This document shows positions 1 through 64,000 of a stretch of DNA of 64,000 bases, in pieces. The notes under the pieces were generated by a model. The model was not told where the DNA came from, made no database searches, and worked only from the letters and a program-made list of their open reading frames with translations. Numbering within the stretch: position 1 is the first letter of the stretch; each line of letters begins with the position of its first letter. Source of the DNA: Verrucomicrobia bacterium LW23 (lineage in GTDB: Bacteria; Verrucomicrobiota; Verrucomicrobiia; Methylacidiphilales; UBA1321); the NCBI GenBank assembly GCA_003054695.1, contig QAZA01000010.1:186001-250000 (forward strand), in the 5' to 3' direction. The position numbers and the translations under genes are program-made.

Positions 1-1209
1 GCCGATGCAGCGGACGGCGAAGCCGGGGCCGGGGAACGGGTGGCGCCACACCATCTCGTGCGGCAGGCCGAGGTTCTCGCCGACGACGCGCACCTCGTCC
101 TTAAAGAGCTGGCGCAGCGGTTCGACGAGCTTGAACTTCATGTTCTTGGGCAGGCCGCCGACGTTGTGATGGCTCTTGATCAGCGCGGCCGGATTATCTC
201 CAATGGCCACAGACTCAATGACATCGGGATAAAGCGTGCCCTGTGCCAGAAACTTCGCCTTGCCGACTTTCTTGGTCGCGGCCTGGAAGACGTTGATGAA
301 TTCGCGGCCGATGATCTTGCGCTTCTTTTCGGGGTCCGTAACGCCTTTCAGCTTTTTGAGGAAGAGCTCGGATGCATCTATTGTATGCAGCTTAACGTGC
401 ATATGTTGGCCGAAAACATGTTCCACTGTCTGTCGCTCTTTAAAGCGAAGCAGGCCGTTATCGACGAAGATACATTCGAGCTGGTCGCCAATGGCGCGGT
501 GCAAAAGCGCAGCCGTTACGCTGCTGTCGACGCCGCCGCTGAGGCCGAGGATGACCTTTTCCTTGCCGATCTGCTTGCGCAGCTCGTCGCACGTCTGCTC
601 GATAAACGACGCCATGGTCCACGTTGGTTCGGCGGCGCAAATATCTTGCACAAAGTTACTTACGATCTCCATGCCGCGTGGGGTATGCACCACTTCGGGG
701 TGAAACTGCAGGCCGTAGATCTTGCGCTTTTCGTCGGCAATGGCCGCGTAGGGCGCGTTGTGCGTTTTGGCGATGGGGCTGAAGCCTTCGGGCAGTTTGG
801 TGACGTGGTCGCCGTGGCTGTTCCAGATTTCCATCTTCGGCCCAAGTCCCTGGAAGAGAGGGCTATCCGTCAGAATCTCCAGCTCGCCGCGACCGTACTC
901 GCGGCGTTCGCACTTCATCACCTCGCCCTTTTGCAGGTGGGCGATGAGCTGCATGCCGTAGCAAATGCCGAGGACGGGGACGCCGAGGTTGAAGATCTCC
1001 GGGTCCACATGCGGCGCTTTGGGCGCGTAAACGCTTGCGGGGCCGCCGCTTAAGATGATGCCGGCGGGGCGCAGGCTGCCGAGTTTTTTGGCGCTGGTGT
1101 TGTAGGGAAAAATCTCCGAGTAAACATGCAGCTCGCGCACGCGTCTTGCGATAACCTGGGTGTATTGCGATCCGAAATCGAGGATGAAGATGCGGTTGCT
1201 GGTGCTCAT
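1..1209 (-). CDS. guaA: GMP synthase (glutamine-hydrolysing), C-terminus cut by window edge
   Basis: Converts XMP to GMP using ATP and glutamine, the last step of guanine nucleotide synthesis in the cytoplasm. Translating the minus strand from the ATG at 1209 gives 403 residues open to the left edge. The class I amidotransferase domain comes first, with nucleophile Cys83 in GICYGMQL and the partner His in LQFHPEV. The PP-loop motif LSGGVDSS of the ATP pyrophosphatase domain follows. Family members are about 520 residues, so roughly the last 110-120 residues (dimerisation part) lie outside the window. It is downstream of guaB3 on the same strand with a gap of about 156 bp that contains a hairpin, so it may have its own promoter or be partly uncoupled from guaB3. 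Confidence 0.97.
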
Positions 1210-1288
1210 GTTGCTTGAACTCTTGTGTGCCGTTGGGCTTTTGAAGCGGGACTATGTAAAAAGAGAAGTCGGGTCCAGAAAATCCAAA

Positions 1289-1316
1289 CGGCCCGCCACA
1301 ATGTAGTGACGGGCCG
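1289..1316 (-). terminator. Hairpin between guaB3 and guaA, probable terminator or attenuator
   Basis: A 7-bp GC stem (CGGCCCG/CGGGCCG) extended inward by CAC/GTG after one mismatch. On the minus strand it is followed by the T-rich run TTTGGATTTTC. It lies 50 bp past the guaB3 stop and 80 bp before the guaA start, so it could end or reduce read-through into guaA. Confidence 0.5.
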
Positions 1317-1365
1317 AATGGCGAATGTGTGGATGGAAATGTAGGACGAAGTGTGTTACTTGCGA

Positions 1366-2544
1366 CTACTTGGTACCCATACCCACGCCCTGGAACATCT
1401 GGAAGAGTTTACCTTCGCTTTTGATGCTGGGGGCGATGATGATTTCGGTTTCCTGAAACTCGCGCAGGTTGGCGGCGCCGACGTTGCCCATGCATGTCAT
1501 GATGGCGCCGACGAGGTTTTGGGACCCGTCGTCCACTGTGGCCGGGCCAAAGAGGATCTGGTTAAGCGTGCCGGTGACGCCGACCTGGATGCGGGTGCCG
1601 CGCGGCAGGTTGGCGTGCGGGGTGGCCATGCCCCAGTGGTAGCCCTGGCCGGGAGACTCCTTGGCTTTGGCGAAGGCAGAGCCGACCATGACGGCGTCGG
1701 AGCCGCAGGCGAGGGCTTTGCAAACGTCGCCGCCCTTGCTCATGCCGCCGTCGGTAATGACGGGGACGTAGCGGCCGGACTTTTTGAAATAGGCGTCGCG
1801 TGCGGCGGCGCAATCCACGGTAGCAGTAACCTGGGGTACGCCGAGGCCGAGAACGCCGCGGGAGGTACAGGCGGCGCCGGGGCCGACGCCGATGAGGACG
1901 CCGTTGACGCCGGCTTCCATAAGCTCCAGCACCACGTTAAAGGTAACGGCGTTGCCTACAATGACGGGGACGGTGGAGGCTTTGCAGAAAGCGGCCAGGT
2001 CCAACGACTTATACTCGCTGGAGATGTGGCGCACGGTGCTTACGGTGGACTGGACGACGATGAGGTCGGCACCGGCTTCCTGGGCAATAGCGCCGTAGCG
2101 CTCGGCCTTTTGGGGGATGGAGGAGACGGCGGCTTTGACGCCGGCGGCCTTGAGCTCCTGAATGCGGCGGGAGATGAGCTCTTCCTTAATGGGGGCGGTG
2201 TAAATCTTTTGCAGCAGCTCGGTTACGGTGTTTTTGTCCGCGCCGAGGATCTGCTCGAGGACTTCGCGGGGGTTTTCGTACCGGGTCTGAACGCCTTCCA
2301 GGTTGATGACGCCGAGGCCGCCGAGTTTGCCCATTTCGGTGCAAAACTTTACGTCGGTAACGCCGTCCATGGCACTGGCGATGATCGGAATTTTCAGCTT
2401 GAGCGATTCGCCCTTGCTGAAGGGGATCTCGAATGACGTATCGACATCGTTGGGGTTGATCGTGATGTCGCCAGGCACAAGCGCGATTTCGTCGAAACCA
2501 TATGTTACGCGTGCCTTCCGGTTCTTACCTATCCACATGCCCAT
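1366..2544 (-). CDS. guaB3: GuaB3-type IMP dehydrogenase-like protein (no CBS domains)
   Basis: A 392-residue TIM-barrel protein of the IMP dehydrogenase/GMP reductase superfamily. The family oxidises IMP to XMP with NAD, which would feed GuaA encoded next door. Visible motifs are IPIIASAMDGV near residue 55, the catalytic loop GPGAACTSR with Cys226, and the phosphate-binding ITDGGMSKGGDV. Classical bacterial GuaB is about 490 residues with a CBS pair in the middle; here the barrel is uninterrupted, which matches the shorter GuaB3 group known from Actinobacteria and Cyanobacteria. An AAGGAG sequence lies 13 nt before the ATG, inside the 3' end of the upstream zinc-ribbon gene. Seven bases separate the two genes, so they are probably cotranscribed. 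The GuaB3 assignment rests on length and motif pattern. Confidence 0.9.
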   Translation of the reverse strand: MGMWIGKNRKARVTYGFDEIALVPGDITINPNDVDTSFEIPFSKGESLKLKIPIIASAMDGVTDVKFCTEMGKLGGLGVINLEGVQTRYENPREVLEQILGADKNTVTELLQKIYTAPIKEELISRRIQELKAAGVKAAVSSIPQKAERYGAIAQEAGADLIVVQSTVSTVRHISSEYKSLDLAAFCKASTVPVIVGNAVTFNVVLELMEAGVNGVLIGVGPGAACTSRGVLGLGVPQVTATVDCAAARDAYFKKSGRYVPVITDGGMSKGGDVCKALACGSDAVMVGSAFAKAKESPGQGYHWGMATPHANLPRGTRIQVGVTGTLNQILFGPATVDDGSQNLVGAIMTCMGNVGAANLREFQETEIIIAPSIKSEGKLFQMFQGVGMGTK

Positions 2545-2551
2545 AAGTGTA

Positions 2552-2785
2552 TTACTTCTCCTTCAAGGTGAATTTTTCCTGCGAGGCGCCGCACGATCTG
2601 CATCGGAGGCGTAGAGACCGCCCTGGGTCAGCGATATCCGCGCCACAGCACCCGCAAATAAAAATGCGACGCGCCCGGTGTTCGGCCCGGTTGCGTCGCC
2701 GTTCATACATAAACCACGAAATAAAAATGATGGCAAGAAAAACCGTCAGATAAGCGAAAAAGAACTGGACGAGCGTCAGCTTCAT
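2552..2785 (-). CDS. Small membrane-anchored zinc-ribbon protein
   Basis: A 77-residue protein of unknown function. Residues 3-23 form one hydrophobic membrane segment (VQFFFAYLTVFLAIIFISWF), followed by a basic stretch rich in Arg and then CGCC and CRSC cysteine pairs that look like a zinc ribbon. The frame is open further upstream (to 2875), but that extension is Pro/Ala/Thr-rich and not protein-like, so the ATG that places the membrane segment at the N-terminus was chosen. No good Shine-Dalgarno is visible. It ends 7 bp before guaB3 and likely forms an operon with it. No function can be assigned; the zinc-ribbon call depends on four cysteines only. Confidence 0.65.
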   Translation of the reverse strand: MKLTLVQFFFAYLTVFLAIIFISWFMYERRRNRAEHRARRIFICGCCGADIADPGRSLRLRCRSCGASQEKFTLKEK

Positions 2786-2921
2786 GGCGGGGGAAATAGG
2801 GATGGTGGCGCTCGGAGTAAGTGGGCGAAGGGTTGCAAATGCCATGCTAGGCGCAATTGCCGGGCGATCAAGCAAAGAAGGCGCCGCAGCGGTGGCAAGC
2901 GCGTTACAAATGCGCTGTTTA

Positions 2922-2942
2922 CCCGCATTTAACGTGTGCGGG
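2922..2942. promoter_or_regulatory. Hairpin upstream of the zinc-ribbon/guaB3 operon
   Basis: CCCGCA and TGCGGG arms around a 9-nt loop. A second, weaker pair (AGCGC/GCGCT) lies just to the left near 2898-2915. Both sit 110-160 bp upstream of the first gene start, so they could fold in its leader. No purine riboswitch core was recognised. Confidence 0.25.
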
Positions 2943-3024
2943 CGGGGGCCGGGGAGCGGGGTTCAGGCTCCCGTACCCCTTCCTTTAGCCGTCTCTCATC
3001 GCAATCGTTCCCGACTGGTGTTGC

Positions 3025-3148
3025 GGCAAGGCTCTATTTTAGGATTACGGCGGTTCAAGAACAGATGTTCGCAAGGCTCTGACTACCTCTTCGAGGTTCT
3101 CGGAAACTCCCTGTCCATACACGTCTAATCCCAAAATAGATCTTTGCC
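3025..3148. repeat. 124-bp element bounded by 23-bp imperfect inverted repeats
   Basis: The arms at 3025-3047 and 3126-3148 match at 20 of 23 positions when one is reverse-complemented. The 78 bp between them carry no credible ORF. The 10-mer GCAAGGCTCT from the left arm recurs at about 3070. The element is in the 466-bp gap between the zinc-ribbon gene and the LacI regulator. It could be a miniature mobile element, a structured RNA or an old repeat. Nothing else recognisable was seen in 2786-3251. Confidence 0.45.
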
Positions 3149-3251
3149 AACGCAGTAGAGTACAGGTGTAATCCGTAAACTACAGGATCCGAATGAGAGT
3201 CCAAAGCGTGCCACCAGCGGTCACACTGTATGCGGCTGCTCTTAAACCGCT

Positions 3252-4274
3252 CTAGGAGGTCCCTACGCCGGCACCGGCTACCGTGCTCTCGCGGATGACG
3301 AGGCGGGGGGAGACGGTGAGGCTTTCTGTCGGGGAGTTGCTGAGCTTTTTGAGCAGGGCGCTGACAGCGAGCTCGGCGCACTGGGGGAGGCAGCTTGTCG
3401 TGGTAGTGAGGGGGACGATGCAGTAGCTTTTGGCGATGGGCGAGTCGTCAACGCCGGTGATTTTGGGCCACTGACGCTGGGGGATGGCACGGTCGGTTAG
3501 GTAGCGCATGGCGCCGGCGGCGTGGGCGTCGCTTTCGGCGTTGATGGCGTCGAATGGGATGTTGGACGCGTAAAGGCGCTCGGTGAGCTCGTAGCCGGCT
3601 TCGGCGGTAAAGTCTTTGTGGTAGCGGATGAGCGCGGGGTCGACGGAAACTCCGGCTTCGCTCAGGGCCTGGCGGTAGCCGGCCAGGCGCTGGTCCATAA
3701 CGTGGAAGTGAGCGATGCGTCGGCAGCCGCGCTCCAGCAAATGCCTGGCGGTAAGGTAGTTATGGCGCGACTGATCAGGACGGATGGTGGTGAAGCCGTC
3801 GGGGATGTCCTCGCTCTCGGAGGTGCAGACAATGGGCATGCCGGTGGACTCGAGCTGCAGGAGCGTGTCGGCCAGGGCGGGGTGGGCAATGCCGGCGATG
3901 ATGAGGCCGTCCAGGTTGTGGGTGAGGCGCTCGTTGCAGGCGGCCAGGAACTCTTCGTCCAGCCTGAAGAACTGGAGCCACAGGTTCAGCCGCTCGCGGG
4001 CGAGGGCGGCGCTGGCGGATTCGAGGAAGCGCAGATTCAGGTCGCTGCCCTCCACGCCGACGTGGTGAATGAAGAGGCCGACGACGCCCTTGCGGCCCCG
4101 TTTGAGGGCGACGGCGAGCGGGTTGGGGCGGTAGTCCATCTCCCGGGCGCGGCGCAGGATGGCCTCGCGCGTTTTCTGGCCGACGCGCGCGGTGCCCATG
4201 CGGTTGTTGAGGACGCGAGAGACGAGGGTATGGGAGACGCCGAGTTCGGCGGCAAGCTCTTTGAGTGAGGCCAT
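3252..4274 (-). CDS. LacI-family transcriptional regulator
   Basis: A 340-residue cytoplasmic DNA-binding regulator. The N-terminus is a LacI-type helix-turn-helix (MASLKELAAELGVSHTLVSR), followed by the hinge helix region (YRPNPLAVALKRGRKG) and a periplasmic-binding-protein-like effector domain to the end. Family members sense a sugar or related ligand and repress or activate carbon-use genes. It stands alone on the minus strand, divergent from the Verru_Chthon cassette that starts 433 bp away. A perfect 7-bp inverted repeat lies 76 bp upstream of its start and is a candidate autoregulatory operator. The effector cannot be read from the sequence. Confidence 0.92.
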   Translation of the reverse strand: MASLKELAAELGVSHTLVSRVLNNRMGTARVGQKTREAILRRAREMDYRPNPLAVALKRGRKGVVGLFIHHVGVEGSDLNLRFLESASAALARERLNLWLQFFRLDEEFLAACNERLTHNLDGLIIAGIAHPALADTLLQLESTGMPIVCTSESEDIPDGFTTIRPDQSRHNYLTARHLLERGCRRIAHFHVMDQRLAGYRQALSEAGVSVDPALIRYHKDFTAEAGYELTERLYASNIPFDAINAESDAHAAGAMRYLTDRAIPQRQWPKITGVDDSPIAKSYCIVPLTTTTSCLPQCAELAVSALLKKLSNSPTESLTVSPRLVIRESTVAGAGVGTS

Positions 4275-4349
4275 GGGCGGAGGAGGGGTTGCAGTGCGGT
4301 GGATCGCGGGGGCCCGCCGAGTGCGGCGGGGCAGCGTGATTCAACTCGT

Positions 4350-4367
4350 GATGCAATGGGTTGCATC
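4350..4367. promoter_or_regulatory. 18-bp palindrome, candidate LacI-family operator
   Basis: GATGCAA-TGGG-TTGCATC, perfect 7-bp arms. Length and symmetry fit a LacI-family half-site pair, though the usual central CG is absent. It is in the divergent region between the regulator (start 4274) and the prepilin cassette (start 4708). The rest of 4275-4707 is AT-richer than its surroundings and shows no ORF that looks real. Confidence 0.4.
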
Positions 4368-4623
4368 TACAAAATACCTAAAATGTCCCAACGTCAAACA
4401 AAGTTTAATGAAAATCGCAAAAACGGACGATATTTTGCTTATAGGGGGCCGTCGGCCGATTCAATCGGTGCTGCAGAGCGCAAACTCGGGCAAGTCGGGC
4501 CAAAAAGGGGCAATCAGGGGTCAGATTTGTAGCCAAAATGGCGATAGGATCATGCAAAGAAACAGAAATCTCCCGAGGCAAAAGCGAAAATTCGTTGACA
4601 TTGCCTGCATTTCTGTTTTTATT

Positions 4624-4642
4624 TGATTCAATGCATTGATCA
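4624..4642. promoter_or_regulatory. Palindrome upstream of the Verru_Chthon cassette
   Basis: TGAT-T-CAATGCATTG-ATCA: a perfect 10-bp core with flanking 4-bp arms offset by one base. It ends 65 bp before the first prepilin-like start, in a position suitable for a regulator of the cassette. It shares the ATGCA core with the 4350-4367 palindrome, but whether the same protein binds both is not known. Confidence 0.3.
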
Positions 4643-4707
4643 CCGGACGCACAGCCCGCACCGTCCGCGCCCCTTCTCCCCCAACGCTTAAACATCAGGA
4701 AACTCCC

Positions 4708-5205
4708 ATGTTGCACTCTGCCCTCTCCCCAGTAGCAGGTAACAGCCGGCGCAGGCGCCGGAGCACATACGGCTTCAGCCTGGTCGAAGTCGCCCTGGCC
4801 CTTGGCGTGCTTTCCACCAGCATGCTTGGGATGCTCAGCCTCACGGTCGTGGGTATCAACTCCCTGCGCGAGGCGGTTGCGCAGACAGCCCAAACGGAGA
4901 TTCTCCAGCAGATTTCCACCGAGCTGCAGATGGTGGGCTTCGACAACATCGACAGCCACATTGCCGGTAAAACCTACTACTTTGGCAGCGAGGCGGAGCG
5001 GCTGGAGTCGCAGACGGCGGCCACGCGCTATAAGGTGACGATGGACCGGCAGTCCGCCGTGTTCCCCAACTCCACCAGCGGCGGGTCCATGGATCAAAGC
5101 CTGACGACGGTGCGCATCCTGATGACGCCGGTGATGGGCTCGGGCCCGACCGAAGGCAAGACGGCGATCTACGTGGTGTTTGTACCCAACTCGGGCTCGC
5201 TGTAA
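4708..5205 (+). CDS. Verru_Chthon cassette protein B (prepilin-like)
   Basis: A 165-residue type IV pilin-like protein. After a basic leader of about 20 residues (SRRRRRSTYG) comes the class III signal motif G|FSLVEVALALGV with the conserved Glu at +5 of the mature protein, so a prepilin peptidase could cleave between Gly and Phe. The hydrophobic helix that follows would anchor it in the inner membrane or pack in a pseudopilus. The start was placed at the ATG preceded by AGGA with an 8-nt spacer; a longer in-frame version begins at 4636. Gene order B-C-D-A and sizes match the Verru_Chthon cassettes (TIGR02598/02599/02596/02600) described from Verrucomicrobia. The role of the cassette is unknown. 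Confidence 0.85.
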   Translation: MLHSALSPVAGNSRRRRRSTYGFSLVEVALALGVLSTSMLGMLSLTVVGINSLREAVAQTAQTEILQQISTELQMVGFDNIDSHIAGKTYYFGSEAERLESQTAATRYKVTMDRQSAVFPNSTSGGSMDQSLTTVRILMTPVMGSGPTEGKTAIYVVFVPNSGSL

Positions 5206-5218
5206 GCCGGCAGGCGGA

Positions 5219-5229
5219 GGGGGGGGGGG
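5219..5229 (+). repeat. Run of 11 G in the spacer between cassette genes B and C
   Basis: A homopolymer of 11 G begins 14 bp after the stop of cassette gene B. The remaining spacer to the chosen start of gene C (5588) has no protein-like ORF and is notably pyrimidine-rich between about 5440 and 5550. Long G-runs are prone to slippage and could vary the leader of gene C. Confidence 0.6.
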
Positions 5230-5587
5230 CCGATCGTGGATGGGGACTAAAGACTGCATGAAAGCTGCGGTTGCGTATTTGCAGCGGATACCTTTTTTGA
5301 TACACTGGCCTAAGACTTTCCGGACATCGCCGATCTTCAACACTCAGGCATATTTTCATACCGATCCGTTTGAAGCCACCATCGCTTCCCTTACATTTCA
5401 GGTGCATCGCGGGGCGCGGCTGACATCCATCCAACCAGGCCGCCCCCTTAATCATTTCATTTCTTTGCCCGGCTCGCGACATTGTTCATTTGCTTCGCTT
5501 CTTCCATTCCTTCCCTTTTGCCGCCGTCTTTCAGCTATCGCGCCTTCTATGATTTTCTCCATCCAGTATCTCTGCCGCTGGACTCTT

Positions 5588-6637
5588 ATGCAGCGTCGCC
5601 GTCGCGTGTTGCGGGGTGCCAGGCGGCAATCCTGCAGCTGCGCACGGGGGGCATTTACCCTGGTGGAGCTGATGGTGGCGACGGCCATTGTGGCGCTGAT
5701 GCTTTCGCTGCTGATTATGACGATGGGCCAGCTTTCGGATGTGTGGCGCAAGTCGTCGGCCAAGATTGAGTCCTTCCAGAACGCTCGCCTGGCGTTTGAT
5801 CTGCTGACGCGCAATATGTCGCAGGCAACGCTGAACACCTACCTGGATTACGACAACAAGGAGACGCCGACCCGCTATCTGCGCCATTCGGAGCTGCAGT
5901 TCGTCTGCGCACGGGCGGGCATGCCGCTGGGCACGGGGACGGCGCCGGGCGTGGCGGCCTCGGGCACGTCCGTGTTCTTTCAGGCGCCGTGCGCCTATAC
6001 CGCGCAGGCGACGACGTATGGCGGCCTGGATCAGGGCCTGAATGCGGTGGGTTACTTTATTGAGTTTGGACCCGACACCACCCGTCCCACCCACGTTACC
6101 GGGGCGGAACGCTACCGCTACAGGCTGATGCAGCTGATGGTGCCGGTGGAGAAGAACAAGATTTACTCGCTTTACCCTCCCGAAACCAGCCTCGCGGAGT
6201 CTGCGCGGTATGAGTGGTTTCAGGATTTCGCCAGCCTGACGGCTCCTGCGGAGCGCTGCGCGCATCCGGTGGGCGATAACATTATCCTCCTGCTGGTGCA
6301 GCCGCTGGATCCCGCCCAGCCGGCGCTGTTTACCGGCAGTTACGACTATAACTCGCGCGCTAACGCCACCAGCAACCCGCAGGATGTCAAAGCCAACCAG
6401 CTTCCACCCGTTATGGCCGTTACCATGGTGGCGATTGACGAGACATCCGCCGCACGCCTGGCAAATGGCGCCACGCCACCGGCCGTCATTACCGAAGCTT
6501 TGACCTCCCGCTTTACCAACCCCGCGCAGCTGGAGACGGACCTGAAGGACCTGGAAGCCGCGCTGGTGGAGAAGCAAATCAACTTCCGTACGTTCCGCAC
6601 ATTCGTGCCGATGCGCGAATCCAAATGGACGAAGTGA
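5588..6637 (+). CDS. Verru_Chthon cassette protein C (prepilin-like)
   Basis: A protein of about 349 residues with an Arg/Cys-rich leader, then the prepilin motif A|FTLVELMVATAIVALMLS and a hydrophobic helix. The residue before the cleavage point is Ala rather than the usual Gly (the leader reads ARGAFTLVEL, so Gly is at -2). The rest is a long exported domain without recognised motifs. The frame is open from 5180, but the first 135 residues look like untranslated spacer; ATGs at 5549 and 5588 are the plausible starts and neither has a clear ribosome site. The size is typical for protein C of the cassette. It overlaps the next gene by about 13 bp if that gene starts at 6625. Confidence 0.8.
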   Translation: MQRRRRVLRGARRQSCSCARGAFTLVELMVATAIVALMLSLLIMTMGQLSDVWRKSSAKIESFQNARLAFDLLTRNMSQATLNTYLDYDNKETPTRYLRHSELQFVCARAGMPLGTGTAPGVAASGTSVFFQAPCAYTAQATTYGGLDQGLNAVGYFIEFGPDTTRPTHVTGAERYRYRLMQLMVPVEKNKIYSLYPPETSLAESARYEWFQDFASLTAPAERCAHPVGDNIILLLVQPLDPAQPALFTGSYDYNSRANATSNPQDVKANQLPPVMAVTMVAIDETSAARLANGATPPAVITEALTSRFTNPAQLETDLKDLEAALVEKQINFRTFRTFVPMRESKWTK

Positions 6638-7299
6638 GCCGAGCACGCCCCATGATGACTACCGCCGCACGGGTCCGCCACCCCGCCGCCACCACCCACC
6701 GCCGCAGCAGCCTTGCCCGGCCTGGCGGGCATGGCGCGGGCTTTAGCCTGATAGAACTGCTGGCCGTGATTACCATGCTGGCTGTGCTGGTGGCACTGAC
6801 GCTGCCGGCCACCCTGCGCGTGCAAACCAGCACCAGCCTTAACAGCGCGGGGGAGCTGATTAACGGACAGCTGCACGCCGCGCGCCAAGAGGCGGTAAGC
6901 AAGAGCCACGAGGTGCAGGTCCTCTTCCTTAAGCTGGTGGACAGCAACCAGATCCGCGCCGTGCAGGTGCGCCGCATGGATGAGACCTCCGAGGGCCCTG
7001 TCGCCACGCCCATAACCAAGGTGGTGTGGTTGCCGGATGGCATTGTAGTGGAGGAGGGCGTCCGCTCACCGCTGCTTACGGCGGACTCCAGCGTTACGGG
7101 CACCTTTACGCTGCCTGGCGGCAAGAATGTCTCCTACACCGGCTTTCGTTTTCGCGCCAACGGCTCCACGGATAACTCCATCACGTCGGCCAACAACTTT
7201 CTGACACTTCGGCCCGCCAATGCGGCGGCCACGGCGCCCAACTACTACACTGTCCAGGTCAACCCCATTACCGGAAAGCCAACCTCCTACCGCCCATGA
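6625..7299 (+). CDS. Verru_Chthon cassette protein D (prepilin-like)
   Basis: A 224-residue protein with a basic leader of about 38 residues and the prepilin motif G|FSLIELLAVITMLAVLVAL, giving Gly at -1 and Glu at +5. It resembles GspH-type minor pseudopilins in outline: a single N-terminal helix followed by a beta-rich domain. An alternative ATG at 6652 would shorten the leader by nine residues. The 3' end overlaps the start of the 1306-residue cassette protein A by 4 bp (ATGA), so translation of the two is probably coupled. Confidence 0.83.
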   Translation: MDEVSRARPMMTTAARVRHPAATTHRRSSLARPGGHGAGFSLIELLAVITMLAVLVALTLPATLRVQTSTSLNSAGELINGQLHAARQEAVSKSHEVQVLFLKLVDSNQIRAVQVRRMDETSEGPVATPITKVVWLPDGIVVEEGVRSPLLTADSSVTGTFTLPGGKNVSYTGFRFRANGSTDNSITSANNFLTLRPANAAATAPNYYTVQVNPITGKPTSYRP

Positions 7300-10200
7300 G
7301 CACTTCATCCCTCGTTCTATCTCGGGCCATTGACGTTTGCCGCCAATCCGTCTTTGTGACGCATCGTAAAGCGCGGACGCATGCACGTTTTAGCCGCGGC
7401 AAACAGGGCTACGCGCTTATTCTGGTGCTGAGCGTGATTGCGCTGTGCGTGGTGATGGTGACGGCGTTTCTCTCGCGCAGCACCCAGGAGCGCTCCGCAG
7501 CCGCGGGCAACAAGGCCACCGCCGACGCGCGGCGCCTGGGCGACATCGCCGTAAGCCTGGTGCAGGGGCAGATTAACCACGCCACCACACAGGGCACCGA
7601 TATCGCGTGGACCTCGCAGCCGGGCATGGTGCGCACGTTTACCAGCACGGGCAATCTGCGCAACGCGTACAAGCTGTACTCGGCGCCCAAGATGATCGAC
7701 ACCGCTGTGTCGCTGACCGACGACATGGCGCCCAGCAACTGGGCGGAGAGCACGGCGGTGTGGGTGGACATCAACGCGCCGGTGACTTCCGGCGGTGTCA
7801 AGAATTTCCCCATTCTGGCTTACTCCTCCAAGGCCGTGCAGGATCTCAACGATCCCAGCCCGACAAAAAATCTCCCCTCCCCCAAGGGCGACGTACTGCC
7901 GGTGGAAGGCTTCAGCCTGGGTACCGTGCCCGGCACACCCAGCGAGTACCAGCCCATCCCCATGCCCCTGCGCTGGCTCTACGTGCTTCAGGACGGCCAA
8001 CTGGTGGCCCCGCCCGCGACGGCCACAGGCAAGACGGTGGATATTGCCGGCGCCACCTCCAGCAACCCCATCGTCGGCCGCATCGCCTTCTGGACGGACG
8101 ACGAGACGTGCAAGATTAACATCAACACCGCGGGCGAGCCCACGTTCTGGGATACGCCGCGCAACGCCTCTCGCCAGGACTACTGGGGCTTTGCCTACCG
8201 CCAGCCGGCCCATGGCGAGTACCAGCGCTACCCCGGCCACCCGGCCATGGTTGCGATGTCCTCCGCGTTCCCCTTCGAGGCGCTTGCGGACGATCCGCTG
8301 CCCCCCGCGCCCGCCACAGTCATGACGGACTATCGCCACGTGGACGACTTTATGAAGCTTGCGCCCCGCTACACGTTTGCGGGCTCCAAAGCGGGCACAG
8401 TCAGCTTCGTGGAGCTAAAGGCGCAAAACGCCACCCGCGAGCTGATTACCGCCAAGGACGACGAACGCCTCTATACGTCGCTGGACGAGATGCTCTTCCG
8501 TCCCACCATGACGGCGGGCAACCGCACCACGGAGAGCTTCCTGACCCGGCCGCTGCTCGATTCGCGCAAGTTCTTCCTCACCGCCCACAGCCGCGCTCCG
8601 GAGACGAATCTCTATAACCTGCCCCGCATTGCCACCTGGCCGATCTACCGGTTGGGTACCTCCGACTGGAATGACCGCACCACGGCATATGACCGCGCCA
8701 TGCTTTTCTGCAGCTCCACCGGCCCCACCTCCGGCACTCAGAGGCCCTATATCTTTCAGCGCGAGCTGGCGCTTGACCCCAACAACGACTGGGACAACAT
8801 CCAGCGCAACAGGGAGCTTTACGACTACCTGCAGTACCTTACGTCACGGCCCATTCCCGGCGTGGCCAACGGCGGCGCTACGTTCCTGACGAAGTACCCG
8901 AACGATCGCGACTCCATCCTGACGCAAATGATGGATTACATCCGCTGCACCAACCTCTGCGATGCCAACCTGGTGAACTCGGCCGGCGTCCCCATGACGA
9001 ACAAGATGTTTGCCCGCTACGATGGCAACGCCGCCGGCGCCATTCCGGGCGCCAGCTGCGTCGCCCCGTTGCATGGGCCCAACAACACAATGGGGCAGGG
9101 CCGCTGGCATACGCTCAAGCAGCTCACCACCACCTTTTTTGCAACGGCCACTGGCGCCCACCTGCCTTCGGACGCCAATGGCAGCAACATTGCCACCAAT
9201 GACACGTTGAAGGTCCCCTACCCCACCGGCGTTTTCACCCCGCTTGCCCCTGGCGAGACCCGCGTGCAGCTGCACATCATGCCGGAGATTATCACGACGA
9301 TGGGCGGCTTCCGGCAGTCCATCCCGCAGCTAACGGTGGAGATTCTGGGCCTGGATGCCTGCACTATCAACGGCACCAACCTCAAACTGCCGGAGAGGGC
9401 GTACACGGTTTTCTATAACCCCACCCAGGCGCTCGGGGGCGATGAGCTTGGGCCGGACTACCCGCAGAGCATGGCCGCGCACTACAAGCTCAAGGTCAAC
9501 CGCCCCACGGCCGAGCTCCCCTATCCGGCCAACCCGATCTACCCCATCTACGGGCCCGGCGGTGTAGTCAACTATCCGTTTATCTCCACCCCGGTGACGG
9601 TAACAGGCAGCACCATGACGTTTGGCGGCGCCCCCATTACCGTCAACCTCTATGCGGGTGAAACCACCACCGGGGCGAGCGTTCCCTCCCCCAACACCTC
9701 CTCCAACGGCCCAGCTTACGATCCCACCAAGCGCAGGCTGGTGCAAACCTTCCGCATGCTTCTCCCCACTGGCGCCATTCCTGTTCCCACCATGGGCAAC
9801 AACAAGGAGTTCTGGAGCGTCTACACCGAAGGCACCGGATTCCCTTCGACAACCCGTGGGCGCTTTTACCAGCGCCGTGCGGGCGACACTTCCGCCGGCC
9901 TTATCGATGGGACCAATGACGTGGTTCGCAGCATGATTCCCAAGGTTTCGGACTTCCGTATCGTCCAGACGCTGAGGGACAGCAGCGACATGTTTGTGCC
10001 GCACCCCAGCTGGAACTCGACCACCGTTTTCCGCGCGTGGTACACCTACAACAGCAGCAGCACCGCCTCATACAATGGCAAGTTCACCTCCAAGGACCCA
10101 GTCGGGATGGACAATCTCCCGAGGACCGCGGCGGACCTTCCTTCCCCTCTCCCCACCGGCGTGTCGCTCAACCCCTGCGAAGCTACGGGCGACTTTGACG

Positions 10201-11216
10201 GCAACATGGGTGCGGGCCGCCCCGGTGCCATGGCCAATAAGCCCGACGACGGCGATCTGGGTTCGGACGGCACGTGGGTGCCCTACTTCCAGCGCAATCG
10301 CGACGGTGATCTGCTCTATTCGTTCTTCTCCCCCAACCGCGTAACGCCAGGCGCCGGCATGTTTGGCTCACTCTCCACCTGCGCTCGCTCGCCCTTTACG
10401 CAATGGCGCACCCTGCTCTTCCGCCCGCCTGCGGCGGATGCCGAGTCGACCCATTACGGCAATACTTCCCCCAAGGACCATTACTTCCTCGATCTCTTCT
10501 GGATGCCGGTGGTCGCTCCCTGGGCTATCTCGGATCGCTTCTCCACGGCCGGCAAGATCAACATGAACTACCAGATCATGCCCTTCACCTATATCAACCG
10601 CGCCACCGCCATGCATGCAGTGCTTAAGGGCGAGCGCACGCCGCGTTTCCCCAATGCAAGCCCGGGCTACGCGCCTAACATCAACTCCGGCAACTTCGAT
10701 ACTTACTCGGGTATCGCTCGCAACGACCGTAAAGTGATCGATCCCGACCTGACGCTCCAGCAGTTCCGCGACCGCTTTAACCAGGCCGACGTGAACAGGA
10801 ACGTTTTCATCACCTCGTCCGAAATCTGCGAAATTACCCTGGTGCCCCGAGGCGAATCGCTTGCGTCCGCCAGGAACTGGAACAACTTCCGTGTAACGGC
10901 GGACAACATCCGCGAGAAGCCGTACGCCACGATGCTGCCGAAGCTGACGACCAAGTCCAACACCTACCTGGTGCACTTCCGCGCGCAGTCGCTGAAGAAG
11001 GCGGTGGGAAGCGACCCGGCGGTGTGGGTGGAGGGACGCGACGCGGTGACGAGCGAGTATCGCGGCTCCACGGCCATTGAGCGCTTTATCAACCCGGATG
11101 CCGATATCCCTGACTACGCGGCGCTGACGATGGCCACCCCGGGCGACCTGACGGTGCCGACCCTCGACACCTTCTACAAGTGGCGCGTCATCCGCAACAC
11201 CCAATTCGCCCCCTAA
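7296..11216 (+). CDS. Verru_Chthon cassette protein A (large membrane-anchored protein)
   Basis: A 1306-residue protein, far larger than its three prepilin-like partners. A basic N-terminus is followed by one hydrophobic segment (YALILVLSVIALCVVMVTAFLS, about residues 39-60) and SRSTQERSAAAGNKATADA, an arrangement reminiscent of PilX/GspK-type minor pilins that lack the classical Glu+5. The remaining 1240 residues are exported, rich in Pro, Thr, Asn and aromatic residues, and contain no enzyme motif recognised here. It is the last gene of the B-C-D-A unit and starts inside the D stop codon. By analogy with GspK it could cap a pseudopilus, but no experimental role is known for this family as far as I know. 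Confidence 0.85.
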   Translation: MSTSSLVLSRAIDVCRQSVFVTHRKARTHARFSRGKQGYALILVLSVIALCVVMVTAFLSRSTQERSAAAGNKATADARRLGDIAVSLVQGQINHATTQGTDIAWTSQPGMVRTFTSTGNLRNAYKLYSAPKMIDTAVSLTDDMAPSNWAESTAVWVDINAPVTSGGVKNFPILAYSSKAVQDLNDPSPTKNLPSPKGDVLPVEGFSLGTVPGTPSEYQPIPMPLRWLYVLQDGQLVAPPATATGKTVDIAGATSSNPIVGRIAFWTDDETCKININTAGEPTFWDTPRNASRQDYWGFAYRQPAHGEYQRYPGHPAMVAMSSAFPFEALADDPLPPAPATVMTDYRHVDDFMKLAPRYTFAGSKAGTVSFVELKAQNATRELITAKDDERLYTSLDEMLFRPTMTAGNRTTESFLTRPLLDSRKFFLTAHSRAPETNLYNLPRIATWPIYRLGTSDWNDRTTAYDRAMLFCSSTGPTSGTQRPYIFQRELALDPNNDWDNIQRNRELYDYLQYLTSRPIPGVANGGATFLTKYPNDRDSILTQMMDYIRCTNLCDANLVNSAGVPMTNKMFARYDGNAAGAIPGASCVAPLHGPNNTMGQGRWHTLKQLTTTFFATATGAHLPSDANGSNIATNDTLKVPYPTGVFTPLAPGETRVQLHIMPEIITTMGGFRQSIPQLTVEILGLDACTINGTNLKLPERAYTVFYNPTQALGGDELGPDYPQSMAAHYKLKVNRPTAELPYPANPIYPIYGPGGVVNYPFISTPVTVTGSTMTFGGAPITVNLYAGETTTGASVPSPNTSSNGPAYDPTKRRLVQTFRMLLPTGAIPVPTMGNNKEFWSVYTEGTGFPSTTRGRFYQRRAGDTSAGLIDGTNDVVRSMIPKVSDFRIVQTLRDSSDMFVPHPSWNSTTVFRAWYTYNSSSTASYNGKFTSKDPVGMDNLPRTAADLPSPLPTGVSLNPCEATGDFDGNMGAGRPGAMANKPDDGDLGSDGTWVPYFQRNRDGDLLYSFFSPNRVTPGAGMFGSLSTCARSPFTQWRTLLFRPPAADAESTHYGNTSPKDHYFLDLFWMPVVAPWAISDRFSTAGKINMNYQIMPFTYINRATAMHAVLKGERTPRFPNASPGYAPNINSGNFDTYSGIARNDRKVIDPDLTLQQFRDRFNQADVNRNVFITSSEICEITLVPRGESLASARNWNNFRVTADNIREKPYATMLPKLTTKSNTYLVHFRAQSLKKAVGSDPAVWVEGRDAVTSEYRGSTAIERFINPDADIPDYAALTMATPGDLTVPTLDTFYKWRVIRNTQFAP

Positions 11217-11257
11217 CCAGCGCCAGCGCCAGCGCGGGGCGCTGGACCCCTGTAGCT

Positions 11258-11280
11258 GACGGCCCCTGCGGGGGGCCGTC
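11258..11280 (+). terminator. Strong GC hairpin after the Verru_Chthon cassette
   Basis: GACGGCCCC/GGGGCCGTC, a perfect 9-bp stem with a 5-nt loop, 41 bp after the stop of protein A. A CCAGCG triplet repeat and a CCAGCGC/GCGCTGG pair lie between. There is no T-run, so if it terminates transcription it is not of the classical U-tract kind. Confidence 0.45.
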
Positions 11281-11364
11281 GCGGGGAGATTACGGGGCGG
11301 GGCCTGCTTTGCTGGGTTTCATCGTCTCGCATCTTACTTAGACTTACCACTCTGATTTCATTGC

Positions 11365-11397
11365 CCCCGACAGGATCGCATAGGCGGCATGTCGGGG
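11365..11397. other. Hairpin-forming inverted repeat in the 533-bp gap 11217-11749
   Basis: CCCCGACA/TGTCGGGG arms, perfect over 8 bp, around 17 nt. The gap from 11217 to 11749 otherwise holds the GC hairpin at 11258, a DnaA-box palindrome at 11535 and no convincing gene. Confidence 0.35.
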
Positions 11398-11534
11398 ATT
11401 GTTGCGTTTGCGGGCGTGGGCGTTGGCGTAGATGTTGCGGCGGTGGGCGCATAAGTGTAGCGAAATGTCGCAAGATTGGGGGGCGGGGACGTCTTCTCCC
11501 CGCATAAAGAAGAGCCGGGGCTGGGCACGGGCTG

Positions 11535-11555
11535 GTTATTCCACATGTGGATAAC
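11535..11555. promoter_or_regulatory. Palindrome containing a perfect DnaA box
   Basis: The 21-bp stretch is GTTAT(T)CCACA opposite TGTGGATAAC: nearly perfect symmetry with one extra T. The right half (11546-11554) is TGTGGATAA, the reverse complement of the consensus DnaA box TTATCCACA. It lies about 195 bp upstream of the ankyrin/transpeptidase gene. One box pair does not make an origin, but DnaA control of the downstream cell-wall gene is possible. Confidence 0.4.
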
Positions 11556-11749
11556 TGGTTTGCAATCAAGGAGATAGCACACGCGGGGCGGATTCACTTT
11601 CCTCACTTTGCGACACAATCTTGCTTGCGCCACCGCGGCGTATCCTTATGATGCTCGGTGCCTCGCCGGCCCCGCCATAGCCCGGCGCGCCCCCCTTTAT
11701 GTTGTAACCCCTTTTGCGCAAGCAGCTTTTGCTTCTGGAGAATCCCGCC

Positions 11750-13102
11750 ATGACTCGCACTGTACAGTTAGGACGCCTGATGCTCGCCCTCGGTGGCAGC
11801 GTCATCCTCGCCGGTTTTATCACCATCAGCGACAGCGTTCAGCAGCTCACTGTCAGCGGCGACGACTACGCGCGGCGCGAGGCCAGGCAGCATCTGGCCG
11901 ATCGCGGCATCTCCGTCGATGGCCCCGGCGTCTTCAAGGCGTCCGACAAGGGCGACGTGGCCAGCCTGGAGCTTCTGCGCCTGGCCGGCGCGGACCTCAA
12001 CGCTCGTGATCCCGAAACGGGGCTGACTCCCCTGCACCTGGCCATTGCCCGGCACAATCAGGACGCTGTAACGCTGCTGCTCAAGTACGCCAAGGACCTG
12101 AATTTGCAGGACGCGCACGGCTTTACGCCGCTGATGGCCGCCTCGCTCAGCGGCAACACCCAGGCCGTTAAGCTGTTGCTGGAGAAGAAAGTGGCCCTTG
12201 ACGTGACCAGCGCCGACGGCCGCACCGCCCTGCACCACGCCGTCTCCACCGGCCGTGTGGAAATTACCCACCGCCTTCTGCTGGCCAAAGCGCAGCCCGA
12301 TCTCGCGGACGGCGAGAAGGTGACGCCGCTGATGATTGCCGTGGACGAAGGCAGCTACAAGCAGGCCGAGCTGCTGCTGCAGGCCGGTGCCAATGCCAAT
12401 CAGTACTCCCCGCAACTTCAACAGCCCCTGCTTGTTGGCGAGATTGGCCGCGGCCGCAACGAGTTTGTGAGCCTGCTGTTGCAGTACGGCGCGGATCCCA
12501 ACACGATGATGGACGAGTCCGTTAAGCTCTCGCCCGAGTTTGGCAAAATGGTGGCCGGCAAAGCCATTACCAACGACAGCAAGATTACCGCGCTTATGCT
12601 GGCCTGTGCCCTGGGCCGCGAGGACATGGTGCGCCGCCTGGTGGCTCACCGCGCCGAGCTGTACCGCCGCTCCGGCAAATGGAAGCGCGTGGCCCTGGAC
12701 TTTGCCGCGTTTAACCGCGAGGTTGGCGCCATGCAGATTCTCTTTGGCAAGACGCCCAGCGAGCGTGCCCTGCGCCTGGAGGTCTCCCTGTCCAAGCAGA
12801 CGGTAACCGCGTACCAGGACGGTAAAGTGATCGCCGTGTCGCCCGTCTCCACCGGCCGCGCGGGATATCGCACGCCCACCGGGGTTTACGTTGTTACGCA
12901 TAAGTACGAGCACTGGATCTCCACTCTGTATCATGCGCCCATGCCCTACTTTATGCGCCTAAGCTGCGGCGCGTTCGGCCTGCACGCCGGCGCGCTGCCC
13001 GGCTACCCCGCCTCCCACGGCTGTATCCGCATGCCGATGGAGCGGGTGAAGGAGTATTTTCAGTTCGTGGAGCTCGGCACCGTCTGCACCATTGTCGAGT
13101 AA
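11750..13102 (+). CDS. Ankyrin-repeat protein with C-terminal L,D-transpeptidase (YkuD) domain
   Basis: A 450-residue envelope protein. It has an N-terminal hydrophobic segment (about residues 7-25, anchor or signal), then about seven or eight ankyrin-like repeats of the GxTPLHLA type (about 65-330), then a YkuD domain (about 340-450). The catalytic signature is intact: a His in GLHAGALPGY followed by SHGCIRMP with nucleophile Cys425. YkuD enzymes form L,D-cross-links in peptidoglycan or attach proteins to it, so the repeats would lie in the periplasm and could act as a binding platform. The start is supported by GGAG 9 nt upstream; the frame also opens at 11714. It stands alone on the plus strand. 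Confidence 0.9.
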   Translation: MTRTVQLGRLMLALGGSVILAGFITISDSVQQLTVSGDDYARREARQHLADRGISVDGPGVFKASDKGDVASLELLRLAGADLNARDPETGLTPLHLAIARHNQDAVTLLLKYAKDLNLQDAHGFTPLMAASLSGNTQAVKLLLEKKVALDVTSADGRTALHHAVSTGRVEITHRLLLAKAQPDLADGEKVTPLMIAVDEGSYKQAELLLQAGANANQYSPQLQQPLLVGEIGRGRNEFVSLLLQYGADPNTMMDESVKLSPEFGKMVAGKAITNDSKITALMLACALGREDMVRRLVAHRAELYRRSGKWKRVALDFAAFNREVGAMQILFGKTPSERALRLEVSLSKQTVTAYQDGKVIAVSPVSTGRAGYRTPTGVYVVTHKYEHWISTLYHAPMPYFMRLSCGAFGLHAGALPGYPASHGCIRMPMERVKEYFQFVELGTVCTIVE

Positions 13103-13238
13103 ATGCGGCCCTGGAGCGAGGGCAATGCCGCTTGCTTCCCAGCACCGCAGGGCGAAGCACACGTGTGCGTTGTTTCAGCTCCCTCATTGTCTGTGCTAGC
13201 CTTTTTACTGATTAGTACGGAGTATGGAGCACACTGTG

Positions 13239-13259
13239 AGAATTATTAGACATAATTCT
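13239..13259 (+). terminator. AT-rich hairpin followed by T-run
   Basis: AGAATTAT/ATAATTCT, perfect 8-bp arms with a TAGAC loop, followed by TTTTC. It is 136 bp after the ankyrin/transpeptidase stop and 130 bp before the exoprotein start, so it may terminate the former or bind a regulator of the latter. The rest of 13103-13389 shows nothing else. Confidence 0.4.
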
Positions 13260-13389
13260 TTTCAGCTGTACGGAATATCCTTACGATCCGGCGCTAACTA
13301 CAAGCTGTAGGCCCCTGGAGATGCGCTGTTGACCGAGCGGAACCGGCAAGCGCGCCTTGGTGGCTGCGCCGCCCACTTAACGCCGAACC

Positions 13390-16300
13390 ATGCGCCAGAC
13401 TTCGCTTTGGAACTTCCTCCATCCCGTTGTAGACTTAGCAGCTTCTCCTCCCCGTTTCTCTAAAGCGCAGTGGCACAGGCGTGCGGCACTGCTGGCGCTG
13501 CTGACTTTTCCCGCGGTTGCAGTGCCTGTGCCCGGCGTTCGGGCCAATCCTTCCGGCGGTACGGTTACGACGGGCAGCGCGACGATCAACGGTGGCCCCG
13601 GCAATGTCACCATTCATCAGTCCAGTGACAAAGCGATTGTACGGTGGCAGGATTTTTCGATTCAGAAGGGGGAGACGACCACGTTTGTGCAACCGGGCAG
13701 CGGCTCCGCAACACTCAACCGCGTTACCGGTCCCGGGGCATCGCTGCTGAATGGTAACCTTAATGCCAACGGGCGCATCTTTTTGATCAACCCCAATGGT
13801 GTGGTGGTGGGTAAGTCGGGCCGTGTCAACACCGCAGGGTTTACGGCCAGCACGCACGATGTCACCGACAGCGAGTTTCTCAACGGCGGAAACATGACTT
13901 TCCGCGGTAACAGCACAGCCTCGGTTATCAACGAGGGCACGATTCGTGCGACCGAAGGGGACGTGACGCTGATTGCCCGGCAGGTGGAGAATCACGGCAA
14001 GCTTCGCGCGCCCAAGGGCAGCGTGAATCTGGCGGGCGCGACGGAAGTGCTTGTCAAGCCCACGGGCACGCAGCGCGTGTTCATCAAAAGCGGCACGGGC
14101 TCCGTAAGCAACAGCGGCAGCATCAAGGCGGCGGCCGCCGAGTTGCGCGCGGCCGGCGGCAACGAGTACGCGCTGGCTGTCAACAACAGCGGCATTATCC
14201 GCGCCACAGGTGTGGACAAGAGCGGCGGCCGCATTGTGCTGCGGGCCAGCAGTGGCACCGTTCGTAACTCCGGCAAGCTCATCGCCGCGGCCAAAGCCCC
14301 CGGCAAAAAGGGTGGCCGCATTGATGTGACCGGCGAAACCGTTCACCTCACCTCCACCTCCCTTGTGGATGTCAGCAGCCCCGGCGGTCCGGGCGGCGAG
14401 GTCAATTTAGGCGGCGGTTTCCAGGGCAAGGACGCCACGGTATCGAACGCCAACGTTACCGTTGTTGACCAAGGCGCAGTCATTGATGCCGGCGGCGGCA
14501 CCAAGGGCGGCCAGGTTGTGGTGTGGAGCGAGCAGGCCACCGGCTTTTACGGCGAGATCGATGCCCAGGGCGGCACGGGCGGCTTTGCGGAGATTAGCAG
14601 CCGTAACTACCTGGACTATCGCGGCAGCGTTAACACGGGCGGCGGCACCCTGCTGTTTGACCCCAGCAACATCACGATCGCCAGCGCTGCGAGTGTTGAC
14701 ATTGTCTCCTCCGCCACACCCCTGGGCACCGCCATCACTACCAACCCGGCGTCCGCTACAGGGAATTCGATTCTGGACATAACAGCCTTGCTCTCAGCCC
14801 TGGCCCTTAACAATGTCATCGTCCACACCAGCAGCAGCGTGAATGCCGGCGGCAGCCTCTTTGCCACGGATACCGCCAGCGGAGACATCAACGTCCAGGT
14901 ACCGATTATGTGGACCAGTGGCCGCAGCCTTACCCTTCTGGCGCATGACGATGTGTGGGTGAACGGCTCCATCCAGGCCACCAATGGGGGTAATGTCAAC
15001 ATCGTCGCCGGATGGAACACGGCCTCGCTTGATATCGCCACAATTCTCTCCAACCCCAACAACTACGGCTTTAACGGCAACCTCCAGAACTCCGGCGGCG
15101 CCGTGCCCAACAATGGCGGCAACGTGTATGTCGGCACCGCCCCGTCAGCCAACGTGCGGATCGGCACGGCGGGCGGCGTTGTTACCGTTGCCGGCTTCGA
15201 CATTGTAGTAGGCTCCGCCGCCCCTATGGTGCTTTCGACGATTGGCTCCCATCTCAACAGCGCCGGAATCTACGTCATTGCCAAGAATGATGTGAGGCTA
15301 ACCTCGGCGCCCGACGGCTATGGCCTTGCGCAAATTGGCGACGGCGGGCCCCTCGTCAACACCGCCCCAATTACCGTCATCGCGGGGCGTGACATTATCC
15401 TCAACAGCACCGTGTCCGGGAACTCCGCCACGCGGATAGGCAACGGCGCGCCTTACAGTCTGGAGCCGACACTAGACATTGGGGGGGATATCAACGTTTC
15501 CGCAGGCAGGGATATTCTCTTTATAGGCGGCATCGACTCCATTGGCCACGGTGGGCCGGCGATCGACAGGCAGTCCATTTCGGGCGATATCACCGTTGTC
15601 GCGGGCCGCGACATTGTGAAGCAGGGCTTTCCGTCGGGAAATCATTCGAGCATCGGTCACGATTCCAGCGAAACGCCGGTTACCAGTGGCAACATTCAGG
15701 TTCGGGCGGGTCGCAACATTACGCTGCAGCCAACAGACGGTGAATTTTTTCAGATTGGCCACTTTGCCAAAAATCTCGACTCGATAACCGGCAACATTGA
15801 CGTTATTGCCGGGGGCTCTCTCACGTTGGGAGGCGGCCTGAATGGTATGGTGGCTATCGGCCATGCGGGCGGTGTAGCGCTAACCTCCCCCTCTCCGACC
15901 CTGGGCGGAAATATCAGCGTGGTTACCAGCGGCAATATTAATATGGCGGTTCTCGGAGCCAATTTCAGCAAAATAGGCCACGCTGGCGGAGAATTTTCCG
16001 GAAGCGCCCCCTTCATCGGCAGCGGCGGAATCTCGGTTATCGCAGGCGGCGCTTTGACGATGAGCGCCGGCGACAGCAACTTGCCCTTCCCTTTCCCCAC
16101 CGCCACAAACGCCCAGGTGCAGATTGGCCACGGCGGGATTCATATGGGCTTCTCCAGCGTTACGGGCAATATTGCGGTCTCGGCAGACAGCATTCTCATG
16201 ACGTCGGGCTTATCTTCCCTCCTCAGCTACGTCAACATCGGCCACCACGCCACCGGAATTCCCATCCTGGCGCCGGAGTCGATTGTCGGCAATATCCTGA

Positions 16301-18429
16301 TCAACTACAACAGCTCGATGAGCCTGATTGCCGGCTCTCTTCTCGTTAGCCCCGTACAGGTGGGCCACTATGCGCGCGGCACCTCCATTCTCAGCACCAT
16401 CGCGAGTGACATTACCGTTGCCGGCAATGGGCCGCTGCTGATCCAGGCCACAGGCGTTTATTCCCCTGCCTACGTTGGCCACGGCTCCCTCGGTATTTCG
16501 GGCGGCGTACCCACAATCTCCGGCAACATCAACGTTACGGCGAGCTCGGTACGGATTACCGAGCAGGCGATCAACGATCCGACGCTGATCTCGCTGTTCG
16601 AGTCGCTGCTCCTCACGTTTCCGATTCCCCCCGAGCTGGGCATTACGGCCGGCCCCATCCAGCTGGCCACGTTTGCCAAGATTGGCCACGTGGCAACAGG
16701 AGCTAACCTTGTGCCCACCAGCATTAGCGGCGACATTACCGTCAACTTCCGCGACAGCCTCTCTGTCGAGGGCGGCAACGGCGGCTACGGCCTGGCGTTC
16801 GGGCAAATTGGCCACGGCACGCTGATTATCCTTGGCGCCGGCTACGACATCTCGGGCGACATCCGCCTGGTGGGTGGCACCAACAGCACAGTCAACATCG
16901 CGGGCGGCAATGACCAGAGCTTCAGGTACGGCGGCGGCAACTTCGCCATCGTCGGCCATGCCAACATAGGCCTCACGTTCGGTGCTGAAGTCTTCGAGTC
17001 CCCGCTGCTGGAACCCCTTTTCACGCCGCTCCTTGCGTCGATTGGATACACCGGCCCCCGCTGGGTGCCTCCCACCATCACGGGCGATATCTCCATAACG
17101 GCAGGCAGCCTCTCCATCAAGGGCGGCAACGGCCTGGTCAGCTTCGCGCAGATCGGCCACTTTACACCCTATACGGATCTGCAGTTCCTGCAGCCGCTGC
17201 TGGACAGCCTGATTGCCTCGCTGCCTACGCCCCCTCCCTTCGCCATCACCATCCCCCGGCCCACGGCTCCCGCCACCCACGGCAATATTCTTATCGCCCT
17301 GAGCGGCAACCTGGACATGGTAGGCGGCCCCGGCGACGGCTCGTACGCCATGATCGGCCACGGCAGCTTCTGGCCCAGCTACGCGCAGCCCTACCTGTAC
17401 GCCGCGGGCGATCGCTCCGGCCATATCGACATACGCGTGGGTGGTGAGTCCTCGCTGGTGGATGGCGCGGGCGACAACGCCGTCTGGTGGATCGGCCACG
17501 TTACCGCACCTGGCTTTAAGGTTACCGACGCGGACATCCTGTTTGTCACCCACACGCTCGATAACAGCATCACCAGCACCTCCAACATCAGCGTGCTGGA
17601 TCCGCGGTTCTCCCGCTCCATCGCCAACCTGGCCTACGGCAACATGACGTTCGTCTCCACCAACTCCGAAGGCGCCGTGCTGCAGGATACCGGTGGCGTG
17701 CTGGACGTTGCCTCGCCCTTTACGCTGGCGATTCTCAGCTCGGGCGACCTTACGGTCGAAGCGCCGATCGCCAACAGCGGCGGCTCCCTCTTCCTGGTGG
17801 CGGGCTTTGACAGCGACAACCTCTTTGGCGTGGGCTTTGGCGCCACCGGCCAGCCCCTGGTGGACACCGCCCTCTTCCGCTTGCCCTCGGAGGCGTCTGC
17901 CGATCTCACCATCAGCAACTCTATCACCTTTGGGCGGAACGTCTCGCTCCTTGCTGGTCGCTCGATCACCATCAACTCCGGCTCCACCATCACCGCCGGC
18001 AGCGACTTCCTCGCGGTTGTCGACAACTTCAACGCGCTGCGCCCCTCGTTCAGCACGGAAGCCTTCTTCAACAACTACGGGAGCATACGCGCCGGTCGCG
18101 CCAGCATCTTCGCCGTCTCGCCCGATCAGGTCATCCTGGGCGATATCACCGGCCTCAACGGCGAACGCTTCAACATCTGGTTCGGCGACGCGAACTCGAT
18201 CTTTGGAGCTAACTACAAGCTCAGATCCACCTCCCTTCCACAGAATCCCAACTTCGAGGATAATCCTGATGATCGCTTCCGCCGCGGAGTGCTCCTCACC
18301 AACGGCGCCTACACCGTCTCCTACGAAGGCGCCCCTGCCGCCAACGGTGGCACGCTGCACCTGAGCACCTTTACAGAGGCGCCCGACTCCTTGGTCGTCC
18401 CCATCCCTTCCTCCGTCCCTAACCCGTAA
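13390..18429 (+). CDS. Filamentous-haemagglutinin-like exoprotein with TPS domain and [IV]GH repeats
   Basis: A 1679-residue secreted beta-helix protein. A long N-terminus (about 50 residues) ends in a hydrophobic signal segment and an Ala-x-Ala-like site (PGVRA|NPSGG). Residues about 55-210 are a haemagglutination-activity/TPS domain, with the NPNGVVVG motif typical of two-partner secretion. The middle (about 650-1370) is a chain of beta-helical units, each with an [IV]GH[GAHFV] motif and often followed by GNI or GDI. The C-terminus (about 1440-1679) is beta-rich without autotransporter barrel or anchoring motif. Export would need a TpsB-type outer-membrane partner, which is not in the window. 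Likely role is adhesion or a surface fibre. Confidence 0.85.
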   Translation: MRQTSLWNFLHPVVDLAASPPRFSKAQWHRRAALLALLTFPAVAVPVPGVRANPSGGTVTTGSATINGGPGNVTIHQSSDKAIVRWQDFSIQKGETTTFVQPGSGSATLNRVTGPGASLLNGNLNANGRIFLINPNGVVVGKSGRVNTAGFTASTHDVTDSEFLNGGNMTFRGNSTASVINEGTIRATEGDVTLIARQVENHGKLRAPKGSVNLAGATEVLVKPTGTQRVFIKSGTGSVSNSGSIKAAAAELRAAGGNEYALAVNNSGIIRATGVDKSGGRIVLRASSGTVRNSGKLIAAAKAPGKKGGRIDVTGETVHLTSTSLVDVSSPGGPGGEVNLGGGFQGKDATVSNANVTVVDQGAVIDAGGGTKGGQVVVWSEQATGFYGEIDAQGGTGGFAEISSRNYLDYRGSVNTGGGTLLFDPSNITIASAASVDIVSSATPLGTAITTNPASATGNSILDITALLSALALNNVIVHTSSSVNAGGSLFATDTASGDINVQVPIMWTSGRSLTLLAHDDVWVNGSIQATNGGNVNIVAGWNTASLDIATILSNPNNYGFNGNLQNSGGAVPNNGGNVYVGTAPSANVRIGTAGGVVTVAGFDIVVGSAAPMVLSTIGSHLNSAGIYVIAKNDVRLTSAPDGYGLAQIGDGGPLVNTAPITVIAGRDIILNSTVSGNSATRIGNGAPYSLEPTLDIGGDINVSAGRDILFIGGIDSIGHGGPAIDRQSISGDITVVAGRDIVKQGFPSGNHSSIGHDSSETPVTSGNIQVRAGRNITLQPTDGEFFQIGHFAKNLDSITGNIDVIAGGSLTLGGGLNGMVAIGHAGGVALTSPSPTLGGNISVVTSGNINMAVLGANFSKIGHAGGEFSGSAPFIGSGGISVIAGGALTMSAGDSNLPFPFPTATNAQVQIGHGGIHMGFSSVTGNIAVSADSILMTSGLSSLLSYVNIGHHATGIPILAPESIVGNILINYNSSMSLIAGSLLVSPVQVGHYARGTSILSTIASDITVAGNGPLLIQATGVYSPAYVGHGSLGISGGVPTISGNINVTASSVRITEQAINDPTLISLFESLLLTFPIPPELGITAGPIQLATFAKIGHVATGANLVPTSISGDITVNFRDSLSVEGGNGGYGLAFGQIGHGTLIILGAGYDISGDIRLVGGTNSTVNIAGGNDQSFRYGGGNFAIVGHANIGLTFGAEVFESPLLEPLFTPLLASIGYTGPRWVPPTITGDISITAGSLSIKGGNGLVSFAQIGHFTPYTDLQFLQPLLDSLIASLPTPPPFAITIPRPTAPATHGNILIALSGNLDMVGGPGDGSYAMIGHGSFWPSYAQPYLYAAGDRSGHIDIRVGGESSLVDGAGDNAVWWIGHVTAPGFKVTDADILFVTHTLDNSITSTSNISVLDPRFSRSIANLAYGNMTFVSTNSEGAVLQDTGGVLDVASPFTLAILSSGDLTVEAPIANSGGSLFLVAGFDSDNLFGVGFGATGQPLVDTALFRLPSEASADLTISNSITFGRNVSLLAGRSITINSGSTITAGSDFLAVVDNFNALRPSFSTEAFFNNYGSIRAGRASIFAVSPDQVILGDITGLNGERFNIWFGDANSIFGANYKLRSTSLPQNPNFEDNPDDRFRRGVLLTNGAYTVSYEGAPAANGGTLHLSTFTEAPDSLVVPIPSSVPNP
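15331..17500 (+). repeat. Array of 15 [IV]GH repeats in the exoprotein gene
   Basis: Within the exoprotein frame, 15 units end in IGH or VGH, the first at about 15540 and the last at about 17490; two degenerate units (QIGDGG, RIGNGA) precede them at about 15331 and 15430. Spacing varies from about 100 to 210 bp. DNA copies are diverged, so this is an old protein-level repeat and not a recent satellite. Confidence 0.8.
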
Positions 18430-18455
18430 GACCAACTCGCACAGTTATTTGGTCT
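18429..18455. terminator. Hairpin at the exoprotein stop codon
   Basis: AGACCAA/TTGGTCT, perfect 7-bp arms around a 13-nt loop, beginning at the last base of the exoprotein stop codon. Together with the next hairpin it fills the 103-bp gap between two convergent genes. Confidence 0.45.
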
Positions 18456-18475
18456 AAGGGGTGCCCTGCAACAAA

Positions 18476-18507
18476 GGTTGCGCCCGCCTTTAACAGCGTG
18501 CGCAACC
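18476..18507. terminator. Hairpin between convergent exoprotein and xylA genes
   Basis: GGTTGCGC/GCGCAACC, perfect 8-bp arms around 16 nt, flanked by GCCCTGC and GGGCAGG which can extend the pairing with a bulge. It ends 26 bp from the xylA stop codon. A bidirectional terminator role is likely from position. Confidence 0.5.
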
Positions 18508-18532
18508 CGGGCAGGCCTCGGAAATCAGTACC

Positions 18533-19843
18533 CTAACGCAGATACTGGTTCAGAATCCCCTCCAGCATCTCCTGACGACCCGACTTGAGCGCGGGCGCCG
18601 GGTTGGCGTGAGCCACCGCGTACAAGTCGTCCAGACTCGACTGCCCGGCCTCGATCTTGCGGCCCAGCTCGCTGTCCCAGCTGGCGTAGCGCTTGCTCAC
18701 AAACTCGGCAATCCGTCCATCCTTGCGAATGGCCGAGGCGATGCGCAGGCCGCGGGCAAATGCGTCCATGCCGGTAATGTGCGCGTGGAAGAGATCGATC
18801 GGCTCGAACGAGTCGCGCCGGCGCTTGGCGTCGAAGTTAAGGCCACCCGTCGTAAAGCCACCCATCTCAAGCACTTCCAACATAATGCCGGTCGTCAGGT
18901 AGATGTCGTTCGGGAATTCGTCGGTATCCCAGCCGCAATTGGCCGTGCCCTGATTCGCGTCGATCGACCCCAGCGCCCCCGCCTCGCGCGCCGCGCGCAC
19001 TTCATGCACCATGGTATGGCCGGCCAGCGTGGCGTGGTTCGTCTCCAGGTTAAGCTTAAAGTGCTCCAGCAGGCCAAACTCGCGCAAAAAGTTCAGGCAC
19101 GCGTCGGTGTCGGAGTCATACTGGTGCGTGCTCGGCTCCTGCGGCTTGGGCTCGATGTAAAACTGGCCGGCAAAGCCAATCTTCTTCTTGTGATCCACCG
19201 CCATATGCAGCAGGCGGGCCAGGTGCTCACGCTCGCGCTGCATCTGGCTGTTGATCAACGTGCTGTAACCCTCGCGCCCGCCCCAGAACACGTAACCCTC
19301 GCCGCCCAGCTCGTGTGTCGCCTCCAGCGCCTTCTTCACCTGCGCCGCCGCGTAGGCAAACACGCCCAGCTCCGGGCTGGTGCCCGCGCCCTGCGCATAG
19401 CGCGGGTGGGCAAAGAGACACGCCGTGCCCCACAACAGCTTCTTGCCAGTCTCGGCCTGGCGCTTCTTCAGGTCCGCCACAATCACGGCGAGGGCCGCCT
19501 CGGATTCCTTCAGCGTCGCCAGCTCGGGCGCCACGTCGCGATCGTGAAAGCAATAGTACTCAATACCAATTTTCTGCAGAAACTCGAAGAACACCGGCAG
19601 CCGGTTCAGCGCGTTTTGCACGGAGTCGCTGCCGTCGTCCCAGGGCGTCTGCGCCGTGCCCGCGCCAAACGGATCAGACAACGGATTGCGCATGCAGTGC
19701 CAGTAGGCGGCGGCAAAGCGCAAATGGTCCTTCATGGCCTTGCCTTCAATCAGCTCGGCTGCGTTGTAATCCTTGAATGCGAGAGGGTTACGCGAATCGG
19801 GGCCTTCGTAGGCGATAGTGGAAACGGGGAATGAATCAGGCAC
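18533..19843 (-). CDS. xylA: Xylose isomerase
   Basis: Interconverts D-xylose and D-xylulose in the cytoplasm; a metal-dependent TIM-barrel enzyme. The 436-residue length fits the long (group II) type. Motifs are all present: FHDRD with the ring-opening His, WGGREGY, the metal-ligand regions [20 protein letters not shown] and SIDANQG, and DTDEFP. The frame begins with GTG at 19843; the next in-frame ATG would remove 35 residues that belong to the conserved N-terminus, so the GTG start was kept. It is divergent from the XylR-type regulator, the usual arrangement for xylose-responsive control. No xylulokinase gene is nearby. Confidence 0.97.
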
Positions 19844-19874
19844 AATAGTTACGGGATGTAGGTTAAACTTTCGT

Positions 19875-19920
19875 TGTCAACACTAGCATAACCGCGCAGA
19901 TTGAATACCGCATATTGCGG
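19875..19920. promoter_or_regulatory. xylA-xylR divergent control region
   Basis: The 131 bp between the two starts contain a TTGACA hexamer on the minus strand (19875-19880), suitable as a -35 box for xylA though no good -10 box follows. The palindrome CCGCA-TAT-TGCGG lies at 19908-19920 and is a candidate regulator site. Confidence 0.35.
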
Positions 19921-19974
19921 GTTTTCCTTGTGCATTTGCGACACCACGGGCACGATGGTTGCCCCCCCTCCCCC

Positions 19975-21147
19975 ATGGCACGCATCGCGGTTATCACCTC
20001 CGACGTCTTCGTGCGCCGACTCACCCCCGCGCTCAGCTCCCTCGTCCACGCCAACCGCGAGTTCCGCGTCATCGATCTGCAGCGGCCGGAGAAAGAGCTG
20101 CTCGCCCTCATCCGCCGCCTGGAGCCCGCCGCCATTATCACCGAGTGGCTGCCCCACGTCACCGATCAGATCCTCAGCCTTGGCTACCCCACCGTCATAG
20201 CGGATTCCGACGACATATTCCCCGGCGCCACCGTCAGCCTCGACGTCGACGACACAAGTATCGGCGCTGTCGCGGCAGACTTCTACCTCGGCGCAGGCTA
20301 CCGGCACCTCGCCTGCGTCCATCTCCCCCTGCCCTATGGCCGTCAACGCCTCGCCGGCTTCCGCGCCCGACTGGCCCGCGAAGCCCTCACGTGCGCCGAC
20401 TTCCTCTACGCCGAGCAACCCAGCGCCCCCTACATGGAAAGCTGGCAACCGCCGCCTCCCACCCTGCGCGCCTGGCTGCGACGCCTCCCACGCCCCGCCG
20501 CCGTCTTCGCCGTGCACGATCCCCTCGCCAGCCTCATCGCCCAAACCGCAGCCCTGGAGGGCCTGCGCGTGCCCGACGACATCTCCGTGCTCGGCGCCAA
20601 CAACGACGAACTCGTCTGCGGCCTCGGCTACCCGCCTCTCTCCAGCGTCAGCATCCCCTGGAACCGCCTCGGCGCCCTGGCCGGCCAGTGGGCCCAGCAC
20701 CTGCTGGAAGGCAAAGCGCCACCCTCCGGGCCCCTCCTCATCCAACCCGGCCCCGTCGTCGTCCGGCAATCCACCACGCTCACCGCCGTGGATGACCCCA
20801 CGCTGCGCCGCGCCCTCCAGTACATCCGCCGCCATTGCACCCCCACCGGCACCGAAGTCGCAACGGCAAGCGCAAACCTCACCGTAGCAACACTTTGCGC
20901 AACACTACGCATCTCCCGCCGCCAGCTGGAGCGCAAATTTGCCACCACCCTGCACTCCACCCCCTGGGAGATGATCTGCCGCCTGCGCATCGAAACCGCC
21001 AAACGCCTGCTTGCCGAAACCGACCTGCCCATGGCCCACGTGGCCGAACGCAGCGGCTTTGGCGACCCCGAACGCCTTAGCGTCGTTTTTCGCCGCCACA
21101 CCACCATGACGCCCAGCGCCTACCGTCAATCCACCCGCCACACGTAG
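19975..21147 (+). CDS. xylR: XylR-type transcriptional regulator (sugar-binding domain plus AraC HTH)
   Basis: A 390-residue regulator. Residues 1 to about 275 are a LacI/periplasmic-binding-protein-like ligand domain (it contains AVHDPLASLIA and the LGANNDELVCGL stretch typical of XylR). The last 100 residues form an AraC-type double helix-turn-helix (TVATLCATLRISRRQLERKF and MAHVAERSGFGDPERLSVVF). XylR proteins bind xylose and activate xylose genes. The ATG at 19975 was chosen because it starts the conserved beta-strand ARIAVITSD; the frame opens 20 codons earlier. Its divergent placement from xylA supports the name. Confidence 0.9.
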   Translation: MARIAVITSDVFVRRLTPALSSLVHANREFRVIDLQRPEKELLALIRRLEPAAIITEWLPHVTDQILSLGYPTVIADSDDIFPGATVSLDVDDTSIGAVAADFYLGAGYRHLACVHLPLPYGRQRLAGFRARLAREALTCADFLYAEQPSAPYMESWQPPPPTLRAWLRRLPRPAAVFAVHDPLASLIAQTAALEGLRVPDDISVLGANNDELVCGLGYPPLSSVSIPWNRLGALAGQWAQHLLEGKAPPSGPLLIQPGPVVVRQSTTLTAVDDPTLRRALQYIRRHCTPTGTEVATASANLTVATLCATLRISRRQLERKFATTLHSTPWEMICRLRIETAKRLLAETDLPMAHVAERSGFGDPERLSVVFRRHTTMTPSAYRQSTRHT

Positions 21148-21240
21148 GACCGGCCTTTACGGTTGACGCTTCTTCCTTCCATCCCTACATTGCCCGTAAC
21201 TGCCCACATTCAGCAAACACCATAAGAGCATCAGACTTTC

Positions 21241-22062
21241 ATGACATTGAAGACGTACGGTGGACACCGTCAATATACACTTTCATCGGATATCGACCAG
21301 TATCTCGAAGAAATATCCATTAATGGCTACTCCATCGTTACCAATGTAATTCCTGAAGAAGAATTGCCCGAGTGGAGGCTACGCATCGACAACGTCTATG
21401 CCCAGCAGGAAACTGAATTTGGTCGCGACGCCTTGAATGATATTAACGAACTGGATATGTGCAGAGCGCCGCTGCTGTATAACGATGCCTTCGTCCATAT
21501 GGCGGCCAATCCCTTTGTACTTAAGGTAGTACAATCCATCCTGGGCGACTGGTTTATTCTGAACTTGCAGAACGCCATTATCAATCGCCCCAAAATAGAG
21601 CATCACCAGACATCGTGGCATAGAGACCTGCCCTACCAGAACTTCGTCATTTCGCGTCCGCTTGCTATAAACGCTCTCTATGCAATCGATCCGTTTTCCG
21701 TAAAGACAGGAGGAACAACGCTTCTGCCCTTCTCGCACCGCCGCGAGGATCTCCCCTCAACCGAATACCTTCAAAAACATCAGGTAGTGGCAGACGCTCC
21801 CCCAGGCTCCGTTATTCTGTTTGATGCAATGCTCTTTCACAGAGCAGGAAGCAACTCCTCCCAGGATGCGCGCCGCGCCGTCAACCATCTCTACACGGCC
21901 CCTATCCTCAAACAGCAATACGATCTGCCCAAAGCACTAAACGGAAAGTTTGCTGATGATGCAGCACTTGCAAGACTGTTAGGCTATACGTCGGAAGTTC
22001 CGCTTAATGATAAAGCATGGAGACAGGCACGCGCCAAAAAGCGGGCCACGATGAAGTCCTGA
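21241..22062 (+). CDS. Phytanoyl-CoA dioxygenase (PhyH) family protein
   Basis: A 273-residue Fe(II)/2-oxoglutarate-dependent oxygenase-like protein. The facial triad is visible: His127 and Asp129 in SWHRDLPY and the distal His200 in MLFHRAGSN. PhyH-family members hydroxylate diverse substrates; in glycan loci they are often of unknown target. It is the first gene of a plus-strand trio whose spacing is very tight: its TGA overlaps the next ATG by one base (TGATG). The DNA is visibly AT-richer than the xylose genes just upstream, which suggests that the glycan locus begins here. Confidence 0.85.
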   Translation: MTLKTYGGHRQYTLSSDIDQYLEEISINGYSIVTNVIPEEELPEWRLRIDNVYAQQETEFGRDALNDINELDMCRAPLLYNDAFVHMAANPFVLKVVQSILGDWFILNLQNAIINRPKIEHHQTSWHRDLPYQNFVISRPLAINALYAIDPFSVKTGGTTLLPFSHRREDLPSTEYLQKHQVVADAPPGSVILFDAMLFHRAGSNSSQDARRAVNHLYTAPILKQQYDLPKALNGKFADDAALARLLGYTSEVPLNDKAWRQARAKKRATMKS

Positions 22063-22769
22063 TGAAAAAAGTAGCCATCGTCCAATCCAACTACATACCC
22101 TGGAAAGGATACTTCGACCTCATCGCATCCGTGGACGAATTTATCCTCTACGATGATGTTCAGTACACCAAACGCGATTGGCGCAACCGCAATATCATCA
22201 AAACCCAGCAAGGTCCGTACTGGCTATCCATACCGGTAAAAGTAAAGGGCAAATACTTCCAGAAAATAGAGGAAACAGAACTTCTCGACGAAAAGTGGGC
22301 AGAGCAACACTGGAAGACCCTTTACCATACCTACAAAGCCGCCCCCTTCTTCGACGAAATTGCAAGCTTGTTAAAGCCACTCTATCTGGAGAGTTCTTTC
22401 ACACACCTGTCAGTACTCAACCGTCGCTTCCTACAGGAAATCTGCAACTATCTAAAGATAACCACACCGATAACCCCATCGTCCACCTACGGGTCCACCG
22501 ATCTACCACCTAACGAAAAGCTGATAGATCTTTGCGTCAAAGCTAACGCCAACATCTATATATCCGGCCCCGCGGCAAAGGCTTATATGAATGAAGCTTT
22601 GTTTCAAACGCACGGCCTTACCGTACAATGGTTTGACTACAGCGGTTATCCTGAGTACCCCCAACTCTGGGGAGCCTTTGATCATAAAGTATCGATTGTA
22701 GATTTGCTTTTTAATTGTGGCCCTGACTCTCGCAGCTACATGAAAACCAAACCCGTAAATTCAGAGTAA
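22062..22769 (+). CDS. WbqC-like family protein
   Basis: A 235-residue protein matching the WbqC family (PF08889) in its N-terminus (MKKVAIVQSNYIPWKGYFD), the DDVQYTKRDWRNRN stretch and total length. WbqC proteins occur in O-antigen clusters; their biochemical role is not settled. The start shares one base with the stop of the PhyH-like gene, so translation is probably coupled. The frame opens 15 codons earlier inside the PhyH gene, but the family consensus begins at this Met. The next gene follows after 6 bp. Confidence 0.88.
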   Translation: MKKVAIVQSNYIPWKGYFDLIASVDEFILYDDVQYTKRDWRNRNIIKTQQGPYWLSIPVKVKGKYFQKIEETELLDEKWAEQHWKTLYHTYKAAPFFDEIASLLKPLYLESSFTHLSVLNRRFLQEICNYLKITTPITPSSTYGSTDLPPNEKLIDLCVKANANIYISGPAAKAYMNEALFQTHGLTVQWFDYSGYPEYPQLWGAFDHKVSIVDLLFNCGPDSRSYMKTKPVNSE

Positions 22770-22775
22770 TGTCCG

Positions 22776-23639
22776 ATGAGACTCTGTCTAAAATGCCAGC
22801 ATACGTTTGCAACGGATAAGGTAACATGCCCCGCATGCGGACACACCATTTCCACGATTAATGATGTTGAAGTATATGCTCCGGAGTTCTCGGAACAACA
22901 CGAAGGATTCAAGTCCGCATATTTTGATGAATTGGCGCAACTGGAGCCCGGCCACTTCTGGTTTCGCGCGAGAAACGAGCTCCTCATCTGGACAATCAAA
23001 ACATATTGCTCGGGCTTCACATCTTTCCTTGAAATAGGATGCGGCACCGGCTTCGTCCTTTCCGAAGTGGAAGGGATGTTCCCACATGCAAAGCTGGTGG
23101 GAAGCGAGATTTTTCTTAATGGATTATCTATAGCCAAAAAGAGAGCGCAAAACGCTCAGTTCATGCAAATGGATGCCAAAGCCATTCCGTTTGTGGAGGA
23201 ATTTGATGCTATCGGAGCGTTTGACGTACTGGAACATATAGACGAAGACGAGAAAGTACTCAAGCAGATCCATACCGCCCTCCGAAAAGATGGCTCGGTT
23301 TTGATAACCGTGCCACAACACCAGTGGCTTTGGAGTGCCTCGGATGATTATGCTTGTCACGTCCGAAGATATAAACGTAACGAAATGGAAGAGAAACTCG
23401 GATCCGCGGGATTTGAAGTTGTTCGTTCCAGTTCCTTTGTTTCCGTGCTCCTGCCTTTAATGTTGCTTTCGAGGCACACGACAAGTAAAGCAACGTACAA
23501 TGCTCGATCGGAGTTTGAACTCGCGTCCTGGCTAAATAACGCGCTTTACCAGGCTTTAAGATGTGAGCGAAAGAGTATTGAGTTTGGTCTCAATTATCCG
23601 ATCGGAGGTTCACGTCTCGTTGTCGCAAAAAAACGTTAG
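22776..23639 (+). CDS. Zinc-ribbon plus class I SAM-dependent methyltransferase
   Basis: A 287-residue cytoplasmic protein. The N-terminal 25 residues contain CLKC and CPAC, a small zinc ribbon. Residues about 80-200 are a class I methyltransferase core with SAM-binding motif I FLEIGCGTG, an acidic end of strand 2 (LVGSEIF) and the post-core motif FDVLEHIDEDEK. A hydrophobic stretch (VSVLLPLMLLS) near residue 225 may help substrate or membrane contact. It is the third gene of the PhyH-WbqC-methyltransferase unit, and its stop codon is interleaved with that of the convergent beta-propeller gene (TTAG shared at 23636-23639). The substrate is presumably a glycan or a lipid-linked sugar. Confidence 0.85.
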   Translation: MRLCLKCQHTFATDKVTCPACGHTISTINDVEVYAPEFSEQHEGFKSAYFDELAQLEPGHFWFRARNELLIWTIKTYCSGFTSFLEIGCGTGFVLSEVEGMFPHAKLVGSEIFLNGLSIAKKRAQNAQFMQMDAKAIPFVEEFDAIGAFDVLEHIDEDEKVLKQIHTALRKDGSVLITVPQHQWLWSASDDYACHVRRYKRNEMEEKLGSAGFEVVRSSSFVSVLLPLMLLSRHTTSKATYNARSEFELASWLNNALYQALRCERKSIEFGLNYPIGGSRLVVAKKR

Positions 23640-24553
23640 TCTCTTAGCACTGCCAGCCCAAACCCCGTTTTCCCAAAGCCATTTCCATTGTACAACATAT
23701 AGATGGCACCTTTATGCTGAAAGACGTACGGATACTCGATCATTTCAGAATCCCACCCGTCTGCAGAGACATCAATCTTTCTGGCGTCCAGGGCCAGCTC
23801 CCACGATGAGCCGTCGTCTGAGACAGCATGCCCGATTCTATATGTTCTTCCGGGATAACCGCGATAGGAAAACCACATAGCATACATGTTGCGTAACTTA
23901 AGTACGGTTGGGCGGGAGAATGCCTGAGCCAATCCCTCTATGTAAGGCACGGCAAGTCCTTCCCTTTGCCAGGAATGACCGTCCTTCGAAACGGCGTAGT
24001 TAAGTACATGCAACATCTCACCACTACCGGTATCCCAGGTTTTTGTAGAGCCATACCACATTTCGTAGCACTTCTTTACATCATTCCACATTACCCAGGG
24101 ATAGGAGAGACTTACAGGATCAACGGAGTTCACACCCATTAGTGGTTCAGCCCTATCGAGCGAAAGGCTCAGATCGGATTCGACTTTGAGGCGCCCTATA
24201 TCGCCACGCCAGTGAGCTCCTTTTGGGCGTTGCCAACCCATAAAGAGCATGTAGGTAATGCCATTAGCCTCATAGCAGTTACCAATACTAACTCCATCAG
24301 CATAAAATGATCCAGCCGGGCCGAATGAGAAGAAGGGTCCTTCGTACTCCTGAACCACCGTTCTCTTTACTATATCTATATCTACAGCTCCTACGGAGGA
24401 ACGATTCTTTTCATCCCGTCCACTAAAGTAGATACGGTAAACATCATCCTTAATGTGTACCGGCAATGGATTTGCCGCGTGGGTAAGGAGATGCGGATGT
24501 CGTGCGCCACCGCCCGGCGAATAGAGCCTGCCCAGCTTTTCCCAGTGTTCCAT
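23636..24553 (-). CDS. Beta-propeller protein resembling GH43/GH32-type glycosidases
   Basis: A 305-residue protein with a repeated blade pattern: YRIYFSGRDEKNRSSVGAVDID, ITYMLFMGWQRP, CYEMWYGSTKTW, NMYAMWFSYRGYPG and AIYMLYNGNGFG. Such strands are typical of five-bladed propellers of the GH43/GH32 superfamily and related non-hydrolytic proteins found in polysaccharide loci. There is no signal peptide, which argues for a cytoplasmic role and against polysaccharide degradation outside the cell. The catalytic acid residues cannot be assigned by eye. Its start codon shares a base with the stop of the upstream NeuD-like gene (TAATG), so the two are probably coupled. Confidence 0.65.
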   Translation of the reverse strand: MEHWEKLGRLYSPGGGARHPHLLTHAANPLPVHIKDDVYRIYFSGRDEKNRSSVGAVDIDIVKRTVVQEYEGPFFSFGPAGSFYADGVSIGNCYEANGITYMLFMGWQRPKGAHWRGDIGRLKVESDLSLSLDRAEPLMGVNSVDPVSLSYPWVMWNDVKKCYEMWYGSTKTWDTGSGEMLHVLNYAVSKDGHSWQREGLAVPYIEGLAQAFSRPTVLKLRNMYAMWFSYRGYPGRTYRIGHAVSDDGSSWELALDARKIDVSADGWDSEMIEYPYVFQHKGAIYMLYNGNGFGKTGFGLAVLRD

Positions 24554-25215
24554 TATATCGACCTCAAGCGGGTACTGGGCACCTTGCTTCGCTCGCTTGC
24601 AGTTCCCAGGTAGACGCCCTCAGGTTCGGCATTGGCAAGGAGCAGAGCGCCGGCTCCAATGACACATCTTGCACCTATACAAATCCCGTCTCTCAGTGTT
24701 GCATTTACTCCAATAAAAGTTTGCTCTCCAATCGTCACATGCCCCGAGACTACCACATGCGATGCTATAAATACGTGGTCCTCGATTATTGAGTGATGCC
24801 CTATATGATTACCACTCCACAGAGTAACATTATTTCCAATGATTGTGAATGGCTGAATGGTATTGTCTTCAAGAAGAAAGCAATTATCGCCAATTCTGTC
24901 GGTCATGACGTTTGCGCGTGAGCTAATATAGCTTGCTAGTGTGTAACCCAGATTTCTCGCGGCGTTATACTTTTCTTTCCTTGCCGTATTAAGTTTATTG
25001 TAACCCATCGCCACGAAGAAACTGTTTTCATGCGGGGGATATAGCTCCTGAATTTTTACAAAGGGGACGACGGGAAGGCCGCAAAACGTATCTTCCTTTA
25101 TATACTCCGCGTCCACAGTAAAGCATACGATTTCGTAACTGGAATCGTGCGTAAAATAGTAGTGGGCCACCTCAGCGGCTGCACCGATACCGAAGAGAAT
25201 CAGACGCTTTTTCAT
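24553..25215 (-). CDS. NeuD/PglD-like sugar O- or N-acyltransferase (hexapeptide repeat)
   Basis: A 220-residue acyltransferase. The N-terminal 80 residues are a Rossmann-like sugar-binding domain (KKRLILFGIGAAAEVAHYYF) and the rest is a left-handed beta-helix of imperfect hexapeptides such as IGDNCFLLEDNTI, IGNNVTLWSGNHIGHH and IGARCVIGAGALLLANA. His139 and His140 in GHHS fit the position of the catalytic base in this family. It likely uses acetyl-CoA or another acyl-CoA on a nucleotide sugar. Gene order puts it between a methyltransferase and the propeller gene, both on the same strand. Confidence 0.88.
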   Translation of the reverse strand: MKKRLILFGIGAAAEVAHYYFTHDSSYEIVCFTVDAEYIKEDTFCGLPVVPFVKIQELYPPHENSFFVAMGYNKLNTARKEKYNAARNLGYTLASYISSRANVMTDRIGDNCFLLEDNTIQPFTIIGNNVTLWSGNHIGHHSIIEDHVFIASHVVVSGHVTIGEQTFIGVNATLRDGICIGARCVIGAGALLLANAEPEGVYLGTASERSKVPSTRLRSI

Positions 25216-25231
25216 TTAAAGTTGTTCTTCT

Positions 25232-25996
25232 TTACGTGGTGGCTTCGAAATAAAGGACCATCGCCTTTTGTGAGCCTGAACATGCTTTCTGCAGCCAATG
25301 AAGGGGCAGCAAAAGATGTTTATTCAGTATCAACCCAAGCACGGAGGGAAACGATGTTTTGAAGGGAACTTTTCTCTGGCCCGATAGCTTTGTTTGATCT
25401 AGTTTTGATAGTTTCAGCTTATGAGCCTCCGAGCGCTTTACCAGAAAGTTTGAAACGGGGAAAAGTATGTTGGACACGGGATACGTCAATCCGGAGAGAT
25501 GTTTAAGTTTCCACCCATTTCTCTCTGTCAGCTGTTGGATGGAGTCCCGGGTATACCGCCGATAGTGGCCGGCGATTTCATCTTCAATTCCCCAATAGGC
25601 GGGGCAGGATGGCACTAATCCGATCATCAGGCCGTGTTCAGCAAGCAGAGTTGAAGCTTTGTTCATAAAGGCTTGCTCTTCGGTATCGTTCAAGTGTTCG
25701 ATTACCATGCAACTGATGATGAGATTTGCCTTTTGAATGAATGATGCAGAGAGATAATCACCGATCATTGTCTTCAGACGTCCGGACTGGATTTCTGTTG
25801 GGAATCTGTTGTTTATGCCTTCGATTGTGGTGTCCTGATAATCGATGACAGTCCCCGTCCAACCCTGCTTTAGTAGTAAAGATGTTATTTCACCACTACC
25901 AGGGCCTATTTCGATGAAGTGGCCTGGGATTATTTGTTGTAAACGCTCCTCAAGATAGGTAAGTTGCAGGATGGTGCCCGGCGGAAGTACTTTCAT
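25232..25996 (-). CDS. Class I SAM-dependent methyltransferase
   Basis: A 254-residue protein. Motif I is FIEIGPGSGEIT near residue 28, strand 4 contains NLIISCMVIEHLND, and the C-terminal third is basic with hydrophobic patches (YPVSNILFPVSNFLV), as seen in methyltransferases acting on lipid-linked or membrane-near glycans. Its ATG overlaps the stop of the GT2 gene by 4 bp (ATGA), so it probably acts with that glycosyltransferase. Confidence 0.83.
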   Translation of the reverse strand: MKVLPPGTILQLTYLEERLQQIIPGHFIEIGPGSGEITSLLLKQGWTGTVIDYQDTTIEGINNRFPTEIQSGRLKTMIGDYLSASFIQKANLIISCMVIEHLNDTEEQAFMNKASTLLAEHGLMIGLVPSCPAYWGIEDEIAGHYRRYTRDSIQQLTERNGWKLKHLSGLTYPVSNILFPVSNFLVKRSEAHKLKLSKLDQTKLSGQRKVPFKTSFPSVLGLILNKHLLLPLHWLQKACSGSQKAMVLYFEATT

Positions 25997-26943
25997 GCCT
26001 TCCCACCTATTGTATAGTCTATGACATATAAGGGCCTGCCTTTAATTTCATCGAATATCTGCCCGACGTACAGGCCTATTATTCCCATACAGGTCAGGAT
26101 CGCACCGGTGCTGACGAGGGGCACGATGACAAGGCTTGTCCAGCCCGGGAGTGCGCCGTGTACAAAGTATGAATAGAGCACTCCAAGTGTAAGGAGGAAG
26201 CCGAGAGCGGCGAAGCCCAGCCCGAGGCCAACTATCAGGCGAAGGAATGAGGTGTTCTGAAATAGTATTCCGTTTATGGAATGTGCAATAAGGGCGGAGA
26301 GTGTATAAGAGCTTTTGCCCGCGTGACGTTCCTGGTGCTCGTAGTTTACGGTAGCCTTTTCAAAGCCGAGCCACAGGAGGATGAGCATATAGTGGCGATC
26401 TTTCTCTTTGAATCGGAGGAATGCATCTATCACTTTTCGGCTGATGAGGGAGTAGGATGCATAGCTACCATCTACTTTTGATCCTACAAGAAAGCTGAGC
26501 AGTGAGAAGTAGAGGTGGGAGCCGAGGACACGCCACCAGGAGTGGTTTCTTGTGATTCTGCGCGCCATAACCAGCTCGCAACCGGGCAGCTTTTCTATCA
26601 GGCTGGGGATCAATTCGGGCGGATCTTGCAGATCTCCGTCCATCACTACGGCGTGTGTTCCTTTGGCTATGGAGAGGCCGGCGGTGATGGCTATGTGCTG
26701 GCCGAAGTTGCGACTGAGGCGCACGCCTACTACTTCCGGATATGTATCTACAAGCCGGGTGATGGTGTCTTTTGAGTTGTCGGGGCTGCGGTCGTCCACG
26801 AGGATGATTTCGAAGCCTGAGGCGGCCTTTTCGAGGGTGGCGCGGAGGCGTGCGCACAGTTCATCCAGGCAGTCCGCACATTTATAGACGGGTACGACTA
26901 CGCTAATAAAGAGGGCGTCTTGTTCTGGTGTTACGGAAGCCAT
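25993..26943 (-). CDS. Family 2 glycosyltransferase, polyprenyl-phosphate type
   Basis: A 316-residue membrane glycosyltransferase. The GT-A domain has VVPVYKCADCLDEL, the nucleotide-binding VDDRSPDNS and the metal/DXD region MDGDLQDPPE. Two C-terminal membrane helices follow (about 234-258 and 268-295), the layout of GtrB/ArnC/DPM1-like enzymes that transfer a sugar from UDP, GDP or CMP donors to undecaprenyl phosphate. The gene is preceded by a large membrane protein gene 12 bp upstream and followed by a methyltransferase with a 4-bp overlap. The transferred sugar cannot be inferred. Confidence 0.92.
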   Translation of the reverse strand: MASVTPEQDALFISVVVPVYKCADCLDELCARLRATLEKAASGFEIILVDDRSPDNSKDTITRLVDTYPEVVGVRLSRNFGQHIAITAGLSIAKGTHAVVMDGDLQDPPELIPSLIEKLPGCELVMARRITRNHSWWRVLGSHLYFSLLSFLVGSKVDGSYASYSLISRKVIDAFLRFKEKDRHYMLILLWLGFEKATVNYEHQERHAGKSSYTLSALIAHSINGILFQNTSFLRLIVGLGLGFAALGFLLTLGVLYSYFVHGALPGWTSLVIVPLVSTGAILTCMGIIGLYVGQIFDEIKGRPLYVIDYTIGGKA

Positions 26944-26955
26944 AGTGAAGGGATA

Positions 26956-28404
26956 TCAAGGCGCTTTTGTCAGTGTTTTGCCTTCTATATTAAAGGTGAG
27001 GACTTTTTCTGGCGTGTATCGCTTTTCATCATGGCGAAGCTCGTGGTTGGACGCCTTATTGCGGTACAGTGTAATTTGATAGTAGCCGTTGGGCGAGCGT
27101 TTGTTGCGGCGGAAATCGTAGGTGGCGATCTGGAGGGCCAGGTTGTACCCGGGGCCGCCGGGCTGGTGGTAGGTGTGAAGGTCTTCAACGCCTACCATGC
27201 CGCGTCTCCAGTGCAGGCTGTTGCCGTAGTAGAGCAGGTCGCTGCGGTGGTAGGGCAGGCGTTCTCCTTCGTGTCCGTTGAAGGGGATTTGTTCCGTTAT
27301 TGCGCCTTCTTTCCATTCAATAACGGGCCATCGGTCGCCCATACTCAGGTCATCTTTATTAAATACATTGGGCGCTACAATGCCTACATAGAGAAGCCAG
27401 TAGCCTTCGATATGGGGGGGCAGTCGCTTTCCCGTAAGCTCTCCCACAATGCAGTTGGCAAAGAAAACGGGGAGCACCAGGGCGTATACGCCTACGTACG
27501 CGGGAAAGAGGATGTGACGGATGCGGGCGAGGGCGAGGATGGGTTGTGTGGGCGCGGCGGTTTGTGGCGCGCCGGCGAAGGAGAACCAGGCGGCCGGGGC
27601 GAAGATGGCGACCCAGTAGATGACCTCGATAAACGGGAGGATGGAGAGTTGGAGGGCAACAATGGAGCCGACGATGAAGATTCCGCCCCAGGCAATGACA
27701 AAGATTTTGCCGATGCGGGTGAAGACCAGGGGCAGCATTGCGAGTTGAAAGACCGTCTGGAAGAAAGTGACGACCATGGAGCCGTACCAGAAGGCGTCGG
27801 GGGACCATGCCTCCAGCCAGCGAAAGAGCGTGTAGAGGCTGGAGAGGTAGCTGCTGACGAAAAGAACGGCGGAGGTTCTGCCCTCAAACCAGTACGTATC
27901 GTGCAGGTGATAGAAGACGGCCTGGAAGCTTAGCGCGGCATAGCAGGTAAACAGGATGAGGTAGAAGGCCTGGAACTGGCCCTCGGCAGGCGCAGGGCTC
28001 GGCTTTGCCAGTAGGCAAAGGCGGCCGCTATCGAGCACGGCCATGCCGGCCAGCAGGGGCACCATCATCAGCGGGCCCAGGTGGTAGGTGGCCGTGGTGA
28101 GGGAGTAGGACATGTGGGTGCCAGCCAGGATCAGGGCGCAGGCGGCCGGCGCAATGCCCAGGGTAAGGCCGAGGGCCAGGAGCAACTGCACGCATGTCTC
28201 CAGAAACGGGATGGGGACGCTGAGACCGGCAATGGTGACGGGGTCGAAAAAGTAGTAGCTGTCACGCGCAATAAATGCGCACCGCCAGGTAATGATGAGG
28301 CCCAGGGCTATCCGCAGCACGGCCAGCTTCTGCGCCTCCCTATCGCAGTCGGCAATGGAGGGGAAGGCGGTGCGCCGCAAAAGGTTGCTGAACATCGGGG
28401 TCAT
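26956..28404 (-). CDS. Polytopic membrane protein, HTTM-like
   Basis: A 482-residue protein with about eight to ten hydrophobic segments in its first 340 residues and a soluble C-terminal part of about 130 residues. The opening (AVLRIALGLIITWRCAFIARDSYYFFDPV) resembles the HTTM (horizontally transferred transmembrane) domain related to vitamin-K-dependent gamma-carboxylase; this is by-eye similarity only. The track of the frame begins with TTG at 28455, but ATG at 28404 or 28395 begins a more plausible N-terminus. It is 12 bp upstream of the GT2 gene and could act in glycan transfer across the membrane. Confidence 0.6.
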   Translation of the reverse strand: MTPMFSNLLRRTAFPSIADCDREAQKLAVLRIALGLIITWRCAFIARDSYYFFDPVTIAGLSVPIPFLETCVQLLLALGLTLGIAPAACALILAGTHMSYSLTTATYHLGPLMMVPLLAGMAVLDSGRLCLLAKPSPAPAEGQFQAFYLILFTCYAALSFQAVFYHLHDTYWFEGRTSAVLFVSSYLSSLYTLFRWLEAWSPDAFWYGSMVVTFFQTVFQLAMLPLVFTRIGKIFVIAWGGIFIVGSIVALQLSILPFIEVIYWVAIFAPAAWFSFAGAPQTAAPTQPILALARIRHILFPAYVGVYALVLPVFFANCIVGELTGKRLPPHIEGYWLLYVGIVAPNVFNKDDLSMGDRWPVIEWKEGAITEQIPFNGHEGERLPYHRSDLLYYGNSLHWRRGMVGVEDLHTYHQPGGPGYNLALQIATYDFRRNKRSPNGYYQITLYRNKASNHELRHDEKRYTPEKVLTFNIEGKTLTKAP

Positions 28405-28529
28405 GATGGAGCCGCATGACGCCGGACTCCTGCGTAGTTGCCGCGCCGGCGTCAATGTCAGTAGGTGGGGGGATTGTATGGCGTTCTACAAGAGACTTGC
28501 CTGGGAGGCTGCCTGGGGGTTCTGCGTAC

Positions 28530-30185
28530 TTACTTCTGCGGCAAAATCTCCCTGGTGGGGTAGAGCCAGTTTTTGAGACGGTTGCGCAGGCGGCGAAAGA
28601 TTTTATCGGGCCTGCGGAGGGAGGTCCGCATGGTTATCTTCTCGGGAACGATCTCCACCGAGAGCAGATGGGCGGCGGCTTCAAAACAGTCCCACTCGCT
28701 AATCTCCGCGGCGCGATCGAAAGTGCAGGTCACGTCCACGCCATCCATATCTCTCTCGATGGGGATGAGAATGTTGTTCCGCTTGCCATGCCCGACATTA
28801 AAGTCGGCCACAATGCCTTCGCCATCCAGGACGATCTCCACCCTGTTGGAGAGGGCGCCCACCGGCTGGCCAAAGCGAATGTGAAGCTCGTCGCCCTTCA
28901 TGGCGCTGCCCAGGCGAAGGTGAACGGTCTGTTTGCACCAGCCATCGTCGCGAAGGCCATTTACGCCAAGGATCTCTCTGTAGCGAGGGAAGGACTCAAT
29001 ATCCACCTTTTGCGGGTAAACGCCATAAAAGTAGGCGAAGATCCGTTCCTTTTCCTTGCGCGCGATGGTCTCGTTGGTGGCCCACAGAGTCAGCTTTTGC
29101 TTCAGCCACTCCGGCGCGCTAAGCAAAAAGAGCTTGCGACGCGCGGCTTCGAACTGGCCCTCCTCCAGGTTTCGCAGCATGCGGAGGCTGAGAAGGGGGT
29201 CGCCGTCTCCATGGCGAAGCAGTGTCTTCAGCTTCGACTTCATCGACCTCAGCTGTGGGGAGTAGGACTCAAGGCGCCTTGCCCTTGAGAGAGCGCCTGG
29301 CCTGGCAAGGACGTGCAGGTGATCGACAAAGAGCCTGATATGAGCCTCCCCGGCGTAGTCACAGGCCCACCGGAAAACCCTGTCCAGCGCCACGGGAGTT
29401 TCCGAATAGAAGTCGTCCCTGCGGTGGTCCGCAGTTACCGAGAGGATGACGGGGGGATTGCAGCCGGACAAGACCGTAAAGTCCCGGCTTTCGCAAATGG
29501 AGTCCGCCAGCTGGCCGTCAATCGTATCCGCAAAGCCGGTGATGAGATGGCGGGAGTGGACGAAAATGGGGTGCTGATGAAAGCCCCGGTAGGAGAGGAC
29601 ATCTCCCTTTCTCTCAAAAAGATTGGACGGCCAGCGGGAGTGACAGGCGCCGTCTTCCAGAATCTGATCCTTTTGAATGGGGTGGAGATAGTCCAGGATA
29701 TACTCTACCGCTTTCTCTTTCGTAAACTGGTTCCTGCAATCGCGGGAGAGCTTCTCTGTACAGGTGTTGCTTAGACGCAGGCCCAGGCTGAAGCAGGATT
29801 TGCCTTTGGAAATAGCAGTATTGTACACCGCCTCAAAAAAGCCGTCATGATAGCATACATCGGCCGACGAAAAGATGACGCCTTTTACTTTAGATCGGTA
29901 CCTCTCGATACAATGCTTATGCGCATTGGTAAGCGCGCTAAATGGGTTACCCTTTTCAAACTCCGTAACGTGTACAATTACCTTGAAATCCTCGTTGAGA
30001 TTATCGGCTTCTACAATCTCATTAATGGCGGCCAGGCTGTCCTCTGCCGTATAGATGATGTAGAGCGGGCGCCCCTCGTTGCTTAACGCGGACAGGTTTT
30101 GCTTCGACCGTTCCGTCGGAAGACACATTGTCCTCCAGAGATCGATATAGAACTTTCCAAAAACAACGTTACAGATGGCTATCAT
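28530..30185 (-). CDS. Glycan-locus protein of unknown function with C-terminal DGWC domain
   Basis: A 551-residue protein. The first 300 residues have an alternating alpha/beta pattern (PLYIIYTAEDSLAAINEI, FKVIVHVTEFEK, KGVIFSSADVCYHDG) that would fit a glycosyltransferase-like fold; SSAD is a possible metal site but no family was recognised. Residues about 400-515 contain GVNGLRDDGWC (DGWC at 414-417) followed by beta strands with LRLGSAMKGDELHIRFG. The same signature occurs in the 698- and 579-residue proteins nearby. No signal peptide or membrane segment. A strong hairpin separates it from the methyltransferase gene upstream on the same strand. Confidence 0.6.
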   Translation of the reverse strand: MIAICNVVFGKFYIDLWRTMCLPTERSKQNLSALSNEGRPLYIIYTAEDSLAAINEIVEADNLNEDFKVIVHVTEFEKGNPFSALTNAHKHCIERYRSKVKGVIFSSADVCYHDGFFEAVYNTAISKGKSCFSLGLRLSNTCTEKLSRDCRNQFTKEKAVEYILDYLHPIQKDQILEDGACHSRWPSNLFERKGDVLSYRGFHQHPIFVHSRHLITGFADTIDGQLADSICESRDFTVLSGCNPPVILSVTADHRRDDFYSETPVALDRVFRWACDYAGEAHIRLFVDHLHVLARPGALSRARRLESYSPQLRSMKSKLKTLLRHGDGDPLLSLRMLRNLEEGQFEAARRKLFLLSAPEWLKQKLTLWATNETIARKEKERIFAYFYGVYPQKVDIESFPRYREILGVNGLRDDGWCKQTVHLRLGSAMKGDELHIRFGQPVGALSNRVEIVLDGEGIVADFNVGHGKRNNILIPIERDMDGVDVTCTFDRAAEISEWDCFEAAAHLLSVEIVPEKITMRTSLRRPDKIFRRLRNRLKNWLYPTREILPQK

Positions 30186-30287
30186 GCGATGGCTAGCTAG
30201 CCTCAGCTGCGACTTGATTGCAAGCTAAAACTCCCAGCCTGCAACAGCCTGTAATTGAGGAACGGGACGCAGGGCGGCCCCCCTACC

Positions 30288-30322
30288 GCATTTTGCACAG
30301 ACGGGACGTCTGAGCAAAATGC
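30288..30322 (-). terminator. Very strong intergenic hairpin
   Basis: GCATTTTGC-A-CAGACG, loop GGA, CGTCTG-A-GCAAAATGC: 15 base pairs with one A/A mismatch. It starts 17 bp after the methyltransferase stop (30340) on the minus strand. No T-run follows, so it may instead protect an mRNA end or be a repeat element. The remaining bases of the 154-bp gap show nothing else. Confidence 0.5.
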
Positions 30323-30339
30323 AATGGGATTGCACGAAC

Positions 30340-31023
30340 CTATTTGCGATGGCAGCACAGAGCGAAGAGATAGTGCGCCATGGGGTAGAAACCTGTATGC
30401 ACAACCTCGTCGTTCATGGAGAAGATAAAGACCTGATGGAAATAGAGTTGCATCAGCGCTTTCAGATCCTTGGCCGTCTTGCAATTCACGTGGCCGGCTT
30501 TGCTGGGCGGAGAGGCGTAGGTCTGGGACTCGAGCGACGGCGAGCCCACAATAAGGGTACCGGTGGGCTTCAATGACTTGGCGAGATTATCGACAAACAC
30601 TTTCTCGTCGCTGGGCATAATGTGTTCGATAACATCACAACAATAGGCTGCGTCAAAGCCGCCTTCCACGGGGCCTTCCAGCATATCATGCACTTTATAA
30701 TCAACAGGCCAGCGGGGGTCGTGACGCGTCTTGGCGTCTTCAATAAAGACGGGATCAAAATCTGTTACCGTAATGTGCTTAACCTCCTGCTTGACAATGC
30801 GCGTTCCAAAAGCATCGGCGCAGCCCACTTCAAGCACCCTGTCAGCGCCGCTGAGCATTTTAGATACGAACTTGTAGCGCGATAAGAGAAAGACGAGGCG
30901 CCTCGGATCGTCTTGCCAGACTTGCCCGCTCATCAGGCCAAACTGAGCAGGATACTCCTGCTTCTCCAACAAGAATTGATACTGAGGTTCCTTTGTTTGT
31001 GAGGTCATATCGTGTTGCTTCAT
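30340..31023 (-). CDS. Class I SAM-dependent methyltransferase
   Basis: A 227-residue cytoplasmic methyltransferase. SAM motif I is VLEVGCADAFGTR, with Asp at the end of strand 2 in VTDFDPVFIEDA, and the core motif FDAAYCCDVIEHIMPSDE. It resembles the UbiG/Methyltransf_11 group. An alternative start at the ATG at 31008 would remove five residues. It is the first minus-strand gene facing the TIGR04372-type glycosyltransferase gene on the plus strand, with a 283-bp divergent region between. Confidence 0.85.
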   Translation of the reverse strand: MKQHDMTSQTKEPQYQFLLEKQEYPAQFGLMSGQVWQDDPRRLVFLLSRYKFVSKMLSGADRVLEVGCADAFGTRIVKQEVKHITVTDFDPVFIEDAKTRHDPRWPVDYKVHDMLEGPVEGGFDAAYCCDVIEHIMPSDEKVFVDNLAKSLKPTGTLIVGSPSLESQTYASPPSKAGHVNCKTAKDLKALMQLYFHQVFIFSMNDEVVHTGFYPMAHYLFALCCHRK

Positions 31024-31306
31024 TCCACGCCTGCAGTGCTAAAGCATCAGACGGGCGTTGTGGTCGGCGGTAGATTCGCCCGCGCGGTTTCCGTATGGTA
31101 GCAGAGCCGTACGCTTTCCACATTCATTTACGTTTTCATGCATACATGAGTGGCGCCTGTGCTCCATACATTGGGAGGCGGGCATTTACATTGTATACTC
31201 CACTCCATTCCATTGATGGTGGACAATACCATGTAAGATTCACTCCACTTCTACAGCCCGTCTACAAGGGTGTCTAGGAAAAAACACTATTCATCCCCCT
31301 TGGAAA
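31024..31306. promoter_or_regulatory. Divergent spacer between methyltransferase and TIGR04372-type gene
   Basis: 283 bp without an ORF that looks real. The right half is AT-richer, with several CCACTCCATTCC/CACTCCACTT-like direct repeats at about 31198-31255 and a TATACT hexamer at about 31194, which could serve as a -10 box for the plus-strand gene. Assignment of a promoter is weak. Confidence 0.25.
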
Positions 31307-33403
31307 ATGAGATATTCCAAAACCTTTATGGCTGAACCTCCCGATCCGTTGACGGATAAACTCTCCCATCTCGAACGAACGGTCGAGTCCCTGAAAAAAT
31401 GGCAGCGGCGCTCCTGGTTCAAACGCACATTTTACCGGTGGACTCCGCCGGAAGCACCCGCCACGATGGAGGAGACTGCCGAAAGGTCCAAGACATCGGT
31501 AGCCACACCCGCCGCGGAGACCGCGCCTCCTGTCGCCTCCCATCCTGCGGAGCTTACTATAAAGATGGTGCCGTACAGCTCCGTTCCGGCAATTCCGGCG
31601 GACCTTGCATTCGCACAATCCGTATGCAGCGAGCAAATGATATTTCCTGTAGCCATAGAGCGCCATGCTCATGGCCTGTTCGAGAATCTGGTGGTGGGCT
31701 GTAACGGGCTTAAGGATGATGGCTGGTGCAACCCAATGACTCATCTTCGCATAGGCCCTACATATGATGGTGATTCCATAGTTACCAAGTGGCGACGCAC
31801 CGCGACAGGCAAGCCTGTTGATCTGACCATCTCCGTTTCCGGCCATCAGCCTGTACATGCGCAGTTGCCGGATAATCACTTTACATTGCGTCTTGCTGTT
31901 GCCGCGGATCATCCAGTAACGGATGTTGTCTTCCACTTCGCAGAGTCCGGCTCCGTAACCGTAGATGATATACGAGCCTGGAACAGCTCCGCGTGCCTGG
32001 AATTCCTGCGTATTGAGCGCAGCGCTGCTTCTGTACATGTAGCAAAGGCTCCGACTTTTGCGGACTTCCAGACGCGCATGCGCGAAGCGGCTCCGTTTTC
32101 GGACGAAGCAAACCAACTGCTCACGTCCGTGGCGCTGAGCTGGGTGGCGCAGGGGCGGTTTGAGGAGGCCCGCTGGCTGTATGATTACATGTGGAGCTCA
32201 GATGCCGGCAATCGGTCCAACCCGGCCCGCATTATTGCCTATTTTCAACAACTTGCCGATATCGCCTACAAACAGATGCTGAGGGGCCTGGCCAGGGAGT
32301 CGCAGGAGACATTCCGCCAGCGCAAGGAGATCCGCATGCGGCTGGCCGAGGAGAATGCCGTGCCGGATTCGGTCGTGTACCTGGGCCCGTCGTGGACGCA
32401 GGCGTACGGGGACATCGCGAATCTCAGCTGGGCCATTCAGGACAACATCATGTCCCCCACCCCCAAAAAGCTGGTGCTGCTGCCGTGGACCGAGAAATCT
32501 CCTAACCAGCACCTGCTCAACTACTTCGCGCCGTGGATCGAGACGGACACCAGCCCGGAAACCCGCAACAGCCTGCCCGGCATTCTTCGCTGCCGGGATG
32601 CCTGGGAAGTCTCGCCCGCGGATATCCTGGAAATCACGCACCGGTGGAGCAAGTCCGGCCGCTCTGCGCTCCTCACTCTTAGCGATGAAGACAAACAGTA
32701 CGGCGCCGAGCTTATCAAGCAATTAGGATGTAATCCCGACGACTGGTTTGTATGCCTGCATGTACGTAATGCAGAAGCTACGGATGGCGATCTCAGCACC
32801 CGTAATGCTGTACTGGATACGTACCGTGATGTTGTCAAGATAGTAACCCAGGCCGGCGGCCGTGTCATCCGCATTGGGCCAAAGCTTGAACCACCATCAG
32901 ATATTCCGAATCTCATCGACTACGCCTCCGGCCCGTTGAGAACGAAGCAGGGCGACCTGTTTATTAATGTAGCCTGCAGATTCCTTATCGGCGGCATCTC
33001 CGGCCCCGGCAGTGTGGCGGAAGCCTTTGGCACGCCGCTGGTCCTGACAAATTGCTACCCGCTGAATGCGTGTGCGTTCAGCGGCCATTTCGTCTGCAAA
33101 CTGCTATGGCATGAGGAAGAAAACCGTTTCCTTACATTCCGAGAAATGCTGAACGAACCGTATTGCGGCATCCTGAGCCAGGCCGTGCTCCGCGAGCGAA
33201 AGCTGCGCCTCATTAACAATACGCCGGAGGATATGTGTTTACTGCTAAAGGAAGCACTCCTCTTTCACCAAGGCAGCATCGTATATACAGAGGAAGACGA
33301 AGCACTGCAGGCCCGGTTCGTCGCTATTATGAAGACGGCCCAGCCGCACTTTATAGGAAGGTTGAGCCGCGACTTTGTGTACAAATACCGTAACCTTCTC
33401 TGA
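31307..33403 (+). CDS. DGWC domain plus TIGR04372-type glycosyltransferase
   Basis: A 698-residue protein. Residues 13-45 are a charged helix, then a Pro/Ala/Thr-rich linker. Residues about 125-240 form the DGWC domain (GCNGLKDDGWC at 131-141 followed by THLRIGP and beta strands). Residues about 260-345 are helical and TPR-like. The C-terminal half (about 350-690) matches the TIGR04372 putative glycosyltransferase pattern: WFVCLHVRNAEATDGDLSTRN, RVIRIGPK and a late FLIGGISGPGSVAEAFGTP donor-binding loop. It is the only plus-strand gene in this part of the locus and is followed by a convergent gene after 24 bp. Confidence 0.75.
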   Translation: MRYSKTFMAEPPDPLTDKLSHLERTVESLKKWQRRSWFKRTFYRWTPPEAPATMEETAERSKTSVATPAAETAPPVASHPAELTIKMVPYSSVPAIPADLAFAQSVCSEQMIFPVAIERHAHGLFENLVVGCNGLKDDGWCNPMTHLRIGPTYDGDSIVTKWRRTATGKPVDLTISVSGHQPVHAQLPDNHFTLRLAVAADHPVTDVVFHFAESGSVTVDDIRAWNSSACLEFLRIERSAASVHVAKAPTFADFQTRMREAAPFSDEANQLLTSVALSWVAQGRFEEARWLYDYMWSSDAGNRSNPARIIAYFQQLADIAYKQMLRGLARESQETFRQRKEIRMRLAEENAVPDSVVYLGPSWTQAYGDIANLSWAIQDNIMSPTPKKLVLLPWTEKSPNQHLLNYFAPWIETDTSPETRNSLPGILRCRDAWEVSPADILEITHRWSKSGRSALLTLSDEDKQYGAELIKQLGCNPDDWFVCLHVRNAEATDGDLSTRNAVLDTYRDVVKIVTQAGGRVIRIGPKLEPPSDIPNLIDYASGPLRTKQGDLFINVACRFLIGGISGPGSVAEAFGTPLVLTNCYPLNACAFSGHFVCKLLWHEEENRFLTFREMLNEPYCGILSQAVLRERKLRLINNTPEDMCLLLKEALLFHQGSIVYTEEDEALQARFVAIMKTAQPHFIGRLSRDFVYKYRNLL

Positions 33404-33427
33404 TTCGCGCCTGCCTGCCCGCACACG

Positions 33428-35167
33428 CTACACAATCCGTATGCCCCGCAGATGCGCAGAGCACACGTGAGGGTCCTCAGCGCTGAGGGCTCTCGCCTCC
33501 GGAAAGCGCAGGGTAACCCGCGTATGCGTGTGGTCGTGCTCCATCTCCACCTTGTGCGTCGATCCCGCGGGCTCCAGCGTAATCTCGACAGCCTTTTCCC
33601 CCTCCACAGCAATGGTTGCCTGCATGGGCTGCCACGTGGCCGGGCTGCCAAACTCCAGCGTTAGTGTTGACCCACGGGAGGAGGCCCCCAGGGTAAACTT
33701 GGTTTCCTCGCCGCACCAGCCGTCGCGGCGCATGCCGGAGCAGCCAGGCATCGAGCGCGGAAAAAGGCCGTTCACGGGCTCCAGCACCGTGGCGTAAAGC
33801 AGCTGCACCAGGCGCGCCTCCAGAATCTTCTTCTGCGCGGCCAAAGCTGACGCCATCGCGTCGTCCCCGGCCTTGATCAGATCCAGGTCCGAAAGATCCT
33901 TCAGCAGGCGGAAGGTCGGGAGGTGCGAGACGACGTGCGGAAACGTGTCGTCCAGCATTCGCAAATCGCGTCGCACGGCTTCCAATTCCCCCGCATCCCA
34001 CTTGAGCGCAAGGGGAAGCAACTGGGCGCTGACGATGCTGTAAAGCTCGCGCGTTTCCTGCTCCGGCGAGATAAAGAAGCGATGCGTGGTCACCTCCCCC
34101 GGCAGCGCGCTGGTTGCGCCAACTTCCGTCAAGCGCTCCTCCAGCACCTTAAGCAGGCTGTCCGACTTCTCCCGACCATAGCGCACGCGTTGCCCGGGCA
34201 GCGCAAAAGGCAGCTGGGGATCGCCGTAGCGAATGCCCTGGTGATCGGCACCCTGCTCTGTGTTGCTGATGATTGTGTAATCCGTAGCGCTAAAGTAGGC
34301 AATTTGCGCGTACCCGGCCAGCGAGCCCAGGAAGAGATTGCACGCGTTGATGAAGGCGATCTCGTGCCCGATGCCCATGCCCAGCGCGCGCAGGCTTACC
34401 ACATTGGGCAGCCGAAGCAACGCCAGCGGCTTCTCCTGAAGGCGCCCCAGTACTACAAAGCGCACGTGCGGAAAAGCCCGGGCCGTCCGCTCCATAAAGT
34501 GGAACCACTGCGTGAAATCCTCGTCGCGGTCGAAATCCTGGCCCGATTCGGACGGCTTCAGCCCGGAATCCAGCCGCTTGAGCCGCGAGTGCACGGCCAC
34601 CCAAAAGGTCTTCTCCGGGTAGCTCCCCTTCAGGGCTTCGATATCCGTGGCGCACTCCGGAACAATGCGCAGCCGGGGGCGGTTGCCCGTCTCGCGAAAC
34701 CAGTCGTTAATCTCCGCGTGCATGGAGCACTTGCTGCGGTGGAAAGCGACAACGGCCTGGGGATTCTTGCGCTTCTCGTAAATCTCCAGGTGCTCCGCGT
34801 AAGTGGCCCTGGCGGCCGGATCGGTGGCGGCCAGCTTTGTCCAGAAGTCGTCAAACGCCTGCCGCGAGGAGTGGAGCGTGAGGCTGGAGAACAGAGGGTG
34901 CGAGGTGAATGCGGACACCAGCTCCATCATAAAGAGGTCGGTAGCATGGGCCAGCGGCATCAGGATGGTGCAGCCGGACGCTTTCACGTCGCACACCAGA
35001 TGCACATGCACGCCCTTGCGGCCGGCCGCCTGGCAGCGCAGGGCCGATTTCACGCACCACGTCATCGCATCTCCCAGGCCAAAAGGCAGGATGGAAAAGT
35101 CGTGAATGTCGTGAAAGATCTCGGGCTCCGGGGCCGGCTTTGAGGTAAACAGACTCTTCAGGTTCAT
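33428..35167 (-). CDS. GT-B-like glycosyltransferase with C-terminal DGWC domain
   Basis: A 579-residue protein. The first 360 residues resemble GT-B (heptosyltransferase-like) enzymes: FSILPFGLGDAMTWCVKSALR at the N-terminus, TFWVAVHSRLKRLD in the middle, RFVVLGRLQEKP, and AFINACNLFLGSLAGYAQIAY in the donor-site region. Residues about 370-465 are helical. The end (about 470-579) contains CSGMRRDGWCGEE with DGWC at 482-485, followed by beta strands. It lies 40 bp downstream of the SDR/methyltransferase fusion gene on the same strand and probably ends that operon. The family of the enzymatic half was assigned by pattern only. Confidence 0.65.
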   Translation of the reverse strand: MNLKSLFTSKPAPEPEIFHDIHDFSILPFGLGDAMTWCVKSALRCQAAGRKGVHVHLVCDVKASGCTILMPLAHATDLFMMELVSAFTSHPLFSSLTLHSSRQAFDDFWTKLAATDPAARATYAEHLEIYEKRKNPQAVVAFHRSKCSMHAEINDWFRETGNRPRLRIVPECATDIEALKGSYPEKTFWVAVHSRLKRLDSGLKPSESGQDFDRDEDFTQWFHFMERTARAFPHVRFVVLGRLQEKPLALLRLPNVVSLRALGMGIGHEIAFINACNLFLGSLAGYAQIAYFSATDYTIISNTEQGADHQGIRYGDPQLPFALPGQRVRYGREKSDSLLKVLEERLTEVGATSALPGEVTTHRFFISPEQETRELYSIVSAQLLPLALKWDAGELEAVRRDLRMLDDTFPHVVSHLPTFRLLKDLSDLDLIKAGDDAMASALAAQKKILEARLVQLLYATVLEPVNGLFPRSMPGCSGMRRDGWCGEETKFTLGASSRGSTLTLEFGSPATWQPMQATIAVEGEKAVEITLEPAGSTHKVEMEHDHTHTRVTLRFPEARALSAEDPHVCSAHLRGIRIV

Positions 35168-35207
35168 GATAGCGAACAGGATGGATCAAAAAAAGCAGGC
35201 AGCCAGC

Positions 35208-37202
35208 CTACACGTTGCACGGCCCGTGGTAACGCACCGTACCGCCGCCCAGGCGCCGGATGATCTTGGCCGCAATGGGCGTGGGCTGAGCCACATACAC
35301 ATCGCTGTCCGGCGGAACCTGCGCGGGGCTGACAATAGGGACGCCGTTGTGCAACTGGCCGATACGGTTGGTGTCTTCGTCCACGTAAAACGCGGGCTTT
35401 TGACTAAGCTGCCCGGTCACCCACGTGCCGGCAATGGACGTGCCGAAAATGCCCCACGAGCGCGACTTCGCGGCCATCTCCGTGGCCTGGCGGACGATCT
35501 CGCTCAGCCACGTTACGGTTTCGCCGGCGGTCGCAGCGCCTTCGCCTTCGGTCGTGGTGGATGCGGCCGCGCTGCCGGAGGCATCCAGATTGGCCAGGAG
35601 GGAGAGCTCTTTGGTCACCCACGATTTGGTAGCCACCACAACGTTAAAGCCGGCCTTTTGGAGCAGGGCGGCGGCTGTTTCCACGCTAAAGTGGGTGGCA
35701 TGGTCGGCAATCAGCAGCTCAAACGGGTTGTCCTGGTAGGAGGGGAGCTCCACCAGCAGGAAGCCATCGGGGGCAAGCATGGAGCGAATCTGCTTCAGGA
35801 AAGGCAGCGGATTCTCGATATGCTCCAGCACGTGGATCAGGGAGATCAGGTTAAAGGTGCCGGGCACCTCTTCCAGGCGGCCGGTGTAAAGCGTATCGAA
35901 GCCGGGCAAGGCCGTGATCGTGGCTTTGTCCTTGTCGTCAAACTCCGTGCCGCTCAGCTTCCAGTCCGGGTAAAGGCGGCCAAAGGCTTTGATAAAACGA
36001 CCGTTGCCGCAGCCAATATCGAGCAGGTGGCCGGATTGCGGAAGAGGCGCGGCATCCCGCACGCGACGCAGCAGCCACTCGGAGCGCGGGAGCGTTTGGC
36101 CGGATTCGGAATCGAATACCTTCTGCTCTTCGCCGCCGCTTTGGTAGTAGATGGAGTAAGATTTGTAGATTGCTTCAATCTCCTTCTGCCATTCCTTATC
36201 GCACGAGGCCTGCACGGCGCCGCACGCCTTGCAGGTAAACAGCAGCCCGCCGGAGGCCCATATCTTGCTGTCCGACGTAATGCGTTGCATGGCACTGTAT
36301 TCCGTGTGCAGGTTGACATCGGTGCTACTGCAGATGTGGCACGTGAGAAGGCGATCGGACGGGGCGTGCATATTCAGAAAGAGGGAGTGAAGTGTGTTTT
36401 CGACAGAAGGCAATGTACGTCCGGGAAGAACCGTATAGGATGCAGACTTTTCGACAGGAATGGGACCGGAAGAACCCGGCCTGGAAACGGGTTGCACCAG
36501 TTGCTCAGGAAGCCCCTTGGCCCTGGCAAGCAGTAGCGCGGCCTCCGCATAGGATATCGAGCGATCGCCCGCAAGTAGCCACATGCCCGGCCTGAAATGT
36601 TGAAGCAGGCCGAGCAGCTCCGTTGTTACATACGAGAGCAGTACCGGCGAGAAACTGTAGTTATCAAAAGGCGCAATAACTTCGCCCTTTAGCAACGATG
36701 CATACCAGCGTTGAAAGAGGGGAAACTCCCCATGAATAACTTTGGACAGCTGAACAATGGCAACACGTGGCGAAAGTGCCTGCAGTTGCCGAACCGTCTC
36801 CGCCTTCTGCCGCCCGTACTCCGTGGAGGCGCCATCCAGGCTGGTGGTGGGGAAGATGATCGCTACTCCCCTCTCCAGCAGGCACTTGGCCAGCAAAACG
36901 GTGTTGGTTACATTAATTTGCCGCGTTCCAACGGGGTCGGCTTCGCACTTGTCGACACGTGTCTCCCCGGCACACAATATCGCCACGCGGCAGTCGCCCG
37001 GCAGCTCCCAGCCCGACGGCTGCGCGAGATCGAGGTGCCGGACATTCGCCGCGAGGGGGCCGGGCTGACGGGAGGTGCCGATCCAGCGAACGCCCGCCTC
37101 GTCGCAGGCTTTGGCAAGGCTTCTGCCCAGCAGGCTGGTGCAGCCGCAAATAAGCACGCCGGCATTGGCGGCGCTTGCGTTATTCGGATAGGGTGGCGTC
37201 AT
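35208..37202 (-). CDS. Fusion of SDR-type sugar dehydrogenase and C-methyltransferase-like protein
   Basis: A 664-residue two-part protein. Residues about 14-300 are a RmlD-like extended SDR: the NAD(P)-binding loop GVLICGCTSLLGRSL, ILCAGETRVDKCEADP, a Thr/Ser plus Tyr-x3-Lys pair in TTSLDGASTEYGRQK. Residues about 310-664 start with a CHIC...CKAC zinc site, followed by a SAM-binding motif LLDIGCGNGRFIKA, then a third Rossmann-like part (WGIFGTSIAGTWVTGQL, DSDVYVAQPTPIA). This three-part order is that of sugar C-methyltransferases (zinc-binding, methyltransferase, C-terminal domain). One polypeptide could therefore methylate and reduce the same nucleotide keto-sugar. It begins 36 bp after the first transketolase pair. 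Confidence 0.82.
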   Translation of the reverse strand: MTPPYPNNASAANAGVLICGCTSLLGRSLAKACDEAGVRWIGTSRQPGPLAANVRHLDLAQPSGWELPGDCRVAILCAGETRVDKCEADPVGTRQINVTNTVLLAKCLLERGVAIIFPTTSLDGASTEYGRQKAETVRQLQALSPRVAIVQLSKVIHGEFPLFQRWYASLLKGEVIAPFDNYSFSPVLLSYVTTELLGLLQHFRPGMWLLAGDRSISYAEAALLLARAKGLPEQLVQPVSRPGSSGPIPVEKSASYTVLPGRTLPSVENTLHSLFLNMHAPSDRLLTCHICSSTDVNLHTEYSAMQRITSDSKIWASGGLLFTCKACGAVQASCDKEWQKEIEAIYKSYSIYYQSGGEEQKVFDSESGQTLPRSEWLLRRVRDAAPLPQSGHLLDIGCGNGRFIKAFGRLYPDWKLSGTEFDDKDKATITALPGFDTLYTGRLEEVPGTFNLISLIHVLEHIENPLPFLKQIRSMLAPDGFLLVELPSYQDNPFELLIADHATHFSVETAAALLQKAGFNVVVATKSWVTKELSLLANLDASGSAAASTTTEGEGAATAGETVTWLSEIVRQATEMAAKSRSWGIFGTSIAGTWVTGQLSQKPAFYVDEDTNRIGQLHNGVPIVSPAQVPPDSDVYVAQPTPIAAKIIRRLGGGTVRYHGPCNV

Positions 37203-37238
37203 CCAATGGTTCCCGTGGTGGCAAGGGCAAGCGTCCGC

Positions 37239-38195
37239 TCACGTGACGTTGAGGCTTGCGGCGAGGGCTTGCTGGATGCGGGGGCCGAGGGCCTCGGGGG
37301 TGAGACCGAAGTGGGCGTTGGCTTCTTCGGTGTCGCAGGTTTTGTGCAGGAATTCGTCCGCCGTGCCGAAGCGCAGCAGGCGGGCGGGGAGCTCGGGGCG
37401 GTCCGCTTTCCACTCGGCGATGCTGCCGCCGAGGCCGCCAAGGACGCTGTGTTCCTCCAGCGTGGCGACGACGCGCGCGGTGCTGAACGCGCGGTGCAAC
37501 GTGTTTTCGTCCAACGGCTTAACGGTGTGGAAGCTGTGGACGGACGCGTGGATATCGCGCGCCTTCAGCCAGTCCGCCAGTGCGAGCGCGGTGGGCAGCA
37601 TCACGCCGGTGCTCAGCAGCGCCACTTCGTCGCTCTCCCCCTGGCCATGGCCGCCGCGCATGGGGATGGCTTTGCCCAGCGTAAACGCGGGGACGCTCGG
37701 ATGCACTACGGGTTCGCCCTTTTTGCCAATGCGGATGTAGGTGGGGTTCGGATCCTGCAGGCTGGCGCGAAGCGCGGCGCGCACTTCCTGGGAGTCCGCC
37801 GGCGCGACGACGTTGAGGTGCGGAAGCAGGCGCAGCATCCCCATCTCCTCGCACGAATGGTGCGTGGCGCCCAGCGAGGCGTACGCCAGGCCGGAGCCGG
37901 TGCCGACGAGAATCACCGGCACGTGATGATAACACATGTCCACGCGAATCTGCTCCACGCAGCGATACGTGAGGAAGGGCGCGATGGTGTAGCACACCGG
38001 CCGAAACCCCGCCATGGCGAGGCCGGCGGCCAGGCCGATCATGTTGGCCTCCGCAATGCCGCAGTTGTAAAAGCGGTTGGGGCACGCCTCTTTAAAGCGA
38101 TCGAACAGCCGGTTGCCGATGTCGCCGGCAAGCAGCACAATGCGCTCGTCCGTCTGGGCCAGGGCCGTGATTTCCTCTGCAAAAGCGTTTCTCAT
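37239..38195 (-). CDS. Transketolase C-terminal subunit, copy 1
   Basis: A 318-residue protein equal to the pyrimidine-binding and C-terminal domains of transketolase. The catalytic Glu for thiamine diphosphate activation is in YNCGIAEANMIGLAAG. The domain order continues with YTIAPFLTYRCVEQIR and a C-terminal transketolase_C domain (AVRs of ALLSTGVMLPTALALADWL type). Full transketolases are single chains of about 650 residues; here the enzyme is split into two adjacent genes, the N-terminal one 50 bp upstream. It differs from the second copy (41653-42609) at only four residues (Met/Leu, Ala/Gly, Arg/Ser, Ile/Leu). Confidence 0.92.
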   Translation of the reverse strand: MRNAFAEEITALAQTDERIVLLAGDIGNRLFDRFKEACPNRFYNCGIAEANMIGLAAGLAMAGFRPVCYTIAPFLTYRCVEQIRVDMCYHHVPVILVGTGSGLAYASLGATHHSCEEMGMLRLLPHLNVVAPADSQEVRAALRASLQDPNPTYIRIGKKGEPVVHPSVPAFTLGKAIPMRGGHGQGESDEVALLSTGVMLPTALALADWLKARDIHASVHSFHTVKPLDENTLHRAFSTARVVATLEEHSVLGGLGGSIAEWKADRPELPARLLRFGTADEFLHKTCDTEEANAHFGLTPEALGPRIQQALAASLNVT

Positions 38196-38245
38196 GGAAA
38201 AAAGTAGGGAAGTGAGTAAGCGTTTAATGCTAAAGGACTTAGAGC

Positions 38246-39115
38246 TTAGTGCGCCTTCTTCGGGCCGGAACCCGCAGGAATGACCGGCGCCGGAAGCCCC
38301 AGCTCCAGAAACGCCGCCGTTACCTCCGACGCCTTGGGGATGCGATAGTGCCAGTTATTGTCGTCCTCCATAAAGGAGACGCCCTTGCCCTTCACCGTAT
38401 GCGCGATAATCGCCAGCGGCTTGCCCGAGGGGTGCGGCACTGTGGCAAGCGCGCCTGTCAGCGCTGCAAGATCATGCCCATCAACCTCTTGCGCATGCCA
38501 GCCAAAGGCGCGCCACTTCTCCACCAGCGGGGAGAGCGACGTGACTTCCTCGCTGCGGCCCGTGGCCTGCCACTTGTTGTAATCCACTATAACCACAAGG
38601 TTATCCAGCTTAAGCGCGGGGGCCAGCAACGCGCCCTCCCACACCGTGCCTTCGTTGCACTCGCCGTCGCTCAGCACCGTAAACACGCGGTAGCTTTGCC
38701 CGCGAATCTTCGCCGCAAGCGCCAGACCCAGCGAAATCGGCAACCCGTGGCCCAGCGATCCCGTCGCCAGCTCCACCCCGGGCGCGCAGTGCGGGCTCGG
38801 CTGCTCCGCCAGAGCGGCGCCATGCGTGGCGAACGTGTCGATCAGCTCCCGACCAAAAAAACCGTGCTCCGCAAGCACCGCATACAGCGCCATCGCCGCG
38901 TGCCCCTTGCTCAGGATCGCACGATCGCGCAGCGGATCCTCCGGAGCCTTCGGATCGATCCTCAGCGCCGCCCCATACAGCGCCACCAAAATATCCACCA
39001 CCGACAGCGACGACCCCAGATGCGGCGTCCCTGCACGGTGCGACATCATTATCACTTCCCCACGCATCCGCGCGGAGACTGCCGCAAGCTCACTGATCGT
39101 TTCGGTGCACTCCAT
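38246..39115 (-). CDS. Transketolase N-terminal subunit, copy 1
   Basis: A 289-residue thiamine-diphosphate-binding subunit. The TPP motif reads LSDGECNEGTVWEG, ending about 30 residues later in VDYNKWQ; SKGHAAMALYAVLAEHGFF and TGSLGHGLPISLGLALAAK are typical of transketolase N-domains. With the downstream C-subunit it would form a split transketolase that moves two-carbon ketol units between sugar phosphates or nucleotide sugars. It differs from copy 2 at two residues (Met17/Leu, Ser/Ala in IRGQxYRVF). The upstream flank is not a natural neighbour but the tail of a dehydrogenase gene carried along by the duplication. Confidence 0.92.
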   Translation of the reverse strand: MECTETISELAAVSARMRGEVIMMSHRAGTPHLGSSLSVVDILVALYGAALRIDPKAPEDPLRDRAILSKGHAAMALYAVLAEHGFFGRELIDTFATHGAALAEQPSPHCAPGVELATGSLGHGLPISLGLALAAKIRGQSYRVFTVLSDGECNEGTVWEGALLAPALKLDNLVVIVDYNKWQATGRSEEVTSLSPLVEKWRAFGWHAQEVDGHDLAALTGALATVPHPSGKPLAIIAHTVKGKGVSFMEDDNNWHYRIPKASEVTAAFLELGLPAPVIPAGSGPKKAH

Positions 39116-39136
39116 GATTGCGCAAAAGTATAAGGA

Positions 39137-39174
39137 TCACGGGTGCACGATACAATGAATTACTTCGCCGGAGC
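39137..39174 (-). pseudogene. 3' tail of the dehydrogenase gene left by the duplication
   Basis: Encodes the residues SGEVIHCIVHP followed by a stop, identical to the C-terminus of the dehydrogenase at 43551-44579. Nothing else of that gene is present here; immediately upstream (39175 on) the sequence is unrelated. It is a scar that shows the repeat was copied from the 41.6-43.6 kb site. Confidence 0.9.
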
Positions 39175-39254
39175 CACGGCCGGGCCGCTCGCCCTGCTGC
39201 CGCGCAGGGCCGCGCTCCGCTGCCCCTCCTCGCCCCGTTCTCCCCAATCCAGCT

Positions 39255-39917
39255 TTACTCGAAATAGATAAAGCTGTAGTCGCCCGTGTAGCCGGTTTGC
39301 TTAAACCACCACTCCCACTCCGCCGGGGTGCAAAACGCCTCGCACGTAAACTGCCAGTAGAGGAGATTCGCCTTCTCGGACTCGTTGCGGTAGGATTCCA
39401 CCACCAGGTACGCGTTGGTTTTGGTAACGCGCTGCATCTCGCGCAGGGCCGGGTCCAGCTCGTAGTTATAAAGATTGTGCAGCGTGTTGAGCGAGATGAC
39501 GAGGTCGAAGCTCTTGTCCGCAAACGGCAACTCCTTCGCATGGCCCTGGTGGAGGAACGGCTTGACTTCCTCCTTGGCGTGCTCGATGGCATAGCCGGAG
39601 ATATCCAGGCCGGCGACCTCGAGGCCTGGGACAGCCTGGGTCAGGTCGTACAGCAGGTAGCCTTTGCCGCAGCCGATATCCAGCACGCGCTGGCCGGCTT
39701 TGAGGTCGTAATGCTTGGCCAGGCGCTCGGCGACAGCCTTCCAGCGGCCGTCGTAACGCATTCCACCGTAACCGGTTTCGCGGCTGCCATCCCAGTAATC
39801 GTAGCCCCACTGCTTGGCCAGCTGCGCGACTTCGGCCTTGGGGCGGCCATTGACACGAGCCAGGTAGTCGCGTGTCGTCTTGGTATGGACGGGCGTAACG
39901 AAATCAATGTAGGGCAT
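39255..39917 (-). CDS. Class I SAM-dependent methyltransferase
   Basis: A 220-residue methyltransferase. Motif I is VLDIGCGKGYLLYDL, the acidic residue after strand 2 is in AGLDISGYAIEHA, and motif SFDLVISLNTLHNLYNYELD follows. The C-terminus (TPAEWEWWFKQTGYTGDYSFIYFE) resembles enzymes of the Methyltransf_11 group. It is 26 bp downstream of the APH-like kinase gene. The 80-bp gap between its stop and the duplication edge holds no feature. Confidence 0.85.
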   Translation of the reverse strand: MPYIDFVTPVHTKTTRDYLARVNGRPKAEVAQLAKQWGYDYWDGSRETGYGGMRYDGRWKAVAERLAKHYDLKAGQRVLDIGCGKGYLLYDLTQAVPGLEVAGLDISGYAIEHAKEEVKPFLHQGHAKELPFADKSFDLVISLNTLHNLYNYELDPALREMQRVTKTNAYLVVESYRNESEKANLLYWQFTCEAFCTPAEWEWWFKQTGYTGDYSFIYFE

Positions 39918-39943
39918 AAGAAAAAGGAAGCGTTGTGTACGGT

Positions 39944-41032
39944 TTATTCGGAAATAACAGGCTGCAGAAAATCGAAATCAACAGTAAGCGCGGCAAGGGA
40001 TCTCTTCGCTTTATCCAGCTGCAAGCGCTGCTTGTCGGCGCGGGCGCCGGAGGGACTGGCGAAGCGGCGGCGGTCCTTGCCGGTAGGGAGGAACTCGTTG
40101 AGCACAATGCAGCACCATTTAAGCTGGTACAGTGGCAGCAACAGTTGAATCTTCCCCGCGTCCATCAGATCCGGAAGTGCCTGCTGCAGAAGGCTATAGC
40201 TATGCCGCCACAAAGCGTGCGGCACGGGAAGCGCCGGCTGGCTGAGGAAATCGCAGAAGAACTTGGCGGGATCATCCACGCCCGCGTACTCAAAATCAAA
40301 GAAGTGCAGCGCGCCGGCGGAGTCGCTCAGCGCGTTGTGAAAGCCAAAGTCCGAAGGCGAGACGCAACGACGGGCAGCAGGCAACTCCTCGCTGAGGTTG
40401 GCGCCGGAGCCGCGGATGACGTCCCGCAGCTGGTCAAAGCACGGGCGCAGTCTCTCGGCAACAAACGCCGCGGCCTCCTGCTCCAGCGGCGTGATGGGCG
40501 GCTCGTCGTCGGAGCGCTCGCGCCGCGGATTCAGGCCGGTCTCCAGACGAAGCACGCGACGCTCCACGCAATCCAGATGCGTCTGCAGGGAGAAACATGC
40601 CTCGGAGGCTGGAGACATGTCGGCCCAGTTTGCATGCTGACCAGGCGGGTTCAGCGCGATGAAAAACTGCAGGGCCTGCTCAACGGAGTTCTCGCTGATG
40701 ACATCGACCGTGAGCTTGCGACCTTCGATCCACGAGAAAAGCCCCAGCCCGTGCGGGCGCGACCACGCGAGCGCGCGGGCGGTGCGCGGCTGCGCGGGGA
40801 GCTTGCCCAGGTAGGTGTAGAACGAGTTCTCGGCGTGAAAACGGTCGCGTGTGTCGCCGGGCGACTGGAAAAAATGCTTGAGCACCAACGGCGCGGTAAG
40901 AGCCTCGGCCTCAACGCGATAGACGCGATTATTCGCGCCGCCGGAAAGCGGCTCGACTGTAAAGCTGCCCGTGCAGCCCACGGATTCGAGGATTGCAGCG
41001 GTGCCGTCCGGCGGCTGAAAAGGTTCGCTCAT
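39944..41032 (-). CDS. Aminoglycoside-phosphotransferase-like (APH) kinase
   Basis: A 362-residue kinase-fold protein. The N-lobe has GGANNRVYRVEA, the catalytic loop is SPSDFGFHNAL (the family Asp, with His-Asn following) and the metal-binding segment FFDFEYAGVDDPAKFFCDFL. APH-like enzymes in glycan loci phosphorylate small sugars, alcohols or choline-like compounds; antibiotic resistance is not implied. It lies 4 bp from the HAD hydrolase gene upstream, so the two are probably translated from one message and could work as an opposing or sequential kinase/phosphatase pair. Confidence 0.85.
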   Translation of the reverse strand: MSEPFQPPDGTAAILESVGCTGSFTVEPLSGGANNRVYRVEAEALTAPLVLKHFFQSPGDTRDRFHAENSFYTYLGKLPAQPRTARALAWSRPHGLGLFSWIEGRKLTVDVISENSVEQALQFFIALNPPGQHANWADMSPASEACFSLQTHLDCVERRVLRLETGLNPRRERSDDEPPITPLEQEAAAFVAERLRPCFDQLRDVIRGSGANLSEELPAARRCVSPSDFGFHNALSDSAGALHFFDFEYAGVDDPAKFFCDFLSQPALPVPHALWRHSYSLLQQALPDLMDAGKIQLLLPLYQLKWCCIVLNEFLPTGKDRRRFASPSGARADKQRLQLDKAKRSLAALTVDFDFLQPVISE

Positions 41033-41035
41033 GTG

Positions 41036-41656
41036 TCAGGCGCTTACCAGGGCCGGGATCTCCGCCCACGAGTGAACGATGGTGTAATGCTCCGAGGGCC
41101 GGACGTTTTTCTGCGGATCGAAGAGGATTCGCCGAATGCCGGACGGAAACGCCGGATCGAGCAAGAACTCGGGGAGGTCATCGATAAACACCTGGCAGCC
41201 AAGGGCTTCCGCTCGCTGAGCCTTCTCGGTTTTGGTGGGGGCAAACCACACATTGCCGCGCGGCAGGCCGATGGCGCTGGAGTGGACACCCTGCGTCTCC
41301 AACCAGCGGCGGGCGGACTCGTGGAGGTCGACGGGCTCCCCCTTGATGGGGTAGCGCGTTTTGTGGCTGACGATGTGGAGGGTCCAGCCGCTTGCGATGC
41401 CTTGGCGGATGAAGTCGAGCGCGCCCGGGTAGGCTTCGGCCTCCACGATGCGGTTGCCGTACACCACGCCCTGCATCTCGGTCCACGCGGGTTCCCGGCC
41501 GATTTGGCGCAGGTAGTTGCGCACGGCGGTTTTGTTTACCGGCACGTCGTCGGGGATGAGCTTTTGCTCAGCGGCGACGCGATGGAACAGCGTATCGTAG
41601 CAAACGAGGGTGTTGTCGAAATCGATGCCGACGACGATGGGTGGTTGGGTGCTCAC
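41036..41656 (-). CDS. HAD-superfamily hydrolase
   Basis: A 206-residue phosphatase-like protein. Motif I is GIDFDNTL with Asp12 and Asp14; IVSHKTRYP supplies the motif II Ser, a Lys in PTKTEKAQR fits motif III, and motif IV is FIDDLPEFLLD. The start is GTG at 41656 and overlaps the stop of the second transketolase C gene by 4 bp (GTGA), which indicates coupling; longer versions of this frame run antisense-like through the transketolase gene and are not real. Copy 1 of the repeat keeps the GTG but not this gene, which shows that copy 2 is in its original setting. Substrate unknown; a sugar phosphate is likely. Confidence 0.85.
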   Translation of the reverse strand: MSTQPPIVVGIDFDNTLVCYDTLFHRVAAEQKLIPDDVPVNKTAVRNYLRQIGREPAWTEMQGVVYGNRIVEAEAYPGALDFIRQGIASGWTLHIVSHKTRYPIKGEPVDLHESARRWLETQGVHSSAIGLPRGNVWFAPTKTEKAQRAEALGCQVFIDDLPEFLLDPAFPSGIRRILFDPQKNVRPSEHYTIVHSWAEIPALVSA

Positions 41657-42609
41657 GTGACGTTGAGGCTTGCGGCGAGGGCTTGCTGGATGCGGGGGCC
41701 GAGGGCCTCGGGGGTGAGACCGAAGTGGGCGTTGGCTTCTTCGGTGTCGCAGGTTTTGTGCAGGAATTCGTCCGCCGTGCCGAAGCGCAGCAGGCGGGCG
41801 GGGAGCTCGGGGCGGTCCGCTTTCCACTCCGCAAGGCTGCCGCCGAGGCCGCCAAGGACGCTGTGTTCCTCCAGCGTGGCGACGACGCTCGCGGTGCTGA
41901 ACGCGCGGTGCAACGTGTTTTCGTCCAACGGCTTAACGGTGTGGAAGCTGTGGACGGACGCGTGGATATCGCGCGCCTTAAGCCAGTCCGCCAGTGCGAG
42001 CGCGGTGGGCAGCATCACGCCGGTGCTCAGCAGCGCCACTTCGTCGCTCTCCCCCTGGCCATGGCCGCCGCGCATGGGGATGGCTTTGCCCAGCGTAAAC
42101 GCGGGGACGCTCGGATGCACTACGGGTTCGCCCTTTTTGCCAATGCGGATGTAGGTGGGGTTCGGGTCCTGCAGGCTGGCCCGCAGCGCGCCGCGCACTT
42201 CCTGGGAGTCCGCCGGCGCGACGACGTTGAGGTGCGGAAGCAGGCGCAGCATCCCCATCTCCTCGCACGAGTGGTGCGTGGCGCCCAGCGAGGCGTACGC
42301 CAGGCCGGAGCCCGTGCCGACGAGGATGACCGGCACGTGGTGGTAGCACAGGTCCACGCGGATTTGCTCCACGCACCGGTACGTGAGAAACGGCGCGATG
42401 GTGTAACACACGGGCCGAAACCCCGCCATGGCGAGGCCGGCGGCCAGGCCGATCATGTTGGCCTCGGCAATGCCGCAGTTGTAAAACCGGTTGGGGCACG
42501 CCTCTTTAAAGCGATCGAACAGCCGGTTGCCGATGTCGCCGGCAAGCAGCACAATGCGCTCGTCCGTCTGCGCCAGGGCCGTGATTTCCTCTGCAAAAGC
42601 GTTTCTCAT
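41653..42609 (-). CDS. Transketolase C-terminal subunit, copy 2
   Basis: A 318-residue protein with the same features as copy 1, including the catalytic Glu in CGIAEANM. Only four residues differ between the copies, while many third positions differ, so both have been kept under protein-level selection or gene conversion. The 3' end overlaps the HAD gene by 4 bp. The N-subunit gene is 50 bp upstream. Confidence 0.92.
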   Translation of the reverse strand: MRNAFAEEITALAQTDERIVLLAGDIGNRLFDRFKEACPNRFYNCGIAEANMIGLAAGLAMAGFRPVCYTIAPFLTYRCVEQIRVDLCYHHVPVILVGTGSGLAYASLGATHHSCEEMGMLRLLPHLNVVAPADSQEVRGALRASLQDPNPTYIRIGKKGEPVVHPSVPAFTLGKAIPMRGGHGQGESDEVALLSTGVMLPTALALADWLKARDIHASVHSFHTVKPLDENTLHRAFSTASVVATLEEHSVLGGLGGSLAEWKADRPELPARLLRFGTADEFLHKTCDTEEANAHFGLTPEALGPRIQQALAASLNVT

Positions 42610-42659
42610 GGAAAAAAGTAGGGAAGTGAGTAAGCGTTTAATGCTAAAGGACTTAGCGC

Positions 42660-43529
42660 TTAGTGCGCCTTCTTCGGGCCGGAACCCGCAGGAATGACCG
42701 GCGCCGGAAGCCCCAGCTCCAGAAACGCCGCCGTTACCTCCGACGCCTTGGGGATGCGGTAATGCCAGTTGTTATCGTCCTCCATAAAGGAGACGCCCTT
42801 GCCCTTCACCGTGTGCGCGATAATCGCCAGCGGCTTGCCCGAGGGGTGCGGCACCGTGGCCAGCGCGCCCGTAAGCGCTGCAAGATCATGGCCATCAACC
42901 TCTTGCGCATGCCAGCCAAACGCGCGCCATTTCTCCACCAGCGGAGAGAGGGAGGTGACTTCCTCGCTGCGGCCCGTGGCCTGCCACTTGTTGTAATCCA
43001 CTATAACCACAAGGTTATCCAGCTTAAGCGCGGGGGCCAGAAGCGCGCCCTCCCACACTGTACCCTCGTTGCACTCGCCGTCGCTCAGCACCGTAAACAC
43101 GCGGTAGGCCTGCCCGCGAATCTTCGCCGCAAGCGCCAGACCCAGCGAAATGGGCAACCCGTGGCCCAGCGATCCCGTCGCCAGCTCCACGCCAGGCGCG
43201 CAGTGCGGACTCGGCTGCTCCGCCAGCGCCGCGCCGTGCGTCGCGAACGTGTCGATCAGCTCGCGACCGAAAAACCCGTGCTCCGCAAGCACCGCATACA
43301 GCGCCATCGCCGCGTGCCCCTTGCTCAGGATCGCACGATCGCGCAGCGGATCCTCCGGAGCCTTCGGATCGATCCTCAGCGCCGCCCCATACAGCGCCAC
43401 CAGTATATCCACCACCGACAGCGACGACCCCAGATGCGGCGTCCCTGCACGGTGCGACATCATTATCACTTCCCCACGCAGCCGCGCGGAGACTGCCGCA
43501 AGCTCACTGATCGTTTCGGTGCACTCCAT
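42660..43529 (-). CDS. Transketolase N-terminal subunit, copy 2
   Basis: A 289-residue TPP-binding subunit with motif LSDGECNEG. The start lies 21 bp downstream of the dehydrogenase stop, so the two are probably cotranscribed. This dehydrogenase-transketolase order is what the scar next to copy 1 preserves. The protein differs from copy 1 at two positions. Confidence 0.92.
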   Translation of the reverse strand: MECTETISELAAVSARLRGEVIMMSHRAGTPHLGSSLSVVDILVALYGAALRIDPKAPEDPLRDRAILSKGHAAMALYAVLAEHGFFGRELIDTFATHGAALAEQPSPHCAPGVELATGSLGHGLPISLGLALAAKIRGQAYRVFTVLSDGECNEGTVWEGALLAPALKLDNLVVIVDYNKWQATGRSEEVTSLSPLVEKWRAFGWHAQEVDGHDLAALTGALATVPHPSGKPLAIIAHTVKGKGVSFMEDDNNWHYRIPKASEVTAAFLELGLPAPVIPAGSGPKKAH

Positions 43530-43550
43530 GATTGCGCAAAAGTATAAGGA

Positions 43551-44579
43551 TCACGGGTGCACGATACAATGAATTACTTCGCCGGAGCGCATACGTGCAA
43601 TGCCGTCGTTGATCGACTCCAGCCCCATGCGATGCGAGATAAAGCCGCGCGGATCAAACCGGCCGTCGCGCATCATGCGGATGTAGCGCGGGATATCGAC
43701 CGCCGGCTCGCTTTCGCCGCCGTGGGAGCCGGTCAGCACTTTGCCGAAGTGCAGCGGCAGCGTGTTGATGGAGATGCGGCGCTCATGCTGCATAACGCCG
43801 AAAATGACGCAGCGACCGCGGGGGCCGGTCAACGTGTACGCCTTCTCGATGACGGAAGGCAGGCCGGTGCCGTCCACCACCACATCGGCCGTGCCGCCGA
43901 GGATCTCGCGTGCCGCGGCTTCGAAATCCGTGGTGGCCGAGTTGATGGTGTGCGTCGCGCCGAATTCTTTTGCCTTGGCCAGCTTGTGGTCCTGCAGATC
44001 GACCGCAATGATCGGGTGCGCGCCGGCGAGTTTGGCTCCGAGCACAACGCCCAGGCCGATACCGCCGCAGCCGACGATGACGACCGACTCCCCGATAGCG
44101 AGGCGCGCGTTGTTGGTAATGACGCCAAACCCGGTGGTCAGCGTATCCGCCAGCAGCGCGCATACTTCAAAGTCGGTGTCGCCGGGCACCACCGTCAGGC
44201 GGTTTTCGGAGACAACCGCGTACTTCTGGAACGTGGTGATGTTGCCCGCGTTTACCGTGGCGCCGTTGCGCGTGTAAACGCTGCCACCACCCTCGAGGCC
44301 CAGGCCCGCGCGCCAGTGAAGCACGGCGCGATCGCCCTGCTTGACACGCGTGACGCCGGGCCCTGCCTCCAGGATGGTCACCCCCGCCTCGTGCCCCAGC
44401 AGGTGGGGAAGGTAGCGGTCGGGGCCCTTCACGCCATCAATCTCGCCCAGTTGCGAGCCGCAGATGCGGGTAGCGCCGATTTCGACGAGCACCTGGCCGT
44501 AGCGCAGGGCGGGGATTTCGACTTCATCCAGCTCCAGCGGCTGCTTTTGGGCGACAAGAATCGCGGCGGGGGTCTTCAT
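43551..44579 (-). CDS. Medium-chain zinc-type alcohol dehydrogenase-like protein
   Basis: A 342-residue MDR-superfamily oxidoreductase. The catalytic zinc ligands Cys40 (RICGSQ) and His63-Glu64 (GHEAG) are present and the NAD-binding motif is VGCGGIGLGVV. The four-cysteine lobe that holds the structural zinc in classical alcohol dehydrogenases is missing: that region reads HWRAGLGLEGGGSVYTRNG. The frame opens with TTG two codons earlier, but the ATG at 44579 starts MKTPAAIL, the usual MDR N-terminus. In this setting it may oxidise or reduce a sugar or polyol phosphate linked to the transketolase reaction. Confidence 0.88.
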   Translation of the reverse strand: MKTPAAILVAQKQPLELDEVEIPALRYGQVLVEIGATRICGSQLGEIDGVKGPDRYLPHLLGHEAGVTILEAGPGVTRVKQGDRAVLHWRAGLGLEGGGSVYTRNGATVNAGNITTFQKYAVVSENRLTVVPGDTDFEVCALLADTLTTGFGVITNNARLAIGESVVIVGCGGIGLGVVLGAKLAGAHPIIAVDLQDHKLAKAKEFGATHTINSATTDFEAAAREILGGTADVVVDGTGLPSVIEKAYTLTGPRGRCVIFGVMQHERRISINTLPLHFGKVLTGSHGGESEPAVDIPRYIRMMRDGRFDPRGFISHRMGLESINDGIARMRSGEVIHCIVHP

Positions 44580-44618
44580 GGGCAATGTCTGTGAGGCAGA
44601 GAGGTCCGGCGGCGGCGA

Positions 44619-45563
44619 TCAGGCCAGGTTGGGGATGGTTTTCATCGTTTTGATGTTGAACCAGCGATCTTCCATCTTCAGCTTGCCGGCCTGGTAGGCG
44701 TCGATTACTTCCTGGATGCCGTCGGAGACCGTGAACTTCGGCTCAAAGCCTGTGGAAAGCAGCTTTTTGGAGGAGAGGCGGTAGGAACGCGGGTCGTTGG
44801 AGGGGCTCACCACGATTTCGCAGGGCACGCGATCCTTCACTCGCTGGGCGATTTCCAGCACGGTGATGTTCTCGAAGCCCGCGTTGAAGATGCCGGGGAA
44901 CTCCTGGCCCACCTTGAGGAAGTGGTGATACACGCGCACCATATCCTGCATGTGGATGTTGGGACGGGCCTGATCGCCGCCAAACACGGTGATGCGGCCG
45001 TTGGCCAGTGCCTGCATGGTCAGCATATTCACGGCGAGGTCCAGGCGCATGCGGGGGGAGTAGCCGCAAATGGTGGCCGGGCGCACGATATTGATGATGA
45101 TCTGATCCGCGTAGCTCAGCAGCACGCGCTCGCTCACCATCTTCGTTTTGTTGTAGTCCGATATGGGGACAAGCGAGAGATCTTCGGTAACTTCGGGCTC
45201 TTCCTTAACGCCGTACACGCTGCCGGAGCTGGCGTGGATGAACTGTTTGACGCCGGCCTTGATGGCGGCCTCGATGATCTGCATCGTGGCGAGGGCGTTG
45301 ACCTCCCAGTTGAGCTTGGAGTTCAGATCGCTGCACGGATCATTCGCGATGTTGGCCAGGTGAATGATCGTATCGATGCCTTCGAGCGGAATCGAGTCGG
45401 TCTCCCGGATGTCGCCCTGCACGACGCGAAGATTCGGATGTTCGGGGAGATAATTCCCAAACCACTGTATATCAAATACGGTTACCTTGTGGCCTTCTGC
45501 AAGAAGGCTGGGGGTTAACACTGTACCCACAAAACCGCAACCGCCTGTCACCAGTATGTTCAT
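44619..45563 (-). CDS. NAD-dependent epimerase/dehydratase
   Basis: A 314-residue extended SDR. The glycine motif MNILVTGGCGFVG is at the N-terminus, the active-site Ser cluster is ASSGSVYG and the Tyr-x3-Lys pair is in YNKTK. The C-terminal substrate domain has RPNIHMQDMVRVYHHF, typical of nucleotide-sugar epimerases. It lies 4 bp downstream of the nucleotidyltransferase/kinase gene and so probably acts on that enzyme's product, for example as a HldD-like or GalE-like epimerase; the exact reaction cannot be read. Confidence 0.9.
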   Translation of the reverse strand: MNILVTGGCGFVGTVLTPSLLAEGHKVTVFDIQWFGNYLPEHPNLRVVQGDIRETDSIPLEGIDTIIHLANIANDPCSDLNSKLNWEVNALATMQIIEAAIKAGVKQFIHASSGSVYGVKEEPEVTEDLSLVPISDYNKTKMVSERVLLSYADQIIINIVRPATICGYSPRMRLDLAVNMLTMQALANGRITVFGGDQARPNIHMQDMVRVYHHFLKVGQEFPGIFNAGFENITVLEIAQRVKDRVPCEIVVSPSNDPRSYRLSSKKLLSTGFEPKFTVSDGIQEVIDAYQAGKLKMEDRWFNIKTMKTIPNLA

Positions 45564-45567
45564 AGCT

Positions 45568-47112
45568 TTAGAAATTCAACAGACTCATTCCCGCCTTCAG
45601 CAATACTGCTTTTGAGATAGGCCGGGTATTGCCAACAATCTTGACTGCCTGCGCGCCGCCCAGCTGGCCAAGGAAGGTCACCAGCTCGTTGTGGTATCCT
45701 TTGGCGGCGCCAAGCGCGGCGATGGAGAAGAAGGCGTCGCCGGCACCCACGGTATCCGTAATGGAGGCTTCGAACGGCATCAGCTTGCTCGGCTTCTCGC
45801 CGTCCTTCAGGCCGATTGTCTCGACACCGCCTCGCGTCAGCCACGCATAGCTGCTGGAGAAGTTCTCCTTCAGCTTTTCCAGCGCATCCAGAATATTGAC
45901 GTGGCGCTGGCCGACGGCGAGCAGCATCTCAGTCTCATCCAGGCTAAAGCAATCCATGCGCTTGTATTGCCGGTTGATGATGTTAAAGCCGTGGTTGTTG
46001 CTGTTGGACTGGCAGTTTACCGCGAGGAACCTGGCGTGCTCCTGCACAAATTCGCGAACCTCCGGCTGCATGAGGCCGTGGCCGAAATCCATTACCATCA
46101 CAACATCGGCCTTCTCGATCTCGGCGCGAAGTGTCTCCATCACCCGGGCAATAAGCTCGGCGCGCGGGGGCTTGTCGTCGATGTAGTTGACGGAGAAGTA
46201 CTTGATCAACTCCTTGCCCTCCGCCTGCGGGGCCACAAAGCGGTGCTTGAGCACGGAGGTAAACGTCTCGTCACGCAACACCAACGAATCCTCGGGGGCC
46301 ACGTGAAGGTCGAGCTCCTCCTGCGCCCATGGCTCCGTGCCGAGGATGCTGACCAGCTTGACGTGGGGCGTGAACTCGCGCACATGCCGATACACCGCAA
46401 GCGTACCGCCAGGCTGCAGATCCTCGTACAGGTGCCGCGCGGATACGATGCTTGCTTTGGATGTAAGGCCCTGGACCTTTACATAGCTGTATTTATCAAA
46501 GATGATATCGCCAATAAGCAATACGCGTAGATCCTTCAGATCATCCACCGCCTGGCGGAATGTATCCGGCGGATACGTTACAGCAAGACTCTGGCAATAG
46601 CCCTTGATCGCTTCCGGCATGTGATCGAAGTGCTTGTTCAGCAGCTTCGTGGAGCTGAATACCACCGAACCGATATAGGAAACCCTGCCGCCAAACTTCT
46701 CAACCGTTGCAATATCATCCGCAATGTTACCCGTAACGTCATTGCTCTGATCTTCGTACTCCCGGCCTTTACAATAAATATCAGGCTGTACGCACTCAAT
46801 CGCCTCCACCGCGGCGCGGAACGGGATAACAACAACGTAATCCACACAGGCCAGCGCGGCGAGCGATTTAGCGCGAAGCTTATCGCTAAAGTAGGGGCGC
46901 CCCGGCCCTTTGTTGACGTACTTCTCCCCGGTAATCGTCACCACCAACACATCACCCAGAGCGCGCGCCTCCTCCAGGTGAAAGATGTGCCCGGGATGGA
47001 CCAGATCGAAGGTACCGTGGCACTGGACGACTCGAAGCCCTTCGCCGCGCAATTGCCGGAAGATTGCGCTTGCCTCTTCGAAGGGTAACAGTTTGGAAGC
47101 GATAGACGTCAT
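45568..47112 (-). CDS. Bifunctional nucleotidyltransferase / PfkB-type sugar kinase (HldE-like, domains in reverse order)
   Basis: A 514-residue fusion. Residues about 25-170 are a cytidylyltransferase-like domain with HGTFDLVHPGHIFHLEEA (HPGH at 39-42). Residues about 200-514 are a ribokinase/PfkB-type kinase with a late GAGDAF motif at about 456-461 (SITDTVGAGDAFFSIA). HldE of Escherichia coli has the kinase first and the adenylyltransferase second; here the order is opposite. The likely job is to phosphorylate a sugar phosphate at C1 and attach a nucleotide. The ATG at 47112 was chosen because the upstream 39 codons look untranslated; no strong ribosome site is visible. Confidence 0.85.
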   Translation of the reverse strand: MTSIASKLLPFEEASAIFRQLRGEGLRVVQCHGTFDLVHPGHIFHLEEARALGDVLVVTITGEKYVNKGPGRPYFSDKLRAKSLAALACVDYVVVIPFRAAVEAIECVQPDIYCKGREYEDQSNDVTGNIADDIATVEKFGGRVSYIGSVVFSSTKLLNKHFDHMPEAIKGYCQSLAVTYPPDTFRQAVDDLKDLRVLLIGDIIFDKYSYVKVQGLTSKASIVSARHLYEDLQPGGTLAVYRHVREFTPHVKLVSILGTEPWAQEELDLHVAPEDSLVLRDETFTSVLKHRFVAPQAEGKELIKYFSVNYIDDKPPRAELIARVMETLRAEIEKADVVMVMDFGHGLMQPEVREFVQEHARFLAVNCQSNSNNHGFNIINRQYKRMDCFSLDETEMLLAVGQRHVNILDALEKLKENFSSSYAWLTRGGVETIGLKDGEKPSKLMPFEASITDTVGAGDAFFSIAALGAAKGYHNELVTFLGQLGGAQAVKIVGNTRPISKAVLLKAGMSLLNF

Positions 47113-47486
47113 ATCGTTAGAGTCTGCATTCGTAGTCCGGTCGTAAGCCGCGAAGTAACAGGTTGATAAAGTGAGGCGTGGAAGCTTTAAGGGAAGGCCG
47201 GATAATAAGGAAAGGTACAAATGGATCAATCATAAAGATCCAGATGCCCCCGAATAGCCTTAACGGCTAAATTGATCCCCGCCTTTTGCTCCGGCCCGCC
47301 TGCGGCCCGCTGTCAAACAAGGCTGGTACCCGATAACATCCCAAGTTTCGGATCTGGTGCGTTCAAAAAGGCTCAACGCCAGGGCGCGACGAAGAAGAAT
47401 ATTGGATTAATATTCGACTGAGGAGCAACGCGGGCGCTGGGTCTTTTTCAGCGCGTCAGATGCGAAAATTAGGCTGTCATAGGGTG
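47113..47486. other. 374-bp gap with two small hairpins
   Basis: No gene. TAGCC-TTAAC-GGCTA lies at 47255-47269 and GAATATT-GGATT-AATATTC at 47397-47415. The gap separates the dehydratase gene (upstream on the minus strand) from the nucleotidyltransferase/kinase, so a promoter for the latter is expected here, but no clear -35/-10 pair was found. Confidence 0.4.
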
Positions 47487-48491
47487 CTAAGCCTTGTGAA
47501 TATAGTCGAACGGCTGCGCCTTCAGCGCCTCCAGATTATTGCGCACCCAGTCGATCGTTTGCGCCACACCCGTCTCCAGGCTCACGGCGTCCGCCCAGCC
47601 CAGCTCCCTGCGAGCGCGCGCGCTGTCCAGAAAATACGCGGCATCCTTGCCCGGTCGGTCATCCACCACGTTCACCACGTCGTCAAACTTAACACCCATG
47701 CTGGTGCAAATCATCTCCACGAGATCGCGGATGCTAAGATGGCGCGGCGTGGAGAGGTGGTAGCAGGCACCGGGCTCGGCACTCTCCGCCGCCTGCAGCG
47801 TTGCGGCCGCCACGTCGTCAATATGGATAAACGAGCGCACCGAGTGGCCGCCGCCATGCAGCTCCAGCTTCTTGCCCAGCATTATGTACAGGATAGTGCG
47901 CGGGATAATGCGATACAGCTGCTGGCCCGGGCCATACACATTGGCGGCACGCGTCCAGATAACGGGAAACTTATGTTGCTGAAGGAAGGTACGCAGATGC
48001 AGATCGCACGCCGCGCGCGATGCCGCGTAAGGCGTGCTGGGATTGAACGGCGCGCTCTCATCTATAAGGCCCGACGTATTGCCATACACCTCCGGCGTGG
48101 AGACATGTACGTACTTCTTTAAATACGCAGCCTTGCGAAGCCGGTTATGGAAACAGACATTGCCTACAACATTCGTCTGGTACCAGTGCTCCGGATGTAA
48201 CCAGCTTTGTGCCACCATTCCCTGGGCAGCAAAGTTAACCACATAGGCCGGCTGAAAGTCGTCCAGCGCCGTCATCAGGCGATCCAGGTCCTGATTCAAG
48301 TCCGCCTGTACAAACTGAAAGCCTGCCTGTTGTTCCGTATCCAACCAGCGGTAAGGAAGAAACACCGTAGCGAGTTCATCGGAACGGCTGGCACCCAATA
48401 CATCATGTCCCTGCGCCAGGCAGTGACGAACAAAGCTTGCGCCGGAGAAGGAGTTGCTGCCGATAACAGCAATACGCGGACGGGAATTCAT
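47487..48491 (-). CDS. NAD-dependent epimerase/dehydratase, RmlB/Gmd-like
   Basis: A 334-residue extended SDR. The N-terminal motif IAVIGSNSFSGASFVRH is a variant of GxxGxxG. NFAAQGMVAQSW and STPEVYGNT match nucleotide-sugar 4,6-dehydratases. The catalytic Tyr is in TPYAASRAACDLHLR, where the usual Lys four residues after Tyr is replaced by Arg (codon CGC). RSFIHIDDVAAATL and a C-terminal DRPGKDAAYFLDSARARRELGW follow as in dTDP-glucose dehydratases. It may make a keto-deoxy sugar for the WecE aminotransferase, but the Lys change makes the activity uncertain. Confidence 0.85.
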   Translation of the reverse strand: MNSRPRIAVIGSNSFSGASFVRHCLAQGHDVLGASRSDELATVFLPYRWLDTEQQAGFQFVQADLNQDLDRLMTALDDFQPAYVVNFAAQGMVAQSWLHPEHWYQTNVVGNVCFHNRLRKAAYLKKYVHVSTPEVYGNTSGLIDESAPFNPSTPYAASRAACDLHLRTFLQQHKFPVIWTRAANVYGPGQQLYRIIPRTILYIMLGKKLELHGGGHSVRSFIHIDDVAAATLQAAESAEPGACYHLSTPRHLSIRDLVEMICTSMGVKFDDVVNVVDDRPGKDAAYFLDSARARRELGWADAVSLETGVAQTIDWVRNNLEALKAQPFDYIHKA

Positions 48492-48565
48492 TGTGTAGAA
48501 AAGTTATCTGTCAATCGAACAAACCAAAGAGAAAGCACAATAGCAGTACGAAAAAGTCAGTCGCA

Positions 48566-49150
48566 CTACTCCGCAACAACACCAGCAGGGCAACCGGCCC
48601 GCCTCAACTGCCTTACGACCATATGTCCCACAACCATCTGAACATCCTCAGCAATCTGCATATCGTTAACGGCAAAATGCAGGGGAATATCCGCAAGCGC
48701 TTTGCTTTTTCCACCTGTAAAACCAAGCACAGCAGCACTCGTAACACCAATCTCCTTAGCCACCTTCAAAACTTCCACAATATTGGGTGAGTTACCGCTG
48801 CCGGAGAAAACAATAAGCACATCCCCCGGCCTGGCCAGCGTGCGCAATTGATAGGAGAACATATGCTCGTAGCCCACATCATTTGCCAGGCACATCATAA
48901 CCGACGTGTTACTACAAAGCGAGTGAACGCGAATACCGTTTTTGTAATGTAAGCCAGTGCCACACAAAAAGTCATTCGCAAGATGGTTTGCCGAAGCGCC
49001 GCTACCACCGTTGCCACAAATAAAGATCTGATCTCCCCGCTCCCAACAACGGAGCAGGACATCATACAGGGGCTCTACCTGCGTCCAGTCAAACGACTCT
49101 AATACTTGCGCCAGCTGGCTCGCATACGAGCTAAAATTGCTTTCTCCCAT
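48566..49150 (-). CDS. gmhA: SIS-domain phosphoheptose isomerase-like protein
   Basis: A 194-residue sugar isomerase. The sugar-phosphate loop GNGGSGASANHLANDF is in the same place as in GmhA, followed by VGYEHMFSYQLRTLARPGDVLIVFSGSGNSPN and a late QIAEDVQMVVGHMVVRQL helix with the expected Glu/His-like polar residues. GmhA converts sedoheptulose 7-phosphate to D-glycero-D-manno-heptose 7-phosphate. Together with the HldE-like enzyme and the transketolase pair downstream it suggests a heptose-like branch. It is 74 bp upstream of the dehydratase gene on the same strand. Confidence 0.82.
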   Translation of the reverse strand: MGESNFSSYASQLAQVLESFDWTQVEPLYDVLLRCWERGDQIFICGNGGSGASANHLANDFLCGTGLHYKNGIRVHSLCSNTSVMMCLANDVGYEHMFSYQLRTLARPGDVLIVFSGSGNSPNIVEVLKVAKEIGVTSAAVLGFTGGKSKALADIPLHFAVNDMQIAEDVQMVVGHMVVRQLRRAGCPAGVVAE

Positions 49151-49230
49151 AATTGGAGTTATATGAAGTTAGTTATTCACCTGTAAAGTAAATTTCCTGT
49201 CACCACACGCCGTTTCCCTGCCGCACGTCC

Positions 49231-50433
49231 CTATAATGTGCAGGTCGATAGGCCCAGGCGGGTGAGCAATTCATCCGCAATAGCCAGCGAGGCGGTCGCC
49301 CCGGGGCTTGGCGCGTTGAGCACATGCAGACTCTGCTTATCCTGTTGAATCTCAAAATCTTGCACCAGCGTGCCATCCCGCGTCATCGCCTGTGCGCGAA
49401 CGCCCGCGCCACCCGGCACCAAATCTTCCTTAACCACATCCGGCACAAGGCGTTGCAGCGAGCGGCAGAACAGATTCTTGCTCATCGCTCGCGCCACTTC
49501 CTGCCCGCACATCACCCCGTGCTTCACCGCAAAACGCCACAGCCCGGGGAAAAGCAGCGTCTCCAGCGCGTCCCCCGCAGCAAAATCCAGGCGGCCGTAG
49601 CCCTCGCGCTTGAGGGCAAGCACCGCGTTCGGCCCCGCCTCCACGCCACCATGGATCATGCGCGTAAAGTGCACGCCCAGAAAGGGAAACGCCGGGTCCG
49701 GCACAGGGTAGATCAGGTGCCTGACCAGGCCTTCGCGCTCCGGCCGCAGCTTGTAGTAGTCGCCGCGAAACGGCACGATTTGCGAGCCATCCTTCACTCC
49801 GGCCAGTCGGCCGATGCGGTCGCACTGCAACCCTGCGCAGTTCACCAAAAACTCAGCCTCCACACTCTGCCCGGCGGACTCCACGCGCCAGCCCTTCTCC
49901 AGGCGCGTCAGTCGCAAGACGTTGAAGCCGAGCGAGATGGCGCCGCCCCGTTCCAGTATCCTCTGCCTTAACGCTTCGCATACGCCTGCATAATCAACGA
50001 TGCCCTCCTCCGGCACCAGCACCGCTGCCTTCCCAGCCACGTGAGGCTCGCGCGCCACAATCTGGTCGCGCTCCAGCCAGGCCAGCCCCTGCAGGCCGTT
50101 TGCCGTCCCGCGCTCAATCAGCGTGCGCAGCCGCGGAATTTCTTCGTCGGAAACGGCCACCACAATCTTGCCGCAAATCTCGTGCGCAATCTCGTACTTC
50201 TGGCAAAACGCCGTCATCTGCTTAATGCCAGAGACAGCCATCCGCGCCTTTACCGAGCCCGGCTTATAATACAAGCCGGCATGCAGCACGCCACTGTTAT
50301 GTGTGGACTGATGTTTGCCGAGAGCCTGCTCCTTCTCCAGCAACGTAAGCTTCAGTCCCGGAACAACATGCAACAACTTGGCCGCAATGGCTAAACCAAC
50401 AAGCCCACCTCCGACAATAACACACGATTTCAT
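49231..50433 (-). CDS. lhgO: L-2-hydroxyglutarate oxidase/dehydrogenase family FAD enzyme
   Basis: A 400-residue FAD-dependent oxidoreductase. It opens with the dinucleotide motif VIVGGGLVGLAIAAKLL, followed by LLEKEQALGKHQSTHNSGVLHAGLYY, the signature of LhgO (YgaF). The end has GAGVRAQAMTRDGTLVQDF and LNAPSPGATASLAIA. The known enzyme oxidises L-2-hydroxyglutarate to 2-oxoglutarate with electrons to quinones. Its place inside a glycan locus is unusual: it may clear a by-product or oxidise another 2-hydroxy acid. It has no signal peptide. Confidence 0.93.
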   Translation of the reverse strand: MKSCVIVGGGLVGLAIAAKLLHVVPGLKLTLLEKEQALGKHQSTHNSGVLHAGLYYKPGSVKARMAVSGIKQMTAFCQKYEIAHEICGKIVVAVSDEEIPRLRTLIERGTANGLQGLAWLERDQIVAREPHVAGKAAVLVPEEGIVDYAGVCEALRQRILERGGAISLGFNVLRLTRLEKGWRVESAGQSVEAEFLVNCAGLQCDRIGRLAGVKDGSQIVPFRGDYYKLRPEREGLVRHLIYPVPDPAFPFLGVHFTRMIHGGVEAGPNAVLALKREGYGRLDFAAGDALETLLFPGLWRFAVKHGVMCGQEVARAMSKNLFCRSLQRLVPDVVKEDLVPGGAGVRAQAMTRDGTLVQDFEIQQDKQSLHVLNAPSPGATASLAIADELLTRLGLSTCTL

Positions 50434-50481
50434 TCATCCTTAGGCACAATATTACTCAACACAGCATTGCAGCCAGCCGCA

Positions 50482-51372
50482 TCAGGATTTATCCTTTGCG
50501 GCCAGCGCTGCATTCAGCTTGCCACTGTCTACATAGATGCTATTAATGAACGTATCCGCGTATTTTACGTAGCCGTTGGCAGCCATCAGGTCATCGATCA
50601 CAGCGTTCTTGTTAACCTCCCTGTACTCAACGGTTTCCACACAAAAAACCTCGGGGCGAAAGCGCTGAAAGTCAAAAGCTTTGAGGATGACTTCATCGTT
50701 GCCCTCTGTATCCAGGGAGACAAGATTAGGACAAGAGGTGAAATGCTTTTCGATAAGAACATTCACCGGTACCATCTCAATCGGGATCGTCTCCTTATGG
50801 ACAATGCCCTTCTCCTTATAAGCTTCAAAATCCTTCGTCGAAAAAGTGCTCATCGTCGACGGCTCCATAACATAAAAATCGGCGCGTTGCGACGAATCTC
50901 CGACACCTACATTCAGACACTTATCTCGCGGACGAATGGCTTTGATCTCATCAATCAAATGCGGATTCGCCTCCACACAAACACCCGTACAGTTGAAGCG
51001 ATAAAAGAAGAAGGTGTTGTTCAGTCGCGAAGGATGATTCGTACCAATATCCAGATAGGACGGCTTATCAATCTTGAGAAAATTGATAAAGAGGGCGGCC
51101 AGTATCAGATCCTCGCCGGTTTGTGCAAAACTTTTGTTCCAGCCATACTTCACGTGATCCTCATGGATCGCTTCGCTCAGCAACGATCTTGTCACGGCAA
51201 AATCGCGATTCAGGCGGTCAATTTCTGCCTCCATGCGTATAATAGCCGCATTCGTAGCATCGACCTTCATGGTCAGTCCGCCAAGATTATCAGATAAGCC
51301 CTTTACTACATCGGACAAACGCTTGAGCAAAATCTGACCTGGAAATAACTTGGCTTTAATCTCGTTAAACAT
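50482..51372 (-). CDS. FkbM-family methyltransferase
   Basis: A 296-residue protein. The first 70 residues are a likely coiled coil (heptad-like LKRLSDVVKGLSDNL, IIRMEAEIDRLNRDF). Then come a FkbM-type SAM core: SYLDIGTNHPSRLNNTFFFY, VCVEANPHLIDEIK and, near the end, NLVSLDTEGNDEVILKAFDF, a strongly conserved FkbM motif. FkbM enzymes O-methylate glycans and polyketides. The frame opens at a TTG four codons earlier, but ATG at 51372 starts a normal N-terminus. No gene was seen in the 224 bp upstream of it. Confidence 0.88.
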   Translation of the reverse strand: MFNEIKAKLFPGQILLKRLSDVVKGLSDNLGGLTMKVDATNAAIIRMEAEIDRLNRDFAVTRSLLSEAIHEDHVKYGWNKSFAQTGEDLILAALFINFLKIDKPSYLDIGTNHPSRLNNTFFFYRFNCTGVCVEANPHLIDEIKAIRPRDKCLNVGVGDSSQRADFYVMEPSTMSTFSTKDFEAYKEKGIVHKETIPIEMVPVNVLIEKHFTSCPNLVSLDTEGNDEVILKAFDFQRFRPEVFCVETVEYREVNKNAVIDDLMAANGYVKYADTFINSIYVDSGKLNAALAAKDKS

Positions 51373-51596
51373 AATAATTGACAAAAAGAGAAGGCTTCAA
51401 CATGACCCTTAAAGCAACGTCAGATGCTGATGTTAATACCACATAATACTATTAAACTTGCATTGTCAAGCAATTCCAAGGCTACCTGAAATACATAGTC
51501 GCCCTCGCGGCGGAAACGAAACTGCAAAATTCCTCGGGCGGCGAGCTCCACACGAATTGCACGCCAGCCGATGCTGGAAGTCATCGCGACAGGCTG

Positions 51597-53846
51597 TCAC
51601 ATCGGCCCACCCGGCGGCGGCAAAATGTCCGGTTTGCCTCGCAAAAATTGGGTGTAATTCTGGCAGCCAAGCCTCTTCAGTTCCCAATAGTCCTTAAACC
51701 GGCCAAACACATTGCTTAGCGGGCCGTAGCTGGATTCTATTGTTATATCCAGATCTTCATCGAACAGTATTCCCATCAAAGCCACATTTGTTCGAATCAG
51801 GCGAGGCGCTACTTTCGGCTGATTGTTTACCTTGACACGAATGCAGTTTGTATACTGAAGCGGAATGACCAACAAACTCTTCCCCGGCGCCGTCGCCTTT
51901 ACTTTGACGCCCTTTTTGGACCAATACAGCGTCGGATTCTCTGCTCGTGTCAGGTTCGCCGGAACAGGCTCGTAAACGACCGTATTGTTGAACGGGTCGT
52001 ACGCCGGGTCTGTCATGACCCTAAAGGTCTCCTCAAGCGAAGTGCACAAGGTTACGGAGCCAGGGGAAAACCCCGAAATGTATGGATTCTTCAGGTCGTA
52101 TGCATAAACGCCGGAAGGGCTCTCTGAAATCAGTTGTAACGATTCGCTGTTCAGCGGTTTGTTGGATACGACTACCCTGACGCCCAGCATTTTTAGTATC
52201 TTGACATTGAGCTGCGTCAGTACAGGCAGTGATTTCACCTGGACGTCGTTTTGCAGGGAAAGGAATCGAGTGACAAGCAAATAGTAGTCAGGCGATATGG
52301 TGGAGGTATACGTAAACAGCGTTGGAATATTATACCACCAGGGGATAATGTGATGATACTCGTTTCCAGTCGTTTTCCATATTGTATAATCCCAGCTGGA
52401 TTGTTGAGGCCATGAGGTATCCGTTCCTCCTAACGGAGTATCAACCAGAGTTGCCATACATCCCTTCCAGTGATGACCGGATTGCAGGCCAATCCTGTCC
52501 ATCAGCGCCTTGGTTAAGGGGGTTGGAGGAGGCGGAAATGCATAGGGACCGCTATTGAGCGGATTGCTTTTGTGCAACGAAAAGCTGAATGTACACAGGC
52601 AGAGGCCAATGAACGCGCCAACAGCAAATGACTGAACCCAGTTCAACGAGAACGCTTTAGCCCGCTCCTCAATTATTTTTCTGCTTGAATGTGCGAATGC
52701 CGTTACCTTAAGTGGGATGAAGCGCCTGATATATTGCCCCATCCAGAGCAGCAACTTACCGAACAGGAAGGTGGTGAAAATAAACATGAGCGGCCACAAG
52801 TACCACTCCAAATAGATAAACGAAGGTGTGCGATACTGGGTGAGTACAAAGGCGAAGATACATCCAGCTATCGTAAGCGTTCCAGAGTAGATAAGATAGA
52901 AGATAGCGGTCTTCTTCAATGCCACGCTCTCGTTGAATAGAGAGAGTATCGCACCACTAAACCCAGCGATATAGATGATGGTGCCAGCCCAACTTATATT
53001 GGTTGGGCCATGGAACAGTACAGATATATGCGCCCATTCTTCGCGATCGGAGCGAAAATCCAGAGGAAAAAGGCTCGGTATGGAGTATGCAAGAAATCCA
53101 GCGACAAAGATTAGCGGAAGAACTAAAGGTACGAACAGCAGGAGGCAGAGGCGTATGGTTTCGTGGATCTCCTTGACGCCAAGGGACTGCCATACCAGCC
53201 AGTATAGTGCGAATGAGGCTACCAAAGGAAAGAATAGTGCCGTGGTCAGCGGAAGGTGAGCCATCTCATATGCAGTTAGAAAGGAAATGGCAAGCGTGCG
53301 GGCGATTTTATAGCGACAGTTTGCCTGAAGCCTGATGATTAACCCCAGTATGACGCAAATGATGCTGATGTTCTCCGCAATATCGGGAACAATAGCCGTT
53401 ATCATGTAGAAGGAGAAGAAACCTCCATTCTGGGGCGGCTGGAAGAACGGCATTAAAAAGATAACCGCAATCCACGAAGCCGTCGATGCAACTGCCCTGG
53501 AGATATCCATACATCTTGCCAGGTAGAATGTGCATAAGAATAATTCTACGGATATGCAAGTGTAGAACAGAACAGGTGAGATAATCACACCGCTGATGCG
53601 GTAGGAGATATAGTTGAGCAGCGCGGCGGGCGACAGCCAGAAGTTAGACGGAAATGCCAGAGATCCCAGCGCCTGAAGGGGATTAAGTGGCGAGATCAGG
53701 GAGGGGTTTGTCCACTCGATATAAAACTTGATTAATTGCTCACGATAAATCCCGTCAATAGGCACAAAGAGGCCACCCGAATTTGCGGTAAAGAAGAAGC
53801 AACAAGCGAGGATAAGCAGACAGATATGGCAGAAAAGCTGTTTCAT
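51597..53846 (-). CDS. Large polytopic membrane protein, possible GT-C-type glycosyltransferase
   Basis: A 749-residue protein with about eleven to thirteen hydrophobic segments in the first 440 residues and a soluble C-terminal domain of about 300 residues. The first outside loop contains DGIYREQLIKFY, and EWAHISVLFHG lies between later helices. This outline (membrane half plus large soluble end) is that of GT-C-like or YfhO-like proteins in glycan loci; no catalytic Asp could be assigned. TTG at 53861 opens the frame, but ATG at 53846 gives a typical signal-anchor start. It follows wecE with an 11-bp gap, so both probably belong to one transcript. Confidence 0.65.
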   Translation of the reverse strand: MKQLFCHICLLILACCFFFTANSGGLFVPIDGIYREQLIKFYIEWTNPSLISPLNPLQALGSLAFPSNFWLSPAALLNYISYRISGVIISPVLFYTCISVELFLCTFYLARCMDISRAVASTASWIAVIFLMPFFQPPQNGGFFSFYMITAIVPDIAENISIICVILGLIIRLQANCRYKIARTLAISFLTAYEMAHLPLTTALFFPLVASFALYWLVWQSLGVKEIHETIRLCLLLFVPLVLPLIFVAGFLAYSIPSLFPLDFRSDREEWAHISVLFHGPTNISWAGTIIYIAGFSGAILSLFNESVALKKTAIFYLIYSGTLTIAGCIFAFVLTQYRTPSFIYLEWYLWPLMFIFTTFLFGKLLLWMGQYIRRFIPLKVTAFAHSSRKIIEERAKAFSLNWVQSFAVGAFIGLCLCTFSFSLHKSNPLNSGPYAFPPPPTPLTKALMDRIGLQSGHHWKGCMATLVDTPLGGTDTSWPQQSSWDYTIWKTTGNEYHHIIPWWYNIPTLFTYTSTISPDYYLLVTRFLSLQNDVQVKSLPVLTQLNVKILKMLGVRVVVSNKPLNSESLQLISESPSGVYAYDLKNPYISGFSPGSVTLCTSLEETFRVMTDPAYDPFNNTVVYEPVPANLTRAENPTLYWSKKGVKVKATAPGKSLLVIPLQYTNCIRVKVNNQPKVAPRLIRTNVALMGILFDEDLDITIESSYGPLSNVFGRFKDYWELKRLGCQNYTQFLRGKPDILPPPGGPM

Positions 53847-53857
53847 ATTACATGGCT

Positions 53858-54991
53858 TCAACAGAACTTCTCGATCAAACTGACTACTCTGTTCTGCTGC
53901 TCTTCGCTAATTCCACACCATAGGGGAAGGCGGATAATTTGCTCGGAAAGTGAATCCGTAACGGGCAAGGCGCCGCAGGTTTTGCCATAGCGCCGGCCGG
54001 CAGGTGACGAGTGCAGGGGCACATAGTGAAAGTAGGCATGGATAGCCTGGGCCTGAAACTCCTTTAACACGTGTTCTCTGCGAATGGAGGGATCAAGCAG
54101 GACATAGTACATATGCGCATTGTGTGTACATTCACAAGGAATTATCGGGCGGCGAAGCGATCCCTTTTCTTCCAGCTTTTGGAGCATGGCGTGATACTTA
54201 TTCCATACCTGCATACGCAGGGAAGTTATGGTATCTGCATCCTCCAGTTGGGCCAGCAGCATAGCAGCAATTATTTCGCCTGGCAGGTACGAGGAGCCTA
54301 CCTCCTGCCATGTGTATTTATCAACCTCTCCACGGTAAAAGCGGCTACGGTCTGTGCCTTTTTCGCGAATAATCTCGGCCCGGTGTATATATTCGGGGTC
54401 ATTGACAAGCAGGGCACCGCCTTCGCCGGATATGAGGTTCTTGGATTCGTGGAAGCTTAATGTACCGAGCTCACCCATGGAGCCTAATGCTTTTCCTTTA
54501 TACGAAGCTAATGCACCTTGCGCGGCATCCTCCACCACCTTAATGTTATGCTCTTTTGCTAGTGCCAGTATGGAATCCATTTCGCAACCGACGCCCGCGT
54601 AATGTACAGGCACAATGGCTTTTGTCCGGGGCGTTATTGCATCTTCTATCAGCACTTCGTTGAGATTGAGTGTATCGGGCCTTATGTCTATAAATACGGG
54701 CACGCCGCCGCGCAGGACAAAGGCGTTAGCGGTGGAGACAAACGTGTACGAAGGCATGATGACTTCGTCGCCCGGCTGTATATCCAGCAGGAGGGCCGCC
54801 ATCTCCAGCGCCGCAGTGCAGGAGTGGGTGAGCAGGGCCTTGCGCGTGGCGGTTCGTTGTTCCAGCAGGGCGTTGCATTGTTTGGTAAAAGGGCCGTCGC
54901 CTGCCAGGATTCTTGTTTCCCCGCATTTGCTAATGTATGCAAGTTCCTTGCCGGCAAGAAAGGGAACATTGAAAGGAAGTTTGGAACTCAT
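53858..54991 (-). CDS. wecE: dTDP-4-amino-4,6-dideoxygalactose transaminase
   Basis: A 377-residue PLP-dependent sugar aminotransferase. It is close to Escherichia coli WecE (RffA) over its whole length: CTAALEMAALLLDIQPGDEV, MPSYTFVSTANAFVLRG, VPVHYAGVGCEMD, EDAAQGALASYKGKALG, the PLP Lys184 in SFHESKN and EIIREKGTDRSRFYRGEVDK. It moves an amino group to a 4-keto-6-deoxy sugar on dTDP. It is the first gene of the minus-strand part of the locus that starts at 54991; a set of inverted repeats upstream may hold its promoter. The dehydratase that makes its substrate may be the one at 47487-48491. Confidence 0.95.
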   Translation of the reverse strand: MSSKLPFNVPFLAGKELAYISKCGETRILAGDGPFTKQCNALLEQRTATRKALLTHSCTAALEMAALLLDIQPGDEVIMPSYTFVSTANAFVLRGGVPVFIDIRPDTLNLNEVLIEDAITPRTKAIVPVHYAGVGCEMDSILALAKEHNIKVVEDAAQGALASYKGKALGSMGELGTLSFHESKNLISGEGGALLVNDPEYIHRAEIIREKGTDRSRFYRGEVDKYTWQEVGSSYLPGEIIAAMLLAQLEDADTITSLRMQVWNKYHAMLQKLEEKGSLRRPIIPCECTHNAHMYYVLLDPSIRREHVLKEFQAQAIHAYFHYVPLHSSPAGRRYGKTCGALPVTDSLSEQIIRLPLWCGISEEQQNRVVSLIEKFC

Positions 54992-55056
54992 AGCGGTGCT
55001 TCTACATCTAGGCAGTACATTAGCAAACAGGCGCCGGGGCGGCCCCCCAGGTAAAC

Positions 55057-55119
55057 ACTATTGCAAATAGTTTGCATCGTTTAAATGCATTAACCCATAG
55101 TGGATACAAAACCACTATG
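55057..55119. promoter_or_regulatory. Three consecutive inverted repeats upstream of wecE
   Basis: ACTATT-GCA-AATAGT (55057-55071), TGCAT-CGTTTAA-ATGCA (55073-55089) and CATAGTGG-8 nt-CCACTATG (55096-55119), all perfect. They lie 66-128 bp upstream of wecE and 145-207 bp upstream of the SH3-like gene, in a 272-bp divergent spacer that carries no gene. The last could be a terminator-like hairpin; the first two look like operator sites. Confidence 0.5.
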
Positions 55120-55263
55120 CACAACAGGGCAAGCAAAAAATGGGAAATCTCGGCTCTTTCACTCCAATCCGGCGACGGGACGCGTGGTCGCAGACCCACA
55201 GGCGGCGTTCCTCCATCCAAAACCCTTGCGGGCAAGTTATTCGCCCCGCTACGTTCCACCCGT

Positions 55264-55896
55264 ATGAGACTCCTCGCACTTACCCTTATCCTTTGCACTC
55301 CGTTGATGGCCTGTGCGCAGTGGACCGGCGTTATTGACGATCCCGACGGCTATACGAACCTGCGCGCCAGGTCGGATGCGCAGTCGGCCGTTGTGGCGCG
55401 GGTGGAGAAGGGCGTGGTCTTTCAGTTCGACACCATTGTGCAAGGCGAGGAGAAGGCGAGCTGGCTGAAGGTGACGTTACCCTCTGGCCAAAAGGGCTTT
55501 ATGCATAGCAGCCGCATCAGGTTCTATGGCGACATCAAGGCGTTTTCCGACACATCGCCGGAGGATGAAGTCAATGTCATCGCAAGGCAGCATGGCTTCG
55601 AGTATTTTCCCAACGCGCGCGCCGCGGCGCGAGGCGATGCACGCGCGCTGCAACGCTTCTTCTCCCTGGGTACCCCGGACGGCGGCTGGGGCGAGAATCA
55701 CTGCATGTACGCCAACCTCCTGGCCCACGTGTTGGGGGATACCAGGCTGGCCGCGTTTTACCGCGACCAAAAACCGGCAATGCAGCAACATATTCGCGAA
55801 ACTTTGCAGTCCGGGCTGACATTCTATCCCTTTGAGGAGAAGGCGTACCTCAGGCGCCACTTTCCCAAAACAGCCGCGGCCTTCGGCATGAAGTGA
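55264..55896 (+). CDS. Secreted SH3-domain-like protein
   Basis: A 210-residue exported protein. Residues 1-19 are a signal peptide (MRLLALTLILCTPLMACAQ); LMAC could serve as a lipobox, or signal peptidase I could cut after ACA. Residues about 25-85 are a bacterial SH3-like domain (YTNLRARSDAQSAVVARVEKG with GQKGFMHSSRI at its end). The C-terminal 110 residues are helical with no known motif. Bacterial SH3 domains bind cell-wall or peptide ligands. The frame runs upstream to 55072, but the ATG before the signal peptide is the evident start. Confidence 0.82.
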   Translation: MRLLALTLILCTPLMACAQWTGVIDDPDGYTNLRARSDAQSAVVARVEKGVVFQFDTIVQGEEKASWLKVTLPSGQKGFMHSSRIRFYGDIKAFSDTSPEDEVNVIARQHGFEYFPNARAAARGDARALQRFFSLGTPDGGWGENHCMYANLLAHVLGDTRLAAFYRDQKPAMQQHIRETLQSGLTFYPFEEKAYLRRHFPKTAAAFGMK

Positions 55897-55937
55897 CGAT
55901 CGGGGTCAAGGTCAGGGTCCGGTGCCGGTCCGGCGGC

Positions 55938-55946
55938 GGGGGGGGG
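55938..55946 (+). repeat. Run of nine G between the SH3-like and permease genes
   Basis: A homopolymer of nine G in the 152-bp gap after the SH3-like gene. The gap shows no terminator-like hairpin with a T-run. Confidence 0.5.
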
Positions 55947-56048
55947 ATGCAGCGATGCAGCGCAAAAAAGTCAAAAAATGACGTGCTACAGTCAATCAAA
56001 GCAATTGTTTTGAGGAGCGGGGATTGCAACAATGCCTGCCCCTTCATT

Positions 56049-57539
56049 ATGATCAACCGGCACATTTTCAGAACGGATGACGGCGTAGACAGAACGTTTA
56101 CGTTCGTGCTTGTCAGCTCGCTTTTCTTTCTCTGGGGCTTTTGCAACGGAATGATTGATGTGATGGACAAGCATTTTCAGGAGGAGCTGAAGCTGACGCT
56201 CTCTCAATCCGCCTGGGTGCAGTTTGCCCATTATCTGGGCTACTTTCTTATGGCGATGCCGGCCGGCTGGCTGGCGCAGCGGCTGGGATATCGCGGGGGC
56301 ATTATTGCGGGGCTGCTGGGTGTTGCTGTGGGCGGCTTCTGGTTTATTCCCGCCACACAAATCGCACAGTTCTGGGCCTTTTTGCTGGGTGTTTGCCTTA
56401 TCGCCGCGGGGTTGACTTTTCTGGAGACGGTGGCCAATCCTTACACCACGGTGCTGGGCCCCAAGGAGTATGGGGCCACTCGCATTAACCTGGCGCAGGC
56501 ATGCAACGGTGTGGGTTGGATTCTGGGGCCTCTGGCGGGCGCGATGTTTTTTTACGGCACCGACGCCCAGGGCAAAAGCACCGGGGCGGAGCAGCTGTGG
56601 ATTCCGTATGTGGCTGTAGCTGTGGTGGTTCTGGTGCTGGCGCTGATCTTCTTCAGGGCCGATGTGCCGGATCTTGCGGGGAGGGAGGAGACCGTCGCGG
56701 CCACGGACAGCGCCGTTGCGGCTTCGGGCGGTGCGGGGGTGGGGCGCGGCGTATCGCAACTGCTCATCTGGCTCAACCTCGGCGTGCTTTCCGTCTCAAC
56801 GGGCATGATTGTGATGGCGGTGTGCGCGGTTTTTGATCCCGACGAGACGCATGGCATTTACTTTTTCTCGGGCGCCACTCTGCTGACGCTGGCGGGCACC
56901 GCGGCGGTCCTCTCCGGCAAGCTTAAGTCACTGGATGGCAAGAGCATATGGATGCACCCGCATTTTTCCGCCGCCACCATCGCGCAGTTTTTCTACGTGG
57001 CGGCGCAGTCGGGAATCTTTGCGTATTTCATCAACTACATGACGTCGCAGGCTCCGGTGACGATCTCCAATCAGCTGGCCTCTACACTGGCCTCGGTGGG
57101 CTTTGGCTGCTTTCTGGCGGGCCGGGTGATTGGTGCGGGGCTGCTGCGCAAGTATGCGGCGCACCGGGTGCTGCTGGTGTTTGCGGTGGCCAATATAGTG
57201 GCGTGCAGCCTGGTGTTTCTCAAGCTGGGGTGGGTTTCGCTGGTCAGCGTGTTTGTGAGCTACCTCTTTATGTCCATCATGTTCCCGACAATCTTTGCAC
57301 TGGGCATCTTTGGCCTGGGGGAGCGCGCCAAGGACGCATCGGCCTACATCGTGATGGCGATTATGGGCGGCGCCATCATGCCCAAACTGATGGGGCATAT
57401 CGCCGACACCTCCGACATCTCCCGCGGTTTCATTGTGCCGCTGCTCTGCTTTGTGGTTGTGGCCGCCTACGCAGCACTGTGGCCGCGGCTCAGCGGGTGC
57501 CAAAGCATGCTGGGTGTTGATACTGGCAAAGCGCATTAA
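56049..57539 (+). CDS. fucP: FucP-type sugar:proton symporter (MFS)
   Basis: A 496-residue inner-membrane transporter with about twelve hydrophobic segments. The start of the first helix (FVLVSSLFFLWGFCNGMIDVMDKHFQ) and the GFCNG motif are typical of the FHS/FucP branch of the MFS, which takes up L-fucose, glucose, galactose or N-acetylglucosamine with protons. ETVANPYTTVLGPKEYGATRINLAQACNGVGWILGP is equally diagnostic for this branch. The ATG at 56049 was taken as start since upstream codons look untranslated. The specific sugar is not certain. It stands alone, without fucose catabolism genes nearby. Confidence 0.88.
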   Translation: MINRHIFRTDDGVDRTFTFVLVSSLFFLWGFCNGMIDVMDKHFQEELKLTLSQSAWVQFAHYLGYFLMAMPAGWLAQRLGYRGGIIAGLLGVAVGGFWFIPATQIAQFWAFLLGVCLIAAGLTFLETVANPYTTVLGPKEYGATRINLAQACNGVGWILGPLAGAMFFYGTDAQGKSTGAEQLWIPYVAVAVVVLVLALIFFRADVPDLAGREETVAATDSAVAASGGAGVGRGVSQLLIWLNLGVLSVSTGMIVMAVCAVFDPDETHGIYFFSGATLLTLAGTAAVLSGKLKSLDGKSIWMHPHFSAATIAQFFYVAAQSGIFAYFINYMTSQAPVTISNQLASTLASVGFGCFLAGRVIGAGLLRKYAAHRVLLVFAVANIVACSLVFLKLGWVSLVSVFVSYLFMSIMFPTIFALGIFGLGERAKDASAYIVMAIMGGAIMPKLMGHIADTSDISRGFIVPLLCFVVVAAYAALWPRLSGCQSMLGVDTGKAH

Positions 57540-57812
57540 GCGGCGGCCATCCCGTTGGGGTCGGTCAATGGCTTGTCCTATGCCAGGGTTCCCTCGCTCT
57601 TCTCGGGGAACGCTTTGGGGTTCTCGCTAAGGAGCCACCAATGGACTGGGTGGCCGAGAAAGTGCGGTGAATGTAGCACTTCAGATACCTGTCCAACAAA
57701 CATCGCATCACACTCCATCACCATCATCGGCACGGGCCCGCTATAGTTTCGATTTCCATTATTTAATGTGTACAAACCGGCATCACTGCCCGTAGACTTA
57801 CGCCGCTTTTGT

Positions 57813-60800
57813 ATGCAGAACGCACCGGAATCCCTTGCAGCTATTGCGGCGTTGTATGAGGCCGACCTGTATCTGCAGGCCTATCACGCCTTCCTTAAGC
57901 ATAAGCCCCTGCGCGACGCGGCTACCACCGACGAGCGACTGATGGCGGCCCGCCTTGCCATGCAGATGGGCGACGACTCCCTGGCCGACGCCCTGCGGGT
58001 GATGGCCCACCGCAAGGATCCCGAAAACCCCCGCGCTATCGCCGCACGCGCCCGCAAAATAGAATCACGCGACGGCGTGCTGCACATGTGGGAGTTCCTG
58101 CGCGCCAACGAGGCCCTGTGGCGCAAGGCCGAGCCCCGGTACCTGGCGCCGATCCTCGTCCAGTTGGCCGATTGCCACTGCTCCTACCGCGACTTTTCCG
58201 GCGCCCGCGCCCTGCTGGACGAAGCCCGGAAAATCCGCCCGGATCACAAGTGGATCGACGCCGCGCACGTGCGCATCCTGCAGGACGAAGACCGCATCGC
58301 GGAGGCCCTGGAAGCCTCGCGCCCGCTGATGGAAGACCTGGAGACCGGCCGCTATGCCACCCAGTTTGCCGCCGACCTGCTCGTCAGCCTTAACCGCGAC
58401 GAGGAGGCCATGGAGATCCTGCGCAACAAGGCCGCGCAGGTGGAGTACTTCGGCATATGGATGCAGCTGGCCGCCCTGTACAGCGAGCACAAGCGCTTTC
58501 CGGAAGCCCTGGACTGCATCCGCAAGGCCGAGTCGATGGCGCCACTGGCAGACAATAGGATGATCCGTATGTTTGCCGCGCACAAGTTCGATATCTGTTA
58601 CGACCTCAACGACTTCGACGGTGCTGTAGCCGAGGGTGCCCACCTCAAAAGCTACTACTACACCCGCATTACGGAGCGCCTGAAGGAGGGCAAAACCCGC
58701 CACCTTACCCGCAAAGTCCTGCCGGTAGGCTTTGTGCGGCAGCACCACGATACCTGCGCACCCGCCACCCTCGCGGCCATCAGCACCTTTCTGGGCAAGC
58801 CCGCCAACCACCTGGAGATCGCCGACGAGATCTGCTACGGCGGCACCCCCTACGAGCTGGAGCGGCGCTGGGCCGTCAAGCAGGGCTTTGTCGTCCATGA
58901 GTTCCGCGTGACGTGGGAGGCCACCGTGGCGCTGATCAACCTCGGCCTGCCGTTCACGCTCTCCACCGTCTTCATGACGACCGGCCACCTCCAGGCCATC
59001 ATCGGCTACGACGAGCGGGCCGGCACGCTGATCATGCGCGATCCCAACACGCGACACGAGACGCAGTCCCTGGCGGAAGAGTTTTTTGAGCAGGAGGCCA
59101 GCAACGGCCCCCGCGGCATGGTGCTGGCCCCCCCTCACCTTGCGGACCAGGTTGCCGCCCTTAACCTGCCCGATCTCGCTCTCTACGAGCATCTTCACAA
59201 CATTCGCACCGCCCTCAAGGCACACAATCGCCCCCAGGCGGCGGAGCACCTGCGGCAGATGACCGAGCTTGATCCGGCCCACCGCCTCACCCTCTACGGC
59301 CGGCGCGATCTCGCCAACTACGACGTCAACCCGCTGGAGGACCTGGCCGTGGTGGAGGAGCTGCAAAAGCGCTACCCGGACGACAACCGCCTGCGCATGC
59401 AGCGCTACCACGCGCTCGGCCGGCTGGATCGCACCAAGGAGCAGCTGGCCTACGTGGCCGAGCTTTGCGCGCGCCGCCGCCCGCACGGCGTTTTTATGCA
59501 GGAGTACGCCGATCACCTGGCCTCCGACGCCCGCGAGTCGACCCGGGCCATGCGTATCATCCGCCGCGCTCTTTTCTGCAACTCTCTGAACACCGGGCAC
59601 TTGCATACTTATGCCCGGCTGCTGTGGCGGCAGCGGAATTTTGACGAAGCCCTGCTCATCTACTACTTCGCCGCAACCCTCGGCCAATCCGACGAGGACG
59701 CCGCCAGCGCCTACTTCCAGGCCGCCCGACGCGTTGGCAAGCAGGCCGATGCCTTGCAGTTCCTCCGCCGCCGCTGGGATGCCAACAAAACCAAAAGCGG
59801 CGATCCGGCGCAGACGCTTTACAACGCGCTGGACCGCGTTAACCGCCCGCGCGAAGCGATGGAGGTGGTGGAGGAAGCCGTGCGCCTGCGCCCCGACGAC
59901 AACAGCTTGCTTCGCTTCGCCGCCGACATCTACGCGCGCCGCGGCGATCATGCCCGCGCCGACGCCCTCATGGCTCAGGCCGAGCCGATCAGCCACCGCC
60001 TGGCCTGGCTGCGCTCCGCCGCGCAGATTGCGCGGTACCGCAGCGACTACGAGGGCGCGATCGCCCGCTGGCGCGAGGTGTTGGAGCTGCAACCCATGCA
60101 CGAGGGCGCCCACGACGCACTCTCCGATCTGCTGGAGCGCGTGCAGGGCCCGGGCTCCGGCGCCGCGCATCTCATCGCCGCCTGCCGCCGCTACCCGGAG
60201 AATATTGCGCTGCTGCGCCAGCTCTCCGACATTCTTACGGGCGACGAGCTCTCGCCCGAGCTGAGGAAGGAGGGCGAGGCCGTCAACCTTCGCCTGTTGG
60301 AGCTTCAGCCTAACTACGCGTGGAACTACCGGCAATACGCGCTGTTCCTGTGCCATCGCAAGGATTTTGCGAGGGCCGAGGCCATGGCAAAGCAATCCCT
60401 GGAGCGCGAGCCGAACAACCCGTTCTCGCATCAGGTCTACGCCCACGTGCTCAAGCGCACCAACCGCATGGACGAAGCCCGCGCGGAGCTTCGCAAAGCC
60501 ATTGCGCTGGATGTGGATATGGGCGATTCCATCGAAGCGCTGATAGACTGGGGCCCGACACCGGAGGATAAGCTCAGAGATCTTGATTTCATCCACCAGG
60601 AGCTGATGACGCAGGTGGTTTACGGCAGCGGCCTCTCCTCCTACCGCGATGCCGCCTACCCACACACAGTGCCGGAGGACCTGCTGTCCACACTCAGAAT
60701 CCTGGCCAAAAAGCACGCGGATGTATGGGAATCCCACGCCGGCGTGGTTATGCAACTGCGCGATATGGGCCGGCTGGACGAGGCGGCCGCCGCCGGCCGC

Positions 60801-62906
60801 GAGGCCACGGAGCGCTTCCCGCTCGTCAGCAACCTCTGGACGCTGCTCGCCTCGGTGTACATCGCCCGGCAGGAGCCCGAGCGCGCCCTGGCCGCGCTGA
60901 ACGAAGCGATGGCCATCACCCCCGCCTGGGGCCTGGTCAGCCGCCGCATCGCCGGCATCCACTCCATGGCCGGCAACTGGGCAGAGGCCCGCAAGGTGAT
61001 GGAGACGGCCGTGGCCCGCGCCCCCCTCAGCAGCGAGAACCACGAATCCCTGGCCGGCGTGCTGCGCCGCCTGGGCGAGAAGGAAAAAGCCTGGGAGCAC
61101 ATCACCCGGGCCGTAAGCGCCAACCCGGATAACTCCGACGCGATGACGGTGCTGTGCGAGCTGGCTGAGGAGCTGAACACGCCGGAACGCGCCATCGAGT
61201 TTGCGCGCACGCTGGCCAAAGAGCGCCCGGGCTCCGCTGTCTGCTGGCTTAACCTGGCGGAGATCCTCTCCCGGCCGGAGGACGAAGGGGAGTTTTTCCG
61301 CGCCGTCAACAAGGCCATCGATATCAACCCGCGCAGCACGCAGGCCTACGACATGAAAGCCGTGCGCCTGGCGGAGCTGGAGCTGTGGGACGAAGCCCTG
61401 GCCGCCTGCAACGCCCCCGTGTGGGAAGGCAAACCCACCGCGCCCCTGCGCGGCCGCGCCTGCTGGGTATGGGCCAAGCAGGGCGAAAGGCAACGCGCCA
61501 TCGACGAGATGGGCCCCGTGCTCCAGGCGTTTCCCGACTACTTTCAAGGCTGGAACTGGCTGGCCGACTGGGCCCACAAGCTGGACAAGCACGACATCTA
61601 CCTGGAAGCCGCCAAACGGATGGTGCACCTGGACCCGCGCCACCGTGTGGCCTACGGCTACCTGGCCGCCGGCTACCTGGCCAAGGAGGAGCCCGAGCCC
61701 GACAAGGCGATGGACGCCTTCGAGACCGCCTTTGGGCTCAGTCCGGAGTACGTCTACGCGGCCAACCGCCTCATCCAGATGCAGCTGGAACGCGGGCTGA
61801 TGGGCAAAGCGCTCGCCACCCTCAATCGCATCCTCATTCACCGCGAGAACACCGACTTTGCGCGCATCTGTGTGGTGCGCACGGCCGTGGCCGCCAGCAA
61901 AATCACGGACAAAAAGCTGGATATCGACGACAAGACGGAGGCGGGCCCCTTCGAGAAACTTCCCGGCCTGGCCGCCGCCTCCCGCGCTTTCAAGGAGCTG
62001 TGCCCCGATACAGATCGCAACAACGAGATCCGCGAGGCCATTGACCTGATGCTGGGCGCCCGCTACGGGTACGCCGAAACGGCCCGCACCATCATGCGCG
62101 AGTCGCTCAGCGACAAGGAGACATCGCAGGCCGTCGGCTACCACTGGGCCAAAACGTGGGTCGACACCACCTCTCGCGGCTGGATGTGGCTTCACCTGGT
62201 GGCCGCCGGCAAAACACCCGCCGCCAGCGCCGGCTTCTCCGCACTGCTGGACCGCCTGGCGCGGCACAACGACATGCTTTTCGTGCTGATCATCTACTGG
62301 TGGTTCGGCAAATGGCTGGCGCAGTCCGGCTACTCCTGGGGCAATATGGCCTACGCGCTCACGGCGGGCGGCTTTCACCGCACGGCGGAGAAGTGGACGC
62401 GCGACTGGCGCCGGCCCGACGCTCGCGCGTGGGCCATTGAGAACCGCGCCGAAGCTCTGCGCGTGCTGGGCCGCTACGAGGAGGCCTCGGAAGTCTCCCG
62501 CTACTGCCTTGCGCCGGAGCGACGCGATCACTCGGCCCGGCTGCACTTTGCGTGGCTGGCGCTGGAGGAGGCGCTAAACGGCAATATGGAGCAGGCGCTC
62601 AAGGACCTGGAGGAAGGCACGGACGAGTCCTTCACCTACTACTACTTCACCTTCCCCCGCCTGGCCACCGGCTGCATCTTCAAGGTCTACGACGCCGCAC
62701 CTGCCGACCGCCTCGCCGCCTTCGAATCCGCCCGCGAACGCCTGCGCGGTGGCTGGCTGCAACTCCGCGGCAAGATGACACGCGGCCTCACCCCCCTCAT
62801 CAACGCCACCTACACCCGCACCCTCAAACGCATGCGCAACATAGCCGGCCTCGGCGACGGCACCCTCGCCACGCGCCTCGCGGATCAGTTCCCGATCAGC
62901 TTCTGA
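57813..62906 (+). CDS. Giant TPR-repeat protein with an internal C39-peptidase-like domain
   Basis: A 1697-residue protein made mostly of tetratricopeptide-like helical repeats. Residues about 15-290 are TPR-like, residues about 300-430 are a papain-like C39 domain with Gln and nucleophile Cys315 in RQHHDTCAPATLAAI, a His in TTGHLQAIIGYD and Asp in MRDPNTR, and residues about 450-1690 are again TPR-like (many ALxxxxEAxxxxP units). C39 domains cleave double-glycine leaders or act as non-catalytic peptide binders. There is no signal peptide. ATG at 57813 was chosen; the frame opens with GTG 15 codons earlier. The neighbours give no direct clue. Confidence 0.82.
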   Translation: MQNAPESLAAIAALYEADLYLQAYHAFLKHKPLRDAATTDERLMAARLAMQMGDDSLADALRVMAHRKDPENPRAIAARARKIESRDGVLHMWEFLRANEALWRKAEPRYLAPILVQLADCHCSYRDFSGARALLDEARKIRPDHKWIDAAHVRILQDEDRIAEALEASRPLMEDLETGRYATQFAADLLVSLNRDEEAMEILRNKAAQVEYFGIWMQLAALYSEHKRFPEALDCIRKAESMAPLADNRMIRMFAAHKFDICYDLNDFDGAVAEGAHLKSYYYTRITERLKEGKTRHLTRKVLPVGFVRQHHDTCAPATLAAISTFLGKPANHLEIADEICYGGTPYELERRWAVKQGFVVHEFRVTWEATVALINLGLPFTLSTVFMTTGHLQAIIGYDERAGTLIMRDPNTRHETQSLAEEFFEQEASNGPRGMVLAPPHLADQVAALNLPDLALYEHLHNIRTALKAHNRPQAAEHLRQMTELDPAHRLTLYGRRDLANYDVNPLEDLAVVEELQKRYPDDNRLRMQRYHALGRLDRTKEQLAYVAELCARRRPHGVFMQEYADHLASDARESTRAMRIIRRALFCNSLNTGHLHTYARLLWRQRNFDEALLIYYFAATLGQSDEDAASAYFQAARRVGKQADALQFLRRRWDANKTKSGDPAQTLYNALDRVNRPREAMEVVEEAVRLRPDDNSLLRFAADIYARRGDHARADALMAQAEPISHRLAWLRSAAQIARYRSDYEGAIARWREVLELQPMHEGAHDALSDLLERVQGPGSGAAHLIAACRRYPENIALLRQLSDILTGDELSPELRKEGEAVNLRLLELQPNYAWNYRQYALFLCHRKDFARAEAMAKQSLEREPNNPFSHQVYAHVLKRTNRMDEARAELRKAIALDVDMGDSIEALIDWGPTPEDKLRDLDFIHQELMTQVVYGSGLSSYRDAAYPHTVPEDLLSTLRILAKKHADVWESHAGVVMQLRDMGRLDEAAAAGREATERFPLVSNLWTLLASVYIARQEPERALAALNEAMAITPAWGLVSRRIAGIHSMAGNWAEARKVMETAVARAPLSSENHESLAGVLRRLGEKEKAWEHITRAVSANPDNSDAMTVLCELAEELNTPERAIEFARTLAKERPGSAVCWLNLAEILSRPEDEGEFFRAVNKAIDINPRSTQAYDMKAVRLAELELWDEALAACNAPVWEGKPTAPLRGRACWVWAKQGERQRAIDEMGPVLQAFPDYFQGWNWLADWAHKLDKHDIYLEAAKRMVHLDPRHRVAYGYLAAGYLAKEEPEPDKAMDAFETAFGLSPEYVYAANRLIQMQLERGLMGKALATLNRILIHRENTDFARICVVRTAVAASKITDKKLDIDDKTEAGPFEKLPGLAAASRAFKELCPDTDRNNEIREAIDLMLGARYGYAETARTIMRESLSDKETSQAVGYHWAKTWVDTTSRGWMWLHLVAAGKTPAASAGFSALLDRLARHNDMLFVLIIYWWFGKWLAQSGYSWGNMAYALTAGGFHRTAEKWTRDWRRPDARAWAIENRAEALRVLGRYEEASEVSRYCLAPERRDHSARLHFAWLALEEALNGNMEQALKDLEEGTDESFTYYYFTFPRLATGCIFKVYDAAPADRLAAFESARERLRGGWLQLRGKMTRGLTPLINATYTRTLKRMRNIAGLGDGTLATRLADQFPISF

Positions 62907-63086
62907 GAAGCGCATTACCTAACGGGATATAAGATCGAGCCCAACCTACGGAGGCGGAGCATGATGAGCATTCCCCTTCTATTCAGCAGAGTGGACAATT
63001 GCTGCGCATTAGGGCAAACTGCAGACAACTTACGACGCTAATCGTTGGCTCGAGAGGCGTTGGAGGCGAATACGGAGACTATATCC

Positions 63087-63812
63087 ATGCCCAATCCAGA
63101 GAAAATGAGACAGTATTTGACCGCTTTTCTAGCCACTCTCACCGTTGCCGTAGCACTTGTCATGTTCGGCCTCGTATCTCCATCCATCGCTCAGGTGAGC
63201 GCCGAACGTCAGCAGTCTCTTACTCCCGATGATGTGCTGAAGAGCCTGAAAGAAGGCAATGAGCGATACGCAGACGGCAAAGTTTCCGATCAAAAAATTA
63301 CGGCACGCCGAGTCGCCTCTGCACCTTCGCAGCATCCCAAGGCCGTTATTTTATCCTGTCTTGACTCCCGGGTGCCGGTCGAACTGGTCTTCGACATGGG
63401 AATCGGCGACGTTTTTGTGGGGCGCGTAGCCGGCAACGTTCAGGATACGGATCAAATTGGCTCGATGGAGTTCGCCACCAAGGTGGCTGGTGCCCGCCTG
63501 GTTATGGTACTGGGACATCAACGGTGCGGAGCCGTCGTGGGAGCGATCAACAAGGTCGAGTTGGGGAATCTGACCTCGCTTCTGGCTAAAATCCGCCCGG
63601 CGGTAGAGGCGGTAACAGGATTCGAGCCTGATCAACGCAACTCGAATAATGAAGCCTTTGTCGAAGCGGTAACGAAACAGAGCGTCAAACTGACGATCGC
63701 CAGCATCCGCAAAGGCAGCCCCATTTTGACGGAGTTGGAAAAATCCGGACAGATCAAGATCGTTGGCGGCATTTACGATTTGAAGTCGGGAAAAGTCGAA
63801 TTTATCGATTAG
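63087..63812 (+). CDS. Exported beta-class carbonic anhydrase
   Basis: A 241-residue zinc enzyme for CO2/bicarbonate interconversion. The zinc ligands are Cys91 (with Asp93 and Arg95 in CLDSR), His144 and Cys147 (GHQRCG). Residues about 9-35 are a hydrophobic signal peptide ending SIA|Q, so the enzyme acts in the periplasm, while most beta enzymes are cytoplasmic. The start is supported by GGAG 9 nt upstream; an in-frame TTG exists 14 codons earlier. It follows the TPR gene after 180 bp that hold no other feature. Confidence 0.95.
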   Translation: MPNPEKMRQYLTAFLATLTVAVALVMFGLVSPSIAQVSAERQQSLTPDDVLKSLKEGNERYADGKVSDQKITARRVASAPSQHPKAVILSCLDSRVPVELVFDMGIGDVFVGRVAGNVQDTDQIGSMEFATKVAGARLVMVLGHQRCGAVVGAINKVELGNLTSLLAKIRPAVEAVTGFEPDQRNSNNEAFVEAVTKQSVKLTIASIRKGSPILTELEKSGQIKIVGGIYDLKSGKVEFID

Positions 63813-63817
63813 GTGTT

Positions 63818-63845
63818 GCGGGCCCACCCCATGGGCTGGGTCCGC
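63818..63845 (+). terminator. Imperfect hairpin after the carbonic anhydrase gene
   Basis: Twelve-base arms GCGGGCCCACCC and GGCTGGGTCCGC pair at 10 positions around CATG, starting 6 bp after the stop codon. No clear T-run follows, so termination is inferred from position. Confidence 0.4.
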
Positions 63846-63889
63846 CCCATACTATGCTGCTTTACGCAAGGGATGCCAGAGCACGAAAA

Positions 63890-63929
63890 AGGCCCGGGCG
63901 CGACGTTTGAGGCGTTGCGGTCCGGGCCT
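63890..63929 (-). terminator. Rho-independent terminator for a minus-strand gene to the right
   Basis: AGGCCCGG/CCGGGCCT outer stem with an inner CGCGACG/CGTTGCG pair. On the minus strand the stem is followed by TTTTTCG. It fits the end of the gene whose last codons are visible at 63980-64000. Confidence 0.75.
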
Positions 63930-63946
63930 GGATCCGGTGAGGTAAA

Positions 63947-63976
63947 GGGCTGGGAGGGAAAGGGCTGGGAGGGAAA
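63947..63976. repeat. 15-bp tandem repeat, two copies
   Basis: GGGCTGGGAGGGAAA occurs twice without gap, directly after the stop codon of the partial minus-strand gene (in its transcription direction) and before its terminator. Confidence 0.85.
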
Positions 63977-63979
63977 GGT

Positions 63980-64000
63980 TTACAGGTAGCCGCGTTCTTC
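63980..64000 (-). CDS. Last codons of a minus-strand gene cut by the window edge
   Basis: Read on the minus strand, the six codons give EERGYL followed by TAA. A terminator lies 50 bp downstream, which supports a real gene end. Too short to identify. Confidence 0.4.
   Translation of the reverse strand, partial: EERGYL

Follow-up and report, generated by a model that had tools for sequence, protein, structure and literature searches.

The signature G-x-[NS]-G-[LM]-[KR]-x-D-G-W-C recurs in three predicted proteins of Verrucomicrobia bacterium LW23, which raises the question whether these proteins share a domain, how widely such a domain is distributed, and what it may contribute to its hosts. 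The three proteins, here referred to as P1, P2, and P3, are encoded in the 64,000-nucleotide stretch of contig QAZA01000010.1 that was analysed as a whole (the window; all positions refer to it). Their surroundings are a surface-glycan locus with neighbouring genes for GT2, methyltransferases, WbqC, a DegT aminotransferase, and NDP-sugar enzymes. The features concerned are the following:

28530–30185, minus strand: P1, open reading frame (ORF) of 551 amino acids with a C-terminal DGWC domain and then a basic tail of 40 residues
28653–28973, minus strand: DGWC domain of P1, residues 405–511 (leave-out profile E = 1.7e-8; AlphaFold2 model)
30340–31023, minus strand: methyltransferase between P1 and P2 that lacks the DGW domain (Methyltransf_11, E = 9.3e-12)
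31307–33403, plus strand: P2, ORF of 698 amino acids with an N-terminal DGWC domain, a helical linker, and a C-terminal TIGR04372 glycosyltransferase domain
31694–32011, plus strand: DGWC domain of P2, residues 130–235 (leave-out profile E = 7.9e-10; in a four-member tree branch)
33428–35167, minus strand: P3, ORF of 579 amino acids with a GT-B-like part, a helical linker, and a DGWC domain that forms the C-terminal end of the protein
33437–33745, minus strand: DGWC domain of P3, residues 475–577 (leave-out profile E = 1.1e-15; AlphaFold2 model)

The domain shared by P1, P2, and P3

In a six-frame translation of the window the exact signature was found three times, once in each of the three proteins, against an expectation of approximately 2e-6. 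When the P1 domain was used as query against the whole 6.6-Mb genome, it retrieved P3 over query residues 5–115 (E = 2e-9) and P2 (E = 2e-6) but no other place, and a profile of the three copies added no credible fourth copy; an own-genome match with an E-value of 0.65 was rejected as chance. A leave-out profile was composed exclusively of domains of named loci in other genomes and contained no sequence from the window, with the domain limits in these loci being taken from an iterated profile that had included the window copies. Searched against the 239 ORFs of the window, it recovered P1, P2, and P3 with the E-values listed above and no other ORF up to an E-value of 10, and 9,560 shuffled ORFs gave zero matches at an E-value of 1. 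Sequence comparison thus confirmed that the three proteins, encoded on different strands (P2 on the plus strand, P1 and P3 on the minus strand), carry one homologous domain of about 105 residues, which shows a pairwise identity of 23–31% among the copies. The earlier note had reported the signature in proteins of exactly these lengths and had placed the domain at residues of about 400–515, 125–240, and 470–579, close to the limits obtained here; homology extends well beyond the motif, which lies near the N-terminal edge of the domain in all three proteins. The downstream pattern LR-G-x5-G-x3-L that it had also described applies only loosely, P3 having FTLG instead of LR-G.

Among the three proteins, P2 is the sole one that can be firmly assigned as a glycosyltransferase from its sequence: residues 479–675 match the NCBIfam family TIGR04372 (E = 3.6e-45; 154 bits versus a cut-off of 45), as had been proposed for the 698-residue protein. 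Neither P1 nor P3 reached the TIGR04372 cut-off, and both were without a match. In a profile comparison (hhalign), the N-terminal part of P3 aligned to the transferase domain of P2 with an E-value of 5e-5 and a probability of 67%, which suggests that the GT-B-like part of P3 is distantly related to TIGR04372. An orthologue of P3 with 40% identity is present in a genome of the same family (G005), and a weaker relative occurs in the same-order genome G018, where it is clustered with five TIGR04372 glycosyltransferase genes (contig 1, 1159109–1177566; loci L127/L134). A weak P3 match in another genome (G166) was rejected as an unrelated protein matched on the helical part of P3. P1 belongs to no Pfam or NCBIfam family in scans of both collections, apart from a spurious NdhO match, and for its residues 1–397 no convincing homologue was found among 188 genomes of the class; its N-terminal part may be read as a GT-A-like fold. 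A plasmid search yielded no relative of P1 or P3 and one TIGR04372 match for P2, and a search of viral contigs yielded no relative of P2 or P1. The description of the hosts as three different enzymes thus holds for P2, with P1 and P3 being putative enzymes; that the domain sits on three different protein scaffolds is borne out. The tail that follows the P1 domain (window 28530–28652, minus strand) is arginine-rich and has the sequence FRRLRNRLKNWLYP, which possibly contacts the membrane. A similar basic tail was observed on a DGW protein of genome G188 (L022).

Several other genes of the window were noted. A split transketolase pair, with the C-terminal and N-terminal halves encoded by separate genes, is present in two copies on the minus strand (37239–39115 and 41653–43529), separated by 2.5 kb that contain a methyltransferase, an APH-like kinase, and an HAD-like gene. 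The product of 45568–47229 (minus strand) combines a cytidylyltransferase-like domain with a weak PfkB-kinase match and resembles HldE-type heptose enzymes with swapped domain order; together with the nearby HAD, kinase, and transketolase genes it suggests the synthesis of a higher-carbon or branched sugar nucleotide. Finally, 51597–53861 (minus strand) encodes a polytopic membrane protein of 754 residues that is GT-C-like in appearance but has neither a Pfam match nor a DGW domain.

The wider DGW family and its host proteins

The earlier note had regarded DGWC as the defining signature of a new domain. It turned out to mark merely the local branch of a much wider, uncatalogued sequence family, here called DGW. 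A contig scan with the pattern [NSE]G[LMF][RK][DR]DGWC returned 20 stretches, none of which was confirmed as a relative; DGWC was consequently abandoned as family signature, whereas a broader DGW profile succeeded. DGWC also occurs outside the local branch, in a Singulisphaera copy (L110). In an alignment of 58 diverse family members the D and W of DGW are invariant and the G is present in 57, and D100 and R102 are found in 56 and 54 members, respectively. The D-x-R motif precedes the last strand, and its D is present in all three window copies, with the R position being occupied by R in P2, H in P3, and F in P1.

The family extends over the Verrucomicrobiota, Acidobacteria, Pseudomonadota, Planctomycetota, and Cyanobacteria. 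A scan of named genomes with the C-terminal region of DGW membrane proteins as query detected 80 loci, most of them in Opitutaceae and others in Bradyrhizobium, Yersinia alsatica, Polynucleobacter, Acidobacteria, Planctomycetota, and Cyanobacteria. The iterated profile listed 245 domain matches, including repeats of the same places, and 167 were retained, namely those located in a named locus or in the window; a match in genome G072 was discarded because of internal stops. No DGW match was found in four genomes of the same order that contain TIGR04372 above cut-off (G018, G021, G026, and G028), and no relative was detected in plasmids with the Bradyrhizobium DGW region or in E. coli DNA with the Yersinia copy. 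Scans of Pfam, NCBIfam, and PDB sequences assigned the domain to no family, in agreement with the initial statement that no named family carries this signature. No Pfam family of carbohydrate-binding modules (CBMs) exceeded its cut-off, with 13 domains giving only single-member matches at E-values of 0.05 or worse. Pfam matches of the Big_7 type and to NdhO, as well as PDB sequence matches to alphaRep and designed proteins, were judged to be chance. In the literature, no publication on TIGR04372 or a "DGW motif" was found.

GT-C-like membrane proteins carry one to four DGW domains C-terminally, and GT2, GT4, GT4-GT2, and TIGR04372 glycosyltransferases carry a single one. Tandem C-terminal copies were found on large membrane proteins of five genomes (G074, G179, G216, G534, and G197), and single copies on GT2 enzymes (G258 and G232; loci L033 and L036), on a weakly matched GT4 enzyme (G250; locus L035), and on a further protein of G188. 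The membrane hosts are called GT-C-like on the basis of a crude hydropathy count and their location in glycan loci, without a family match; those tested from Yersinia alsatica, Bradyrhizobium, Polynucleobacter, and Opitutaceae had no Pfam match. Two acidobacterial loci carry the domain on more than one enzyme, namely on a GT-C-like protein, a GT4-GT2 fusion, and a GT2 enzyme in L114, and on a GT-C-like protein and a GT2 enzyme in L101. At 78 of the 80 loci it is present on one protein only within the stretch examined. The membrane protein encoded at 1–2177 of L114 contains two more beta-rich repeats after the DGW domain, with a different motif (GRNWYEVESYGKARFRW, GRGWYPVEHYGGSTFRW), and these repeats may represent a sister family of DGW.

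In a tree of 62 domains, the copies of P1, P2, P3, and G005 formed one branch with a support of 100/99. The inner order of the tree is not fixed, because the alignment comprises only 109 columns and several end branches are long. The simplest reading of the tree is that in this lineage one domain has spread onto at least three different scaffolds of one locus. A cysteine directly follows DGW in all four members of the branch, and in three of them another cysteine lies 9 or 10 residues earlier; in the diverse family set, a cysteine occurs at the position after DGW in four of 58 members, one of them from outside the window.

Predicted fold and known counterparts

AlphaFold2 models were calculated for the P3 and P1 copies from the alignment of 58 rows (P3: pLDDT 93.3, pTM 0.85; P1: pLDDT 90.9, pTM 0.84). 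The models have an identical strand order and mostly common structural neighbours, and both copies are confidently predicted to be jelly-roll beta-sandwiches. According to Foldseek and VIA-align, the neighbours of both models are mostly sugar-binding modules (CBM35, CBM4, CBM22, and CBM domains of glycoside hydrolases), with 95–115 of about 115 residues aligned at Z-scores of 8–9.4 (8–9 for P3), slightly above the 7–8 that models without clear matches reach. Since receptor-domain chains of binary-toxin B components score as high as the CBMs, the nearest neighbours are not solely sugar binders, and a shared jelly-roll fold is by itself no proof of function. The proposed mobile beta-sandwich module thus agrees with two confident models and with the differing positions of the domain on three scaffolds. 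Its novelty lies in the DGW sequence family, which is new relative to Pfam and NCBIfam, whereas the CBM-like jelly-roll fold and the occurrence of CBMs on glycosyltransferases are already known.

Much is known about CBMs on polysaccharide-degrading enzymes, and a few polysaccharide-building enzymes are also known to carry them. CBM35, CBM4, and CBM22 are jelly-roll sugar-binding modules of hydrolases of plant polysaccharides. The DGW models share their fold (Z-scores of 8–9 over 95–109 residues), but the domain differs from them by an identity of only 5–18%, the lack of a Pfam CBM match, and hosts that are biosynthetic rather than secreted hydrolases. The best structural match of the P1 model is the carbohydrate-binding-like domain of BcsB, which belongs to a polysaccharide synthase, the bacterial cellulose synthase (5eiy_B; Z-score 9.4, rmsd 4.2, 115 residues aligned). 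In contrast to the DGW domain, BcsB is a separate periplasmic subunit; the identity is 11%, and it was not among the matches listed for the P3 model.

Parallels also exist in the hosts. In EmbC, a C-terminal CBM is attached to a GT-C enzyme that builds a polysaccharide (PMC3044687), and in the GT136 enzyme ORF12 a CBM binds the acceptor, the unmodified O-polysaccharide, but was not needed for activity in the tested conditions (PMC11127046). EmbC, AftD, and ORF12 thus resemble the DGW proteins in having a beta-sandwich module on a polysaccharide-building enzyme, and their GT-C hosts resemble the DGW membrane proteins. Unlike their modules, the DGW domain also occurs in tandem, its hosts include soluble GT-B, GT2, and GT4 enzymes, and several enzymes encoded at a single locus may carry it. 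While acceptor binding has been demonstrated for GT-C-linked CBMs, the DGW domain is known from sequences and models. The carbohydrate-binding domain of Wzt from O-antigen ABC transporters is a cytoplasmic jelly-roll that recognises the nascent surface polysaccharide but, unlike the DGW domain, is attached to an ATPase and dimerises by strand swapping (PMC9445017). The Pfam, NCBIfam, and PDB-sequence scans gave no match between DGW and the EmbC, AftD, or GT136 modules, and the Wzt, Emb, AftD, and GT136 modules were not among the fold matches listed but may be related to DGW. The TIGR04372 family model of NCBIfam does not include the DGW domain, even though P2 belongs to this family.

Candidate functions of the DGW module

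The DGW domain is probably an accessory, CBM-like module by which several glycosyltransferases of one pathway hold the growing glycan or the acceptor, a reading to which we assign a probability of about 0.6. Appended to surface-glycan glycosyltransferases, the module would bind the nascent or lipid-linked glycan and keep it close to the catalytic domain, so that the local acceptor concentration would be raised or successive enzymes would be kept on the same chain. This reading is favoured because the predicted fold is CBM-like and has been fused repeatedly to glycan-building enzymes, and because several enzymes per locus carry the domain (L114 and L101) and EmbC and GT136 provide precedents. 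Of the options offered by the earlier note, binding of a common glycan best fits a CBM-like fold in a glycosyltransferase context; from these models and contexts we infer carbohydrate binding, the identity of the ligand, and the effect on catalysis.

That more than one enzyme of a locus carries the domain, in the window as well as in L114 and L101, would also fit protein–protein docking or dimerisation, in which DGW domains associate with one another or with a common scaffold and assemble the pathway enzymes into one complex. The two to four tandem copies in membrane proteins are compatible with this, and the single branch of the three local copies is expected if all must fit the same partner. 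However, no dedicated partner or scaffold protein was seen, at 78 of the 80 loci a single protein within the examined stretch carries the domain, and the identity among the local copies is low for self-association. Moreover, the hosts are both soluble and membrane-bound and possibly act on both faces of the membrane, to which a common glycan fits more easily than a cytoplasmic partner. Docking is thus unlikely, and no evidence supported the tethering of the three enzymes in one complex that the earlier note had considered.

Slightly less probable is a structural appendage that stabilises the catalytic domain or positions it at the membrane and has no ligand of its own. The two loops with DGW and D-x-R, in which the conserved residues lie, could form a structural clasp, and the basic tail after the P1 domain could touch the membrane. 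It also speaks against binding that the most conserved residues, D17, G18, W19, D100, and R102, may be structural, with R102 not being kept in P1 and P3. Yet a fixed packing is difficult to reconcile with a domain that lies in the N-terminal part of P2, in the C-terminal part of P1 and P3, and as tandem copies in GT-C-like proteins, and whose catalytic partners have unrelated folds. The cysteines shared within the DGWC branch would speak for metal binding, or for an intrinsic activity of the domain (e.g., as esterase). Both are very improbable, since in the diverse set just one member outside the window has the cysteine after DGW, no other catalytic-looking invariant set exists, and most fold matches are to binding modules.

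Acceptor binding by a CBM-like module could be taken one step further. The DGW domain might be a dedicated acceptor-recognition module, swappable between lineages, that labels the enzymes belonging to a given glycan pathway. Each assembly line would then recognise only its own chain, and DGWC would be the code of the pathway studied here, placed on several unrelated enzyme folds, but this extension is doubtful. A widespread module on soluble and membrane-bound glycosyltransferases of one locus would offer a handle on how such enzymes act in order on one chain, and the DGW family would permit the annotation of many proteins that now lack any domain.

Follow-up and report, generated by a model that had tools for sequence, protein, structure and literature searches.

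Segmental duplication of a split transketolase gene pair within a sugar-biosynthesis cluster of Verrucomicrobia bacterium LW23

The window, a 64-kb stretch of DNA lying in contig C10 (411 kb), carries the two genes of a split transketolase, tktN and tktC, twice. When we realigned positions 37237-39174 with 41651-43588, the two segments matched without gaps at an offset of 4414, exactly as had been predicted from the sequence, with 66 mismatches in 1,938 bp (96.6% identity). Chance is excluded as the origin of a 1.9-kb match at this identity, and the presence in one genome of two co-linear copies whose flanks differ makes this a paralogous direct repeat, that is, a segmental gene duplication. 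In our judgement the whole is very probably explained by a segmental duplication within the gene cluster to which the pair belongs, followed by recombination that shaped the copies into a patchwork. Identity falls at once to background (~0.2-0.35) beyond either end of the repeat, and a self-comparison of the whole window revealed no other repeats of comparable size. The duplicated unit is compact, since it retains the 21-bp tktN leader and the spacer between the two genes and ends 2 bp past the tktC stop. A search of the genome, a 6.6-Mb draft in 56 contigs, returned exactly these two copies of the split pair. A further, distant homologue (33% identity) has an open frame of 698 codons and, judged by this length, is probably a full-length transketolase. 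The features of the region are listed below.

35208-37202, minus strand: fusion of an RmlD-like and a methyltransferase domain (domain match), downstream neighbour of copy 1; its homologue in the relative G005 adjoins the methyltransferase gene
37237-39174, minus strand: copy 1 of the direct repeat (derived), absent from the same place in G005
37239-38195, minus strand: tktC1, transketolase pyrimidine-binding/C-terminal subunit, 318 aa (Pfam Transket_pyr and Transketolase_C on the 98.7%-identical copy; 6yaj/6yak C chain)
38246-39115, minus strand: tktN1, transketolase N-terminal (ThDP pyrophosphate-binding) subunit, 289 aa (Pfam Transketolase_N on the 99.3%-identical copy, whose best PDB match is the 6yak N chain)
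39137-39172, minus strand: scar upstream of tktN1, the last 11 codons and stop of a zinc-type dehydrogenase (SGEVIHCIVHP and stop), identical to 43551-43586
39255-39917, minus strand: methyltransferase gene (domain match), upstream neighbour of copy 1; in G005 the next gene follows directly, with no transketolase between
39944-41032, minus strand: APH-type phosphotransferase gene between the copies (Pfam APH)
41036-41656, minus strand: HAD-like gene (weak Pfam HAD), GTG start at 41656-41654 overlapping the tktC2 TGA; downstream of tktC in relatives
41651-43588, minus strand: copy 2 of the direct repeat (ancestral position), with dehydrogenase and HAD flanks as in ~19 related loci
41653-42609, minus strand: tktC2, 318 aa (Pfam Transket_pyr and Transketolase_C; 6yaj/6yak C chain)
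42660-43529, minus strand: tktN2, 289 aa (Pfam Transketolase_N; best PDB match 6yak N chain)
43551-44585, minus strand: complete zinc-type alcohol dehydrogenase gene (ADH_zinc_N/ADH_N), upstream of tktN2 and, in relatives, of tktN
44619-45563, minus strand: SDR (domain match), in the upstream part of the cassette (44619-48491); neighbour conserved in relatives
45568-47229, minus strand: HldE-like nucleotidyltransferase and PfkB kinase (domain match), same part; neighbour conserved in relatives
47487-48491, minus strand: 4,6-dehydratase-like SDR (domain match), same part; neighbour conserved in relatives
48566-49150: GmhA-like isomerase, first in transcription order

The distribution of domains, with Transketolase_N on one chain and Transket_pyr and Transketolase_C on the other, fits a split transketolase. 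Among solved structures, the closest come from the split transketolase of Carboxydothermus hydrogenoformans (N and C chains, 6yak/6yaj), an enzyme that is active once reconstituted as an alpha2beta2 tetramer (PMC7661550). In the alignment with 6yak/6yaj, the conserved histidines correspond, as do the acidic ThDP/metal motif and the pyrimidine-domain glutamate, and all are the same in both copies; the first glycine of the GDG motif is replaced by Ser. Since the active-site residues align and are identical in both copies, both are expected to be active.

The position of copy 2 is the ancestral one, and this is supported by the flanks of the two copies together with the gene order in relatives. 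The gene-tail scar beside copy 1 and the complete dehydrogenase beside copy 2 lie where the original prediction had placed them, and the GTG start of the HAD-like gene does overlap the TGA of tktC2. In ~19 of the loci examined, including that of G005, the dehydrogenase gene stands directly upstream of tktN and the HAD-like gene directly downstream of tktC wherever the contig continues. G005, the nearest relative compared and a member of the same family, has one tktN-tktC copy at the place of copy 2, and its methyltransferase gene lies ~26 bp from the homologue of the gene that follows copy 1 here; the relatives compared all lie outside the genus, and the one-copy state is known only at ~70-75% protein identity, the level of G005. 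Other relatives with the same gene order are likewise single at the place of copy 2, and in none of the loci examined in relatives does tktN directly follow the methyltransferase gene. Because copy 1 carries the 11-codon dehydrogenase tail, relatives keep the order dehydrogenase-tktN-tktC-HAD and G005 has a single copy, copy 1 is derived from the copy-2 arrangement and was inserted between the methyltransferase and fusion genes. Among 384 genomes searched at the level of the class, a strong tktN match was present in 54 and two matches were present in six. Only the LW23 genome among these 54 has near-identical tktN copies in one cluster, and the second matches in G319, G204, G251, G350 and G362 lie on separate contigs. 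The claim that copy 2 is the source holds for position, by scar, synteny and G005, but not for sequence, as derived residues are no fewer in copy 2 than in copy 1. Among the residues that can be polarised, one is derived in copy 1 (Met87 of TktC) and two in copy 2 (Ser241 and Leu259). Silent codons matching the outgroups, which are distant, show no asymmetry, 28 being nearer to copy 1 and 23 nearer to copy 2. On these comparisons neither copy appears to be clearly faster-evolving.

Both copies are open end to end. A recount gave the same residue differences as before, 2/289 in tktN (M17L and S141A, 1-based, copy 1 to copy 2) and 4/318 in tktC (M87L, A140G, R241S and I259L, same convention). 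The dN was 0.006 in both genes and the dS was 0.164 for tktN and 0.108 for tktC, and the dN/dS values between the copies were 0.038 and 0.052, respectively. A value near 0.5 is the expectation if one copy is unconstrained, and the range among single-copy ortholog pairs of these genes is 0.03-0.16. Since the values of the copies fall inside this range, the low protein change between them is usual for these genes and is ordinary purifying selection. A long neutral period in one copy is excluded, unless the divergence arose in another strain. The original prediction had taken the few residue changes beside many silent ones as a sign of selection or gene conversion on both copies, and this reasoning is not supported, as single-copy orthologs give dN/dS values in the same range. 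The contrast is not evidence for gene conversion because conversion would erase silent changes too. Low amino-acid change with many silent changes between paralogs should not, alone, be read as evidence of conversion.

The differences between the copies are unevenly spread. A two-state HMM separated two dense tracts:

38345-38861, minus strand: dense tract 1, 34 differences in 517 bp
37752-37998, minus strand: dense tract 2, 20 differences in 247 bp

Together the dense tracts hold 54 differences in 764 bp (~7% divergence), and the sparse tracts (39174-38862, 38344-37999 and 37751-37237) hold 12 differences in 1,174 bp. The two-rate model was better than a one-rate model by 14 log-likelihood units. 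For silent differences of both genes together the index of dispersion was 2.4-2.5 (P < 0.001), and for tktC alone it reached 5.3-5.6, with 13 differences inside one run of 30 degenerate sites. Within the sparse tracts lie the dehydrogenase scar with the leader (0/59 nt differ) and the tktN-tktC spacer (1/50). The patchy spread of silent differences, the proper evidence for recombination and absent from the original prediction, points to recombination between the copies or with a diverged allele. The proposed check for gene-conversion tracts thus gave alternating near-identical and diverged tracts, but one of the seven single-copy control pairs was also clustered (L022/L031), strong clustering being absent from the other 6/7.

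Based on these observations, we suggest that the duplicated segment was a complete pair (5' leader, tktN, spacer and tktC), whose edges would have lain 11 codons before the end of the dehydrogenase gene and at the tktC stop. The new copy would have been placed 4,414 bp downstream, between the methyltransferase gene and the next gene, within its own sugar-biosynthesis cluster. The new copy may have arisen in a single copying step; alternatively, the 4.4-kb unit may have been duplicated in tandem and its second HAD-APH-methyltransferase set lost later, which would yield the same picture. Afterwards, homologous recombination between the copies, or tracts taken from a diverged allele, may have produced the near-identical and ~7% diverged tracts. 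Both copies would make the same ThDP-dependent alpha2beta2 transketolase, supplying or modifying a sugar for a surface glycan, and the immediate effect was presumably a higher enzyme dose.

Two versions of the later history have to be weighed. In one, which we hold to be evenly balanced between true and false, the duplication is older (~7%), internal gene conversion reset both ends and the middle, and both copies were selected throughout. The even split of outgroup-matching silent codons and the alternation of sparse and dense tracts agree with it, and recombination is favoured between direct repeats that lie only 4.4 kb apart. This history requires, however, that three or more conversion tracts arose and that the intervening genes repeatedly escaped loop-out. 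In the other, which we put forward tentatively, the duplication is young (~1% divergence, the level of the sparse tracts), while the dense tracts were introgressed into one copy from the diverged allele of another strain; the dN/dS would then mirror selection that acted in the lineage of the donor rather than on a resident pair. The near absence of differences in the functionless scar with the non-coding leader and in the spacer is as for a young duplication, but an old duplication with three conversion tracts gives the same pattern, the outgroup comparison marks neither copy as foreign, and the outside donor that is required was not found among the genomes compared, which lie no closer than the same family.

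Duplication within the cluster also has to be set against readings without it or beyond it. That the genome is a draft in many contigs would allow an artefact of assembly or strain mixing, in which the allele of a second strain was misplaced, but the repeat lies inside a large contig with two different flank pairs and the copies are separable by their 66 differences. Moreover, the allele of another strain should arrive flanked by the dehydrogenase and HAD genes of that strain rather than by a methyltransferase gene and a truncated dehydrogenase tail, and we consider such an artefact most improbable. Equally far from probable is functional divergence, by which the second pair would have a different substrate or form mixed tetramers of new property; it could draw on the six residue differences, but most of these are conservative or at positions variable among orthologs, and the aligned active-site residues are unchanged. 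As for a transposon-borne origin, we found no inverted repeats between 30 and 50 kb with the thresholds applied, no target-site duplication or flanking direct repeat at the edges, and no transposase domain in the ORFs adjoining copy 1. A dispersed or REP-like element at the edge of copy 1 was also considered and rejected; the 80-bp GC-rich spacer there has weak matches in the genome, and those inspected were GC-rich and collagen-type repeat-like. The predicted RNA fold of this spacer was unremarkable (z -1.1), the promoter and terminator scan gave no signal above shuffles, and the viral-contig search returned just one match, distant and partial.

The cluster is transcribed in the order GmhA-like isomerase, 4,6-dehydratase-like SDR, HldE-like nucleotidyltransferase-kinase, SDR, zinc-type dehydrogenase, tktN2 and tktC2, and then HAD-like gene, APH-type kinase, methyltransferase, tktN1, tktC1 and RmlD-methyltransferase fusion. 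Judged by its gene content, it resembles a surface-glycan cluster that includes a heptose-like nucleotide-sugar pathway. Glycosyltransferase and more methyltransferase genes lie past the cluster. The same genes surround tktN-tktC at 80 loci in more than 12 phyla, where tktN and tktC are present in 80/80, the SDR in 68/80, the dehydrogenase and the HAD-like gene in 67/80 each, the methyltransferase and the 4,6-dehydratase-like SDR in 62/80 each, the APH-type gene in 61/80 and the HldE-like gene in 53/80. Literature searches found no published description of this sugar cassette. With its spread over more than 12 phyla, the wider cassette is of more interest than the duplication and merits biochemical study. 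At a Planctomycetota locus, L054, an 83% direct repeat of the tktN end and tktC start is an independent partial case. It is conceivable, albeit unlikely, that the gene order of the cassette is repeatedly reshuffled through duplication of the split transketolase and later loss of either copy, with this genome as an intermediate and L054 as a second independent remnant.

Duplication with partial conversion of this kind is well known in bacteria, and our finding is real but ordinary. Its value is that of a clean case, a within-cluster duplication whose direction is legible from a gene-tail scar, with which the relatives agree, and whose copies show recombination tracts. With other intragenomic duplications under partial gene conversion or concerted evolution in prokaryotes, of which lasting cases have been described (PMC6053082), it shares paralogs that are closer to each other than to any ortholog and near-identical tracts that alternate with diverged ones. 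Here, however, a two-gene unit was duplicated three genes away within a biosynthetic cluster, whereas long persistence is a feature of those cases. The genes for ADP/GDP-heptose biosynthesis (GmhA, HldE and a GmhB-like HAD) have counterparts here in the GmhA-like isomerase, the HldE-like nucleotidyltransferase-kinase and the HAD-like protein. The first two nevertheless score far under the NCBIfam cut-offs, and the HldE-like protein has its domains in reverse order; the cluster also adds a dedicated transketolase, a zinc dehydrogenase, an APH-type kinase and a methyltransferase. The C. hydrogenoformans split transketolase is likewise divided into an N subunit (pyrophosphate-binding) and a C subunit (pyrimidine-binding plus TKC), with which ours align nearly full length. 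Unlike in that system, the pair here lies in a surface-sugar cassette, is present twice and shares its genome with the 698-codon transketolase-type gene. Finally, split transketolases have been said to be confined to archaea and some thermophilic bacteria (PMC7661550), whereas the split forms found here occur in many other phyla.

The genes of the window that concern us here, around the duplicated split transketolase pair (tktN and tktC) and beyond its copy 1, are as follows.

28530-30185, first of three large proteins without a Pfam match
31307-33403, second of these proteins
33428-35167, third of these proteins
35208-37202, gene next after copy 1, an RmlD-like part fused to a methyltransferase part
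39255-48491, cassette of a 4,6-dehydratase-like SDR, an SDR, an HldE-like nucleotidyltransferase-kinase, a zinc dehydrogenase, the split transketolase, a HAD protein, an APH-type kinase and a methyltransferase

The three large proteins have one stretch of roughly 45-125 residues in common, and one of them carries a TIGR04372 glycosyltransferase domain. When we compared this region with G005, the nearest relative among the genomes searched, a 745-codon homologue of the third protein was found between the APH and methyltransferase genes, and the two parts of the fusion gene matched separate stretches in reversed order.

Over a dozen phyla of bacteria have this cassette, with its genes in shuffled order (loci L004-L083, collected around tktN-tktC matches in other genomes), and our literature search found no published account of either the cassette or its sugar product. 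In G362, a relative of the same class, a nearly identical cassette lies on two contigs, C32 (L127) and C5 (L128), whose tktN genes are 99.75% identical; either one of these contigs is redundant or the cluster has been duplicated. The Planctomycetota locus L054 contains an 83% direct repeat (2540-2864 and 4575-4900) of the tktN 3' end and the tktC 5' end, with about 1.7 kb between the units, which is an independent partial duplication or the remnant of one.

Split transketolases have been described as restricted to archaea and some thermophilic bacteria (PMC7661550). However, the split forms at loci L004-L083 are common inside sugar clusters and span many bacterial phyla.
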